Part shown: positions 1 to 64,000 of the stretch, piece by piece | Layout of the letters: each line of letters opens with the position of its first letter | Position numbering within the stretch: position 1 is the stretch's first letter | Assembly (NCBI GenBank): GCA_032622095.1 | Contig: CP136067.1 | Coordinates: forward strand, 128,109,990-128,173,989 | Source: Siphonodentalium dalli | Taxonomy: Eukaryota > Mollusca > Scaphopoda > Gadilida > Siphonodentaliidae | Reading direction: 5' to 3' | DNA length: 64,000 nt | Program-made: the position numbers and the translations under genes | The notes under the pieces: generated by a model | What the model was told of the DNA's origin: nothing | Databases searched by the model: none | What the model saw: only the letters and a program-made list of their open reading frames with translations

Positions 1-357
1 TGTGGACCTGGGGACTGAGCTATGCATGGGACATTATTGGTTATGATTTATATGCCAGGATAGTTTTTACTCTCCATAGTAGCTGTTTATTTTTCCCACC
101 AAAATCAGGGGGGTAGTACAAAATTTGCAGGAAGGTAAGCCGTTTTTTTTGCATTTGGCATTTTCGGGGACCCACCACCACTAAACCTGGCAACAACAAA
201 AAATGTACTCCAAATTTTTTGACACCCACCCCCCCCCCCCAAATTTCACTAAATTTGGTCTAAAACTGCATAAAACTCTACTGATGTCACTTATATGACT
301 GGGGATTATCTCAATAGTTCCAAGAACGGTTAATAATATTTTATAAATTGCTGATCA
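1..357. other. Intergenic stretch with poly-C tract
   Basis: No gene or recognisable element is visible. A run of about 12 C residues lies at 229-240. Short open frames here have no family resemblance. Confidence 0.5.
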
Positions 358-1440
358 TCTGCAAACCTAGGCCATTGTGCAGGATATACACAATTTCATA
401 ATTTCTAACTATTTCCTGATTAGTCTGTCGACCAGCCCATTATCTAACATTTTCCATACCACTTGTGTTAGTCTACTAGAGCAACTTACTTCTATTATAC
501 TAAACTAGCTGAAACAGGCTCCCTTCTGGAGCCTATATTCAGCGTCGTAGATACCGTCCTGTGGCCCCCTTTGTGGGACTTCGCGCACATTTTGATCTTA
601 GACAGAGCTTTTATTGAGTGGGGGCTCTTTGTGCGCTTCAAGCACATTTTTATCATTGAAACATTTTGATTTATATATATTGTATTATTTATTTATTTTT
701 AGATTTAATTCCTTGGCTCAATTTAACATAACCAATTTTTTTTTTAATTAAATATTTTGAAAAACTAACCATTATAACATCTGCCAGTGTAATCCAAGTC
801 ACCAAACCAAATTTGGTTGAACTCCGTCCAGGGGTCTGAGAGAAAACTCAGGACAGATCTACTCGTTTATATATAGATGGCAAGCAGTCACAGCACTATA
901 CCAGACTTGGATACTTCAGATCTTGTGAGAGATCATCTGAGTTGATAGACATGCAAATAATTCAGTGATTGGCTTGATGCCCTGATGAGATATTTTCTAC
1001 CCACTGATAGTCACATTAATGTTTGAGACAGTTGCTCGCTCTTTTTCCATGCACACAATAATCTAGGCATTAGTTACATAGGACAAGTTTATTTATATAT
1101 GCAAACTTAGGTCATTGTACAGGATACACACAATTCCATAATTTCTAACCATTTCCCGATTAGTCTGTCAAACAGCCCATTATCTAGCTTCTAGCATTAG
1201 GCCTTAACACTTTTGTTAGTCTACTGGTGCAACTTCTGTTATAATAAATGATATTTTAGGTGTTGTGAGAGTAACATATCATATGAGTTGATAGACATGC
1301 AAATAATTCACTGATTGGCTTGATGCACATATGATCAGTGTGATGACAGTTACATTCTAGCCATTGATAATCACATTATTGTTTGAGACAGCTGTTCGCT
1401 CTTTTTCCTTTCACACAATGATCTAGGCTTTATTTACATC
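358..1440. repeat. Tandem duplication of ~345 bp, one copy interrupted
   Basis: The segments at 358-504 and 918-1090 reappear in the same order and orientation at 1099-1255 and 1261-1437. They share stretches such as GATAGACATGCAAATAATTC and TTTGAGACAG. In the second copy the two halves are almost adjacent; in the first they are separated by about 0.4 kb, most of it the element at 505-880. This reads as a tandem duplication followed by an insertion into one copy. Confidence 0.7.
505..880 (+). mobile_element. Short non-coding retroelement-like insertion
   Basis: This segment sits in the first copy of the 358-1440 duplication and is missing from the second. It starts CTAGCTGAAACAGGCTCCCTT and ends with the ACCAAATTTGGTTGAACTCC / TTTATATATAGAT pattern. 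That layout (CTAG start, GC-rich hairpin-like head, a 'caaattt...gagaa' tail, then TATATA) resembles the A and B repeats at 4.3-7.7 kb and, from general knowledge, the 3' ends of RTE-type LINEs and their SINEs. No coding capacity was seen. The family assignment is inference. Confidence 0.45.
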
Positions 1441-2480
1441 AAGAACGTTTATTTATTTCAGTATTACATTTCTCTAAGCTGCTTTCCGAAGGGTGTCGGG
1501 AAGGATTTTTTTCACCACACCGTCCCATATCCAACATGCCATAGCTTAATATCATCTCCACTAAGGCCCATATGAGGACCCAGTAACATAAATATTGTGT
1601 TTTTGCTGTTATAAATTTAAACTGTAAAAATGTCAAATTAGGGCACAAAAGGTCTTTAGTAAAAAATTAGCATGAGGATGTAAAAACGTGTTTTTGTCCC
1701 TCGGGCAACCCCCCTGCCAAAATGGTAATCTGTGCCTCAGGACGCAACCTCGAAAACTTGGAATCTATATGCACGGACCTCGGCTGAAACATATCGCCCG
1801 ATCCGAATCTTACTTCACCTTACATGGCACCATATCGGACAGAAACCTTCATCTATAACATAGATACATTAACAGATAACCCATGCAAGATCGTATACGC
1901 ACGGTCGTTTAGGGATAACAAAATTGTCGTCATAATATACCCGGTAACACTTGAAACGACCAGGAATTGTAGAAACATGATATTTATATATCCAATAAGA
2001 CGATTCGATTTCAATAATGATGATTGGCGAAACTTTTGTTTCTCCATGTGAGGCAAACTTAAAGTGATATGAACCACTCTGGTAGGGTGATTAAACAGAA
2101 ATGGAGATTAACCTTGCTCGAGTTAGTAAATTTTACAAATACTATATCCAAATTGACAACACAAACCGTCATTCTTATATATTAATTAAATGCAGTGGCT
2201 CTCGATGGCGAAATCGTTTTCGTTAGTTTATAGCCGATTGTTGCCTCCCGAATAGCGAAGTAAATATTTACAATTGAGCGTTGTTCGGACCATGTTTTCT
2301 ATGCAGTGGTACTGTCGATTTGCTTAATATTGTCGGCGATGTTAGTAGAATGCTACATTCATCCAGTTGGCATAGCGCCTGAATACTAACTTATCAGTTT
2401 CGTTCATCGGAACAAGTCCATGTTATGTATTTAATCCAGAGAGCGCTAAACGACTTTGCGATAACTCAACGAACGACAGC
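1441..2480. other. Unassigned sequence
   Basis: No gene or repeat unit recognised. Overlapping open frames at 1824-2077 on both strands are short, unlike any known family, and probably chance. Confidence 0.4.
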
Positions 2481-2560
2481 GTTTGATCGAGGCCTTATTT
2501 TATTCGAGGTAAATTCATCCATGACAGAAATAATCGTAGAAATCGTCTGACTATAGTATT
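2481..2560 (-). pseudogene. Relic of a second fucosyltransferase 3' end
   Basis: About 65 bp on the minus strand resemble the end of the fucosyltransferase exon at 3117-4069 and its first 3'UTR bases. On the plus strand, TATTCGAGGTAAATTCATCC here corresponds to CATTCGAGGCCAATCCATCC there. In the frame matching the intact C-terminus (FCPGWIGLE then stop), the TGG tryptophan codon reads TGA and a terminal stop codon is still in place. The rest of the catalytic exon cannot be found in the ~0.5 kb on its upstream side (higher coordinates), before the neighbouring gene's 3'UTR. It looks like a truncated tandem duplicate. Confidence 0.6.
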
Positions 2561-2904
2561 ATCTGCTCTGTGAATTAAAGGCCCACTTAATTTCGAGTCA
2601 CCGATTATGTTTTTTATAGTGACTTTATATACGGCTTTAATAACAATATATGCCATAAAATATGATTAAAATAATATAGCTCATCACTATTTGAAACATC
2701 TGTGTCTCAGAAGATGCCCACAGAGAGATAGAAAGCTGCTGAGATCATAGAATAACTTCCCCCTTTGGCTCCCAGAATGCTACAGAATTCAAACTATTTG
2801 AATGGAAGTGTAAGAACTCTCTTTAATATATAGCGTTATTCCCCCTGCATTGAAAATAATACTGCTTTTTACTGCAATCTAGATGACAAAACGCGTTGGC
2901 AACT
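2561..2904. other. Spacer between pseudogene and fucosyltransferase 3'UTR
   Basis: AT-rich sequence in which no further fucosyltransferase similarity or other element could be recognised. Confidence 0.4.
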
Positions 2905-2924
2905 CAACAAAAACATCTCCACAG

Positions 2925-2930
2925 TTTATT
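2925..2930 (-). other. Candidate poly(A) signal of fucosyltransferase gene
   Basis: TTTATT on the plus strand is AATAAA on the minus strand, about 190 bases past the stop codon at 3117. It is followed on the minus strand by a G/T-rich run (GTGGAGATGTTTTTGTTG), as expected for cleavage and polyadenylation. This would give a 3'UTR of roughly 0.2 kb. Confidence 0.5.
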
Positions 2931-3116
2931 ACACTGTATAAGTTGATAATACAATGTGTTGGAGCTGCCTCTTTGAAATGGTATATAATATGGCATAAAT
3001 TTTATATAATGTAATCTGGGGGTTCGAAAACTAAGTGGACCTTTAAGTGTAAAGAAATTAAACTGCATTTGTTCTTCAAAGAATGTCAACGTGTATTACG
3101 TGATCACGGCCTTGTT

Positions 3117-4069
3117 TCATTCGAGGCCAATCCATCCAGGACAGAAATGGTCTGACATATCTTCCGAAAAGCAGCGTCTGACATGAGTGCCTTCCGCTGC
3201 CGGGTGTTTATAATAAATTGTCAGGCCACCCGATAAGTACCCTCCCCACCACCCAAACGCCCCTACACTCATGATCACGTGATCACACATCGTCAATAGA
3301 GCCAGATCGACGGGACCCGGGAAGTTCTCCTTTATGAAGGTCACGTTATTTAGCATTAGGTTCTTGTTTGTCCATTGTTTATCGTCAGTTGCTACGAGGA
3401 ACACAACACGTGTGAATTTTTTACGCATCAAACTGATGGCACGGATGAAATAATCTCTCGAAGGAAGCTGAAATCCATCATTTCGTGCCCCGCTAGTGGC
3501 CTTATCTCCTCTCCTAACATGAATTCCAACAACTGTTAAATCTTTAACTCCATTCCATTTGTTAGTGTTCCGATGTTTGTACATGTATTCCTCCGCCCGC
3601 TGACGGATCTTAGACTTGAATACAAACTGTCGTCTGATTTCTTTGTCAGCGTTAATGAAATATTTCCATGACTGAAGCCCTGAGTAAATTTCATAGCTTC
3701 CATTATTCTTTATCGTCTCCAGGTTCTCACTATATCCACACGGTGTTGTTTCTTTTATTTGTTTGTAGCGAGGACATAGTCGCTGACCTTGTTTCTCTGC
3801 CTCGATACTCTCAAAAACATTGAATAAGGCAGAACTTGGCGGTAGTGCGACTTTAAAATTATTTGCTTTAGCAATTCCATACATCGAAGCATATTGAAAC
3901 ATATTGTTACCGAGCATCCCGGAAGGGTTAATGCACAGGAAATTCCGCGTGACGACATGATCATACATGTATATCACCTGTGTACGATTTGGCATTATGT
4001 TATAAACCAGATCCGGCGTTAAACTCCAAGCCATGGCCGACATTGTAACGACGAAAACTCCCACACAAC
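3117..4069 (-). CDS. Galactoside alpha-1,2-fucosyltransferase-like, last exon (GT11)
   Basis: This large exon encodes about 316 residues of a glycosyltransferase family 11 protein. The family transfers fucose from GDP-fucose to galactose as type II membrane enzymes of the Golgi. Visible, counting from the TTG at 4079: a hydrophobic N-terminal stretch (residues 5-20), then a stem; the family N-terminal motif GMLGNNMFQYAS (54-65); the donor-site motif HVRRGD (187-192); and a C-terminal motif from DLALLTMCDHVIMS to GAFGWWGGYL (258-282). Potential N-glycosylation sites are NRT, NGS and NVT. The length is close to vertebrate FUT1/FUT2 (about 340-365). The open frame runs 5' through a splice acceptor and its first 'start' is TTG, so the true initiator is either an upstream exon or an internal ATG (residue 13 or 16). 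The upstream exon was not found. No frameshift or stop interrupts the domain, so the exon looks functional. The exact acceptor specificity cannot be told. Confidence 0.88.
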
Positions 4070-4098
4070 CTGGAAACAATCGAGAAAAATAATTATAT
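4070..4098 (-). other. 3' splice acceptor of fucosyltransferase exon
   Basis: On the minus strand a T-rich tract (TTATTTTTCTCGATTG) runs into TTTCCAG just before the exon starts GTTGTGTGGG. The AG is at 4071-4070. This marks an intron whose 5' side lies at higher coordinates. Confidence 0.7.
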
Positions 4099-4175
4099 TA
4101 CAATTTCAATTCAATTCATTTATTTCTCACTCCCTTAATAAATGTATGGAGATGATTATATGTGTACAATATTTA
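4083..4175 (-). repeat. LINE/SINE-type 3' tail (AATAAATGAATTGAATTG)
   Basis: Read on the minus strand, this ends GTGAGAAATAAATGAATTGAATTG. It matches a plus-strand copy at 9225-9305 that ends AATGAGAATAAATGAATTGAATTG. A short-repeat tail after a common 3' sequence is typical of CR1/L2-like LINEs. It lies in the intron, directly against the splice acceptor tract. No coding part is attached. Confidence 0.5.
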
Positions 4176-4263
4176 CATATATACCTTCCTAATCTAATTA
4201 AATTCCATTATAATGTGTCGTATTAATATAAATAGCCGGCGATATAAATGTTTGTCTTTTGTA

Positions 4264-4266
<3 letters not shown>

Positions 4267-4298
<32 letters not shown>
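4267..4298. repeat. (TA)n microsatellite
   Basis: About 16 TA dinucleotides, immediately before the first A-type repeat unit. Confidence 0.9.
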
Positions 4299-5027
4299 TA
4301 GCAGGTGGACCCGACTTCGTCCGGGCTGTTTCCCCTCTGCTTTTCGGCGAATTGCGTGACTTGACCTTGAATTGTCCATTTTGAAGGTCAAGGTCAGGTG
4401 GGGGTCACGATCTGACCCGTCCAAAACACTGCCCGGACAAAAGTACCCAACAAAAGTACCCGTCGAAATCCATTCGGTTTTACATTATTTAACCTCGAAT
4501 TGATCATTTTGAAGGTCAAGGTCAGGTGGGGTCACGATCTGACCCGGCCAAAGTACCCGTCGAAATCCATCCGGTTTTACCCGATTTGACCTCGAATTGA
4601 TCATTTTGAAGGTCAAGGTCAGATCGGGGTCACGATTTGACCCGTCCAAAACACTCAGTGGACAAAAGTAACCATGTGTATCAAATTTCGTCGAAATCAC
4701 ATCAAAATTCGCGATTTGACCTTGAATTGACCCGATTTCAAGGTCACGTTGCACGGGTAAAATAATAGGCCTACGACACTCCCCAAACGAAAGTATCCCT
4801 AGACACTAATTTTCATCGAAATCCCGTGATACTCGGGCGTTCGACATTGAAACGACCCGATTTCAAGGTCAATGTCACGTCGCACGGGCAAATTAACAGG
4901 CCCATGCCACTCCCCGACCGAAAGTACCCCCACATACCAAGTTTCATCGAAATCGGCTCGGCCGTTTCGAGACCATAGCGAACACACAGACAGACAGAAA
5001 CACATATTTCCCAAAATATATAATAGA
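4298..5027 (+). mobile_element. A-type repeat unit 1
   Basis: It begins ACTAGCAGGTGGACCCGACT and ends in (ACAG)n followed by AAAATATATAATAG, where the next unit starts. The interior is an irregular series of ~100-130-bp modules, each with TTGAAGGTCAAGGTCA-like sequence, a CACGATTTGACCCGTCC block and an AAATTTCGTCGAAATC or AGTTTCATCGAAATC block. The final part (AAATCGGCTCGGCCGTTTCGAG, then a short-repeat tail) resembles the 3' ends of RTE-clade LINEs and related SINEs. No transposase or reverse transcriptase is encoded, and open frames through it are by-products of the repeat. Confidence 0.7.
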
Positions 5028-5061
5028 CTAGCCGATGAGCCCGACGTTGTCCGGGCTATTC

Positions 5062-5400
5062 AAAAACCAAATTTCAAGTCGACAGCTCCACCCGTTTCCG
5101 AGATCTCGTCTGCGCATGCGCGAAGCTGGCGTCGCACGGGCTCGGCGAACCGATAAAATTCGTATCCGGGGCAAGATACATTAATATACCAAATTCCAAG
5201 TCGATAGCTCCACCCGTTTCCGAGATCTCGTCTGCGCATGCGCGAAGCTGGCGTCGCACGGGCTCGGCGACCCGATAAAATTCGTATCCGGGGCAAGATA
5301 CATTCACATAGCAAATTTCAAGTCGATAGCTCCACCCGTTTCCGAGATCTCGTCTGCATGCTCTGCACGGGCGTCGCACGGGCTCGCCAATACGACAACG
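5062..5400 (+). repeat. 122-bp tandem array, ~2.7 copies
   Basis: The block TTTCAAGTCGATAGCTCC ... CCGATAAAATTCGTATCCGG recurs at 5071, 5193 and 5315, a period of 122 bp. Each copy carries the palindromic TGCGCATGCGC (degenerate in the last). Confidence 0.85.
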
Positions 5401-5476
5401 ACGACCGCCTGGTCATACTACAGACACATACCAAGTTTCGTCCCGATCGGTCGAGAATCGTAGATTTGTATTAATG

Positions 5477-5517
5477 ACAGACAGACAAACAAACAGACAG
5501 ACAGACAGACAGACAGA
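5477..5517. repeat. (ACAG)n microsatellite tail
   Basis: Imperfect GACA/CAGA repeats form the 3' tail of B-type unit 1. Confidence 0.85.
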
Positions 5518-5538
5518 GGTCTTCAAAATATATATGAG

Positions 5539-6297
5539 ACTAGCAGGTGGACCCGACTTCGTCCGGGCTGTTTCTCCTCTGCTTTTCGGCGAATTGCGCG
5601 ATTTGACCTTGAATTGTCCATTTTGAAGGTCAAGGTCGGGTGGGTCACGATTTGACCGGTCCAAAACACTGCCCGGACAAAAGTACCCGTCGAAATCTAT
5701 CAGGTTTTACCAGATTTTGAGAGTGAAGGTCAATCGAAGGTCACGGTCACGCCGCACGGGCATTCGGGTGTGACGAAATTGCTCAGCGCTTCATACTACC
5801 CGTTTCCACCAAATTCGGTGGAAAATCGGCTCAGCGGATCCCGAGATATAAGTTCAAGGTCACTCGGAGGTCGAGGTCACGCCGCACCAACAGACAGATG
5901 TGTCCGTGTTACTCATGGGGTCAACCTACACCAACACCCCAAAAATGGGAGAAATCGGCCCAGCGGATCCCGAGATACGGTTTCAAGGTCATTTGAAAAG
6001 TCAAGGTCACGCCACACGGGCATCCGGACGCGACGAAATGGCTCGGCACCTCACACTGCCCCCACATACCAAATTTGGTCCAAATCGGCCCAGCAGAATC
6101 CGAGCTACAGGTTGAAGGTCACCGGTTTGAAGGTCAATGTCACGCCGCACGACAAATGGACGGGCCCATGTTCGTTCCCGGGTCGAATTACGTGTCCGTA
6201 CCAAGTTTGGTCGAAATCGGTTCAGCCGTGTTCGAGTCCATCGCGAACACACACACACTCACACACAAACACACATATCTTCCAAAATGGATAATAG
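5539..6297 (+). mobile_element. A-type repeat unit 2
   Basis: Same head as unit 1 (ACTAGCAGGTGGACCCGACT). The interior differs in module order and carries extra CAGCGGATCCCGAGATA blocks. It ends in (CACA)n and CAAAATGGATAATAG. Lies head-to-tail between the two B units. Non-coding. Confidence 0.7.
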
Positions 6298-6971
6298 ACT
6301 AGCCGATGAGCCCGACGTTTTCCGGGCTATTCAAAATCCAAAATTCAAGTCGATAGCTCTACCCAGCCCGACGTTGTCCGGGCTATTCAAAAACCAAATT
6401 TCAAGTCGATAGCTCTACCCGTTTCCGAGACCTGGTCTGCGCATGCGCGAAGCTGGCGTCGCACGGGCTCGGCGACCGATAAAATTCGTATCCGGGGCAA
6501 GATACATTCACATACCAAATTTCAAGTCGATAGCTCTACCCGTTTCCGAGATCTGGTCTGCGCATTGCGCGAAGCTGGCGTCGCACGGGCTCGGCGATCC
6601 GATAAAATTCGTATCCGGGACAAGATACATTCACATACCAAATTTCAAGTCGATAGCTCCACCCGTTTCCGAGATCTGGTCTGCGCATGCACGAAGCTGG
6701 CGTCGCACGGGCTTGGCGACCCGATAAAATTCGTATCCAGGGCAAGATACATTCACATAGCAAATTTCAAGTCGATAGCTGCACCCGTTTCCCAGATATG
6801 GTCTGCGCATGCGCGAAGCTGGGGTCGCACGAGATCGGCGACCCGATAAAATTCGTATCCGGGGCAAGGTACATTCACATAGCATCCACCCGTTTCCGAG
6901 ATCTCGTAGATTTGTATAAATGATATACATACAGACAGACAGACAAACAGAGGTCTTCAAAATATATATGA
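6298..6971 (+). mobile_element. B-type repeat unit 2
   Basis: Starts ACTAGCCGATGAGCCCGACG. The head block is partly duplicated (AGCCCGACGTTGTCCGGGCT recurs at 6365-6384). It holds a larger 122-bp array than unit 1 and ends in ACAGACAGACAGACAAACAG and ATATATATGAG. Confidence 0.7.
6384..6905 (+). repeat. 122-bp tandem array, ~4.3 copies
   Basis: Anchors (ATTTCAAGTCGATAG) lie at 6398, 6519, 6642 and 6764, periods of 121-123 bp, with a shortened last copy. Same unit as the array at 5062-5400. Confidence 0.85.
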
Positions 6972-7720
6972 GACTAGAAGGTGACCCGACTTCGTCCGGG
7001 CTTTGAGCTTGAATTGTCTATTTTGAAGGCCAAGGTCAAGTGGGGTCACGATTTGACCCGTCCAAAACACTGCCCGAACTAAAGTACCCGACAAAAGTAC
7101 CCGTCGAAATTCTTCCGGTTTTAACCGATTTGACCTTGAATTGATAATTTTGAAGGTCAAGGTCAGGTCGGGGTCACGATTTGACCCGTCCAAAACACCC
7201 AGTGGACAAAAGTAACCCTATGTATAAAATTTCGTCGAAATACCATCAAAATTGGCGATTTGACCTTGAATTGACCCGATTTCAAGGTTAAGGTCACGTC
7301 GCACGGGCAAATTAATATGCTTATGCGACTCCCCACACGAAAGTATCCCCACATACTAAGTTTCATCGAAATCCCGTAATATGCGCGTTTGACCTTGAAA
7401 TGACCCGATTTCAAGGTCAAGGTCACGTCGCACGGGCAAATTAAACGGTTTATGTCACTCCTCGGCCGAAAATACACCCACATACCAAGTTTCATCGAAA
7501 TCCCGTGATATTCGGGCGTTTAATCCTAGAAGGTGACCCAACTTCGTCAGGGCTTTGACCTTAAATTGACCAATTTGAAGGTCAAGGTCAGGTGGGGTCA
7601 AACACCAACACCCCAAAAATGGTGGAAATCGGCCCAGCGGATACCGAGATACCCTATGCATCAAATTTCGTCCGTAAAAATCCGCCAGTTTAACCCGATT
7701 TGATTTCCACTCAAGTATAT
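6972..7720 (+). mobile_element. A-type repeat unit 3, rearranged
   Basis: Starts ACTAGAAGGTGACCCGACTT. A second head-like block (CTAGAAGGTGACCCAACTTC) begins at 7526, so a further partial copy is joined or nested here. The 3' end lacks the usual short-repeat tail and passes into unrelated sequence near 7720. Confidence 0.6.
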
Positions 7721-8109
7721 AAACGCGCCTCATATACACACGCTCATCAAGTTAATTATCAAGTTTCAACGTAAAGATAAATTACCATCGGTGCCAGAGA
7801 TATCGCCAAGACGTCTGAAACAGTCAAATGCATCGGCCGGTTAAGCGTTAACGTGATCTAACGTTATGACCTCTAGCGACGTCATAGAAGTTACGCATTG
7901 TTTTTATCCTGATGGAAGATAGTACCACTTCTTCTTGATAATTGAGGCAGATAACTAAAACGGATACATACGCATTATATATCGTTGGAAAGAGGAAACA
8001 CGAAAGATTCTCACAGTGTCATTATTATGACTGGCATTTTATTATTCGCGCTGTATCGAATCGATTTGTAAGCACCGAACTCAAATGAAAGTCCCGTAAC
8101 ACAGCGTAA

Positions 8110-8244
8110 AAACAGATTTGACCACGGCACGTGAAAAGTTGACCTCGGATCTGAAAATCAATAGGCCTATGTCACCCCTCGGCCGAAAATACCCCCACAT
8201 ACCAAGTTTCATCGAAATCGGGTCGGCCGTTTTCGAGTTCATCA

Positions 8245-8292
<48 letters not shown>

Positions 8293-8325
8293 AACATATC
8301 TTCCAAAATATATAATAGATATTTC
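8110..8325 (+). mobile_element. Truncated A-type 3' end with (CA)n tail
   Basis: AATAGGCCTATGTCACCCCT to AAATCGGGTCGGCCGTTTTCGA matches the last ~120 bp of A unit 1. A (CA)n run of about 26 units (8246-8297) and CCAAAATATATAATAG follow. It is a solo 3' fragment, the usual product of 5'-truncated retrotransposition. Confidence 0.6.
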
Positions 8326-9224
8326 ACACCTAAACAAGTAGTAGAATTCATCGCCAACTCTTGACGAAGAGCATAGCGTGCAAATGCGATCTTCGAGATC
8401 AATGCCTTGCCATCTACCCACCTCAACTGACTTTGAATTTTGTTTTTAAAATTTAAATATCCTCAACGTGATGTAAGTTTGCGATCTAAGTCCGGCGAAG
8501 ACTAGAATGTTACTTTACTATCATTGTGTTACTGACCACAGCTCATAACACAGCTCATAATACACTCACATTGGTACAGTTAGGCTAGTCCCCACATGTT
8601 ACTTGAGATACATCGACATCATCGAATCCAAGGAACAATTAACATTGTCAAAACAAAAAGCGCCCACATAACAAGCGAAACAATAGAGCAAAATTTGTAT
8701 TAATCAGACATGTACGGAGACACCAGCACAATTGATCACCAGTGTTCACCGAAAGATTTATTGGCCATTATTTTGGTCAAATCTGATTATTATTTTTCAC
8801 CAACTTAAAACAACTTTGCCAAATTAAATCCTCATGTTTAATGAATATTTTTATTTAACATCTAACCTTCTATATATATAATGATTGTGGAGTGTATTTT
8901 GATAATGTTCTAGTTCATATATGTTTAATAAGCTCATGTCGTAGTCTCCTTTCTATTATAGTATTGACCTGGTGTGTTCTATTCTGGATCTATCGAATTT
9001 GCGAGAGCTTAAGTGTATACTTTGTGAGGACTTGTCACGCTTATTTCCAAAAATGCGCATCATGCAACCAGACTATTCTGATTCCCATGCACCAAAATGT
9101 TTCATTTGCAACCCTGTTGGAATTTTCTAAAAATTTCCGACAGGTTATAATAAATGTATAACTTAACGAATATTACACTAATCCTACAGGCCGGGGTCCA
9201 TCCAAACCGGGTCTAAGGGGGCGT
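8326..9224. other. Unassigned sequence
   Basis: No gene or repeat recognised. An 89-codon open frame at 8892-9161 has a hydrophobic start but no family features and is probably chance. Confidence 0.4.
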
Positions 9225-9305
9225 TTGTGTGTACATATCTGTATATACTTAATATATTTATCTCAATGCCTTTGTTAAGGAAATGAGAATAAATGAATTG
9301 AATTG
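9225..9305 (+). repeat. LINE/SINE-type 3' tail
   Basis: Plus-strand counterpart of 4083-4175, ending AATAAATGAATTGAATTG. No coding region precedes it. Confidence 0.5.
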
Positions 9306-12204
9306 TGGTAGTTCAGTGGCTAGACGATCAGCATGCAATCAAACTACCCAGTTACCATGTGGACCACAAGCAGGCCGCTAGAGCGAGTATTGTCACGCCC
9401 TCAATTATCGCGAACAAACACGCACGCTGGTCTGAGAATAAATCAATTGGGACATGGTACATGTAATACCAAGCAGCCAATAGCACCTTATAGATACGCA
9501 GTCAATCCATATTATGTGCAACTCCACACATGTAAACCGCGGTCCAGAAAAGACGGATTCGTCTTAAGGTCAAGCTTCCCTTCTACATCTGATTTATCTG
9601 GACCGTCGAATTATGGTTCAGTTGCTGGTTTATGGTTATAACACGCAAAATAATATGGCAATTGACAACACAAATTTATCCCCATACTCTTTACGAATAT
9701 GAGCACTTCTCGCTTATAATTTTCCAATCAAAATATGCTCGTTGTCGTATAATTATGAACTTAGCCATGGATTAAAATGCGGTGTTGCATTAGGCAATAT
9801 TGTATACGCTTAATATATCGACGATACAGAGACACTACTTATGTTTGGTCTGGCTAAACCATATTTAAACTAGAGATGACGAATGCGCCACTTAGACCTG
9901 TGGTCTCGGGTTTAAACCACGGATGTATATATGTCAAACGGCGGTTGAAACCCAGAGGTATACGTAGACCAGGTTTAATATGGAGATGACGAATCCGGCA
10001 ATATGGTTTGGACATTTTAAACTCATTGCTATTTGAGTCTAAACATTGACGGTTGGAAAATATTCAGTCATAACATGGGTCAGTGATTTCCATACACGTG
10101 TAATTGGCATAATAATTCCATATAAGCTCGATATATTATCTCACCGACCGCTCCGGTGGGAATTATTTTGCAAACCACGTGCCTGTCGCAAGCGTTTCTG
10201 TCATATACTCGTATAGTTGTATACACATAAACAGAGTAATATCAAAATGAGGCACCCAATCTCCCGACAACGATTCGCCTGGTTGCTGTGAAGCCGGGTG
10301 TTGCCAATGCGTCAAATAAAGGTAAACACGCACATAATACATGTGATTCCTTATATAATCAGAACATTCATGTTTCTCAATAAATTTTTGTCGGAATATT
10401 CGCGTCCGCTGTAATAAATGTGATTTCTGAAGCGCGTCCAGCGTTATTTAATAACGCGTCCTCGTTACATATTGCTAATGCAAAATATTCCGATTTCTTG
10501 AAACTAGAATACTCGGGTATTCTTTATCAGATCGCCTTCGTATTTTATGTGCATATTTATTATTACATTTTCAGCTGTGTATTTTTTGGTATCGATCAGG
10601 AACATTGATACTTATGGTGTACTATATTTTCTGTCGCTGACGAGTACAGAGCGGGGTATTCCAAAATTTCAGCGCGTATTATTTTGAGTATCAACATGCA
10701 AATATGCAGAAATATTCATGAAAAACTACGCAGCAAATAATGGGTTCGATGTAACTCGTAGTCGACACTAAGTAAACATATAGGTACCATAGAATGGTGC
10801 TGCTCGGTGCCGACTATGAATTATTTCGTATTGCGTTTGTGGATTGCGTGTTTTATGACTCAAGCCAATACATGCTCAATTGTGATGGTAAGATGGCGTA
10901 ATCGCCCTATTCAATAGTTAATCTGAAGCTAACATCCTGAAATGTCTGCACTCAACGTGTCGATGAATCCATATGTGCTTTCTTCTCACATCCAAATCAA
11001 TCATGTAGCGGATATTGAGAAACAGAATTATGTATCATAATTCACCGCATAAATATACACAATGAGATATTTATACAAGTGACCCCTCCCCCCAGGGACA
11101 TATAGCAGGATCAACTGAGAAAGGCAAGCCCTGATGCACCGTAGACTGTCCGAATATGATACTCGAGCTTGTTAGCGTTCGCAAATATATAAAAACCAGG
11201 AAGTAAATGCTTTATTCTTGACTGTGCAGTGTAATTTTTAATTTCCGAAGATAACGTGTCAATAAACTTCTTCCCATGGCCACTGTCGTGGTAACAATCA
11301 AAACAATATGGCACGAACAAAACGTCCATGCATTATATATGTTATGAACGTAATTCAATGAGAGTCATATGCCTTAAACTGAATTATATTAGTTAAAGAT
11401 ACGGGCGGTGTTGGCGGTCGGTATGCTGTTAAAATAGTCACCTCCGTCAAAAACCGACATAAACATAAGGAATAGTAAGATATAGTCAGACTTTGTTCTT
11501 ATGCCAATCAGAAATATGGCATAAACAGTATGTTATTGTCAATTTTTCCCCTTTGTTATGTAAACAAAGAAAAACGTTATGTTTCCTGACTTTTGTTTAG
11601 ATCCGGATATGGTAAACATAAAGAGCGTTATTTGTTACTGTTTTCCTGATATGGAAATAATAAAGAGCGTTTATATAATGTGTGTGTGATTAACCAATAG
11701 AATTGCGCTGTGTTGTGTAAACAGAAGCACAACGTCTGTAACACGAGCAGTCTATTGTTTACATACACCATCGTACGTCTTGCCGACAATAAACTGTTTA
11801 CGAGCTGATTATGTTTGGCATATGAGCTGAACTCTATATATTTTGGTGTTCCTTCTGTTGATGGCGATTTGATCAAATATCAATATTTATGCAACGAACG
11901 CCGCCCGTGCCTTTAATACATGAACCTGTCCTGCAGCAATCGTGGGTTTTGAAACAGCCTATTGTCTGAAAATTCATCATTGCTTTGATTGTTTTGATTG
12001 CGAACAACATAATGAATAATATATATTTGATTGAAATAATGTTGACATTATCGATGCCGATCAATTCCATCGGCGTATTGGTCGGCGACGCGCAACAAGA
12101 TACAATCCATTTATACTTGCATAATTCATTATTACGTTCCTGATATGAAGTTAGCAGCTTTATATTCTAGAATGGATAACATGCCTATCATTACGTTGCA
12201 GAAT
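9306..12204. other. Unassigned sequence, few short open frames
   Basis: No known family, long tandem array or large inverted repeat was seen. A 72-codon minus-strand frame (11111-11329) starts with ATG and has a mixed, protein-like composition, but it has no motif and no nearby splice signal that I could defend. Confidence 0.4.
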
Positions 12205-12855
12205 ATTATTATCCCCCGCCAAATGAAATTTGATATGGAAGAAGTTCACAAGCCAGGTCCGGCCAGATATTTTTACCGGAGTTATTGGACTTTGTTTATT
12301 ATTTTTGTCGAATTTACCAAATAGCAAAAAGACGTCGCCACGGCTCATTTCCACAAATGTCAACGGATTTCAATGATATTTGGTATATGAGTTCACATGA
12401 CCAGTATCTAGAACGAGTTCGCAAACCAGATCCGGCCGGATATTTTCATAATTTGTTTATTATTTTTGTCGAATTTACCAAATGGCAAATAGACGATGTC
12501 ACATGGCTCATTTCCACAAATGTCAATGGATTTCAATGATATTTGGTATATGAGTTCACTTGACCAATAGCTAGAACGAGTTCGCAAACCAGGTCCGGCC
12601 GGATATTTTCAGCGGATTTATTGGACTTTGTTTATTTTTTATGTGCAAATGGACGACGTCACAGGGCTCATTTCCACAAATGTCAACGGATTTAAAAGAT
12701 TTTTGGTATATTCGTTCACATGACCAGTACCTAAAATGAGTTCGCAAGTCAGCAGGCTTTTTGACAAAATCCCACCTCTTGTTTAGCACATACTGAGAAC
12801 GCAAACATTATTGAGAATGCACTTCCCCAACTGCACAATTCGGCGGGGGATGCCG
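12205..12855. repeat. Three-unit tandem array with CCCCCGCC inverted ends
   Basis: The block CCAGGTCCGGCCGGATATTT ... TTTGTTTATTATTTTTGTCG ... CTCATTTCCACAAATGTCAA ... GAACGAGTTCGC recurs at 12255, 12428 and 12591 (periods 173 and 163 bp). The array is bounded by ATCCCCCGCCAAA at 12208 and TTCGGCGGGGGAT at 12839, an inverted pair. This suggests a non-autonomous element with an internal array. The family is unknown; similar CCCCGCC ends are common in mollusc repeats, from general knowledge. Confidence 0.6.
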
Positions 12856-13518
12856 CCGTCTGTGACTGCTTGTATTTCTATTAGATTATGATCTAACCAC
12901 TGCGACGTTTACTACTTTCCGCGGATAGTGTGGTTCTTCAATCTGATCCCTAGGAGGCCGGGGTTATTAATTTTGTCCTCAGGGTGCATTCAAATGGTTC
13001 CTCATAATATGATTTGGTTCCCAGAAAAGAACCAAACGGAGAACTGGGGTGTTTTACTCTAGTCATATGCTGGTTAGTGTTTTGCAACAAGGGTTATATA
13101 TGGCGTTAGCGTGTTCTATATGGTGTAGCGGACGTGACTCATTGACATACTATATAGATACATGTGAGGACATAATACACCTATATGGGGCAGACCATCT
13201 ACAATATACATACTTTACACAAATATATGACTCAATTATAAAATACCACCGAAAGCAGGAACTATATTGTTTGTATTTCATGGTTCATAACACCGAAAGC
13301 AGGAACTATTGTTTGTATTTCGTCAAAGAATGTTTCTCGTGATCTGTTATAAAATGAACATGTCATCATAAAGTGTTCTTCCGTTTCAATTTTTGTCTTG
13401 TTACATTTTCTGCAAAGCCTTTTCTTATATGGACGTTTTGGCCGCTTGTGTTGCCCCGTTTCGACTTCAAGTTTTTGATTACTTATCCTGAGTTTTCTAA
13501 ACGTCGATCTCATTTTAA

Positions 13519-13747
13519 CCCTTTGAGTGCCAGGGGCCGATCTCATCGGCCCTAAACCTACAAAATAAGTCTGTTAAAGAATATAAGAATAAATTATTAA
13601 AATTGTAAAAAAACAAAAAAAACAATTGTTAGACCAATGCATTCTCTTATATATGCGAGGCGACCTATGGTCGACTCGCATATACAAGAGCATGCATTAG
13701 CACAGGGTATATGGGTTGATACAAAAATCGACCTGGCACTCAAAGGG
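13519..13747. mobile_element. piggyBac-type MITE, 229 bp, TTAA duplication
   Basis: Terminal inverted repeats CCCTTTGAGTGCCAGG / CCTGGCACTCAAAGGG are flanked on each side by TTAA (13515-13518 and 13748-13751). TTAA duplications and CCC...GGG ends are the hallmark of piggyBac-superfamily elements. The interior has a GGCCGATCTCATCGGCC palindrome near one end and the ~68-bp palindromic module at 13634-13700. No transposase is encoded. It sits inside the LINE relic, so it inserted after that LINE. Confidence 0.82.
13634..13700. repeat. 68-bp palindromic module, copy 1
   Basis: Arms CCAATGCATTCTCTTATATA / TATACAAGAGCATGCATTAG surround the centre GAGGCGACCTATGGTCGACTC. It is imperfect here through a few substitutions in the right arm. 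Confidence 0.8.
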
Positions 13748-14483
13748 TTAAAGTTATTCACACGAATTAAAATGTGGCTCCATCGTATACTTATCTTTAA
13801 GCAATCTATACGTTCTAAGTGTATTGATGCCTTGTTTCTCATTGTCGTCAAACATATAACAACTAAAGTTTAAGAGATGTTTGTTCTGGAGATAATTCCT
13901 TATTTCGTTTATTATTATTGAACGCAAGATTTGATCCCAAGGCCGGGTTCATAGTGGGTACTTCCATTTCCTTTGACCAAGATTGAGGATCATACAGTCA
14001 TTACACACCTGGGCTACTTTATAGAGTAATTTACCTCTTTCCCACTCTTCAATCCCTTTTCATATATCTCAAAGTATTAATTATCGCAGCATTTACCAGT
14101 GGAAATCTACCAATCACTGGTCGGCATGCATGGTTAGAAGATTTCCTGTTTATGCCCAGCGCAGATTTACAGAACTTCAAATGAGTTCTTTCGTATGGTA
14201 TTAGAACAATTTTGTTCATATTGAGATCATATGTCCAAATTTCGCATCCATGTGTACAGTATAATTGGCTTGATGAGCTTTTCAAACAATTCACTCGATT
14301 GAAAATAGTTCATGCTTCCGAAGCGAAAATATAAGAGCATGTATTGTTCTGGTTCCCTTATTATTTACTTCCGCTTGTGCTGAAATTTCTATTCGCGGTA
14401 AACTTAACACCGAGGTATGTGTAATCCTTTAATGTGTAGTTTACTTCTAACATGTTCAGAGACAATATGTAATACCAGTCATG

Positions 14484-15190
14484 TCGAGATTCAGATTCAG
14501 TTTATTCTGTTAATCGATATGTGGATATTACAGACAAAATATTTATGACATCAATATATTCAATTATGACATATAATAACAATAAATTTCACATGAAGAA
14601 TACATGAGTGCATGATTAGATATTTGGTAAGTTTCCGTTCGGTTGATGATTTCAGGTACTGTGGGCAGGGACTTTATAGTCAGGGATGTATATAGATCTT
14701 TTTAGAAAATATGGGTGGGTTAATGGAATATCAGTGTTGTAGCCTCAAGTGGACTTGCCGAAAATACCCTGGATTTTCCTTATGAAAGTTGACAGATTCC
14801 TAATTGTCTTTCTATTTCTAGTCTTAAAGAGTTCTGAGAATGTGTGTGCATTCGGTCTTTTATAGAAATATGATTTCAAATAGGTCGATCTGAGTTTATT
14901 TAATTCTGTACACTTCAGGATAACGTGATACTCATCGCCTAGGTATTTGGTACAAAGTGTACGTACTCTGGTTGAATAGTCAGTATTTAGCCAATAACCT
15001 TGTTCAATTGGTAGTTTGTGATTTCTTGTCCGAAATTGTATGATATTTTTGACAGTTCTATTATCACATATATTGAGAAAATGTTCACATTCCAAGTGTG
15101 TTTTAATAATTCGATAACATTCATATTTAATCGATGTGGCTATCGTTGAGCGCCAACTTGGAAGGTAACAGTCACGTAATCTTTGTTCAA
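14484..15190 (-). pseudogene. Second LINE relic (CR1/L2-like) with (TGAATC)n tail
   Basis: From 15190 downward the minus strand reads RDCYLPSWRSTIA ..., FRTRNHKLPIEQG, then the end module RTLCTKYLGDEYHVILKC, stopping at 14745. This is the LINE ORF2 C-terminal domain (paired cysteines, GDEYH..L.C). A ~260-bp 3' UTR follows and ends AATAAACTGAATCTGAATC at 14484-14502, a typical short-repeat tail. The 5' truncation is near 15190. It abuts the 5' end of the LINE relic at 13262-14465 head-to-tail, but its C-terminal domain is a different sequence, so it is a separate insertion. Confidence 0.8.
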
Positions 15191-18100
15191 CTTATAATCG
15201 CAATGTCACAAACTAAAAAATATTGATGTTGAACAAACGGCGAATGACTTAGTGAGATTGATGTTCGGATATACTAACGAATAATTAAAATACATATTTC
15301 GAATATTATGAACATAATTTCTACACTATTATACGAATTTTACACTCGACAACGGTTCTGGGCATTGTAATGTACTAGATAATTGGTTATTGTAAAACAG
15401 TGGCTATAATAGAATGGAATTGACCATATTGGTCATCCGCCAACAGGTGGTATTTTGCATAGCTTACGAACGTAATTGTTTATTTCAATGTCACATGCTG
15501 TGGCAACAAAAACTAAATCTTGAACGTCAAGCGAACATAATAATTGTCAAATTAAGAACAGAAAAATAAATGTCCATTTCAATTCAATTCAATTAAACTA
15601 TCTAAAATTTCACTGTATAATGGTTTTATATTACATTAAATAGCGAAATATCTAACAAACAACTTGTATATATACCTATATGTGTACAAATTATTCAAAT
15701 GATATATTAGTATATATTATTTTACTTGTGTACTTTCTAAACATACAAAGATTGTTATTTTGAACTGTATCAGACTGTACTAAATCTTTCTGAAACAAAA
15801 TATTTCAAATTGACTTCTAACATGTAAGCATGTGAACCCTTGTAAATAAGATATATTTACATATGAAATGACTAGAGATGTGTACAAGAATATGATGAAA
15901 AACAGTTCAAAGTCCGAGAAATTATCAAATATCAATATATTATGAGTTTGTAAATTATACAAAGGTCTGTCATCACAAATGTTCAAACAATAGTGACTTT
16001 AGCAACTGTTAGTGACTTTCAAGCACTAATTGTGTTCTTTCCATAGTCTCCTAGGATTATGCTTTTTGCAAATCCTTTAATGCATATATACAACCATTCA
16101 GTGTGAAAATATGCTTTCATAGTGTGTGAACACATGGCTAGAACATAAGCAACACATTACAACTTTACAATTATTCCAGATACGCTTGTGTCAAAAAAAA
16201 ATTCAATTAAGATATGAGAGATCAACAAAAAGCACTATTCGATGGGAAAACATATACCAAGCCCTTTTCGAGGAAGATTCTGATATACCGGTACAAGCAC
16301 TTTTCAATAGAGCGGGGAATCTGACTATGTGTAAGTTGTGGTAGCATTCTTGCACAGCGGAATCGTCGTCTTGGAGAGCGTGCAATGCCAGCTAGTTTAT
16401 CGAAACCAGTTGGTTATTCTACCGGCTCCTCGTCTCAAAGATGGTGCAAGATCCGCCTGTCAAAATGATTGAGAGAACCCGTTGGCCTGACTGTCGCGTT
16501 GAATTCCCTCTTGTGAACCTTGTATATATATGTGTATTATAGTATTAAGACAGCTGAGACGATCACTAGAATTTAGACATTGAGAGAAGCTGATTTCCTC
16601 TAATATATCTTGGACATTACAATATGTCATTAAGATTTATTTCAACCGTAGGCCAAAATAAATAAAAAAGATATGTGTTGATGATAGCCCGCCCGTTCCT
16701 CTTCGAATTGCCTCTACCATTTTCATTTTATTTATTGTATTACGAATGCGTTCGTATTTTACCAAAATGTCCATCTGTAATGACCATTGGTGGGCAAATT
16801 ACACGAGCCCTAACATTCCAGTAATATCGGGGTGGATCAACTCTGAACATTCATCTAAATGATGCCAAATACAATAATTGCCACACCCAGCGTGACATAT
16901 GCCTCGACGCTCAGTTTAAGAGAGTGGGCAATACTAAATATTTGTATGGATGGAAAATTGTCTAAATCCAAGAAGCGGGTATCCTTTCCCCTAAACTGGG
17001 CTATATGATGATCCATGCTCAAGCTACACGCTGAAATGTTCATACAGACGAAACCCGTAGTATGTGGGTGACATCCCCCAACCTGTGCTATCACCACACC
17101 AAATAACATTCAAATCGATGAAGCATGACAGAGTTACAAGTGAAATGTTCTTTCGGACACAAAATTCAACAATATCCAAGTCAAACGAGGGCCGTCACTC
17201 TGGTAAACATTAATGGACGATATTATATGTGTATCCTTCTCCATAACCATGTCGAAGGACAACGAAATCCGACAATCAATACCCTAGTGGCAAGGTGATA
17301 TGTTGGTACGGACACATTAAATTTTCAACACTCGCCGTGATAATAAACCATACACGAATGTCGTAATGATGATTATACTGTAACCAGATCGAAGAAACGG
17401 TACATCGTGCATTTTATTTAAGACTAATTTCCATACTGCTATACCAAACCGGTTTCCCAATGGGCAATTTTGTTCAAATTATTTCAGTCTGCAATTTACA
17501 ACGGGAATATGCTAACACGCAATGCACACTATAAGTTTTCAGTATCATTTTGTTTGAAAATATCTTATCGTTGCCACCACGTACTTGGGATAAATAGCAG
17601 ATAATCAGCCCTTAAAGATACTATTTCTGCATTGACATTCAATCAATGTTGCTATTTATTACACCCTCTTATGGTGTATATTGGCAAGTAGAGCTGACCC
17701 TACCGTAGGAGGTGACGGCGTAAATGTGATTAAAACGTACTCAATATTTTACTTACTTGGACAGTGATTAGAAACGTATTCGGTATTTGCGTACTTGACC
17801 CATGTAACGAAGATCAAGAGTATTTGGCCTGATTATTATTCTGCATGCTATTTCATGCATTATTCATACATCTATTTCAATCGAAATTAGAACAAATAAC
17901 AACGAAAAGATACATGCAGGCCCAAAACAATTCAAATGTCATATAAGAGAACCCAGAATGTATCTTTCGCTAGCTGGAAGCGCGTCAACATAATAACGTG
18001 TCAATCGTCAAGGCGTTCGTCACTTTTTTTGGAAATGGGTGTGTGGTTATTAGTGTATAAAGGGATATGGCCGTTGCATGTTTAGCTATGAACATTTCAA

Positions 18101-18212
18101 CCAATTGGAACGTATGCGCCCTGTGTGAACACATTTACATACGTTTATGGTGTGTAAATATTTAAAATTAAACTTTAGTTTGGCACGTCCAATTTGTATA
18201 ATGTGTTGACAT
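15191..18212. other. Unassigned sequence
   Basis: No family or array recognised. A minus-strand frame at 16855-17109 ends with a plausible transmembrane-like stretch (VTLGVAIIVFGII), but no motif or splice site supports a gene. A CAATTCAATTCAATT run at 15581-15596 may be another LINE tail. Confidence 0.4.
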
Positions 18213-18510
18213 CCTTCACAGACTGTTCTCCCGAAAATCCGCACATTATCTGCTTACAATGGAACTTGTTTTAGGTTGAAAATCTGCTGAGAATCACCTC
18301 ATTTTCAGTCGATAATGTACTGCAAATGAGCGTTTTAGCCACATTATCGACTCATAATGAGGCGATTCTAAGCAAATTATGTGCGCATTAATGACAGATA
18401 TAAGCCAACTCACTACTTTTCAGGTGTACATCTCTTTTACGCCATATAATGAAATAATGAACATGACTCCATTATCTGCTTATTTCAGACTCAAATAATC
18501 ACATTATGTA
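18213..18510. repeat. Dispersed fragment of the 41-45 kb palindrome family
   Basis: CTGTTCTCCCGAAAATCCGCACATTATCTGCTTA and the inverted pair ATTTTCAGTCGATAATGT / ACATTATCGACTCATAATGA match the inner part of the arms near 42480-42610 and 43560-43670. It is a solo copy with its own ~22-bp inverted repeat. Confidence 0.6.
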
Positions 18511-19227
18511 CCCGTTTCACTTTATAGGTCTATTGTGTGCATATTTGCGCGAGGATATGTCCTTTCTCACCATGTTTACAGTACACACATACACAATTAT
18601 CACATATAATCAACTACATAGCCGTTACCTGTATACACTTTCTCACAATCACCACATTAACACTCCAATATATTTTATATATGCCTAATAATATGATCTT
18701 GAGGGCGTAACTATTTCTTACTATGGTTTTCTTGTAGTGTGTGGTTCAGATATGAGTGTAACATTGCGGAGACGGTGTAAACGCAGTTATGTGGTTGCAT
18801 AAAACGTAGCACGTTTCGCATGTATGGGGCCTTAGTGAATATAAGCAAATTAATTTCCAGATATAAAGACACAGAGTATATAGGCAATTTTGGTTAAGTT
18901 GAGAATTTATTTAAGATAGTCTATGATACTCCTTTGTATTTTGATAAATTTCATTCATAATATACCACCATGCATTATTGTGATCGAAGCGAAATTTTCG
19001 TGATTCATGACTTTACCGGAGTCAACTATGACTACTATTTTAAGACAGTAGCATCTACATATGTTACCAAGTACTCTATGAACAGGTCTCATACTATTAT
19101 TTGGTTGTGAATGTTGTCAGATTTGATGTTGTAGATATAAAATTAAATGATCGGTCACATTCGTGAGGCAGCTCTGAATACATATATTTCTGCTTCAAGA
19201 AAAGGTCACAGAAACAACGAATCCCTA
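18511..19227. other. Unassigned sequence
   Basis: AT-rich, no recognised element. Confidence 0.4.
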
Positions 19228-19476
19228 TTAAATCACATTTAGCTGTTTAATTACACATATCACACGATTCAAGATTATCAAATAAAACTGCGTTATTTTT
19301 GCTTGTTCTGGGAGCCCAAAGGGTGCAGATTTAACCGTTGCTTTAACCGTGCTTTCACTTGATCTCTCGCGAGATACACTATAGAGAGAATTCGTACATC
19401 TCTTATCAAACGTTTCCCTTATACTCTGAAATAATTTTTTCTCGGCTAATTGTAAATTTCTTTCGATTTTGTCCAT
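19228..19476 (-). CDS. Possible first coding exon, unknown protein
   Basis: On the minus strand an ATG at 19476 opens 82 codons. The first ~62 residues are charged and protein-like (MDKIERNLQLAEKKLFQSI, later SAPFGLPEQAK). The last ~20 are hydrophobic and AT-driven, as if the real exon ended earlier at a splice donor. Just upstream is a three-codon frame ATG GCC GCC TAA whose stop overlaps the flank of the main start (TAAATGG). No domain is recognised and no second exon was identified. It could equally be a chance frame. Confidence 0.3.
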   Translation of the reverse strand: MDKIERNLQLAEKKLFQSIRETFDKRCTNSLYSVSRERSSESTVKATVKSAPFGLPEQAKITQFYLIILNRVICVIKQLNVI

Positions 19477-20390
19477 TTAGGCGGCCATTTTTGGACAGAC
19501 ATTCTACCGATATGGTTTACGACTAAGCATTTCTTGTGTGTATTTTATTTTATTACCAATTAGGTACCACTGTGTAAGTTTTTCCTGGATTCCATGCGTT
19601 TCATCAACTCTATTTTGATACATTCTCATTTGTCATTCTTTAAGGTGTCCCGGTTTTGCAGTGGGATATTGGGGAAAACAATTAGTTCTTTGAGTTGATA
19701 GGCCATACCTGCTTAACTGCCAAGTCGCTGTGTGTAATGTGATTAAATATAAACATAGGTTGTCATATTTAACACATGGTATCTAAATCCTTACCTGAAT
19801 TAGATGATTTACCTACATGTTATGGGTTCCATCACTTATTTTGATCCATAATTTGATCTCATGTTCATTGTTTTATTAAAATTTAGTCTGCATGGCTGGA
19901 GTGTTACACAGAATATATCTAATGTTCATTGCAAAACACATGATCCATCAGAAAAATTTTGGAAATTAATTTAGTCTTTAGTCTCATTCTCAATGTGATA
20001 TGTAAATAATTGCCTGCATTCCATGTGTTTCAGAAAATTATTTCGATACATTTTTTAAAACTCATTCTCAAATGTCATGATCATTTAGGTATCTCAGGAT
20101 TATAGTGTAAGGTTGAAACAATTAATGCTTTGATTTGATATGGCCCCACCTATTTAACTGCCAATTCCAAGTGAGGGTGTGTGGTGTATGTGTGTGAATA
20201 TGATTTGGTTAAACATAAAACTTTTCTGAGAAGATGTTGAACATAGGTGCTATATTTAACATATGTCACCTCATTCATACTGTGAATTACATAACTGCAG
20301 CACATGAACGTCTTATGCAGACGTTCCCAACATGCCCTGACGAAATCACTGATACATTAATTTTTATAAGAAATCGAGTGACAAATGTCA
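19477..20390. other. Unassigned sequence
   Basis: AT-rich. A loose duplication is visible: 'tgcgtttcat...ttgatacattctcatttgtcattctttaagg' near 19597-19647 resembles 20020-20100. No gene seen. Confidence 0.4.
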
Positions 20391-20637
20391 GAGGCCAGAT
20401 ACTGGAAGCCTGTTTATATAAACAAGCGTGTACAGCTATGCTCTAACTAATCAACGCTCCTTAACAGTCACCGAGGCCATATACTTGAAGCCTGTGTATA
20501 TAAACAAGCGTGTACAGCTATGCTCTAACTAATCAACTCTCCTTAACAGTCACCGAGGTCAGATTCTGGCAGCCTGTTTATATAAACAAGCGTGTACAGC
20601 TATGCTCTAACTAATCAACTCTCCTTACCCCAGTACT
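20391..20637. repeat. 82-bp tandem array, 3 copies
   Basis: GAGGCCAGATACTGGAAGCC ... TATATAAACAAGCGTGTACA ... CTAACTAATCAAC recurs at 20391, 20473 and 20555 with few differences. Confidence 0.9.
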
Positions 20638-20879
20638 CAACGGCATTCATGTGATCAACTGCGGTCAATTATACCGTGGACGAATGAGGAACCACCTCCT
20701 GTTCGTGTTTAGACCATTTACGTCAGTTATAGTTTACTAGAGACAACGGCAACGATAGAATTTCCCGGATTTACAATCATTCGGAAATCTGACAAATTTT
20801 GCCCATTTATCCGAACAATGTCATGGGCGTTGCCACGGGTGTGTCGGTGAAGGATTCCACTTTCATTTAAAACCGTAAA

Positions 20880-21170
20880 TGTCCGATAATTCCATTTCTA
20901 TCCATAGCATTTAATATTTTTTTTACCACCGAATATTGTCTCCCAAGACGTCAAATATCCAGGTTGATTCTGCTCAAACAATGTTGCCATCCTATTTTTT
21001 CAAAAATCCACTCCATCAAACTTATTAAAAATCAATCAACAATCAACTAAAATATCTAGCGCTCAATTCCGACTTGTTGGCTGATAATCCATGCATAACG
21101 ATCAACAATTCGTCATTATCTATTTTATAATGACTAAATTAGAGAGTAATTCTGAAATCATGTTTTTTTT
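20880..21170 (+). repeat. Solo copy of the inner part of the 62.8-64 kb inverted repeat
   Basis: ACCACCGAATATTGTCTCC, the GATTCTGCTCAAA block, the CATCTAGCGCTCA-like block (here TATCTAGCGCTCAATTCCGA) and the CAACAATTCGTCA block occur in the same order as at 63150-63440. It shows that this family is dispersed. Confidence 0.65.
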
Positions 21171-21284
21171 ATGAACTTACCTACATATGGCTCAACCGGG
21201 ATTATGAAGCCCATTTGTCAGAATAAGCATGGTGTCTAATATATTTATGAAAATGAGAATTTAAGCCGATGTATTCAATGCAAA

Positions 21285-21340
21285 ATTTACAGGTACCTTC
21301 CTATATCAAATATACTTGTACCTTCCTATATCAAATTTAT
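21285..21340. repeat. Short direct repeat
   Basis: GTACCTTCCTATATCAAAT occurs twice in a row, about 27 bp apart. Confidence 0.75.
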
Positions 21341-21410
21341 GCAGTGCCAAATGACAAAAAACTCACATTACTCAACTCATCAAATGTGTTAAAATTAAGC
21401 CTATTAAGTG

Positions 21411-21600
21411 TATAATCACCCTGATCTATAATGATAAGCATACTCAATCATTGCACTCCCATGGTGTGTAATCACCCTAATCTATAATGATAAGCATACT
21501 CAATCATAGCACTCCCATGATGTATAATCACCCTGATCTATAATGATAAGCATACTCAATCATAGCACTCCCATGATGTATAATCACATAATTTGTTTAG
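21411..21600. repeat. 56-bp tandem array, ~3.3 copies
   Basis: TATAATCACCCTGATCTATA / ATGATAAGCATACTCAATCA / ...GCACTCCCATG recurs with anchors at 21411, 21467, 21523 and 21579. Confidence 0.9.
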
Positions 21601-21899
21601 TGCAGCTTCGACCGAGTGTGGACCGTGTACGGTATGTTGTAACTTTTTTATCAGGTTTGAGCAAGGGCAAGGGGGGGGGGTATTTTATTTACCTGGTCTG
21701 AATCGGGTAATAGGCCTATGTGTCATGGGTTTCGTGACTATTTTTTAATTCATAATATATTTTCATTTAGATTCGTAAAATTTGACTTTATTCCATTTAT
21801 TTCATAAAACTATGTTGACATAGTAGAAACAGTTAGTGCGGAGTTGTCAGATCAAATATATCTACCTGACTATGTCATGTATATGTTTATTTTGTTTAA

Positions 21900-22376
21900 T
21901 CCTTTCAGTGCCAAGTCCAATTTTTGTATCAACCCATAGACCCTGTGCCAATGCATTCTCTTATACATGTATATGCCTGTCGACCATAGGTCGCCTCGCA
22001 TATATAAGAGAATGCATTGGCATAACAATTTTTCATCTTTTGTTATTATTTTTTACAATTTTTTACAATTTTAATAATTTTTTCTTATATTCTTTAACAG
22101 ACTTATTTTGTAGGTTTAGTGCCAGGGAATCTTACGTTTTTCATGGGCATCAAAATTATTACTATGAATACTTGGTGATAGTTTTGAGTTATAACATTCC
22201 CCTAAGGTTTTATCCAGTTTGTTTTTAAATTCGCTATAGCATGCTTAAGCATGCCCAAAAAAATTCAACCCAAACAAATCGATAAAAAAAACAAAACAAA
22301 AAAACATTATTTATTAGGGCCGATTTTACAGACCGTAAATTAGGGCCGATGAGATCGGCCCCTGGCACTGAAAGAG
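21900..22376. mobile_element. piggyBac-type MITE, 477 bp, TTAA duplication
   Basis: Ends TCCTTTCAGTGCC / GGCACTGAAAGAG are flanked by TTAA at 21896-21899 and 22377-22380. It is the same family as 13519-13747 in opposite orientation (the GATGAGATCGGCC end is on the right). It is longer because it keeps ~250 bp more interior between the palindromic module and the GATC palindrome. One terminal base has decayed at each end. No transposase. A 130-codon frame overlapping it is not a protein gene. Confidence 0.78.
21947..22021. repeat. 68-bp palindromic module, copy 2
   Basis: GCCAATGCATTCTCTTATAC ... CTCGCATATATAAGAGAATGCATTGGC with a slightly enlarged left arm. It lies next to one end of the MITE. 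Confidence 0.8.
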
Positions 22377-22780
22377 TTAAACATATAAAGTTTTTCAAAG
22401 GATTGAACAGTATGTGTTATATTTGCCATATGTCAGCTAAATCCTTCTGTAGTCTGATTTATGAGTTTTCACCTAAGGTGCTGTCTGATAAAAATCAGAA
22501 CTAAAGAATGTCTTTGTTAATTGTGCACATGAAAGATTCTTATTTTATGCTGGTCTGTTTCGTTTACAAATATATTTTAATTAAAAAAAAAAAATGTTTT
22601 CAGTATTTGCTCCATTTGATACCGTGGGTCTATTTCGTCTATTTTGCAATTTTAGTTTGTGAATATCTCTGGAATATTCAAAATCTTGTTTGATTCGCTT
22701 GCATGGTCACAGTAAACATTTAAACTTCTGTTCACATATGTCCACCATCTTACACGTCATGCTTAATTTCTGGATATATC
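22377..22780. other. Unassigned sequence
   Basis: AT-rich. The 61-codon frame at 22508-22693 has no supporting feature. Confidence 0.4.
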
Positions 22781-22784
22781 TTAA

Positions 22785-22883
22785 TCTGTATGTAAATATA
22801 TTCCAGAGATGTATAGCATATCAGAACGGTATTTTGTATAATGAGAAACGTATGAATTGATGGTCTGGAATATATTTACATAC
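22785..22883. repeat. Inverted repeat, 20-bp arms
   Basis: GTATGTAAATATATTCCAGA and its reverse complement TCTGGAATATATTTACATAC enclose ~55 bp. Confidence 0.8.
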
Positions 22884-23009
22884 ATAGATAAGAATCTCTT
22901 GGAATTATGCAAATGTTCCATCCGATATGATCGATATGTAACCGCTGTGTTTACAACACATGGTTGGAATGTTCGGTCGTGTCGCAGTATTATAACATTC
23001 CCTACTACT

Positions 23010-23090
23010 TATTGTGGGTTTCCTGTATAATATTGTGGGTTTCCTGCATGATAATATGGGTTCCCTGCATGATATTGTGGGTTTCCTGAC
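23010..23090. repeat. ~23-bp tandem array
   Basis: About four degenerate copies of TATTGTGGGTTTCCTGCATGA. Confidence 0.75.
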
Positions 23091-23539
23091 ACAGGTTAGT
23101 TTGCGAAACTTAATATGCACATGACGATATAATCACGATGAGGTACAGATGGTAAGCCAAGTTAGTCAATCACTATTATTAGTTACAATGTGGCCTACTA
23201 AATTTAGAATGTTACTTTTTGTAATCGTATACAATACCCGGAGAACATAAGAACGCAAGCGATATACAGTATTTTCACATTTCCTCGCTGAATGCAAATA
23301 AATTCGTCATTGCGGAATTGAACTGAAAACATTGTTGACTAAAATTTCTACTCAACACGTTAAGTGATAATTTGTTGAGCGAATTGTATTCAGCAGTGGA
23401 TTAACGAGTACTCAACAATGACAAATAAGGATATCAGATTTAATCACACGTTTATCTATAATGGTACATTTTAGCCATTTCGATGTGTTTAATCTATTTA
23501 AACCCTATCATGTTCGGTATCGAACTGTACGTTCAGATG

Positions 23540-23680
23540 AAAAGTTGGTGAACGGAAATCGGCCGCTGGGGGAGTAAATATTGCAAATGTTGCCCTCTAA
23601 GGCGAAAAGTTGGGCGAAAAAATCGGCCGCTGGGGGAGTAAAGAAATAGACATTTCGGTCTCTAAAGGCGAAAAGCCGGC
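23540..23680. repeat. 64-bp direct repeat, 2 copies
   Basis: AATCGGCCGCTGGGGGAGTA occurs at 23557 and 23621, each followed by a CTCTAAGGCGAAAAG-type block. Confidence 0.8.
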
Positions 23681-23697
23681 AGGGGCTGACCGATCTG

Positions 23698-24107
23698 GAT
23701 ACTCAGTTTAAAGACATTAATTCCCTAACCACAAACGTTTATAAATCGCTTCGCAATTTATCAGATTGTGATTATACGAATGTCTGTGTGAGTAACCTGT
23801 GATTTGGAAACCGCCACCTTTATAAATATACTATAAAGATACTCAGTTTAAAGACATTAATTCCCTAAACACAAACTTTTATAAATCGCTTCGCAATTTA
23901 TCAGATTGTGAGTATACGAATGTCTGTGTGAGTAACCTGTGATTTGGAAACCGCCACCTTTATAAATATACTATAAAGATACTCAGTTTAAAGACATTAA
24001 TTCCCTAAACACAAACTTTTATAAATCGCTTCGCAATTTATCAGATTATGATTATACGAATGTCTGTGAGTAACCTGTGATTTGGATACCGCCACCTTTA
24101 TAAATAT
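23698..24107. repeat. 140-bp tandem array, ~2.9 copies
   Basis: GATACTCAGTTTAAAGACAT begins copies at 23698, 23838 and 23978. They are nearly identical, with copy-specific differences (for example a missing TG in the third), so the array is young or recently homogenised. Confidence 0.9.
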
Positions 24108-24554
24108 ATATCTCACATTTACTACCTGGACTCACTGGATATGTTTTCAACTATATATCATCTACTATGTTCAACTAGTTTTTTTCTCAACTACAATTAT
24201 AATATTATATTTACATAGTAAGTGTGATCATCACTAAATCCAGCATTCCGATTGGTCGGCGCCCACGTGGCTAGTTGCAATTATTTCTCGGTGAACGCGC
24301 AACAGCTCATAACTGCAGCCTCATAATTACATCGATACATCGTCAGTTTCGGAAAAAAGAACGCGTAATCTTTTTGGTGCATTTGGCCTCGCGCAGGATT
24401 GACTTAATACATCATCGGGTTTCAATATAAAGAGAAATTGTTCCTGTTAACTTTTGCCATGGGTGCTATGGGATATTTTGGCTTGTTTTGTCACGATACA
24501 CTTTTCGATTTAAATACATTTACAAAAGTGGCTTTTTCGCTAAATGTATATACA
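24108..24554. other. Unassigned sequence
   Basis: No element or gene recognised. Confidence 0.4.
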
Positions 24555-24719
24555 TATAAGGATTAACTGTCATGTGGACTGTTTTTATGGATATGTAACC
24601 GTGAGGTAAGTGGTCATAACTTGTATGTAAAACCCTCTTCGGGTTTTACATACAAGTTATGACCACTTACCTCACGGTTACATCTCCATAAAAACAGTCC
24701 ATGACAGTTAATCCTTATA
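24555..24719. repeat. Near-perfect hairpin, ~80-bp arms, tiny loop
   Basis: TATAAGGATTAACTGTCATG ... GTCATAACTTGTATGTAAAA is followed, after a CCC-TCTTC-GGG turn, by its reverse complement. Only a few mismatches or indels are seen in ~80 bp. It is probably a fold-back MITE; transcribed, it would make a long hairpin RNA. Confidence 0.9.
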
Positions 24720-24907
24720 TAACTACTTGACTGATAACTGAAACTAACTATAGATCCTTCGATTCTCATAGGCTAGATTCATAAATTGGCATACTTATTC
24801 ATACTACATAATATATTATGTTTAACTATTTTATTTTTAATATATTTTATTGGATTTTATTTTATATTTTAAATTCTCTTTTGTAAAATAAAATACTTTA
24901 TTATATT

Positions 24908-25028
24908 TGTTATGATGTTACGAGTAGTAACGACCCGCTTCATTTTGTTATAAATGATTCCTAGCTTTGTGTATCTTTTCAGGTCAATAAATATCATCAT
25001 GGACTCGTATCTCGACTTAATCACGACA
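24908..25028 (+). repeat. 5' LTR, 121 bp
   Basis: Starts TGTTATGATG and ends AATCACGACA (TG...CA rule). It contains AATAAA in TCAATAAATATC, the likely poly(A) signal. Unusually short for an LTR. Confidence 0.92.
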
Positions 25029-25046
25029 TGGTGTCAGAAGTGAGCC
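25029..25046 (+). promoter_or_regulatory. Primer binding site
   Basis: TGGTGTCAGAAGTGAGCC follows the LTR directly. TGG at this point pairs with a tRNA CCA end. The cognate tRNA was not identified. Confidence 0.8.
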
Positions 25047-25059
25047 ATTTCTAAACGAA

Positions 25060-25839
25060 ATGGACAAGTTTGAGCATCCAGAGGTAATGTCGTTTGAAGG
25101 GAATATATCAGACAACTGGACGGAAGCAAGAGCTCCAATTCTTGACAGCCAATGAGAGATGGCAAAAGTAACCAAATAAAAACGTCAATCATGCTGACTC
25201 GAATTGGTAAACGGGGACTTGAAATTTACAACTCTTTTCAGTTGGGCGAAACTACAGGTGAGAATATGAACTTTGTTCTGGAGAAATGGGAAACCTATTG
25301 CAAACCCAGAAAGAATTTGACTCACTTATGATATGTATTTTCCACTTGTAAACAAAGTGAAGGTGAAAGTTTTGATGACTTTGTTACTCAACTGAAACAA
25401 AAAGCAAATGATGGCTGTGAATTCGGAGGACTCAAAGATTCTGTAATTAGGGACATCTTAATCTGCGGTATCTCGGATAATAGGCCCAGGGAAATATATT
25501 CTCCCAGAATCTGAGCTAAGTCTTGATAAAATTCGAACTTGGGCATGCTGCTGAAGAATCTCGAGTTCATGCGAAAATGTTGGAACGAGCTAATTCTACA
25601 AATGCGCATGCCAATGTTATTACTCAAAGAAGAAATCACATGTGCATATTAGTAAAGGTGTTACTGGTTATTCGACAACTCCACGGGACATGATACAGAA
25701 ATGTCGATATTGTTCAAAATCACATAAACGTGGTGACTGTTTTGCGTGGGGGAAACCTGTAGAGACTGTAGAAGAAATAATTATTCAAATTCTCTGACAT
25801 GTACGAAGTCGAAGAACACTCGTAAAACTGTTCACGAAG
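25060..25839 (+). pseudogene. gag of Ty3/gypsy element
   Basis: An ATG at 25060 begins MDKFEHPEVMSFEGNISDNW, a typical gag start. Frameshifts and stops soon follow. Near 25700-25745 is one zinc knuckle (CRYCSKSHKRGDC, C-x2-C-x3-H-x4-C). The RNA-packaging capsid precursor is not translatable as it stands. Confidence 0.78.
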
Positions 25840-26225
25840 TTGAAACATAATTATTCATCGGTAAAGTTGACTGTAAAGTGCAAAATGGTCCAGAAAATGA
25901 AGTGCAAACAGATGACTTCTGAAAACAACAATTCGGTATATTCAGTGCAACGATCTGAATGGATGGTAAACATTCGATCGAATAACAGTGATGTTCACTA
26001 TAAACGTGATACAGGGGCTCAATGTAATGTTATGCCAACGTCTACATTCAAGAATATGTCTCACTCCAATCTCCATCCATGCATAGTGAAACTAACTGCA
26101 TATAATGGAGGTGAAATGCCTGTTGGTAAAGCACTCATCCGACAAGATGACGACAATTCTAAAGTTCCAGTGTTTGTTGTTGCCGAGACTGACTCTCACC
26201 TTTGATTGGACTGGAAACATGTGAG
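25840..26225 (+). pseudogene. Aspartic protease region of pol
   Basis: An open stretch carries the active-site triad as DTGAQ (near 26008), followed by NVMPTSTF and the LTAYNGGEMPVGKA flap region, typical of gypsy proteases. A stop follows TDSHL at 26205. Confidence 0.82.
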
Positions 26226-27080
26226 AAGTTAGATGATGATCAAAATCGACAATAACATCCCAGATTTTGTTCAATGACTATGATGAAGTTTTTGGTGAAA
26301 TAGGTTGTTTGGACAAAATTCATCGAATTGAACTGAAACAAGATGTTATACCAGTAATTCAGGCTGCCAGGAGAATTCCACAATCTATACGAACCTCTCA
26401 AAGAAGCGATGAACAGGGTGGAAACAATTGACATCGACAAAGTGACTGAACCAAGTGACTGGGTGATCTACAGGAAACATTCGTGTTTTCCTCGACACAG
26501 AGAACTTGAATAAAGCTATCAAGCGTCATTATTACCAACTGCCGATCACTGAAGAAATCGTTGCAAAGATGTCAGGTGCGAAGATATTCAGTAAAATTGA
26601 CGCATCTTCTGGATACTGCATTTTGCAAGTTGATGAGGAATCGTCAAAATTATTATAACATTCAATTCAACATTTGGCAGATGGCGTTTCAAGCGAATTC
26701 CATTTGGAATCCTATCGGCGAGCGAATTATTCAAACGGGACATTGCATAAATAATCCAGGGACTACCTGGCACAGCAAATTCGCAAGATGATATTATATG
26801 GACAGATAATCAACAATTACATGACGCACGACTTAAAGCTGCTCTTGGCATGGTGCGATCTTCTGGACTGAAGTTAAATAAATCAAAATGTGTCTTCAGT
26901 GGAAATGAAGTTACATATCTGGGACATATTATTTCTTCAAAAGGACTGAAAGCTGATCCTAGTGAAATAACAGCAATCTTGGAAAGCCTGCTCCTGAAAA
27001 CAAAAAGGACCTCCAAAGATTATTGGGTGTGGTGAACTATCTCGGAAAATTTCTTCCGAATCTTATCATTGACATATCCT
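26226..27080 (+). pseudogene. Reverse transcriptase region of pol
   Basis: Fragments in shifting frames: HRIELKQDVIPVIQ, RDLEN-like DTENLNKAIKRH block, FSKIDASSGYCILQVDEESS, DDIIWTDN (in place of the usual YVDD box; its first part is lost), then GLKLNKSKCVFSGNEVTYLG. At least four frame changes and a small deletion before the DD box. Confidence 0.82.
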
Positions 27081-27109
27081 CTTAAACCTTGAATAAGAGG
27101 TAGAATGGA

Positions 27110-27600
27110 ACTTTCAAGCTGAACAACTTTATGATGTAAACCGTGTAAAAGTTGATGTTACAACTACACCAATTCTTCAATAGTTTGATACAACTTTACA
27201 AGTAAACGTGTTATGTGATAGTTCAAGCACAGGCCTTGGCGCTCAATTGGAACAAAAACGTGACGACAAATGGATGCCAGTTGCATATGGAAGTTCGTTA
27301 ATTAAACGCAAATAGAGAAAGAAACACTCAGCATCTTGTTCGCGTGTGAACAATTTCATGACTAGAATATGGTCCTAAATTCGTTGTTGAAAACGATCAT
27401 AAAGTATCTTCACCAAGAATTCAACGATTCTTACTGCGTCTCCAGAGATATGATTTCGGGATGAGTTATGTGAAAGGGTTTCCCCTACATGTTTCTGATG
27501 CATTAAGTAGAGCTTCACTACCAGAGTGCGATTCAGAAATTTCCAGATAATGATGTGTCGTATCATATTCATTCTGTTCTTGAAATGCTACCGATGAGTT
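27110..27600 (+). pseudogene. RNase H region of pol
   Basis: VLCDSSSTGLGAQLEQ ... PVAYGSSLIKRK is the start of the RNase H fold. Degraded matches to the usual FHHFIYG/DHKPL region follow near 27340-27420. Confidence 0.7.
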
Positions 27601-27609
27601 TTGGAAGGT

Positions 27610-28486
27610 TAGAAGAATTCCGTGATGAATCTCTCAAAGATCCAGTTGTATGTGCTTTAAAGAATGCCTTAAACTAGGGCTACCCAATGTTCTCCCTGAA
27701 GAATTGAAAGTGTTCAGCCATGTGTGGGATGAGCTGACGTGTGTTGGTGGCCTTGGGGTGAAAGGGTCGCAAATTGTTGTTCCGAAACCGATGCAGTCAG
27801 ATATGAAAAAACGTATACAGGAAGGTCATTTAGGCATTGAGCAGTGCAAAGCTCGTGCGCGAGAATGTTTATATTGTCCTGGCATGTGTGGTGAAATTTC
27901 TGAGTTGGTTTCAAAGTGTCAAACTTGTATTCTCTATCGGAACAATCATTCTTCATAACCATGTATAAATCATGAATTTGCAAACATTCCTTGGTCAAAA
28001 GTAGGGTCTGATTTGTTTATTTTCAGAAATAAGTGGTAGTTTCTTGTTGTTGACTATTCCAATTATCCGGAAATAATGCAGTTAGACAATATTTATAGTG
28101 CCAATGTAATTTCTCATACGAAAACAATGTTCGCATGTTGGGGCAAGCCTGAAATATTAATCAGTGATAATGGTACCCAGTATACCAGTGCTCTCTTCAA
28201 AACATTTGTCAATGAATGGGAATTCAAACATGTGATTTCTAGCCCATTGCATTCACCTAGCAATGGACTTGCAGAAAGGACAATACAAACTGTGAAGAAA
28301 CTCTTGAACAAAGCGCTTGATTCCAACTCTGATCCACCATTAGCGCTGCTGAACTTTCGAGCAACTCCAGGAAGTGATGGACTATCCCCTGCGAAAAAAC
28401 TATTGAATCACAACATTCGCACTAGACTGCCTACCTACCAGGAAATTCCATCAGTCGGTCGAAAGAAGAACATACAAATTTCATAA
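27610..28486 (+). pseudogene. Integrase region of pol
   Basis: The zinc-binding part HLGIEQCKARARECLYCPG ... CQTC (H-H-C-C) lies in an open stretch at 27650-27958. The catalytic core follows with PEILISDNGTQYTSALFKTF (second acidic residue) and SPSNGLAERTIQTVKKLL (catalytic E) at 28076-28486. A stop at 27957 separates the two parts. The order and motifs are those of Ty3/gypsy integrase. Confidence 0.88.
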
Positions 28487-28599
28487 AAAGACAATATCAG
28501 ATTTGCCAAATGATCACAGCGTGATAATTAAATACACTGATAGCACACATTGGGACAGACGTGGTAAAGTGATAAAAAAGGACATTAACCCTCGTTCCT

Positions 28600-28812
28600 A
28601 TCACATACTCAGCGAGGATGGCAATACTGTACGTCGCAATCGAAACTAATGAACAATTCAAGAGTGAACCAGATTCATATATATTTGATGCTGTACCAGT
28701 GCGTGATACAAACTCTGCCGACAACTTGAATAATGCTGAAAGTGTGTCAATGCCTGTCAATCATCCACCCGATTCATTTACAACGAGATCTGGAAGAACA
28801 GTTAGAAAATAA
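28600..28812 (+). pseudogene. C-terminal tail of pol
   Basis: The open frame ends DSFTTRSGRTVRK-stop. A TRSGR..R end is a common finish for Mag-type pol polyproteins. It abuts the polypurine tract. Confidence 0.65.
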
Positions 28813-28841
28813 GTGAGGTTAAATGATTATGACGCATTGTA

Positions 28842-28852
28842 TAAAGGAGTGA
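28842..28852 (+). promoter_or_regulatory. Polypurine tract
   Basis: AAAGGAGTGA directly before the 3' LTR; the expected plus-strand primer. Confidence 0.65.
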
Positions 28853-28972
28853 TGTTATGATGTTACGAATAGTAACGACCCGCTTCATTTTGTTATAAAT
28901 GGTTCCTAGTTTTGTGTGTATTTTTTCAGGTCAATAAATATCATGGCCTCGTACCTTGACTTAATCACGACA
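28853..28972 (+). repeat. 3' LTR, 120 bp
   Basis: Matches the 5' LTR over its length and ends AATCACGACA, followed by the ATATT duplication. Confidence 0.92.
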
Positions 28973-28977
28973 ATATT

Positions 28978-31500
28978 TGTTCCCGTCCTATTGTTATATG
29001 GACACACTGCGACCGTTGATTTGATTTAAACGGTATAATTATATTAGCAAACCGGGATTAGTCCTTACATAATGATGCCATAAGCTGTTGCTCGTTTTGT
29101 TTTTTCTTTCTTTGTTATGGTTTCGGCAAGAAGAATCTCGGGGAATACATAATAATATATATAATAGAATCGGTCAATTTTCAATGCGCTTTACATCAAT
29201 TATTTTTCATATCTTTACGAATACGACACCGTTGTCACACTCATGGGTTGCAACAATCGAAACATCAATATATGTATAATACTTACAACAAATAAACTTC
29301 TGTCTTGGAATCGTGACGACAAAGTAATTCAGTGGAATTACATTGGTCCTCAAAACACCACGAGATTTTATAGTATGGTCGGTTTCCATTCAAATCGATA
29401 TAACAGCCACACGTTGTGTTGTGAGTTATATAGGTAATATATTGACCATGCCTGAAAAAGATAAGGTCGTACCATTTGAAATTGTCGTAAATTATAATAT
29501 GAATCGTACGTGACACGTAGTGGAGCAACCACACATGATGTGCCTCAAATTTGCCTTTTTTCGGCGGCATAACGCTAAGAATAATTTATGTCACATCATG
29601 CAGTGGTCACGACGGAGACGATATGCCAACTTGACAAGACATGTCGTGTGTCTGGATTCTCGTGATGACTTCTTCATTTTTCGTTTTCATTAAGCGAACC
29701 AACGAAATTGGTCTAAATGAAATTAATAGACCTAAATCACATGTGAATTCTTCGTATGTTGTGAAGTAGTTACTTTCACTTTTATCGCGTTGCTTCATTT
29801 CCAATTCCGCGTTTTTGCAATCTCCACACGGTTGCTAATCGGAAGTCACGTGACAATTTCTCCAAAATCTATGCCCGCGATCTTGACAAATCACTGATGG
29901 ATATAGAAAAAATTATATGACGTCATTCACCTGCCTTAGGTATAAGCACCCTTTGTGGTTGCTATGGACACAAGACACTCGCAGTGGGTAAATGTGCGAA
30001 AGAATGTTTGTAAAAACATCACTACTAAGAAGAACGTGCTGATATTTATGCTCTTCATAATCTCAATGACTATGTATAGGGACAAGAGGGGATCTCAGAG
30101 GATGAGCTTGTTCATTGACAACAAACACTGTAGTTCAGATTCAAATGGGATGTCTATTGTTATAAACATAAACAACCAATAATCAACTTAAACAAAATAT
30201 ATTGTCAAGAAGGTGGAGGCCAATAACCACCCTCCCACCTGCTGATATATAACTATGTTCCATAAAACATACCTAGCATCAGTAACCTAGCTATTGCCTT
30301 AGTAATAGTGGTAACATATATGTAGCCATAATAAAAAGGTTTTAATTTCAAGAGACAGATTAGTGTGAGATGAAACATAAATCTCAAGCTGCTAACATAA
30401 TATTGGGGTGGGAGGGTGGGAAAATGAATCCTGATAATCAAAGAAATATGGGAATTATGTTTGCACAAAAAAGATTTTTTTTTCTATTCCCGTGTAAAAT
30501 GGATTACCAATAGACCGCGCATGTCCGTACATAAAACGTCATGCTCTAAAAGCGGAACCACCCATTCTAAATTAAGTTTGATTGCTTTGAAAATAAAATT
30601 GATTATAATAATCAAGGTTATATAAACTTTGATCTTATCGTACATGGTATTTACAACTTCCGATATGTTATAATGGACAATTGAAGTATGTATTTATTAA
30701 TTAACAGTATATTGTTATGAATAGCAAATAGGTTCATATTAGACCAGTTTCGTTTGATACATGTATCTAAATGAAAGAAGTTACGGTGTCAAATGTTTGT
30801 CTTTGCGAGCCAGATTCCAGACAAGACTGCAACAGGCCAGGTGGAAGATGAAACCCATTCCCTTCTGGTCTGTTCAACTTACAACCTAATTTGAGAAAAT
30901 TGTGTTACCCCCCTTTTACTCGAACGATATATAGATACCAGGTGTCAAATAATAACCCTCGATGCTATATTGAACCCAAAAAACATCGGCACAGCCAGAC
31001 AAGTGAGAACATTTATTCAAAAGCTCTAAAACCCAGAATTAATTCGCAACATAGCCTACTATCTTTCAACTCAAGTATAAATTAATTAACATAACCTGCA
31101 GTAACTTAAGAATGTGAGACCCACACCAGTCAACCTCTTTATTCACCTGAATACTACCGTCAATTAACTGATTAACAACTCAACTCAACTAAATCCATGC
31201 ATTATTATATAACAACTCAACTCAATTCATTGGTATAACTAAACTATGACTAAACTATATCAAAGGCTGATATCTGAACAATACGACTATAGGCTATATA
31301 TATATATGCGTATATAATTATCGACGTCTACTCGCATCCAAAACGATTTGCACGCGTGATGAAGAATTCGCGTCATTGTGATGCGTCATAGGCTTAAATA
31401 TATATTCAGACTGTGGGCCAAGTCTGAAAATTAGGCGATCCAGTCTATCGTGTTTTAAGTACTTCAATATCTTGTTTTCAAAACTAAGCATGATAGACCT
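28978..31500. other. Unassigned sequence
   Basis: No gene or array recognised. CCACCCTCCCACC near 30230 and GGTGGGAGGGTGGG near 30410 form a short GC-rich inverted pair. Overlapping open frames on both strands at 29200-29570 show no motif. Confidence 0.4.
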
Positions 31501-32640
31501 CTAAATTTTGGTATGCATACACTCCAGACAAGATGGCGTCCAAAATGGCCGCCGTTTTTCAGACGGGTCCCTAAAACAGTTTGATCCAAAGTGTAGTGAG
31601 ACAATCTTTTCACATGTATACAAATGTATATATGTGTGTAAAACTAAGATATAATACCACGTGTTTATAGCAAAATCGGGACTCCCGTCCAAGATGGTCG
31701 CAAAAAAGGCAGCCAGAATTAGAAAATTTGACGTTTTTTCACTAATATCTTTAAGATAGGTTTCTGCTGTTTGGAACTGGTTGAGAATTGTGACTTTATT
31801 TTTGCATTCATGTTGACTGACCAGTATAGCAATTATATATGCCATGCATGTTGACCCCGCTTCTCCCTATGCCTCAAATGTTATATTTTACAGAACGTGG
31901 TATAAAATTTCACCAAAAATCACCATTGGGATTCTAGTCATATTTTATCAAGAACTGAACAGAGTTATGCAACGTAAGTGAGGCATTCCATTGCTTATGA
32001 ATACTCCAACTCAGTTGTACTTTGGCTCAAAATGGCGGCCAAGATATGAAAAATGGCAAATATTGCACCACGGTGCCATGCAACCGCTTACAAGTTGCGA
32101 TTGATGAAACAATTGACTATTCTGTATCATTTACATTGAATACTAACATCACTGATGCACCTTAATTTATTGTTACCATTTAGCCACTGACATTACCAGA
32201 ATTATTGGATTTTGCTATCACAAACTTGGCATCAAAATCGGCAAAAAAATAACTTTTCAAGTTTTGACAATTTTTTCAAGTAAAATGGAACTATCTGGTA
32301 TCAAAGGTGTTTATTGTTTTTGACTTGTCTTAAATATGTCACACTGAGGTGTTTTATAGACAAAATTATTCAAGATGGCTTACAGAAATCAGAATAATTT
32401 CCGAAATTATACCAGAATACTTTCGGAATGAAGTACCCTCCTGATATTTCCGGAATAAAAATCTTCAGAATAAAGAACTTCACACATACCATATCATCCT
32501 CGCCACGTAAGTTTTCCGGAAACTGAACAGACCCAAATGGAACAGGTCCCCCTCCTTCCTACGAGGAAGTTATGAGAACAGAGCGCTAAGGAGATACACC
32601 CTCTCCCAACTTTGGGACATGTTTAGCTGAACTTGACGAA
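31501..32640. repeat. Degenerate repeat region with AAGATGGC-type motifs
   Basis: CAAGATGGCGTCCAAAATGG (31530), CAAGATGGTCGC (31691) and CAAAATGGCGGCCAAGAT (32026) punctuate otherwise AT-rich sequence, as in the better-ordered array that follows. No coding. Confidence 0.45.
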
Positions 32641-33420
32641 GTCAAGTATGAGCTATTGCCATGGGTTTTGGGTCCGTCGTCCATCCGGTTGTGCGTCCGT
32701 CCGTCCTTCAACAATTTCTGTGCCTCACCCTACAGACTACATATTTCATCCGAGCATCAGCAAACTGCTGCATATGGATCTGCGAGGTGAGCTCTAGATG
32801 GAAACCATCAATATTTTCCGAAATTCGTTAAAAACATGGCCGCCAGCAGCCATCTTGGATTTCAAATTTGAACCCATCGCCGCACCCTGCATCATTTGTT
32901 GGAAAATTATTTTGACAATTTACAGGCATGTTTAGGATCACCTCTAGATGGGAGCTATCGACTTTGAACGATTTTCTGTGAAAGACATGGCCTCTGGCAG
33001 CCATCTTCTATATTACTCTTTGCGAGAGTCATTGGTTTGGCACACCCTATAGACCACATCCCTCATCCGATCGTTACCAAACTCAAACTTCATATGGATC
33101 TTTGGGATGTTTTGGCATGTTTTGGATCATTTGAAAGATTTTCGATGAAAAACATGGCCGCCGGCAGCCATCTTGGATTTTACTCTTTGCATGACTAATT
33201 CCTTAGGCGCACCCTTTAGAGCACATCCCTCATGTGATCATCACCAAATTTCATTTGGATCTTTTGGTGGCCACGAGATGGGAGCCATATATTTTTTCCG
33301 TATTTCATTGAAAAAACATGGCCGCAAACGGCCATCTTGGATTTTACTCTTTGTATGACTGAATCCTTCGGCACACCAAAGAGGCCAACTACCTCATCCG
33401 ATCGGCACCATCTTTCATAT
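32641..33420. repeat. ~150-167-bp tandem array with GGCCGCC/GCCATCTT motifs
   Basis: Starts with GACGAAGTCAAGTATGAGCT and a CCGTCCGTCC run. Units with ACATGGCCGCC ... CAGCCATCTTGGAT follow, anchored at 32834, 32985, 33152 and 33316. Each unit also carries a CACATCCCTCATCCGATC-like block and a CAAATTTCATTTGGATCTT-like block. Confidence 0.75.
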
Positions 33421-33793
33421 ATGTCTTCGGGGTGACTTTATTGTTTCTATTTGTATTACTGCATCCTTGCAAGTTTGGTACTCCCTACAGCAAAACTTTT
33501 TCATCCGATTAATTCCACAAACTGTTTATAGATCTTCAGAGTAACCTCTAGCTACTTAAGCATATAAACTGTCCGAGTTCCCTGTCGCTCTATAGACTAT
33601 AATATATGACATGATCCAGTTTCCAACTTGAGCTACAGTGTCATTGACACTTTCATTTAATTTTGGTCTTTTAAATACCAAGAAAAATAATGATAAAGAT
33701 ATACTGTCCCATGTATGACCCCTAAATTAGTATTTTGTTCGGCTTCAGGTTTAAAAATAATTGATTTGAATTCGAGGAAATATGGAATACTTC

Positions 33794-33932
33794 CTAATGG
33801 CGCCGAAAGCGCCAAAACATGCGCCATTAGTAACGCGCCGACAGCGACAAAATGTGCGATATTAGCGCATGTTTCGGCGCGACGAAAGCGGGAAAATGTG
33901 CGACTAGTGGCGCATGTTTTGGCGCTTGTGTC
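33794..33932. repeat. GC-rich inverted repeat of GGCGC motifs
   Basis: AGCGCCAAAACATGCGCCA (33808-33826) is the exact reverse complement of 33908-33926. Further GCGCC/GGCGC motifs lie between them. The GC-rich patch stands out in AT-rich surroundings. Confidence 0.85.
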
Positions 33933-33949
33933 ATAAAAATTGGGGAATT

Positions 33950-34158
33950 GCCAGGGGCTTGCTTCACTCATATATGAATATACTGGTACTTATTTACTTG
34001 AAATTGGCCCCAAAACACATATTTTCATGTCATCAGCATCCATGTCCCATGAATGTGTCTCCATCCCGGATCTCTAGTATATTTGAGTAACGGGACATCT
34101 CCGGCACATATATATACATATCCACGGTCATAAAAAGGGAATTAGGGGTCCCTGGGGG
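33950..34158. repeat. First unit of ~189-bp array
   Basis: Contains GGGGCTTGCTTCACTCATAT, CCCATGAATGTGTCTCCA and GGAATTAGGGGTCCCTGGGG. The array resumes at 35216 after the hAT relic. Confidence 0.75.
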
Positions 34159-34591
34159 TAGGGCTGCACGGTATTTCGATAATACACCGTTTATTCGATA
34201 TCGTTTTGAATATTGATAGAACCCGAATTGATTTTTGGATTATTCGATATATCGAGAACGTCGGTTTCCATTTTAAGATATCGAATAAAGATTTTGAAAA
34301 AGTAAAATTGTCGTATCTATCATTGGAAATCAATGTGGCTTGTAACGAAACTCACAAAAGGAAATAAAATGTTATGGGATATAATCCTTGAAGAGCTATG
34401 GGGTTTCATTAACAGCTTGCGACAGTCAGTCGTGGCGTCGCTATTGCATATATATAATCCCGGGAATAAAACAAAGGGCACCCTTGGTCTGCATTCAAAG
34501 GCTGGTGTTAACCGACTGCCACTGGTTTGAAATTACATCCGTCGCACCTCATGTGCATATAAGCTGCACACACCGGAGTACGGCTTAAATC

Positions 34592-34780
34592 AATACAATG
34601 GCGACTTTGAGTATGATAGCACTATGTGGGAGTCACGCAACAAACATTCAACACAATACAATGGCGACTTTGAGTATGATAGCGCTATGTGGGAGTCACG
34701 CAACAAACATTCAACACAATACAATGGTGACTTTGGGTATGATAGCACTATGTGGGAGTCACACAACAAACATTCAGCTG
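34592..34780 (+). repeat. 63-bp in-frame tandem repeat, 3 copies
   Basis: AATACAATGGCGACTTTGAG begins copies at 34592, 34655 and 34718. 63 bp equals 21 codons, so the repeat (containing NKHSTQYNGDFEYDS) keeps the reading frame. Confidence 0.85.
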
Positions 34781-35150
34781 TGCAACAAGTGTCTGACTCA
34801 ACATCTGATAGGAACAGTGTCGATACTGATGTCCCAATTCCGAAGAGAAAAAAAACCCTAGGTAGTCTCCACTTCTAGTGATTCTAAGGTTAAACGCACT
34901 GAATGCATTCAGGGTGAGATAGACGAGTATACATCGACTCCGACGATTGCCAAAGACTCAAATGCATTGATGCGGTGGAAAATGAACTATAAAAACTTTC
35001 CTATTCTCAAAGAAATATTTGTGCGTGAGCGCCACAAGTGTACCATCGAAAAGACTATTCAGCAAGTCAGGGCACATTGCCGCGGCTAAACGATCGTGCC
35101 TCAGGCTAGCCAATATTAACATACTGACATTCCTTGCATGTAACATGTAA
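34624..35150 (+). pseudogene. hAT transposase fragment (N-terminal linker plus dimerisation domain)
   Basis: The frame runs through the 21-residue repeats into SDSTSDRNSVDTDVPIPKRK. It shifts by one base before STSSDSKVKRTECIQG, then enters the hAT C-terminal domain: EIDEYTSTPTIAKDS ... RWKMNYKNFPILKEIF, a second frameshift, then LFSKSGHIAAAKRSCLRLAN and ILTFLACNM-stop at 35150. These are the standard conserved blocks of the hAT C-terminal dimerisation domain. The BED zinc finger and catalytic core were not found. Confidence 0.75.
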
Positions 35151-35215
35151 AAGTGAAATGTATTCTTGTTGGTATGATGTTATATAATTATGTAGTTGAT
35201 ATCCTTGTTAATTAA

Positions 35216-36040
35216 GTAGGCTTGCTACCCTCATATGGTGTACTTATTGACTTCAAATTTGGTTTTAAAAAGCACAGTTTCATGTTATTAGCATCCCTGA
35301 CCCACGAATGCGTGTCTCCACCCCGGAGTTCTAGTAAATTTTAGTAAAGGGACATCTCCTGCACAGATATATAGCTTTCCGATGGTCATCAAAATGGAAT
35401 TGAGTTATTGGTGGACTACTTCCCGCATATGGTGGCCCTATATAAACTCGAAAATTGAAATTTTTCCGAATGCCTATATAGACTCGAATAAAAACATTTC
35501 CAAATGCATATCAGCATCCCTGCCCCATGAATGTGTTTCCATCTCGGAGTTCTAGTAAATTTCAGTAAAGGTACATCTCCTGCACATTTATACAATTTGC
35601 ATGGTCATAGATATGGAATTAGGAGTCCCTGGGGGCTTGCTTCCCTCATATGGTGTACTTATTGACTTAAAATTGGGAAAACCCCATATTTTCATATCAT
35701 CAGCATCCCTGCCCCATGAGTGTGTCTCCACCCTGTAGCTCTAGTGTATTTGATTAAAGTGGCATCTCCTGCACAGATGCAAACAATATCCATGGTCATA
35801 AAAATGGGTCCCTGGGGGCTTACTTCCCTCATATGGTGTACTAATTTACTTAAAATTGGGTAAACAAATTACCCATAGTTCCATACAATCAACATCCTTG
35901 CCCCACGAATGATTGTCTCACCCCGGATCTCTGGTATATTTAAGCAAATACATCTCCTGCACAGATCTGTACCATAAAATGCTATTTAGGGGTTACTGGG
36001 TGCTTGCTTCCCTCGACCCTCATATGGTTGGCCTATATCG
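35216..36040. repeat. ~189-bp tandem array, ~4 copies
   Basis: GCATCCCTG/CCCCATGAATG anchors lie at 35291, 35514, 35703 and 35892 (223, 189, 189 bp). Each copy has a CATCTCCTGCACAGAT block and a GGCTTGCTTCCCTCATATGG block. A related, more diverged copy is at 36965-37135. Confidence 0.8.
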
Positions 36041-36964
36041 ACTCGAATATTGAATAAAACCCCTCTTTCCTTATAGCGCCCACTCTCCCGCGGCGAAGCC
36101 ACGGAAGCGAAGCTACCTAGGGTATAAGTATGCGGATATGAGATATACTAATCGAATTTTTCAGCCCAATCTAAAAATAGATTGAACTTACCTAAAATAA
36201 AATTATTTATTCATAATTCAAGGGTCCAAAAATTATTGTTGGCGACGGCCGCCATTTTGTATTGATTAATACCACCTCGAAATGTGTAATTGGACAAAAT
36301 GCTCCAGGGCAAAAATAAAAAACTTTGTTCCGGTAATTGTTAGCTATACTTCATCATACGTAGGAACATCATGCTCCTAAAGCTAACGATATTTAAAAGA
36401 TTGAATGTAAATTAAACCAAAGCCCTGGTTAACAAAAACTGAAATTACAAAACTGAAAGTTTTGTTTACATATTTTATAAAATTAATTAAAATATTTGCA
36501 CCGAAAGAGGATTCTAGAGGCCTTACTGGTCGTTTAGAATTGATCTTCCATTTTCTAACGGTATTTCCGCCTAAAAGATTGAAGAAATATTCTCAAAGTT
36601 CAAGGCCGACAAACAGAAACTATAAGTTCCGATTGAAAGATCACAGAATCATTTTAAGATTGCTTCTTGTGAAACCAGTAAAGGCGTCATGACATCAAGA
36701 CGTACGTCATGACGTCACAACCTACATCGGCGCTCAAAATTAGACATGACTGCGTAGATGGCCAGACAGCTGAGACCCGTATTACACGGGCAGGTTCAAC
36801 ATCCACATTTACGTTATATGTCATTATTTACATACATTGTATATATTTTTTCTTGTGTCCCATTAGGGTTTATCATCACATCCTTCTAAAGATAAAAATT
36901 CATCCGATAATCCCATGAACAGTAACAAGCGGGTGCAAATTACGTTTACGTATGACCATATTAT
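36041..36964. other. Unassigned sequence
   Basis: No element recognised. GGCGACGGCCGCCATTTTG at 36240 repeats the motif type of 31.5-33.4 kb. The 76-codon frame at 36462-36692 is basic but lacks any motif. Confidence 0.4.
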
Positions 36965-37135
36965 ATATGCATATTATCAACATCCTGGTCACAAGAATTG
37001 ATGTATCAATCCGGGAGCGCTACTATTTTTGGCATTGAAGTGACATAAATAACGTTCACATACCTATACCATTGCTAATGTCATAAAAAGGGAATTAGGG
37101 GTCGCTCGGGGCTTTCTTCCCGCATAAGGTGTATG
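36965..37135. repeat. Diverged copy of the ~189-bp unit
   Basis: ATCAACATCCTGGTCACAAG ... GTCATAAAAAGGGAATTAGG ... GGGGCTTTCTTCCCGCATAA follows the order of the 35216-36040 unit. Confidence 0.6.
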
Positions 37136-37269
37136 AGCATATATAAATAGATAAATATGTTAATATTGGACTTACTTGACTCTGAACTAAGCCGTCAGTG
37201 GACGTAAACACGTTATTCCGTCGCAAGGCTCCGTCCACAATGAAAACCCAGTATAAAGACCGTCATAAT

Positions 37270-37350
37270 TATGGTAGGCCGTGAGTTGGTTTATTCGTGT
37301 TATTTTCCAGTCTGTTTTCTTAAAAATAAGCACAATACGTGCTGATTCCA
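37270..37350. repeat. Dispersed fragment of the 41-45 kb palindrome family
   Basis: GCCGTGAGTTGGTTTATTCG and TGTTATTTTCCAGTCTG to AATAAGCACAATACG match 41860-41930 in the same orientation. Confidence 0.65.
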
Positions 37351-38030
37351 AATGCCAAAATACTAATACCGAAGATATGGGTCTGGCGTGAGAACAGCCA
37401 ACTCACCTATCAGAATAACAATAGCACTTTATTCAGTCTATCGATTGAAACATAATCTAGCGCATCACGCAGTCACCAATGGAATGCAGTAATATTCTAT
37501 GTTTTATATGTTAGCCCTGATACAACTTTAAAATAGAGAGGTTGAGGTATAGGATACACGAATGTTCCAGACTAACTTTTGAATATTCATATATAATTAA
37601 GATAGAGTAATAATAGTGGTCCTTAGTTAAGTAATACATGAGTAAATTACATGTAAAGATACGTTCAACCTTCCAGACCAATTCTTTAAAAAAAATCAGT
37701 TTTTCTACTATTGTCTCGTATGTAGTTTCATGACTCCAAAGAAATATGGATCAGGTGATAGTAATAACATATACTTAATGTTGAACCGGACCCAGGGCGG
37801 TCGCTAATAACCTCAACCATGGATGTTTCGTACCGGATTTCATTTAGTTTTGTTTTGTTTTTGTTATATATTCAGTATGTTTGTATGTCAGTATGCATGA
37901 TCTGTATCATGATTCTTATTCCAGTGGCGTAATATACTATTGTGCTTATTTTCCAAATATATATACATGATCTTCTACTAGTATGTTTTTCTATGTCGAC
38001 GTTTGGGTAGTCTGCATGCTAGTTGTCGAT
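37351..38030. other. Unassigned sequence, possibly 5' part of the LINE that follows
   Basis: No motif. The stretch from about 37780 may be the 5' UTR of the LINE relic at 38032, but no boundary is visible. Confidence 0.3.
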
Positions 38031-38031
38031 T

Positions 38032-40740
38032 ATGTCTATAAAAATACTGTCTTCAAATTGCCGAGGTCTTAATCAGTCAGAGAAACGCCGCGACGCATTC
38101 CGATATTTACGATAACAAAGTGCCTCAATATACTGTCTACAAGACACGCATTTCACAAAAGAAATGGAAAGATACATATCTACATAATGGGGATTCAAAA
38201 CAATATTGGCACCCTTCTCATCGCAATCGCGTGGTGTGGCAATTCTATTTAACCAGAACCTCGACTTTCAAATACACAATTCTATCAAAGATGAAAGACT
38301 TTAGTTAATATATATGCCAAAATGAAGATAACCCTGATTTTTACATACAGCTGAAAACTAAGATTATGGACATGGGTAACACCCAAATAATAATATGTGG
38401 TGATTGGAATATGGTACAAAATCAGTCCGCTGATACTTTAAATTATAAACATGTTAACAATCCCCGGGCTAAATATGCGGTGGGCGACCTTTTCGACAGA
38501 CTCGAACTGGTGGATGCTTGGAAAATTAACAACAAAGACAGAAAACGATATACATGGAGAAACAAATCTCCAATAAAAATGGCTAGACTAGATTACTTTA
38601 TGATATATGAAGATCTTCTAAGTCTAGTTGGGGCAGGGACAGATATATTACCGGGATACCGCTCTGATCACTCCATAATATCACTCACATTAAAATTAAA
38701 TACAATTGTGAGAGGTCGAGGTTATTGGAAATTTAACACCTTACTTCGTGAAAATGAATATGCAGTATTGGTGCATTCTATAATAGAAAGAAATAAACTA
38801 AGATACGAATATAACTGAATATATGTGAAGAAAATACAAGTCATGTTACCTGTAAAATTAGTAAACGTTTATTTTTAGACACCCTTTTATTGGATATAAG
38901 AGGTGAAACTATAAATGTCCCAGCAAAACGAAAAAGAGAACGCAAAAAGAAAGAGGACGAATTAAACAAATCTTAAGTAATATTGGAAACAAAAGTTGAA
39001 AACAACGCCCAAGGTTTAACAGAAAGAGATGAATTATTGGAAAAATTAAATAAAATAGACTCTGAGCTCTAAGAAATTAGAAAAGAAGATACGAGGGGGG
39101 GGGGCAATGATAAGATCTAGAGCCAGGTGATTGAAAACGGTGAAAAACCCACAAAATATTTCTTGAATCTCGAAAATGACATTTCTAAAACTCCATCGAT
39201 TCTCACGGACTCCACTGGTAAAAACATTGATAATCAGTCCGACATAATGAACGAAGTAAGAACATTTTACAGTACTTTATATGCATCTACAAAAACAACC
39301 GACTATTAGCTGGACATTATGCTTTATCATTTTCTATGGAATTCAAAGCGCGATCGAGTGAAACGCAGAGTTGTATGCCAAGATTACAAAAACGGTGGCT
39401 TGAAAATGGTTGATGCCAATAATGTTATGCTGTCAATGAAAATAACTTGGGTGAGACGCCTCATAACAAAGAGCGCCAAATGAATGCCCCTCACAGATAG
39501 TCCATTATGTAAGGACCCCATGGTCCTTAAATATGAACATGGCTATATTTAGAGAAACAGGCAAATAAATTAACTAGTCCATTCTGGCATGACGTTTTGT
39601 TATCATATGTAAAATTATGTACGCTGTGGAATAATCCAATATTAAACAATATGGAAAGGTAATATACTTCACTTCTTGGCGCGAAAAGGGGATTATGTAT
39701 ATAAACGATATGCTAGACAGTAAAGGTTCTTTTCTTTCACAATGAGCCATACATATGACATTTAATATACGGACAGACTTCATCACTCTAAACACTATAC
39801 AGCATCAGATAAAATTAAGTGCAAAAAAGCTTGGCCGCCAACAGATAACTCGAGTTTCCTACCCCATTCTACCCACTAACTTCAGCACTTTGCTTAACAA
39901 TTCGCGGGGAGGACAAGATTTTTACAAAGCTTTGAACGATACTCAAATTACGAATAAAGCGCGCACAAAATGGCAATCACAGATTCCTGATATGGGAAGT
40001 GCAGTATTTACATATGATAAACTACCCTTTCTCACGACGCCTGACACCAAGTTACAATGGTTACAATTCCGAATGAATTCTAGAATATTATCAACTTATA
40101 ACTTTCTACACATATCTAATATAAGACAAGATGATAAATGTGATAGGTGTAAAAGTGAAAAGGAAGATATCAACCACAGTTTTGTGGGATTGTAGTCATG
40201 CATATGTGCAGACATTTATTAGATATATCTGTAATTGGGGGGGAAATATTGATATAAATCTCTATCCCACAAATATGACAATGATTATTGGCCCATCACC
40301 CATTAGTAACAACTATACTACAAACTTGCTATAGCTCCTAATTAAACAATATATATATCGGTCTAAATTTAAACAATCGTTTTGTCTGTTAATGTGTTCC
40401 TCAAAGAGTTGGCATATAGATACAATTGCGAGAAATATACAGCACGATGTCAATCGAAATTTCCAGAATTCTTGAAAAAACTGGTTCCTTATAGAAATAG
40501 TTTGAAATGCTCCTAATTAAACAATATATATATCGGTCTAAATTTAAACATTCGTTTTGTCTGTTAATGTGTTCCTCAAAGAGTTGGCATATAGATACAA
40601 TTGCGAGAAATATACAGCACGATGTCAATCGAAATTTCCAGAATTCTTGAAAAAACTGGTTCCTTATAGAAATAGTTTGAAACAAACAGGCGACTTAATC
40701 AGAAATCGACAAAGTTACCTGAATTGTTTAGATCGCTAAG
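38032..40740 (+). pseudogene. L1/Tx1-like LINE relic lacking the reverse transcriptase core
   Basis: An ATG at 38032 starts the AP-endonuclease domain (KILSSNCRGLNQSEKRRDAF). A stop and frame changes follow, then the rest of the endonuclease at 38366-38818: IIICGDWNMVQNQSA, TWRNKSPIKMARLDYF, and YRSDHSIIS with the catalytic SDH. Next is the linker GEKPTKYFLNLENDISKTPS (39127-39309). The sequence then jumps at about 39310 to the post-RT part (LYHFLWNSKRDRVKRRVVCQ, DYKNGGLKMVD) and the C-terminal domain at 39755-40195 (LQWLQFRMNSRILSTYNFLH, then CDRCKSEKEDINHSF). The whole finger-palm RT region is gone, a deletion of roughly 1.5 kb judged against L1 layout. The element is dead. Confidence 0.85.
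40334..40683. repeat. 175-bp tandem duplication in LINE C-terminal/3' region
   Basis: The block starting GCTCCTAATTAAACAATATA at 40334 is repeated from 40509. Only about one base differs, so the duplication is recent compared with the decay of the LINE. Confidence 0.92.
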
Positions 40741-41096
40741 GATTATCACCCAGTCAGTTAAAACAAATACTTTCTACCACGATCTCCATAATAACATCTA
40801 TGTTGAGAATTGAGTTTATCCGTAACATCCGACGTATTTATAATACATTATTATATACTATACACATGCATATATTGATTTATTATATAATTTTATAACA
40901 CTGGTGAGCGAATGTCGTGAGCAAGAGAGTAAGAACGATATATGTGTGAACGCGAGGAATGTCATACCTGTATATAAATATAAATTCCATCGACAATTTT
41001 GTATATGACATTCCTCACTGTGATTGATTCTTCTATAAACATTTTTTTTTAAAGAATTGTGGTTATTTTCTCGAGAACAGGCTTGATTTTAGAGCC

Positions 41097-42600
41097 TATC
41101 CTGTTCTTGTGAAAAGAAGTATACATAACGTGATTATTTTGAATGATGCGTTTTAGCCCCATATATAGAGTATTTGAGAAAAAGACGCTCGTATGGTTGT
41201 AAAACGCAGTGTTCAATATACAATGTAAGCACGATATGGGCTTATTTCAATACGAAATAAGGCCATATTGGTACTATTTATTCTACTTTTTCATCAATAC
41301 GACTTACCAGATGCGCGCTAGCTCTTTATGTGTGTGCTCCAGAGAAATAATTCCAATATGAACCTATTTGAATATATAGGTCCAATTTGAACCTATTGGC
41401 ACGATGATATGTTAGTTTTTTATAGATGGACTGGTGGCACAATACGAATTCCCAATCATTATGTAGACTCGTACCTGTTGTGATTATATATGTCCACAGA
41501 GGCGATTTAGCAACAAAACTTACATATTATTCAGCCATACACGACCTTTGAACATGCAGCTGCGTTGGTGTACATGACATTCTTTGTGATGATTAAACGG
41601 ACTATAACTGCAGGCACAGTAATAATCGACAGGGATAGCACCGTGGTTGTATTGGGTATGCATACAGAGGCGATTTAGTAACATACAGAGGCGATTTGGT
41701 AACGAAAAATTATTTTTCACCTCGCACGACTTACAAATGCATGGGTTCATATTGGACAGAATTAATCTCATAGGTTTATTTTGAATTTATTTGATTCTCA
41801 AATTATGCCGTTGAATGGCACGGGCCACAGTGAATACGCCATAAAACGAATGTACACATAGTAAGTCGTGAGTTGGTATATTAGTGTTATTTTCCAACGT
41901 GTTCTCGTGAAAATAAGCACATTACAAACTTATTTCATATTGAAATAGTCCCATATACGGCTGTTTTAATATTCGGAGTAATTATGCCCATATAGAGTGT
42001 ATTTCAGTTTGCAAATAATGCAAATATGAGCTTATTTCGCGCAATTATAAAAATAAGCCCTTTTTGTGGTAATTTTCGCAAGAACAGTCTGCTCTCGTGA
42101 AAAGAAGCACACTACGGGCTTATTTTTAATGTTGCCCATATAGAGCGTATATAATTGTGAAAATATGCTCTTTATCCTGCCTATATGCGGGCATTAAACG
42201 CGGCGTTCAAAATAAGCATGGTATGCTTTAAAATTATGGTATGCTTATTTCAATACGAAGTAAGCCCATATTGACACTATTTAATCGACTTTTTCATCGA
42301 TACGACTTTTGCACGCTCCTCATATAATGTATTCTCAGTGCGACCCGCGACCCGCCCCATTCAACGGGTATAAACTTAATATAGGAGTATTTCATAAAAA
42401 TAAGTCCAATATCAACCTATCTGAATCGATAGGCCCAATTTGAACCTATTGGCACGAAAATTGTATTTTTAGACGTAACAACTGCAGCCTGTTCTCTCGG
42501 AAACCGCACAGTATCTGCTTATAATATAATTAGTTACATAATCTGCTTAGAATCGCTTCATTTTGAGTCGATAATAACTGAAAATGAGAGAGTTTTAGTC
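41097..42600 (-). repeat. Left arm of giant inverted repeat
   Basis: Contains, in order, the complements of the right-arm landmarks: CATAACGTGATT, the AATAAGCCCATAT palindromes, GCGCGCTAGCTCTTTAT, the zone with CAGAGGCGATTTAGCAAC, TTATTTTCCAACGTGTTCTC, and CATTTTGAGTCGATAATAAC. Confidence 0.8.
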
Positions 42601-43560
42601 ATATTATCGACTCATAACGATTCGGTAAATCGAGTTGATGAAAACAAGTAGATTAAATAGTGTCAATATGGGCTTATTTTCGTATTGAAATAAGCAAATA
42701 CCGTTCTTATTTTGAACGTCGCGTTTACGCACATAGTATATATTTGTTCTCAAATAGGCCCTATATGGTCCTAAAATACATCAAAATAAGCCCGTATTGT
42801 GCTTTTTCCACGAGAACAGGATGGAAAATTTCGAGAAAATAAGCATAATAAGGGCTTATTTTTAATTGGGCGAAACACGCTGATATTGGCATTATTTGAA
42901 TCTCAAATACACACTATATGGGCCTAATTACTCTGGTTATTAAAACAGCCATATATGGCAATATTTAGATATTAAATAAGCCAGCAGTGCTCTTATGATC
43001 ACGGCAACACGCTGGAAAATAACACGAATAAGCCAACTCACGACTTATCAGATCTATGTTCCTTATTTTGCGTTTTAACTGTGGCCTTGTCATCCAACGG
43101 AATAGGTACAATATAAACATATGGGAATATTTAAGACCAATGTGATCCTAAGTGGATATTTAGGTACAATATGAACCTATTTGCATGTGGATATGTTGAA
43201 AATTATGAACAATGTCATGTACAACTTTACAGCTGTTTAGAACATTGGGCGTATGTCGCAAGTTTTCGTTGCTAAATCGCACTTTTTGGCAAAACCACAG
43301 CAGCCGCGAGGCTTTCATTGTGGATTATTCTTGTGCCGCCACTAGTTCATCTAAAATTAACAAACTATAGTCATATATGTCCATCATCTGTTGGCATAAC
43401 CACAGCAAGGTGCTATCCTTGTGGATTCTTCTTGTGCAGTCACTAGTCCATCCATTAATTAAAAAACTCTGCAACACATCCTCGTCCAAATACGCACATA
43501 ATCAACCTATAATGTGCAAATAGATTCATATTGGGTTAATTTATTCTGAAATAAGCAGAT
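42601..43560 (+). repeat. Central extra copy in right-arm orientation
   Basis: CACGCTGGAAAATAACACGA at 43009 and AACCACAGCAAGGTGCTATC near 43390 repeat right-arm blocks at 44229 and 44614 in direct orientation, about 1.2 kb apart. Confidence 0.7.
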
Positions 43561-43569
43561 AATGGACTA

Positions 43570-45315
43570 AGACGCTCTCATATTCAGTTTATTATTGACT
43601 CAAAATGAGACGATTCTAAGCAGATTATCTGAGACCAATTATATTATAAGCTGATAATGTGCGGATTCCATCTAAAAATCCAATCCTAGTGCCAATATGT
43701 TAAAATTTGGCCTAACTATTCACATAGGTTGATATTGGACTTATTTTTATGAAATAAGCCTATATTAAGCTTATATCCGTTGAATGGGGCGGGTCGCACT
43801 GGAAATACATTATATGAAGAACGTGAAAAAGTCATATCGATGAAACATTAGATTAAATAGTACCAACATGGGCTTACTTCGTATTGAAATAAGCATACCA
43901 TGGTTATTTTGAACGCCGCGTTTTATGCCCGTATATAGACAGGATATAGAGCATATTTTTTCACAAATAGGTACGCACTATAATGGCCTCAACGCAACAC
44001 TAAAAATAAGCACGCATTGTGCTTCTTTTTGTGAGAACAGGCTATTCTTGCAAAAATAAGCACAATACGGGCTTATTTTATAATTGCGCGAAATAAGCTC
44101 ATATTTGCATTATTTGAAAACTGAAATATGCTCTATATGGGCATTATTACTGTGATTATTAAAACAGCCGTATATGGCCGTATATGGGACTATTTCAATA
44201 TGGAATAAGTCCGTAGTGTGCTTATATTCACGAGGACACGCTGGAAAATAACACGAATAAGCCAACTGACGACTTACTAGGTGTACGTTCGTTTTATTGC
44301 GTGCCATCCAATGGTATAATTCGGTCCAATGTGAACCAATTTGTACGAAAATATGTTGAAAAATACACAGTACTATCTGTGCCGGCCCAGCTGTTTAAAA
44401 TATCGGTCGTAAGTCGTTCGTTGTATCAAAATACTGGGGGGAAATGCAATTGTCCTTGCAAAACCGCACCCTTACCCGGAACCATAGCAGCCACGAAGCT
44501 CTCCCTATCGATTTGTGTTGTGCCGCCACTAGTTCATCGAAAAATCCCATATATGCCCATACAGTTGTTCAAACATTTATCATAAGTCAGTTGCTGAATC
44601 GCCTATTTATTCATATAACCACAGCAACGACGGGGTTATCCTTGTGGATTCTTGTTATGCCACTGTTCAATCTACAAACTGGTCATTTATGCCCTTTCAG
44701 GTGTTCACAAATTGAGCGTAACTCGTGCGTGGCAAAAAATAATTTTTCGTTACTAAATTGCCTCTATATGCATACGAATACAACCACCGTGCTATCCCTG
44801 TAGATTATTATTGTGCCTGAAATTATAGTCCCTCTAAACATCACAAAGAATGTCATGTACACCCATGCAGCTGCGTGTTCAAATGTCATGTGTGGCTGAA
44901 TAATATGTATTTTTTGTTGCTAAATCGCCTCTGTGGACATATATAACCACAACAGGCACGGGTCTACATAATGATTGTAGATACATATTGTGTCACCACT
45001 CCATCTAAAAATCCTAACATGTCATCGTGACAATAGGTTCAAATTGGACCTATATATTCACATAGGTTCATAGTGGACTTATTTCTCTGAAACACACACA
45101 TTATAAAGAGCTAGCGCGCATCTGGTAAGCCGTACTGATGAAAAACTAGAATAAATAGTGTCAATATGGGCTTATTTCATATTGAAATAAGCCCATATCG
45201 TGATTATATTGAACGATGCGTTTTAGACCCATATGCGGGTCTTTTTTCTCAAATACTCTCTTTATGGGCCTAAAACGGAACATTCAAAAGAATCACGTTA
45301 TGTACTTTTCACAAG
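43570..45315 (+). repeat. Right arm of giant inverted repeat
   Basis: Complement of the left arm. It also holds two related internal blocks with GCTAAATCGCCTCT-like and CATAACCACAGCA-like sequences, so the arm itself grew by duplication. Confidence 0.8.
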
Positions 45316-45788
45316 ATAAAGTTGTGTCAAGTCAAGTCGACAAACACCGTCACCATCCAGCTTTCCCCATTGACCGAATTCACGTTAAGCTGTATGTTAT
45401 CTTCTGCATTGTTCATAACTGTATGTTCCTTGTCGATTTAAGAAAATAGAAGTATATATGTGGATTAACAGATTCATGTATTTACTGTTTAGTAATATGA
45501 TAATATGCAAAGCACATAGAACAACCCGGCATGTTGTTAAAAGGAAGGCCTTTCGGGGGATCGTCATGAACATATATGCATATTTTGGCCTAACGCATGA
45601 TAACGACTCGAATGTTCGAATATTTTTTGTTGATCATTTCGGACGGGAGTAGGTCTAGACTTCGATAATTTTGCCTACAAAAATTAATATAGCTTATGGT
45701 TTACACATTTCAATGGTGAGATTTACGCCATCTGAGTCAAGAAATTTACACGATCCTTTGCAATGTCATTCTTCTGTACCATTATGCA
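45316..45788. other. Unassigned sequence with a short element-end copy
   Basis: TAATATGATAATATGCAAAGCACATAGAACAACCCGG at 45491-45527 matches the outer end of the fold-back element at 45789-46173. Nothing else was recognised. Confidence 0.5.
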
Positions 45789-46173
45789 GGGGTCGTTCTA
45801 TATGCCTTGCATATTATCATATTAACTTTTAAAGAGAAGCCCTTCAGTTGAAAATATGATTATTCAACAAAAAGAGCTTACTGATGAAATGTTGCGAAAA
45901 CCCTGTGCATTATCTTAAATCTGCCATAGGGAGAATCGAATATATAAGAGAATACATTGGCCTAACAATATTTGCAATGGCCCTGTAAGCCAGTGCATTC
46001 ACTTAAATCTGCGAGGCTCCCTATGGGAGATTTAAGATAATGCACAGGGTTTTAGCAACATTTCAGGTCTCCAGTCATGGAAGAAATTTTTTTGAATAAT
46101 CGTAATTTCAACTGAAGGGCTTATCTTTTAAAATTTAATATGATAATATGCAAGACATATAGAACGATCCCGG
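45789..46173. mobile_element. Fold-back element, ~385 bp
   Basis: The ends GGTCGTTCTATATGCCTTGC ... and the complement of ATATGCAAGACATATAGAACGATCC pair over about 150-180 bp with indels. The inner part has CCCTGTGCATTATCTTAAATCTGCCATAGGGAG and its complement, plus a variant of the palindromic module (AATATATAAGAGAATACATTGGCCTAACAAT). Non-coding. Confidence 0.75.
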
Positions 46174-46179
46174 CACAAT

Positions 46180-46245
46180 AAGATAATACACTGCCATGGG
46201 ATCTTCAATGCTGCACCAGCGCAGCTCCCGTCACGAAAGGGTTAA
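46180..46245. mobile_element. Right end of a second TTAA MITE type
   Basis: CTTCAATGCTGCACCAGCGCAGCTCCCGTCACGAAAGGG then TTAA (46242-46245). The same end sequence occurs twice at 51743-51885. Its left partner is not obvious. Confidence 0.55.
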
Positions 46246-46699
46246 TTTCCCCCAGTTGCTCATGCTATTCATTAAGGGACACTTAAATGAATTTGGAAAA
46301 CTTTTTTTCAATAAATCGTGATAAATTAAATTATGCACGTTCCAATATTGTTACTCAGTAAAACAGCAATGTGTACAATGGATACACCCCTCAGAGGGAG
46401 ATGTGCACCCAGATGAATAATCCTCCACGTGCACTGATGCCAGCGCCCCACCCCACCCCCTGCTCCGCTCCTGAGTTAAGTAGCTCGTTCCCGGTTACTC
46501 TTGATGCACAACTAGATATGTCCAGATTTGGTGCAAGAAATATACATTATACATTTGTAACCGGGTTACAGAGGATACAAGTCAAAAATATCAGGATGGG
46601 TGAAATATTTTCATATTTGGTAACTTTGTGACAAAAAAACATGTCGCGTTTTTGAAGCGACTTCCTAATGTAACTCCAAATGCCAAAAACAATAGGGTG
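46246..46699. other. Unassigned sequence
   Basis: An 86-codon plus-strand frame at 46371-46631 has a proline-rich start but no motif. One isolated CATTTGTAACCGGGTTAC occurs at 46552, ahead of the array. Confidence 0.35.
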
Positions 46700-46831
46700 C
46701 ATTTGTAACCGGGTTACTGGTCGGAGCTAACACATTTGTAACCGGGTTACTGGTCGGAGCTAACACATTTGTAACCGGGTTACTGGTCGGAGCTAACACA
46801 TTTGTAACCGGGTTACTGGTCGAGCTAACAC
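46700..46831. repeat. 33-bp tandem array, 4 copies
   Basis: CATTTGTAACCGGGTTACTGG / TCGGAGCTAACA repeats with anchors at 46700, 46733, 46766 and 46799. Each copy centres on the palindrome GTAACCGGGTTAC. Confidence 0.92.
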
Positions 46832-46886
46832 ACGAGCAAACGTTGAGCCGATTTGTTAACCCTTTGCCCAAACAGAAGGGCCCTGT

Positions 46887-46955
46887 GCCAATCTATTCTC
46901 TTATATATGCGAGTCGACCATAGGTCGCCTCGCATATATACGAGAATGCATTGGC
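46887..46955. repeat. 68-bp palindromic module, copy 3
   Basis: GCCAATCTATTCTCTTATAT ... ATATATACGAGAATGCATTGGC with centre GAGTCGACCATAGGTCGCCTC. Confidence 0.85.
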
Positions 46956-47025
46956 TTAACACATTAAAAATTATAAAATTGTTAAAGAATGTAAGAAAAA
47001 ATGGTAAAAAGTTTTTTTTTTTTAG

Positions 47026-47094
47026 GCCAATGCATTCTCTTATATATGCGAGGCGACCTATGGTCGACTCGCATATATAAGAGAATGCATTGGC
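47026..47094. repeat. 68-bp palindromic module, copy 4
   Basis: The arms are perfect to the eye; the centre is GAGGCGACCTATGGTCGACTC, i.e. opposite orientation to copy 3. Confidence 0.88.
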
Positions 47095-47599
47095 AAAGGG
47101 CATAACTGTAACTATCACAATGTGGTCAATGAGCCGGTTCCAATGATATCCATATTTGTATGGTTCTATTTATTGAGACAGACCGAAGATATTTTAGGCT
47201 GTTGAAGCTTTATTTGGCCGGTTTTGGCCGGTTTGTTGAGTAAAGGGTTAAAAAAAACACGGGTAGTCACACGGGTAATTGGCAACTTGTCAATATTCTT
47301 GGGCTGGTGATATGCGATTCGGGGCTGGTATAATACGATTCCATATGATAACAAAGAAAACCAATGCTATTTTCTGATTAACATCTACGCGTGTTGATAA
47401 CCCGCGAGACCCAGGAGAAATCTACTGACATAGCGCAAACGATAAGTTGCAATATTAATTACATCCTTTGGGTGAAATAAAACGGACAATTTATGGGGAC
47501 AACTACATATGACTTAGTGTCATAATTAGTTTTGTATGGCGCCAGCTGTCTAGTTTTGAGCGTGACAGTGTGCTGGCGACTCGGTGGTTACGGTGTTCT

Positions 47600-48190
47600 C
47601 GGGAAATATCAAATTTCAAAAATCGATATATGTTCACTCTGAGCTTTGATGGATGGGTTTAACAAACTAGATACGATATCGGTCGATGGTAATGATTTTG
47701 ACGTTTGCATGTTCACTGAAACTTGGCTTAGTCCATCTGTTGATCACACGGAGATATTTGTTGACGGTTTTAACGAAGTTGTGAGACATGACAAAATAGG
47801 CAGGGTAGGGGTGGGGCGGCAATTTATGTTAGATAATATACCATTGCATTCAAATTTCTTGGCGACTTAGCTATCCACCAACCTGGAATATGCATGGGTC
47901 GAGCCCTTAACGCCTCATCATATCCTATAGTATGTTGCTTTTCTCGATTACCGAATGCTCTCATTTCTCTCACATGATATTGAAGAATCCATTGGTGCGG
48001 CACGAGATAGCGGTAAAGAAATGATAATCGCGGGAGATTTTAACGAAGACCACAAACTAGAAACTGAATCCTCATGGACATATTTATGATATATGTAGCT
48101 TATGTGGCGTAAACAGATAATAGAAGCAACACTAGAACTTTTGCTAGTAAGCAACCCCAACAGTCGGATCCCTCAAGTTTTGAATCGTGA
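47600..48190 (+). pseudogene. LINE AP-endonuclease fragment (CR1-like)
   Basis: The plus strand reads DFDVCMFTETWLSPSVDHTE (ORF at 47646-47870), with the catalytic glutamate in FTETW, then VDGFNEVVRHDK. After frameshifts it continues with EESIGAARDSGKEMIIAGDFNEDHK (the GDFN motif, ~47980-48055). These are endonuclease/exonuclease/phosphatase landmarks of jockey/CR1-type LINEs. No RT follows; the element is 3'-truncated or broken. Confidence 0.75.
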
Positions 48191-48779
48191 CTTTAGTGAC
48201 TAAAGCATAAAACTTCAAATATATGTTGCTTACCTTGCGAAACCTTTTGGAGGGGGTGCCGGGTGAGTGGTCCCGTTTTCCTGTTTCCATGGCAACGGCA
48301 TCAAATATTTGGAGAAAAGTTGAAAATGGCCACTGTTGAGAACCAATAAGTCTTGAGTTTGCATAAATTGTGTTAAGGTTACAACACACCAAATACAAAT
48401 TAGTAGAGTGATTTCCCCTGGGACCCCCCAAGCTAGGATCAGCATAAAAACAATTCTGGCAGCTGAATGGTCAATGATACATGGATGAAAATTGCACGAA
48501 AAAATGCACAAACGTGTTTCCCGACGAGAAACATCAAATATAGTCACATAGTGAACAGTTACGGCTGTCAAATTGGCGAATAATTTATGGGAGGGGTTGG
48601 TGTTTTTTTCGATGTCATTTTTTTCTCAATTTTAAGGGTAGTGTGACGTTTGTCAAACTGCAGCGAGATCGAGATCGTTGACAAGTACTTTTGAGCACAT
48701 TTTCTTGTGTCTAAAAGGGCGATCTGCAGGGTCAAAGCTTTCCTGTGAATACAGGCCAGCGGGATTTGTTAACACTGAG
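48191..48779. other. Unassigned sequence
   Basis: Overlapping minus-strand frames at 48144-48571 show no motif. Confidence 0.35.
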
Positions 48780-49496
48780 GCCTATGCAAATCATTTGGTA
48801 TATTGTAACCTATACTCGTAGTGCATGTCTGCCTTTTTCTTTGAGTAATGGGTGATTACTAATCCGAAAGCGAGCGAATGCGGTGCTATCCTCTATTGTA
48901 CTAGTGTGAATAAGGTAAGGTTCGATATTGTAGTCATGTTTAAAAAGTCGATACGTTCTCAGTTTATTTCTTCCTGTGGGTGAGGCTTCGTCGCTGAGAC
49001 TTCTTTGGAAGTCAGAAACATGGTTCGCCTTCGTAGTTAGTTTGAATTTGCTTAGTGTTGGACTCGTGTTCCCTGGGTTGCGCGGTAGGTAGAGTCCTGA
49101 CGCCTTTAGTGATGCAAATGGGGACTTACATACAGATCATATTCGCTGTTCTTCGACCGCTTCGTTTAATAATTTGCTGTCGTTGCGGGACGATAACTTT
49201 ATGGCATACGACGCCATTCGACTAATCACATCAGTGTATATTGGATATATACCTAATTCAGCACGCACAGCGTTATTCGACGCATTTCGCCCTGCATGTA
49301 GTGTTCGTTTACAAAATATAACCTGAAGCTTTTCACATGACATACGTTCGTGATTCAAAGGTGTTATTTCAAAGCTCCACATATGTGTATGATAGCGACA
49401 TAAAATTAACGCATTTTCAAACCAAGTCCATGTTTGCTGTAGCTGACGAAACTCGACCCCGCATCTCTGAACGCGATTGAAGAAATAATTCAACAC
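48780..49496 (-). pseudogene. LINE ORF2 C-terminal relic (CR1/L2-like)
   Basis: The minus-strand frame 49496-49137 contains KLQVIFCKRTLHAGRNASNN, AVRAELGIYPIY and MASYAIKLSSRNDSKLLNEA, the post-RT region of LINE ORF2. Beyond a frame change it continues NKLRTYRLFKHDYNIEPYL ... FARFRISNHPLLKEKGRHA near 48830-48990. LRTYRLFKHDYNIEPYL parallels LRTYRLLKDKYTMEPHF in the relic at 13262-14465, so the two are the same family or close relatives. Confidence 0.78.
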
Positions 49497-49854
49497 TGTA
49501 CTCCTAAATACACTGACTCAATATAATCGGTCTATCACATATGTCGTTTCTGTTGAGTGCCAGATGATAATATGTTGGGGAGAGATTCACCACAGCCTGA
49601 CAATGACAAGTTTCATATAAAATATCAACATGTGGGCCGATTTTACATGACAGTGACCTTTATGCATGACCATGACCCATACACGTCGTATTCCATATAT
49701 GTAGCAATGGTGTGTGCTATTGGTCGTAGTACATATGCATATACATAGACAAATGGGACCACATCCAGTCGGTCAAAAACTCCTCAGAGCTTGTGTTGTA
49801 TAAATTAATATTGTTTAACCTTTGACTTAACTATTTCATGAGCTGCGTTAAAAT

Positions 49855-50110
49855 AGAATGTATTGGTCTAACAATTTTTTTTATTATCATTTTTTCTTAC
49901 ATTCTTAACAGGTTTTATCATTTTTTATAAAAAAAATTTCTTTCATTCTTTAACAATTGAAATAATGTTTTTATCATTTTTTTTACATTCTATAACAATT
50001 TTTATAATTTTTTCTTACATTCTTTAACAATTTTATCATTTTTTTATCATTTTTTCTTACATTCTTTAACAGTTTTTTTTATAATTTGTTATCATTTACG
50101 TCATAAATCA
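49855..50110. repeat. AT-rich ~40-bp array derived from the palindromic MITE interior
   Basis: It begins with the right arm of the palindromic module (GAATGTATTGGTCTAACAAT), then repeats TTTTTATCATTTTTTCTTACATTCTTTAACA about five times. This is the AT spacer found inside the MITEs at 21.9 and 46.9 kb, expanded. Confidence 0.65.
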
Positions 50111-50625
50111 TTTCTTGAATCAACTCACTATTAAATATGCCAAGAAACAAAAATGTACTCACACGCAATTCGTTATTAAATTTTTCGAACATTGAAAAAG
50201 AACGCCAAACAAATGTGTGTTAACTAACATTTGGTCCTCCTTGGCTGCCATTTTATTCAAAGTTTTCAACAACCACCAACAGTAATTTATATGCCCTATG
50301 ATTTCTTAACAAATCAGCATAGTTAACACAAAAACAGTTTAGTTACTTTTGACTTCTAAAATGATCGCTAGTTGTGAGAATGAAACATTTCATAAGTTTT
50401 GTCTCGGAGCCCCCTTACTATTGTCTGCCTTATGTATCCAAGTGGCTGGACCTTTGAAGTTAATATGAGTTCACCACTTCATTTATTCAAACAAAAGGTT
50501 AATCGGGTTTCCAAAAGTTGACTTTTTCAACTTTTCTCCAAATGGTTTATACCATTGTCATAGAAATAGAAATATGCTATCCAGACACATGACCCATCAT
50601 CCGGGCACCCTATATTAACTGAATG
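50111..50625. other. Unassigned sequence
   Basis: No element recognised. Confidence 0.35.
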
Positions 50626-50745
50626 TGTTCCGGAAAACACAATAAATGGCTTATCATGAATAGAGTTTTCCATCAAACACAATAACTGCATGGCTTACCG
50701 TGGAGAGAATGTTCCAGCAAACACAAAAGGCATCACTGTATACAA
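50626..50745. repeat. Diverged copies of the 40-bp unit
   Basis: GTTCCGGAAAACACAATAAA TGGCTTATCATGAA and two further blocks resemble the array at 51141-51400. Confidence 0.6.
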
Positions 50746-51140
50746 TATCACTTACCTCCTAAAAGGTACACAAACATTACTAATAACAAAAACAAAATAA
50801 TATTTGCAGAAGTTCAAAAATATATAGTCTTCTACAAACCGCTTTACCAGTTAACAAATTTATTACCTCTGGATCGTGACGATCGCCATCATTAATACAC
50901 CAAAGCTACTAAACTAACTAACGCATCTCTCCAATGTCAACAATAAGTAATCAAACTAAATGAACTCACATATCGAACCTGGATCTGGTAACACGTAAAA
51001 CAATTTAAACATATTATATACCATCTTGTTAATATACTAACGTGTTGTAATTGTATGGGGAGAGGAGCTATCTAAGTTGTATAACTTGTGCCCCAACCCC
51101 AATTGTACATTAATGATACAATAAAATATATTTAACCTAA

Positions 51141-51400
51141 GCAAACACAATAACTGGCTTATCGCGGAGAGTGTTCCAGCAAACACAATAACTGGCTTAT
51201 CATGAAGAAAGTGTTCCAGCAAACACAACAGTTCTGGCTTATCGCGAAGAAAGTGTTCCAGCAAACACAATAACTGGCTTATCATGAAGAAAGTGTTCCA
51301 GCAAAAACACAATAACTGGCTTATCACGAAGAAGGTGTTCCAGCAAACACAGTAACAAGCTTATCGTGAAGAGAGCAAACACAATAACCGGATTATCATG
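51141..51400. repeat. 40-bp tandem array, ~6 copies
   Basis: GCAAACACAATAACTGGCTT / ATCATGAAGAAAGTGTTCCA repeats with anchors at 51141, 51179, 51219, 51261 and 51301. Copies vary at fixed positions (ATCGCG versus ATCATG). Confidence 0.88.
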
Positions 51401-51535
51401 ATAATTCTCTGAACGTAGTGTTTCTAAACTGTTTATAACTATCTTCTGAACCATAACACAAATCTTAACCACATTGTCAGTATCTCCCTGTGTTCTACTT
51501 CTACACTCACATACACATTCTTTGACCCTTTCATG

Positions 51536-51881
51536 ACTGGAGCTTACATATTTTTTGGCGCCTCGCATATATAAGAAAATGCATTGGCCTAACAATATTT
51601 GCTTTGATCTTGCAAGCCTCGCATATATAAGAAAATGCATTGGCCTAACAATATTTGCTTTGATCTTGCAAACCAGCGTATTTTCTTATATATACGAGGC
51701 TCCCTGTGTGAGACTCGCATATATACGAGAATACAATGTCACAGGGTCTTTAATGCTGCACAGCGCAGCTCCCGTCATGAAAGGGTTATATAACACTATC
51801 ATAGGAAGCCTCGCATATCTAAGAAAATGCAATGGTTCAATGTCTTTAATGCTGCACCAGCGCGGCTCTGGTCATGGAAGG
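51536..51881. mobile_element. TTAA-type MITE with duplicated right end
   Basis: Left end CCCTTTCATGACTGGAGCT is preceded by TTGA (decayed TTAA). Right end AGCTCCCGTCATGAAAGGG at 51785 is followed by TTAT. A second, diverged right end (GGTCATGGAAGG) reaches a proper TTAA at 51882-51885. The interior has three GCCTCGCATATATAAGAAAATGCATTGGC-type half-palindromes and the full palindrome around GAGGCTCCCTGTGTGAGACTC. Non-coding. Confidence 0.65.
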
Positions 51882-51889
51882 TTAAACCG

Positions 51890-53440
51890 ATGAACTGTTG
51901 ACATACTTTGCACCATCGTGAGTAATGTAATGCCTCATATGGGTTGTTAAGGTACAACTATTTTGAGAGTCATTTGTGGTTTTATGTGAATTTTATGCAT
52001 AATATAATGCCTTAAGGGGGCAATTAGAGTGAAATGAAACTCTCGCATCTCTCCACACATGATCGGAGATATGGCGTCTCAAACTAACCGTTGCATTTCT
52101 GCAGCAATATAAGCCATCAACACGCTGGTCATCCTATAATCCCAGCTGCGGACAGTAAACCCCGGTGCGGGCGACAGTAAACCTCACCAGGGATAGTATA
52201 ATTAGTTAAAAGTAGTCAATTTTGAAGTTATGCCAACCAATGGTAGACGTTTATGATAGGCAATGTCTATTTATACTGTGACAGGAGTTTCGAGGAAATT
52301 ATGACATCAGTTCTCGAGAAAAACACAAACTTAGTCGAACGCATTCGGAATTTCGGGGTAAATTTAAGTTTCATTCAGCAAAACTTTCACTGCAGACATT
52401 TCTCGGGAATTTGTTTTGAAAACGTGGAGTAATATATGGGACACTCTACCCGTGACGTGTTTTGATAATAACTTGAAAAAAGATATAGATCTTTCAAAAC
52501 ATACCGTACATCGATAAAGTAAAACGTAATGCGGGCAGGAGCAAACTGCGATGCGAGCAAAAACCATGCCCGCGTTGGGGTTTATTCCGACACCGTGGAG
52601 TGTCACATGTAATTGTCAATACTTTCTTACTTAAATGCAGCAAATTCCAATGTAAATGTAGATTTAGATTCCTAAACTATCTATATAAATGGAACATTGA
52701 CAACGTTGTCCAAATTTATCTCCACGCACTCATCTTGTTGCTGATAGCAAACACAATTGAAACCTGGAAGCTTATTCTCACCATTCATCGAGAATTTCGT
52801 CACTTTATGGAGCTTTATTCGTCGAACTGTTGACATTTGGTTGAAGTTTGGTTCATCAAGCACCTCGTGGATCCGACGTTGTGTCCCAAGAAAAACAATT
52901 AATGACAAAATTTCTCTCAAAACAAACCTACAGCATGTAGTCTTCACTCGTGCCCGCAACGGGATTTACTCAATATTTGCCCGAAGCGGGTATTATAAGT
53001 TGACCAGCGTGATCAACTCCCAGATTTACGCAGGCAATTACGCCGGTAGCTTGACGTCGCCATTTTGTAAGAAATATTATCTTCCTATATATTTTGTGAC
53101 GTCACTGCCTCGCTTGGTTGTGATTATCTGTTGTGAGTAAATTATAGCTCAATTCGCGAAAGGTTGTTTCGTTGTCATATTTGCACACATACATGTAGAA
53201 GTCATGTGAGTTATCTGTAGACCGAGAGTGTCACATTCAAATTTATGCGACTTTAACTATATATGTTAATTAGTTGTTCAAATTATAACGTAAATCAGTT
53301 TGGTTTATAATACATATAATTATATAGTCTTTGATAGGCATTGGTTGCTTGAATTACGCGCATTATACTACAAACGAACACGCCGAAATGATTTAGTGTT
53401 ATAGCCGTCTCTAAATATATTTACTAAGGATGATGATTAA
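51890..53440. other. Unassigned sequence
   Basis: Open frames overlap on both strands at 52681-53140 (92 codons minus, 127 plus). Neither shows a known motif. The plus-strand frame contains no internal stop, but its codon content looks random. Confidence 0.35.
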
Positions 53441-53449
53441 CACCGTAAG

Positions 53450-53560
53450 TGCGGCTGTGATGTCATGATCTTATAAATATAAACGCACCGTAATTCGCAG
53501 GAATTGTGTGGATGTGACGTCATGATGCTATAAATATGGACGCGCCGTTACTAGCGTTTT
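53450..53560. repeat. ~60-bp direct repeat with TGACGTCA and TATAAATA
   Basis: GATGTCATGATCTTATAAATATAAACGCACCG (53457) and GACGTCATGATGCTATAAATATGGACGCGCCG (53516) are two copies. The second contains a perfect TGACGTCA followed by a TATAAATA box. Confidence 0.75.
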
Positions 53561-53864
53561 GGTTTATGCGATGTGATATCGTTGTGTTTGAGTGTAACTG
53601 AGAACTGAGAGGTATTTTCTCGCACCATGGCTGATATACTAAATATATCTACTGCCTGATTTGCTGATGGTTTCCTTCCCCTTTAAGATAGAGCTATTAT
53701 GAAAGAGCTTTGTCTTCGTGACTATAATTGTTTTTTTAAAGTCACACTTAAACCCGTTCTATACTAAAGCATCAGTGGTGAGTAGTTATCCAATACGCCC
53801 TGTTACACTACGCGCGGCCATATTGGATCCACCAGGTCCGGTTCCGTGGTTTTGGTACTACAGG

Positions 53865-53952
53865 TCAAAGTTGTGGAGTAGCATTCCATATATGGAAGTC
53901 ATGAATAATTCCAAAGATCCATATATATGGAAATGCTACTCCAAAACTTTGA
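53865..53952. repeat. Hairpin, ~31-bp arms
   Basis: TCAAAGTTGTGGAGTAGCAT ... and ATGCTACTCCAAAACTTTGA pair around a short loop, with one or two mismatches. It lies 160 bp before the large fold-back element. Confidence 0.85.
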
Positions 53953-54112
53953 CTTGTATAGCATTAAAGTCGTCGTCGCGAAGTTCATATTTTACCCATT
54001 TCCCCGCTTATTAGACCAACAGAGTCGTTCTGAGAACGAAATTAATCGTCCCAAGATTAGCCGCTATCGATTCGCATTCCAGGAAACCCCCCTGGCATGC
54101 GCACAGCAGTTG

Positions 54113-55065
54113 TATGGGAGGCTCGTTACATCCACATCTAAAAATAGATTTTTTTGGGTCTAAAATTGTTTGTACTAAAATCTTCCCAAAAAAAGTTTTC
54201 AAAACCCAATTTTTTTTTTTAAATTTAAAAACAAAAAAAGTTTTACAAAATCTCAAAAAATTTATAACGAGTTTTCGGTCTCTTACCCAAATATCGGCCG
54301 ACTATTAAATGTCGAATGTTTTTTTAAATATTTGCGTGTAATATCTTTCGTTATTTTTGTTCAAACAAATTTTAAATATTTTTCATGAAACTCTGTTAAT
54401 TTTATTAATCGATGTTTAGAAATAGCTTTATACCAATTATATGTGTATGGACAGGTCCGAGTCGCTGTAATTTTGGACATTGTGACCATCGGTATGAATG
54501 CATACATTCCAGTGTTTATCAATCAGACGCAGTCCATGCATCATATAATTGTCATACCTGAAATAATTTGACACCATTACTCTTACATGAATAATAAAGA
54601 GCGTTTATTCTTTACTTCTCTATCCCGATGAAGTTATTGAGTATATGACAGGTGTGCATTATCGCGAATTATTGGAAGTATTGAGATGTTGTACTATTTT
54701 GAAAGCAGTCACGATATTTGAGCGTGTCCAAAAAATTTCAAAAACTTCCAAAACTTCCAAAACTTTCAAAACTTTCAAAAATTTCAAAAATTTCAAAAAC
54801 TTCAAAAACTTCAAAAATTTCAAAAATTTCAAAAACTTCAAAAAAACTTCAAACATTTCAAAAATTTCAAAAACTTCAAAAACTTCAAAAATTTCAAAAA
54901 TTTCAAAAATTTCAAAAAACTTAAAAAATTTCAATATATAATGAAGATGACGAGCAACCAATTTTCGACTGGCCTGAGACATTACGTTATGGAATGAATA
55001 ACGACAGCGGATCAGAATGTGATCATACACGCAATAATAGAAGTTACTTTGATGTTGTTATGAAT
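54113..55065 (+). repeat. Left arm of fold-back element
   Basis: Includes the minisatellite at 54730-54940. A target duplication outside the arm could not be recognised. Confidence 0.85.
54730..54940. repeat. 9-bp minisatellite (left arm)
   Basis: About 23 copies of TTCAAAAAC or TTCAAAAAT. Because 9 is a multiple of 3 it leaves frames open on both strands (for example repeated FKN), which is not evidence of a protein. Confidence 0.92.
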
Positions 55066-55411
55066 GAACTGAGTCTTGACATTTATATTTCACATCTTTC
55101 TTAAATGTTCCATCACATACATACATAGACATAGTGTTATACAGTCTTATATGTACACACGCTACGACACCATTAAAGGTGGACAATACACATGGTGATC
55201 GAATTTGATAACTATTTTATTGGAACAACTAAGAGTATTATTTACGTGAGATAAATGAGTCCAATTATTATAAATAATACATTGCAGGCATCGGTGGATA
55301 CCCGATTGCCACATTTAGTGATCACGTGATAAACTGATAAAATGTCCAAGTGACGTACTATATGTATGCATAACTCAATAAACTGTTAATACGTAAGGTT
55401 GATAAAATTCT
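55066..55411. other. Unique spacer of fold-back element
   Basis: Non-coding, AT-rich, not repeated elsewhere in the window as far as seen. Confidence 0.6.
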
Positions 55412-56384
55412 ATTCATAACAACATCAAAGTAACTTCTATTATTGCGTGTATGATCACATTCTGATCCGCTGTCGTTATTCATTCCATAACGTAATGTCT
55501 CAGGCCAGTCGAAAATTGGTTGCTCGTCATCTTCATTATATATTGAAATTTTTGAAGTTTTTGGAAATTTTGGAAGTTTTTGAAATTTTTGAAATTTTTG
55601 AAGTTTTTGAAGTTTTTGAAATTTTTGAAGTTTTTGAAATTTTTGAAATTTTTGAAATTTGTTTGAAGTTTTTGAAATTTTTGAAATTTTTGAAGTTTTT
55701 GAAATTTTTTTAATTTTTTTAATTTTTGAAAGTTTTGGAAGTTTTGGAAGTTTTTGAAATTTTTTGGACACGCTCAAATATCGTGACTGCTTTCAAAATA
55801 GTACAACATCTCAATACTTCCAATAATTCGCGATAATGCACACCTGTCATATACTCAATAACTTCATCGGGATAGAGAAGTAAAGAATAAACGCTCTTTA
55901 TTAGTCATGTAAGAGTAATGGTGTCAAATTATTTCAGGTATGACAATTATATGATGCATGGACTGCGTCTGATTGATAAACACTGGAATGTATGCATTCA
56001 TACCGATGGTCACAATGTCCAAAATTACAGCGACTCGGACCTGTCCATGCACATATAATTGGTATAAAGCTATTTCTAAACATCGATTAATAAAATTAAC
56101 AGAGTTTCATGAAAAATATTTAAAATTTGTTTGAACAAAAATAACGAAAGATATTACACGCAAATATTAAAAAAAACATTCGACATTTAATAGTCGGCCG
56201 ATATTTGGGTAAGAGACCGAAAACTCGTTATAAATTTTTTGAGATTTTGTAAAACTTTTTTTGTTTTAAAATTTTGAAAAAAAAAATTGGGTTTTGAAAA
56301 CTTTTTTTGGGAAGATTTTAGTACAAACAATTTTAGACCCAAAAAAATCTATTTTTAGATGTGGATGTAACGAGCCTCCCATAC
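55412..56384 (-). repeat. Right arm of fold-back element
   Basis: Reverse complement of the left arm. The minisatellite here differs in copy number and order from the left one, while the unique parts are nearly identical. Confidence 0.85.
55545..55765. repeat. 9-bp minisatellite (right arm)
   Basis: GTTTTTGAA/ATTTTTGAA copies, complement of the left minisatellite, with irregular units (TTTGTTTGAAG, TTTTTTTAATT). Confidence 0.9.
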
Positions 56385-56770
56385 TACTCACAGCAGTAAA
56401 CGCGAACTGCAGATTGGGTGTGACGTCATTAATCACCTTGCGGCATTCTGTTAACATTGTGTTATCGAAATCGGTTTCTGCGTGGTTTTGTTTTAGTTCA
56501 CAAACAAGGTTTCGTTTTCGTTGGAAATCGTGAATTCGGAATGTATTTATGTGTGTAATAAAATATTGAATAATACGACATGAATTATTCGCGTGGCCAA
56601 AAAACTCCGGAGTAAATTCGTACATATTTGGACGAAGTTCGTGTGTCACTGTGACTGTCAGAATAGGACCACAGCAGATCATGCCATGAATCTCTACTCC
56701 CGTGCCGCTGGAGTAGGTATTCGTGGCATGATCTACATGTAGGTCCACGGGAACTTCGAAATTTATTAAC
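56385..56770 (-). CDS. Open coding-like segment of unknown protein next to fold-back arm
   Basis: On the minus strand a frame with no stop runs from about 56770 into the fold-back arm: NFEVPVDLHVDHATNTYSSG, IHGMICCGPILTVTVTHELR, then a charged stretch (RIHDFQRKRNLVCELKQ) to NLQFAFTAVSS. Its first ATG-like start is actually GTG. The composition is more protein-like than other frames here, and the frame lies outside the repeat arm for about 125 codons. It may be a host exon or a captured or transposon-borne fragment. No domain recognised; no clear splice sites. Confidence 0.3.
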
Positions 56771-57285
56771 TTTCAACCTATTGTTGATATGAAATGCATG
56801 GGATACGTGACCGCTTTCGCAGATTTCGGCTTTCAAGTCCCACAAGAAGAGTACTAATTACGTTTCTGGCTGAACTATCAGAAGGGCTTCTTGGGTGGCT
56901 ATGCTGTCTACGTATCTGCATGTATCATCTTTGTGAAAATGATTTTAATATGATCAAACAGTGAAATACAGATCTATACAGTATACCATGGCTTCTTCCA
57001 TTCGTTGAGTTGAAAAAGTAAATACTGGAGTGTTATTACGCTGAATAATATAATATCTATGTTCAGGGTAAACACACCCGCCCCTCCCAAAATGGGCCGC
57101 ATCCTCAGCATTGTATGGGGTTCAAGTTTTGTTTCTCCAATTTTCCTCTGACTCATTCTTTTTTATTATAATATACAAAAATGTGACAACAATAACGACC
57201 ATAAAAAGCGTTTGCTTTAAAAATAGTGAACCAAAATCATTATTTCATCATTTTATGCAGATTAGTTCCATACATCACCTTCTCA
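56771..57285. other. Unassigned sequence
   Basis: No element recognised. Confidence 0.35.
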
Positions 57286-57935
57286 GGAGAAGTCTATTTC
57301 TTGCCATTTCATGACTATAAAGCAAAATAATCAATAAAACCCCCAAGATGATTTTTTGTCATGTAGGTCCTGGACTTCTTCCCTTCCTAGCCTGGATATC
57401 TTACCCCCACCCAAACCCTGACTCAAACAACATTTTCTCGGAAGAAGTTAATTTCTCATTGTTTCGTGACTATATAAAGCAAAATAAGCAATAAAACCAT
57501 GATTTTTCTCAAGTAGGCGCTGGTGTTGGGGGGGGGGGGGCTACATCATGTTCTGGAATCTTCGTTTCATGACTTTATAAAGCAAAATAAGCAATGAAAC
57601 CATGAGACAATTTTTTGTCATGTAGGTGCTGGGTTGTGGGTAGCTATCCAGACCTGGACATTTGAAAGAATGAAATTAAACAAAAACAAATTTAAATCTC
57701 AAGTCATTTTTCTCGCCATTTCAGGATCAAATAATCAATTGTGTGATTAAAAAAATATGTCGCTTGGAAAAAAATATATTTTAATAAAAAAAAAAGGGAA
57801 TTATAAAAAAAAACATTTTTCTGGCAATTTCAGGATCAAACTATGAAAAGTGGGGGGAAATTTGTCACTTGAAAATAAAAATTTTTTAAATAAAAACAAA
57901 GTTAAATATCAAACAATTTGGCCATTCCAGAGTCA
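57286..57935 (+). repeat. Array of ~100-180-bp units (forward)
   Basis: TTTCATGACTATAAAGCAAAATAA ... TTTTTGTCATGTAGGTCCTGG ... AACCCTGACTCAAACAAC ... GAAGTTAATTTCT recurs several times with length variation. Later copies (57700 on) are more degraded. Contains a poly-G run at 57528-57541. Confidence 0.7.
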
Positions 57936-59079
57936 AACGTTATCAAATGAATGAAATTATTTTCAGTCATATATGGGAGATGAAGATTAGGGAGATACAT
58001 TGTAACAAACTATTAAGATTTCATTCATTTATTCATGCATTTCTCCAGCTCGGGCAAACGAAAGCCCCTGTAATTTCCACCATCATTTGGGAAAGCATAC
58101 TGAAATTACTGATGCCATTCACAACACACGATGGAAGAGGTCTGCAGTTATGCAAACCATGGTAGCCATAGCACCACCGAATAAACTGTCTATGCGATAT
58201 GCCTGTATTTGTTGTGCAGAGGTCCATTAAACGGATGACTATACTGTTGCTGGTATCCTAACCATGCAACTTCAAGTAGCCATGGGTCCAGGCACACACT
58301 CCTGAAGGGGACAGTCTCTGTGATACACTTGAAGTGTCCTTCTTCCTATGAAATCGCTTTTGTCACTTCCTTTAGCTTGGTCTCAACCTTTTCAATCTCA
58401 TGGCAACATCTGCACTCACAGGTACATTGTAGTCTCCATCACATACATAGGTGCATGAACACATGAAATGACAAGGGAAATACATTTATTATGGAACAAC
58501 TCAGAGTTAACATTCAATTCCTCAATTTTGTTGATGCAAACTTTGACAAATTTGTAACAAACTCGACATACAGTAATGCCCTAAATAATCGACCCCTTAA
58601 CCACATCAGAATTATAGGTATAGTTTCAGGATTCAGTTTGAAATATGGCTTGTGGAAATTCAACGGAAAGCTCTCATGAAGGCAACAAGTCATATTTCGG
58701 ACTAAATCCTGAAAAGTTACCCACAGTTCTGCTGTGGTTAAGGGGTTGAATGTTTAGGTCATTGCTGTATGTTCTGATGAATGACAGTGGGCATGCGTCT
58801 GTCCGTCCACTTGTTATCATGGATACATGCATCTTGGATAAGTTCCGCACAAATTTGTTATCAGAAGTTATACCTGCTGAATTGTTTACCAGGTGTCTAT
58901 TTCATTATCCAGTTTTGTTAATATCCTGTTTTAAAGATTCACAGCTTATACTATAGTAGTTTGTTTACCTGGTGTACATGATATCTCCCCCAGTGCATCC
59001 CCCCTTTTTACTATTTTCAGTCTGTCAAATGCTCACACCCACCGAGAATTCAACATACGACAAAATATAAATGTACACG
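57936..59079. other. Unassigned sequence between the two arrays
   Basis: No gene or repeat recognised. The short frames at 57947-58165 and 58491-58679 lack motifs. Confidence 0.35.
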
Positions 59080-59735
59080 TTTTAATTTATTGCTTATTTA
59101 TTTTTATGTTTATATAGTCATTAAATGGCGATAAATTAACATGTTACAAGTTGTTTGAGTCAGGGTTTGGGTGAAGAGGGGGAATTAGATACCCAGGTCT
59201 CAATATCCCCCACACCCAGCATCTACATAAGAGTATATGACAAAAATAAACTAAATATTTTATTGCTAATATTGCCCTATAATGCTATATATCCATTAAA
59301 ATTTTGATTGAGTCAGGATTTGGGTTGGGAGAAATTACACAGGCCTGAATATCCCTCCCCCCCCCCAAAAAAAGAAACCAGCAGCTGCATATGAGACAAA
59401 AATATCTTATTATTTATCACTTACATTTACCGGTATATCGCTTTATATAGTCATGAAATGGCGAGAAATTAAAATTAATCGAGAAAAATTTCATTGAGTC
59501 AGGGTTTGGGGTGTGAGGGGGGAATACCGAGGCTTGAGTATCTCTCGCCTTTTCATGAGTGTATGAAGCAAAATAAGCAACTTATAAAATAATAAATTCA
59601 TTTTTGTCATAAGTAGCTGCTCGGTGGGGAGTGGGGGCGATAAGAAACCCGGGTATCTTTCTCCTGCCCCAAATACTGACTCAAACAACTTTTTCTTGGA
59701 AAGTTAATTTCTTTCCGTTTCATGACTATATATTC
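59080..59735. repeat. Same units in reverse, then forward orientation
   Basis: 59090-59560 has the reverse orientation (GTTTGAGTCAGGGTTTGGGT, TATATAGTCATTAAATGGCG). 59565-59735 is forward again (TGACTCAAACAACTTTTTCTTGG, CGTTTCATGACTAT). A poly-C run lies at 59348-59357. Confidence 0.7.
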
Positions 59736-60024
59736 AGAAATAGCATACATTGGCATGTATAGACCAAGTTTTCTCAGTCCACAACAGCTTGGGAAATTGG
59801 TTGGGTTGATGCTGTTTTGGACCGAGAATCCGAGATGCCTCCTGTTGCTCTTCTATACCAGTACCGTAACAGATTTTCATTCAAAAGACATACTACATGT
59901 ACATGTATAGTACCCCGACAGTCATGTGAACCCATGAATATAATCATCTCACTTGGACCACAATGAATCTGTCTTCAAAATGATATACAATGTACCATAT
60001 ACTGTTATAGAAAATATCCACACC

Positions 60025-60215
60025 AAGATATTATCTCGACTCTCTAGAGATTTCGAGAAAAGAATCTTGAGATATTAACATATTTTCTCGAGATCATACG
60101 GCAAGATCTCAAGAAAATATCCAGAGATCTCAAGATAATATCGCGAGATACTAGTAATATGTTCAGAGCTTGAGATGCGCATGTCAGGATCTCAAGATGT
60201 GTCGAGATAACAATT
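60025..60215. repeat. Cluster of CTCGAGA / GATCTCAAGA motifs
   Basis: About ten variants of TCTCGAGAT, ATCTCAAGAT and TCGCGAGAT occur in 190 bp with no fixed period. Confidence 0.65.
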
Positions 60216-61461
60216 AACATGTTGAATATTCAACTTTCAAGACACTTTTTTTTTCTTGGACAATGTCACAAATCAAGAGTTAGCTAATTTTTGGCAAATT
60301 ATTATTTTAGCCAGTGCAAACACTGTCTCTGATTGTCATAGTACTGATACTATAAATAGCTGAATCCAATGTCAATCCGTGAGCAGCCATGGACTGGCAG
60401 TGGTCGAGTCCAGAATTTCAATACATCAAAAAATTGACATTTTTAGTAAAAAAAAATACTACTGGTATATTTTAGACTAACATTTCGGCAGACACACAAC
60501 TTTTCCTTGAATTATATTTCATATTTCGATGTATTGAGTATGCGTAATGATTATTACACATGTCCGCTCGTATAAACGGGGTTTTAGCTAGTATTTACAT
60601 CAATTTTATTTTCACATGTTTTGCCAGTGACCGCGATATTTTTAATAAGAGACGCTCAGTGACTCACCATTTTCGTACGCGATTTTCATCTCTTCGCCAT
60701 CCAAGGTCTGGATCGTTTGGTGGTCTCACACTATGGTAATTTTGTGGTAATTCCGGCTCGTGCATGTACGCTCCCGTTGTCAAATTTAAAGTGTCTTCTG
60801 ACGAATCAGACGAGGAACAATCAGATCGCAAAAAATGTTTCTGTCAGTGTCAGCCATTGTGGGAAATACCAAAGGTCCTTAAGTACGTCACACGCTTTCT
60901 CGCAAATAACTGTTTCCGTCAAAATAGATAATGAGGTGATGCATCAGGCTATCACCCAGACACACACAGTCGTAAACACTCGTATCTTTCAGACAGCGGG
61001 GGATTGTTTTCTTAAATAAGTGTGCATAACTTGATACAAATATGAATAAATGAACATATATTGAGAATTTTCGCGACGTCGACTTTAAAACCGCGGAACC
61101 GAGGCTGGAGCATCTCTGAAACCACGGAGCTGGGTGAATCCAATACGGCCATGACCCAGTGATCTTGCTTATGGGAAATATTCTGATAGTAAGTTCAACT
61201 AAGGAATAACATATTATCTAAACATTTCCCTCAATAAATAGGCCTCCTTTTGTATCTGCTTAGTTTTCCTGAAACACTCTCCACACGAATAATAGACCGT
61301 CCCATTGTATACCGGTATAACTGAATGGAAGAATCCATTTAGAATAGAAAGGATTAAATGAATTTCTTAAGTGAAGCTGAATATCCAAGCTGGTCGGGGT
61401 TGACGTTTATATTAGATGCATACAGGGAGGATGCGCATATAGTGTAGCTGCGTGAATAAGG
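60216..61461. other. Unassigned sequence
   Basis: A frame at 60741-60929 contains an acidic run (SSDESDEEQSDRKK) followed by CFCQCQ. It is only ~60 codons and has no second exon, so it is not called as a gene. Confidence 0.35.
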
Positions 61462-61517
61462 TATATGTGACCCGCCATATCAAATCCAGTCGTAAGTCGG
61501 GATTTGTTTTACCCTGT

Positions 61518-61588
61518 GCCAATGCATTCTCTTATATATATGCGAGTCGACCATAGGTCGCCTCGCATATATAAGAGAATGTATTGGC
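61518..61588. repeat. 68-bp palindromic module, copy 5
   Basis: GCCAATGCATTCTCTTATATATATGCGAG arm (one extra TA) with centre TCGACCATAGGTCG. Confidence 0.85.
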
Positions 61589-61811
61589 CTAACAATTGTT
61601 TACAATTTTAATAATTGTTTCTTGTATTCTTTAACAATTTTATAATTTCACCCATACAGAGCCACCAGACAAACATGAGCAGACGACACTCTTCTATAAT
61701 TATGCTTCTATATATGTGTGGGGCTCCCTGCAGGGTAATGGATGTTTTTTATTTTATGTCCTAAAAATTCTAAGAAACATTTATTTAAAAAAAATGATAA
61801 TGTTTTTTTAG

Positions 61812-61880
61812 GCCAATGCATTCTCTTATATATGCGAGGCGACCTATGGTCGACTCGCATATATAAGAGAATGCATTGGC
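61812..61880. repeat. 68-bp palindromic module, copy 6
   Basis: Reads the same as copy 4 (47026-47094) as far as the eye can tell. Confidence 0.88.
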
Positions 61881-61935
61881 ACAGGGTAAAAAAATCCCGA
61901 CTTACGACTGGATTTGATATGGCGGGTCACATATA

Positions 61936-62450
61936 TTACTCGTTTTAAAATTTGCCCAGAGCTATTTTTGATCAGTTTTTAATAGGCGCACTTTAAATTC
62001 GCGCACATATCTGCGCGAATGCATCTGGGTTTGCACAGATGGCACGAAACGCATTTTGGTATGTTTGTTCACCCCTGGTCAAGTGGTCCTGCAGAATTGC
62101 TATGATGCTGGTGGGGCCTGCTGTTTTGCTATGATCCGGTTAGAACAAAGCGATGCTGGTGACCGCGTGCGCGTTCCGCCTCGTGTTTACATCGAAATTA
62201 CGCAATTACAACACGATGTAAACATTCTGATGATCACACATGAATGCACTAAAACCTCCGGTATTCATACATTCTGCAACTCCGCGGACGTTATTTGTGG
62301 AGTTTTAACCGAGTTATTGTTACACCAAAAATCCCAAGTTTAGTCGCGTTACATGACTGAAATCATCCCAGATGAAGCGACTGCTGATTTTAATAACAAA
62401 GACACACATTCATTCAAAAGATATATAACGTACGCTTGAAACAAGCCCAA
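61936..62450. other. Unassigned sequence
   Basis: A 95-codon plus-strand frame at 62056-62343 lacks motifs and is not called. Confidence 0.35.
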
Positions 62451-62459
62451 TTTGGTATG

Positions 62460-62550
62460 CTAGGGTCCACACTGATGTTGGTGCGGGACCAAGGTGATCT
62501 TGGTGAGAATCCACAATGATGTTGGTGAGGATCCACCCTGATGTTGTTGA
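62460..62550. repeat. ~27-30-bp degenerate tandem repeat
   Basis: About three copies of GATGTTGGTGAGGATCCACC. Confidence 0.75.
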
Positions 62551-62756
62551 AATATTTTTCTTCCATATTACTGAACTAAAATCATGAACACATCGATTTC
62601 AAACCCTACGAGGAGAGAAAATACAGTCCACCGTGAAGTCAGAAAGATCTTTAGAATCGAGAATCATGACCCACATATCACAAATTGGGCTATACCGTGA
62701 CATTGGATACTTATTCCCAGTTACTTATTCCTTATTCGGAAACATGCAAACTTGAC

Positions 62757-64000
62757 CAAATAAACGGTGCGGTGTGGTGGATCACCCCGTTATGTTAGAA
62801 AAACCGAAAACCGAACCAGTATATAGCCCGTGCGGTTGCAACAGAGGTGGTAAAAAGGGCACCCATTGTCGTTTCCGTATCTATGGATCGATTTTAACAA
62901 AATAAACCACAGGGGCCTGTAACGCGCTCCGCTGCCCCCCCCCCCCTTGTGCTGTCCATATACGCCGCTTCTGTATACGAGCCTGCTTCACGTTAATGGT
63001 ATATAATATAGACAAGGTTAACTGTAGAAATTCACATTTTTACCATCGCTCGGCGATCGATCAAATTTAGCCCATTCACACCAGTAATGCTAACGATATA
63101 GGCACGGATTTATCGGCAAAAATTAATCTTTCAATCAATACCACAAACTCCCATCAGAACATTTCATATACATAGCATTTGATATTTTTTTAACCACCGA
63201 ATATTGTCTCCGAAGACCGTAAATTTTCGGATTGATCCGGCTCAAAATACAATGGACGATATCTTCCTCTAACTTCACCCCCGCACGGCTTACTATAATT
63301 AAAATCGGTCAAACGATCAACTGAACATCTAGCGCTCATGGAGTTCTTGTCGGCTAATAATTTATTTACTCATACAAATCAACAGATCGTCAGTAATAAA
63401 TTTCTATAGAGGAGAAATCTGTCGATAATTCCAACTTTTTTTTCATTTTTTCTTTACGAATCACGCAGCGCCTCATTTTAATATTCATTATGACCTGACC
63501 TTTCCATGACTGCTATAGTAGAAACAGCCAATCACCGCTCAGTATTAGAATCGAGGTCAGGTCATAATGAATATTAAAATCCGAAAATTTACGGTCTTCG
63601 GAGACAATATTCGGTGGTACAAAATGTATCAAATGCTATGTATATGAAAGGTTCTGATGGGAGTTTGTGGTATTGATTGAAAGATGAATTCTTCGCTGAT
63701 AAATCCGTGCCTATATCGTTAGCATTACTGGTGTGAATGGGCTAAATTTGATCGATCGCCGAGCGATGGTAAAAAGGTGAATTTCTAAAGTTACCCTTGT
63801 CTATAGTATATACCATTAACGTGAAGCAGGCGCGTATACAGAGGCGGCGTATATGGGCAGCGCAAAAAGGGGAGGGCGGACAGCGGAGCGCGTTACAGGC
63901 CCCTGTGAAATAAACGGTGCAACAGGGTGGCCCACGCCATGTTATACTACAAAAACTGAAAACCGCGCGGTTGCAACAGGAGGTGGCAAACAGGGCACCC
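62757..64000. mobile_element. Large inverted repeat with directly repeated flanks, reaching window edge
   Basis: The left arm (about 62905-63230) and right arm (about 63570-63905) are reverse complements: GGGGCCTGTAACGCGCTCCG with CGGAGCGCGTTACAGGCCCC; GCTCGGCGATCGATCAAATT with AATTTGATCGATCGCCGAGC; ACCACCGAATATTGTCTCCG with its complement. Outside the arms, 62757-62873 and 63907-64000 are direct repeats (ATAAACGGTGC ... GCGGTTGCAACAG ... CAGGGCACCC type). Within the centre, 63475-63501 and 63554-63580 form a 27-bp inverted pair. No protein is encoded. Confidence 0.8.
63475..63580. repeat. Inner hairpin, 27-bp arms
   Basis: ATTTTAATATTCATTATGACCTGACCT and its exact complement enclose ~52 bp. 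Confidence 0.9.

Follow-up and report, generated by a model that had tools for sequence, protein, structure and literature searches.

The nested palindrome of 4.2 kb in the window (the whole 64-kb stretch of Siphonodentalium dalli DNA analysed here) is real, and is just the core of a longer element, which is probably a non-autonomous fold-back DNA transposon similar to Galileo and Tetris, with IS3EU-type ends and moved in trans. The structure of the element and its past mobility are well supported. In full, the element is a giant imperfect palindrome, leading from the TATGGAATAC terminus through short subterminal palindromic repeats and a ~190-bp tandem array to a series of units at intervals of ~1.3 kb. 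These run outer, mid, centre / mid, outer, each half being the inverse of the other around a centre that is present once. The element would encode no protein of its own, and cut-and-paste in trans would be carried out by a transposase, putatively of the IS3EU class, that reads the terminus common to a set of short MITEs.

The palindrome and the element around it

In a BLASTN comparison of the region 40.5–46 kb with the window, the outer arms (41105–41682 and 44749–45316) matched in inverted orientation at 86.8% over 582 columns, and the inner arms (41836–42608 and 43558–44302) at 80.0% over 796 columns. These two matches scored 737 and 692 bits, with no inverted match above 44.6 bits in 50 Markov-1 random sequences of matched composition. 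The arms are 80–87% complementary, far above the random controls, which confirms the nested palindrome of the preliminary description. The third copy in right-arm orientation reported there was also recovered, with the sequence at 42637–43104 being inverted relative to 41804–42298 (74%) and direct relative to 43839–44302 (74%), and the small palindromes were detected as hairpins in the core, such as that at 45164–45198.

The ends first given for the element, 41097 and 45315, do not hold, as the element already starts at 33781 and runs to 45316, broken by later insertions. Its left terminus and subterminal palindromic repeats (33781–33903, plus strand), read against the termini of other copies, begin with TATGGAATACTTCC, where 12 nt of the usual motif are missing. 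The outer part of the left arm, or terminal domain (33904–34158, plus strand), has a family coverage depth of 21 and matches the complete copy on contig C1 described below, at element-relative positions 2162–2521 and 57–433 on the plus strand and 14845–15165 on the minus strand. A gap in family coverage with colinear sequence on both sides marks a later, non-family insertion at 34159–35218. Family coverage and comparison with the C1 copy then place the ~190-bp tandem repeat array of the left arm at 35219–36075 (plus strand), a further later insertion at 36076–36957, and the beginning of the outer 1.3-kb unit at 36958–37359 (plus strand). The last of these includes the fragment at 37270–37350, which had been regarded as a solitary family member and is instead a piece of the larger element; the other fragment so described, at 18219–18560 (plus strand; self-alignment and family coverage), is truly separate.

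From ~37360 to 41053 the left arm is interrupted by one or more later LINE-like insertions, recognized from ORFs that match Exo_endo_phos and zf-RVT at scores under the Pfam cut-offs, and from the C1 comparison. A 174-bp tandem duplication (99.4%) at 40334–40682 lies inside or beside this sequence. The core follows, with the left outer arm at 41054–41835 (arm A, 41105–41682) and the left inner arm B at 41836–42608 on the plus strand and the right inner arm B' at 43558–44302 on the minus strand, all three from self-alignment and the arm trees. In the spacer lies the one middle copy of the unit (42637–43104, plus strand), of the centre class by self-alignment and the unit tree, and the right outer arm A' (44749–45316, minus strand) was placed by self-alignment, family coverage and the C1 comparison. 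The right edge of family sequence is at 45316–45336, and the right outer part of the element was sought by family coverage throughout the 64-kb window and not found. The window copy is an old one, cut up by later insertions and with its right end missing. Its left break, on the LINE side (41054–41105), and its right loss (45316) nearly mirror each other in the palindrome, as a result perhaps of a fragile site or of chance.

The copy at C1:226415619–226431041, where loci L045, L009 and L046 are contiguous, has both termini, with the target duplication AAAACA on each side, and is the one copy in which termini, target duplication and palindrome were all shown together. It is 15.4 kb long including insertions. 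Its two ends differ at one position in their terminal 25 bp, the long arms begin ~55 bp inside, and the arms at 4465–6827 and 7936–10264 match at 84.4% over 2435 columns, with further outer arms present. One insertion, flanked by CTAATTC on both sides, was taken for a LINE, judging from its reading frames. The left terminal domain is present twice, so the C1 copy is composite.

Between 33835 and 45316, the centre included, the window follows the minus strand of the C1 copy in colinear blocks at 33835–34158, 35510–35966, 35806–36075, 36962–37353, 41054–41682, 41741–43568 (1901 columns at 84.5%) and 43558–45316. On the plus strand, colinearity is confined to the arms, as expected of a palindrome, and does not extend to the centre. 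As the blocks in the window are ordered as in the C1 copy, what the window contains is a single broken element spanning 33781–45316 rather than one of 4.2 kb.

Genomic family, termini and target duplications

The genome searched comprises 2,226,750,531 bases in 9 contigs, in which the core matches at least 324 stretches from the 40 of 9893 candidate places that were scored, bearing out the suggestion that the family is dispersed. Mutual alignment of 20 matching places, taken at 10 kb each, revealed sharp family edges in common, extending past the window core to the subterminal repeats and the terminus.

The element termini read TATGGAATAC..GTATTCCATA, the family terminus also being given as TATGGAATACTATTAGGGCC. 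With up to two mismatches allowed, the genome contains 1166 forward and 1165 reverse occurrences of the end motif GAAGTGGCCCTAATAGTATTCCAT, the counts for the reversed control motif being 0 and 0. Pairing was done among 100 exact ends listed by position, of which 15 pairs face each other at distances under 20 kb, 14 of them short and one of 10.4 kb. Target duplications were read in 16 pairs (14 short MITEs, one interrupted MITE and the palindrome-bearing C1 copy), all of which have T as the first base and A as the last. The flanking 6 bp are exact in 10 of the 16 pairs and agree with at most one mismatch in all 16; at other flank lengths (3–5 and 7–11 bp) the flanks are exact in 0–1 of the 16, and none of 240 mis-paired ends agreed. 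Loci L038/L039, L032/L033 and L036/L042 have the same flanks, which reduces the number of independent pairs to 13. Only one of the 16 end pairs, the C1 copy, carries the palindrome, and the 14 short MITEs that were read carry the same terminus as the palindrome element. In the interrupted MITE, the terminal inverted match extends over 70 columns at 88.6%.

Coding capacity and search for a transposase

No ORF longer than 138 aa was found in 41 family segments from 20 loci, totalling 82.9 kb, and the 10 ORFs scanned, from 21 of at least 100 aa in family segments, gave no Pfam match and no recognizable transposase. The terminal inverted repeats (TIRs), the 6-bp duplications and the absence of a recognized transposase from the 82.9 kb examined support the earlier proposal of a fold-back element moved in trans. 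The integrase core PF24764, taken here as a putative marker of IS3EU transposases, has 126 matches in the genome. For the 43 of these located on C1, C2 and C3 up to 196 Mb, the nearest of the 100 listed exact ends was at 132 kb; another match, C7:169176405, is separated from the right terminus of the L015 element by ~5.7 kb.

The 10.4-kb end pair at C3 76435176–76445577 was considered as an autonomous partner and rejected, as its ends are the two halves of a MITE interrupted by an unrelated element. This other element has ends TAGTCTAGTGG..CCACTAGACTA and a remnant cysteine-rich ORF akin to large ORFs elsewhere. Within this pair, positions 1178–7046 of L043 and L044 hold a 1353-bp tandem repeat of ~4.3 copies, ~99% or more alike, which is absent in the close relative L051 and has no similarity to the core. 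L053 was recognized as a deleted relative of the MITE-splitting element, and the ends L049 and L050 were uninformative, L049 having at 128–1390 two adjacent ORFs that by eye resemble a tyrosine recombinase. Large single ORFs at L052 (254–4498, minus strand) and L044 (2566–4134) belong to a presumably Academ-like family with open frames of up to 1467–1585 aa and many similar matches. The family has a cluster of cysteines at the C terminus and a stretch weakly resembling a 5'-3' exonuclease (E 0.011, below the cut-off), and the MITE-splitting element with TAGTCTAGTGG ends contains a degenerate relative.

Superfamily assignment and relation to known elements

Complete IS3EU families are described as having TA..TA termini in all cases and duplications of 6 bp as a rule (PMC10045372), and those of fungi as having TAYGG..CCRTA termini, 6-bp duplications and TIRs of more than 30 bp (PMC12730594); satellites in oyster have also been labelled IS3EU (PMC8268682). 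The termini of the present family, TATGG..CCATA, fit this TAYGG..CCRTA pattern, which is stated for fungal families (PMC12730594), and the duplications of 6 bp (AAAACA at the C1 copy) and the 70-column terminal match of the interrupted MITE agree with these accounts in duplication and TIR length (PMC10045372; PMC12730594). On termini and duplication length alone, the ends therefore point to the IS3EU type, and the family is no longer as unrecognizable as it was first described. It differs from the IS3EU elements in these descriptions in being mostly one palindrome and in that no transposase was found (PMC10045372; PMC12730594; PMC8268682).

The alternative that survives best, although unlikely, is a fold-back element of another superfamily with 6-bp duplications, such as hAT6 or a Polinton-like one, whose termini resemble those of IS3EU by chance. 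Duplications of 6 bp are also reported for hAT6 (PMC12730594) and Polinton (PMC10045372), and no transposase was linked to the ends in the comparison of 43 PF24764 matches with the 100 listed ends. Against this, TATGG..CCATA fits the published TAYGG..CCRTA, and complete IS3EU families are said to have TA..TA termini without exception. Judged by termini and by the length of the duplications, IS3EU was ranked above Polinton, hAT6, Galileo and Mutator.

The element has the makings of a fold-back element, with TIRs that constitute most of its length (the C1 arms at 4465–6827 and 7936–10264, and the outer arms) and that are internally repetitive. Galileo, of the P superfamily in Drosophila, is reported to vary in TIR length through tandem repeats and recruitment of inner sequence, and its earliest known copies were long TIRs alone (PMC3573991). 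Its duplications are of 7 bp and its transposase of P type (PMC3573991), whereas the family described here has duplications of 6 bp (7 bp exact in 0 of 16 pairs), other termini, and no transposase found. Galileo is also said to have generated chromosome inversions.

Tetris, of Drosophila virilis, is described as an apparently non-autonomous fold-back element assigned to Mutator, with a TIR composed of an outer flanking domain, ~220-bp tandem repeats and an inner domain; the MITE DAIBAM shares its terminal part, and the source of its transposase was not found (PMC4079207). The present family is similar in its layered TIR with tandem repeats, its MITE with a common terminus and the lack of a transposase source, but the duplications of Tetris and Mutator are of 8–10 bp (here exact in 0 of 16 pairs at 8–10 bp), and the description of Tetris has no 1.3-kb units inverted about a centre (PMC4079207). 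Plant MULEs with multiple tandem TIRs also have duplicated, nested terminal repeats and are mobile and mostly non-autonomous, but belong to the Mutator superfamily, to plants, and are smaller (PMC3310237).

Fold-back elements in the literature consulted are thus of P type (Galileo) and Mutator type (Tetris) (PMC3573991; PMC4079207). When a fold-back element in IS3EU was sought in print, with subscription journals and Repbase entries outside the scope, Foldback appeared only in a reference title of an IS3EU paper. It is conceivable, at somewhat short of an even chance, that the fold-back architecture arose independently in IS3EU, with an IS3-type transposase having spread kilobase-scale, near-perfect palindromes as complete cargo through a 2.2-Gb genome, and the 1.3-kb units and small palindromes serving as extra sites for transposase or host factors. 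If true, a fold-back architecture on IS3EU-type ends would mean that this architecture has evolved repeatedly.

Age and history of the palindrome

The two halves of the window palindrome are not each other's closest relatives. In the arm A tree, the left and right window arms match at 89.5%, and at 86.7–92.2% with arms elsewhere; the corresponding values for arm B are 88.0% and 85.8–91.7%, and in neither tree are the left and right arms paired. Inner branches are at most 0.015, the duplicated loci L009/L020 apart. Arms of the same copy were compared at few loci, namely the window and the duplicated loci L009/L020, with L014 in addition in the case of arm B.

Trees of 51 unit copies gave three position classes, outer (n = 13, support 1.0), mid (n = 22, 0.63) and centre (n = 16, 1.0), the window middle copy being in the centre class with 15 others, and copies cluster by position and not by locus. 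From these trees, the palindrome and its middle copy appear to be the ancestral plan, older than the dispersal of the family. The simplest reading of the order of events is that the units diverged, that the palindrome halves were near-identical at dispersal, and that the arms then decayed mostly independently. An array of diverged units would have been extended by inverted duplication before the burst, possibly by hairpin formation or by templated repair after excision. The star-like arm trees suggest that near-perfect multi-kb palindromes existed at dispersal and were still integrated many times, which bears on cellular tolerance of long palindromes.

The same star-like decay, with nothing to indicate that the window copy has been maintained, makes it very unlikely that the palindrome has been retained as a source of hairpin RNA, that is, as a small-RNA locus directed against its own family, although long inverted repeats would be expected to fold if transcribed. 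Less probable still is a non-mobile palindrome produced locally by repeated hairpin-mediated inverted duplication, the other origin offered in the preliminary description. Hairpins and inverted copies are nested at one locus, and the two arms A of L009/L020 group together weakly (branch 0.005, support 0.83), their arms B being ungrouped. However, the architecture, middle copy included, is common to other loci and appears older than dispersal, the units group by position, the termini have target duplications, and the window arms resemble each other no more than they resemble those of other copies, which argues against a local origin. Hairpin-mediated duplication may instead have been the source of the ancestor of the transposon. 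Large palindromes are a known type of assembly error, but fusion of a read with its reverse complement can practically be dismissed here, as the arms differ by 13–20% and the structure recurs on several contigs.

Other features of the window

Searches of the 64-kb window with Rfam at gathering scores and with ARAGORN gave no RNA family match and no tRNA, respectively. A 326-aa ORF at 3120–4097 (minus strand) has a glycosyltransferase family 11 domain. Retroelement fragments lie at 26751–28483, with integrase zinc-binding and integrase core matches above the Pfam cut-offs and a reverse transcriptase match below. Further short palindromes, perhaps MITEs, are present at 45781–46179, 46880–47101, 61462–61935, 24554–24720 and 62908–63233 with 63578–63907, one of the short palindromes being directly to the right of the core. 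A second inverted repeat (54108–55065 and 55412–56388) has arms that match at 96.1% over 977 columns, a spacer of ~350 bp and 9-bp minisatellites within its arms; with its arms more alike, it is probably younger than the core palindrome.
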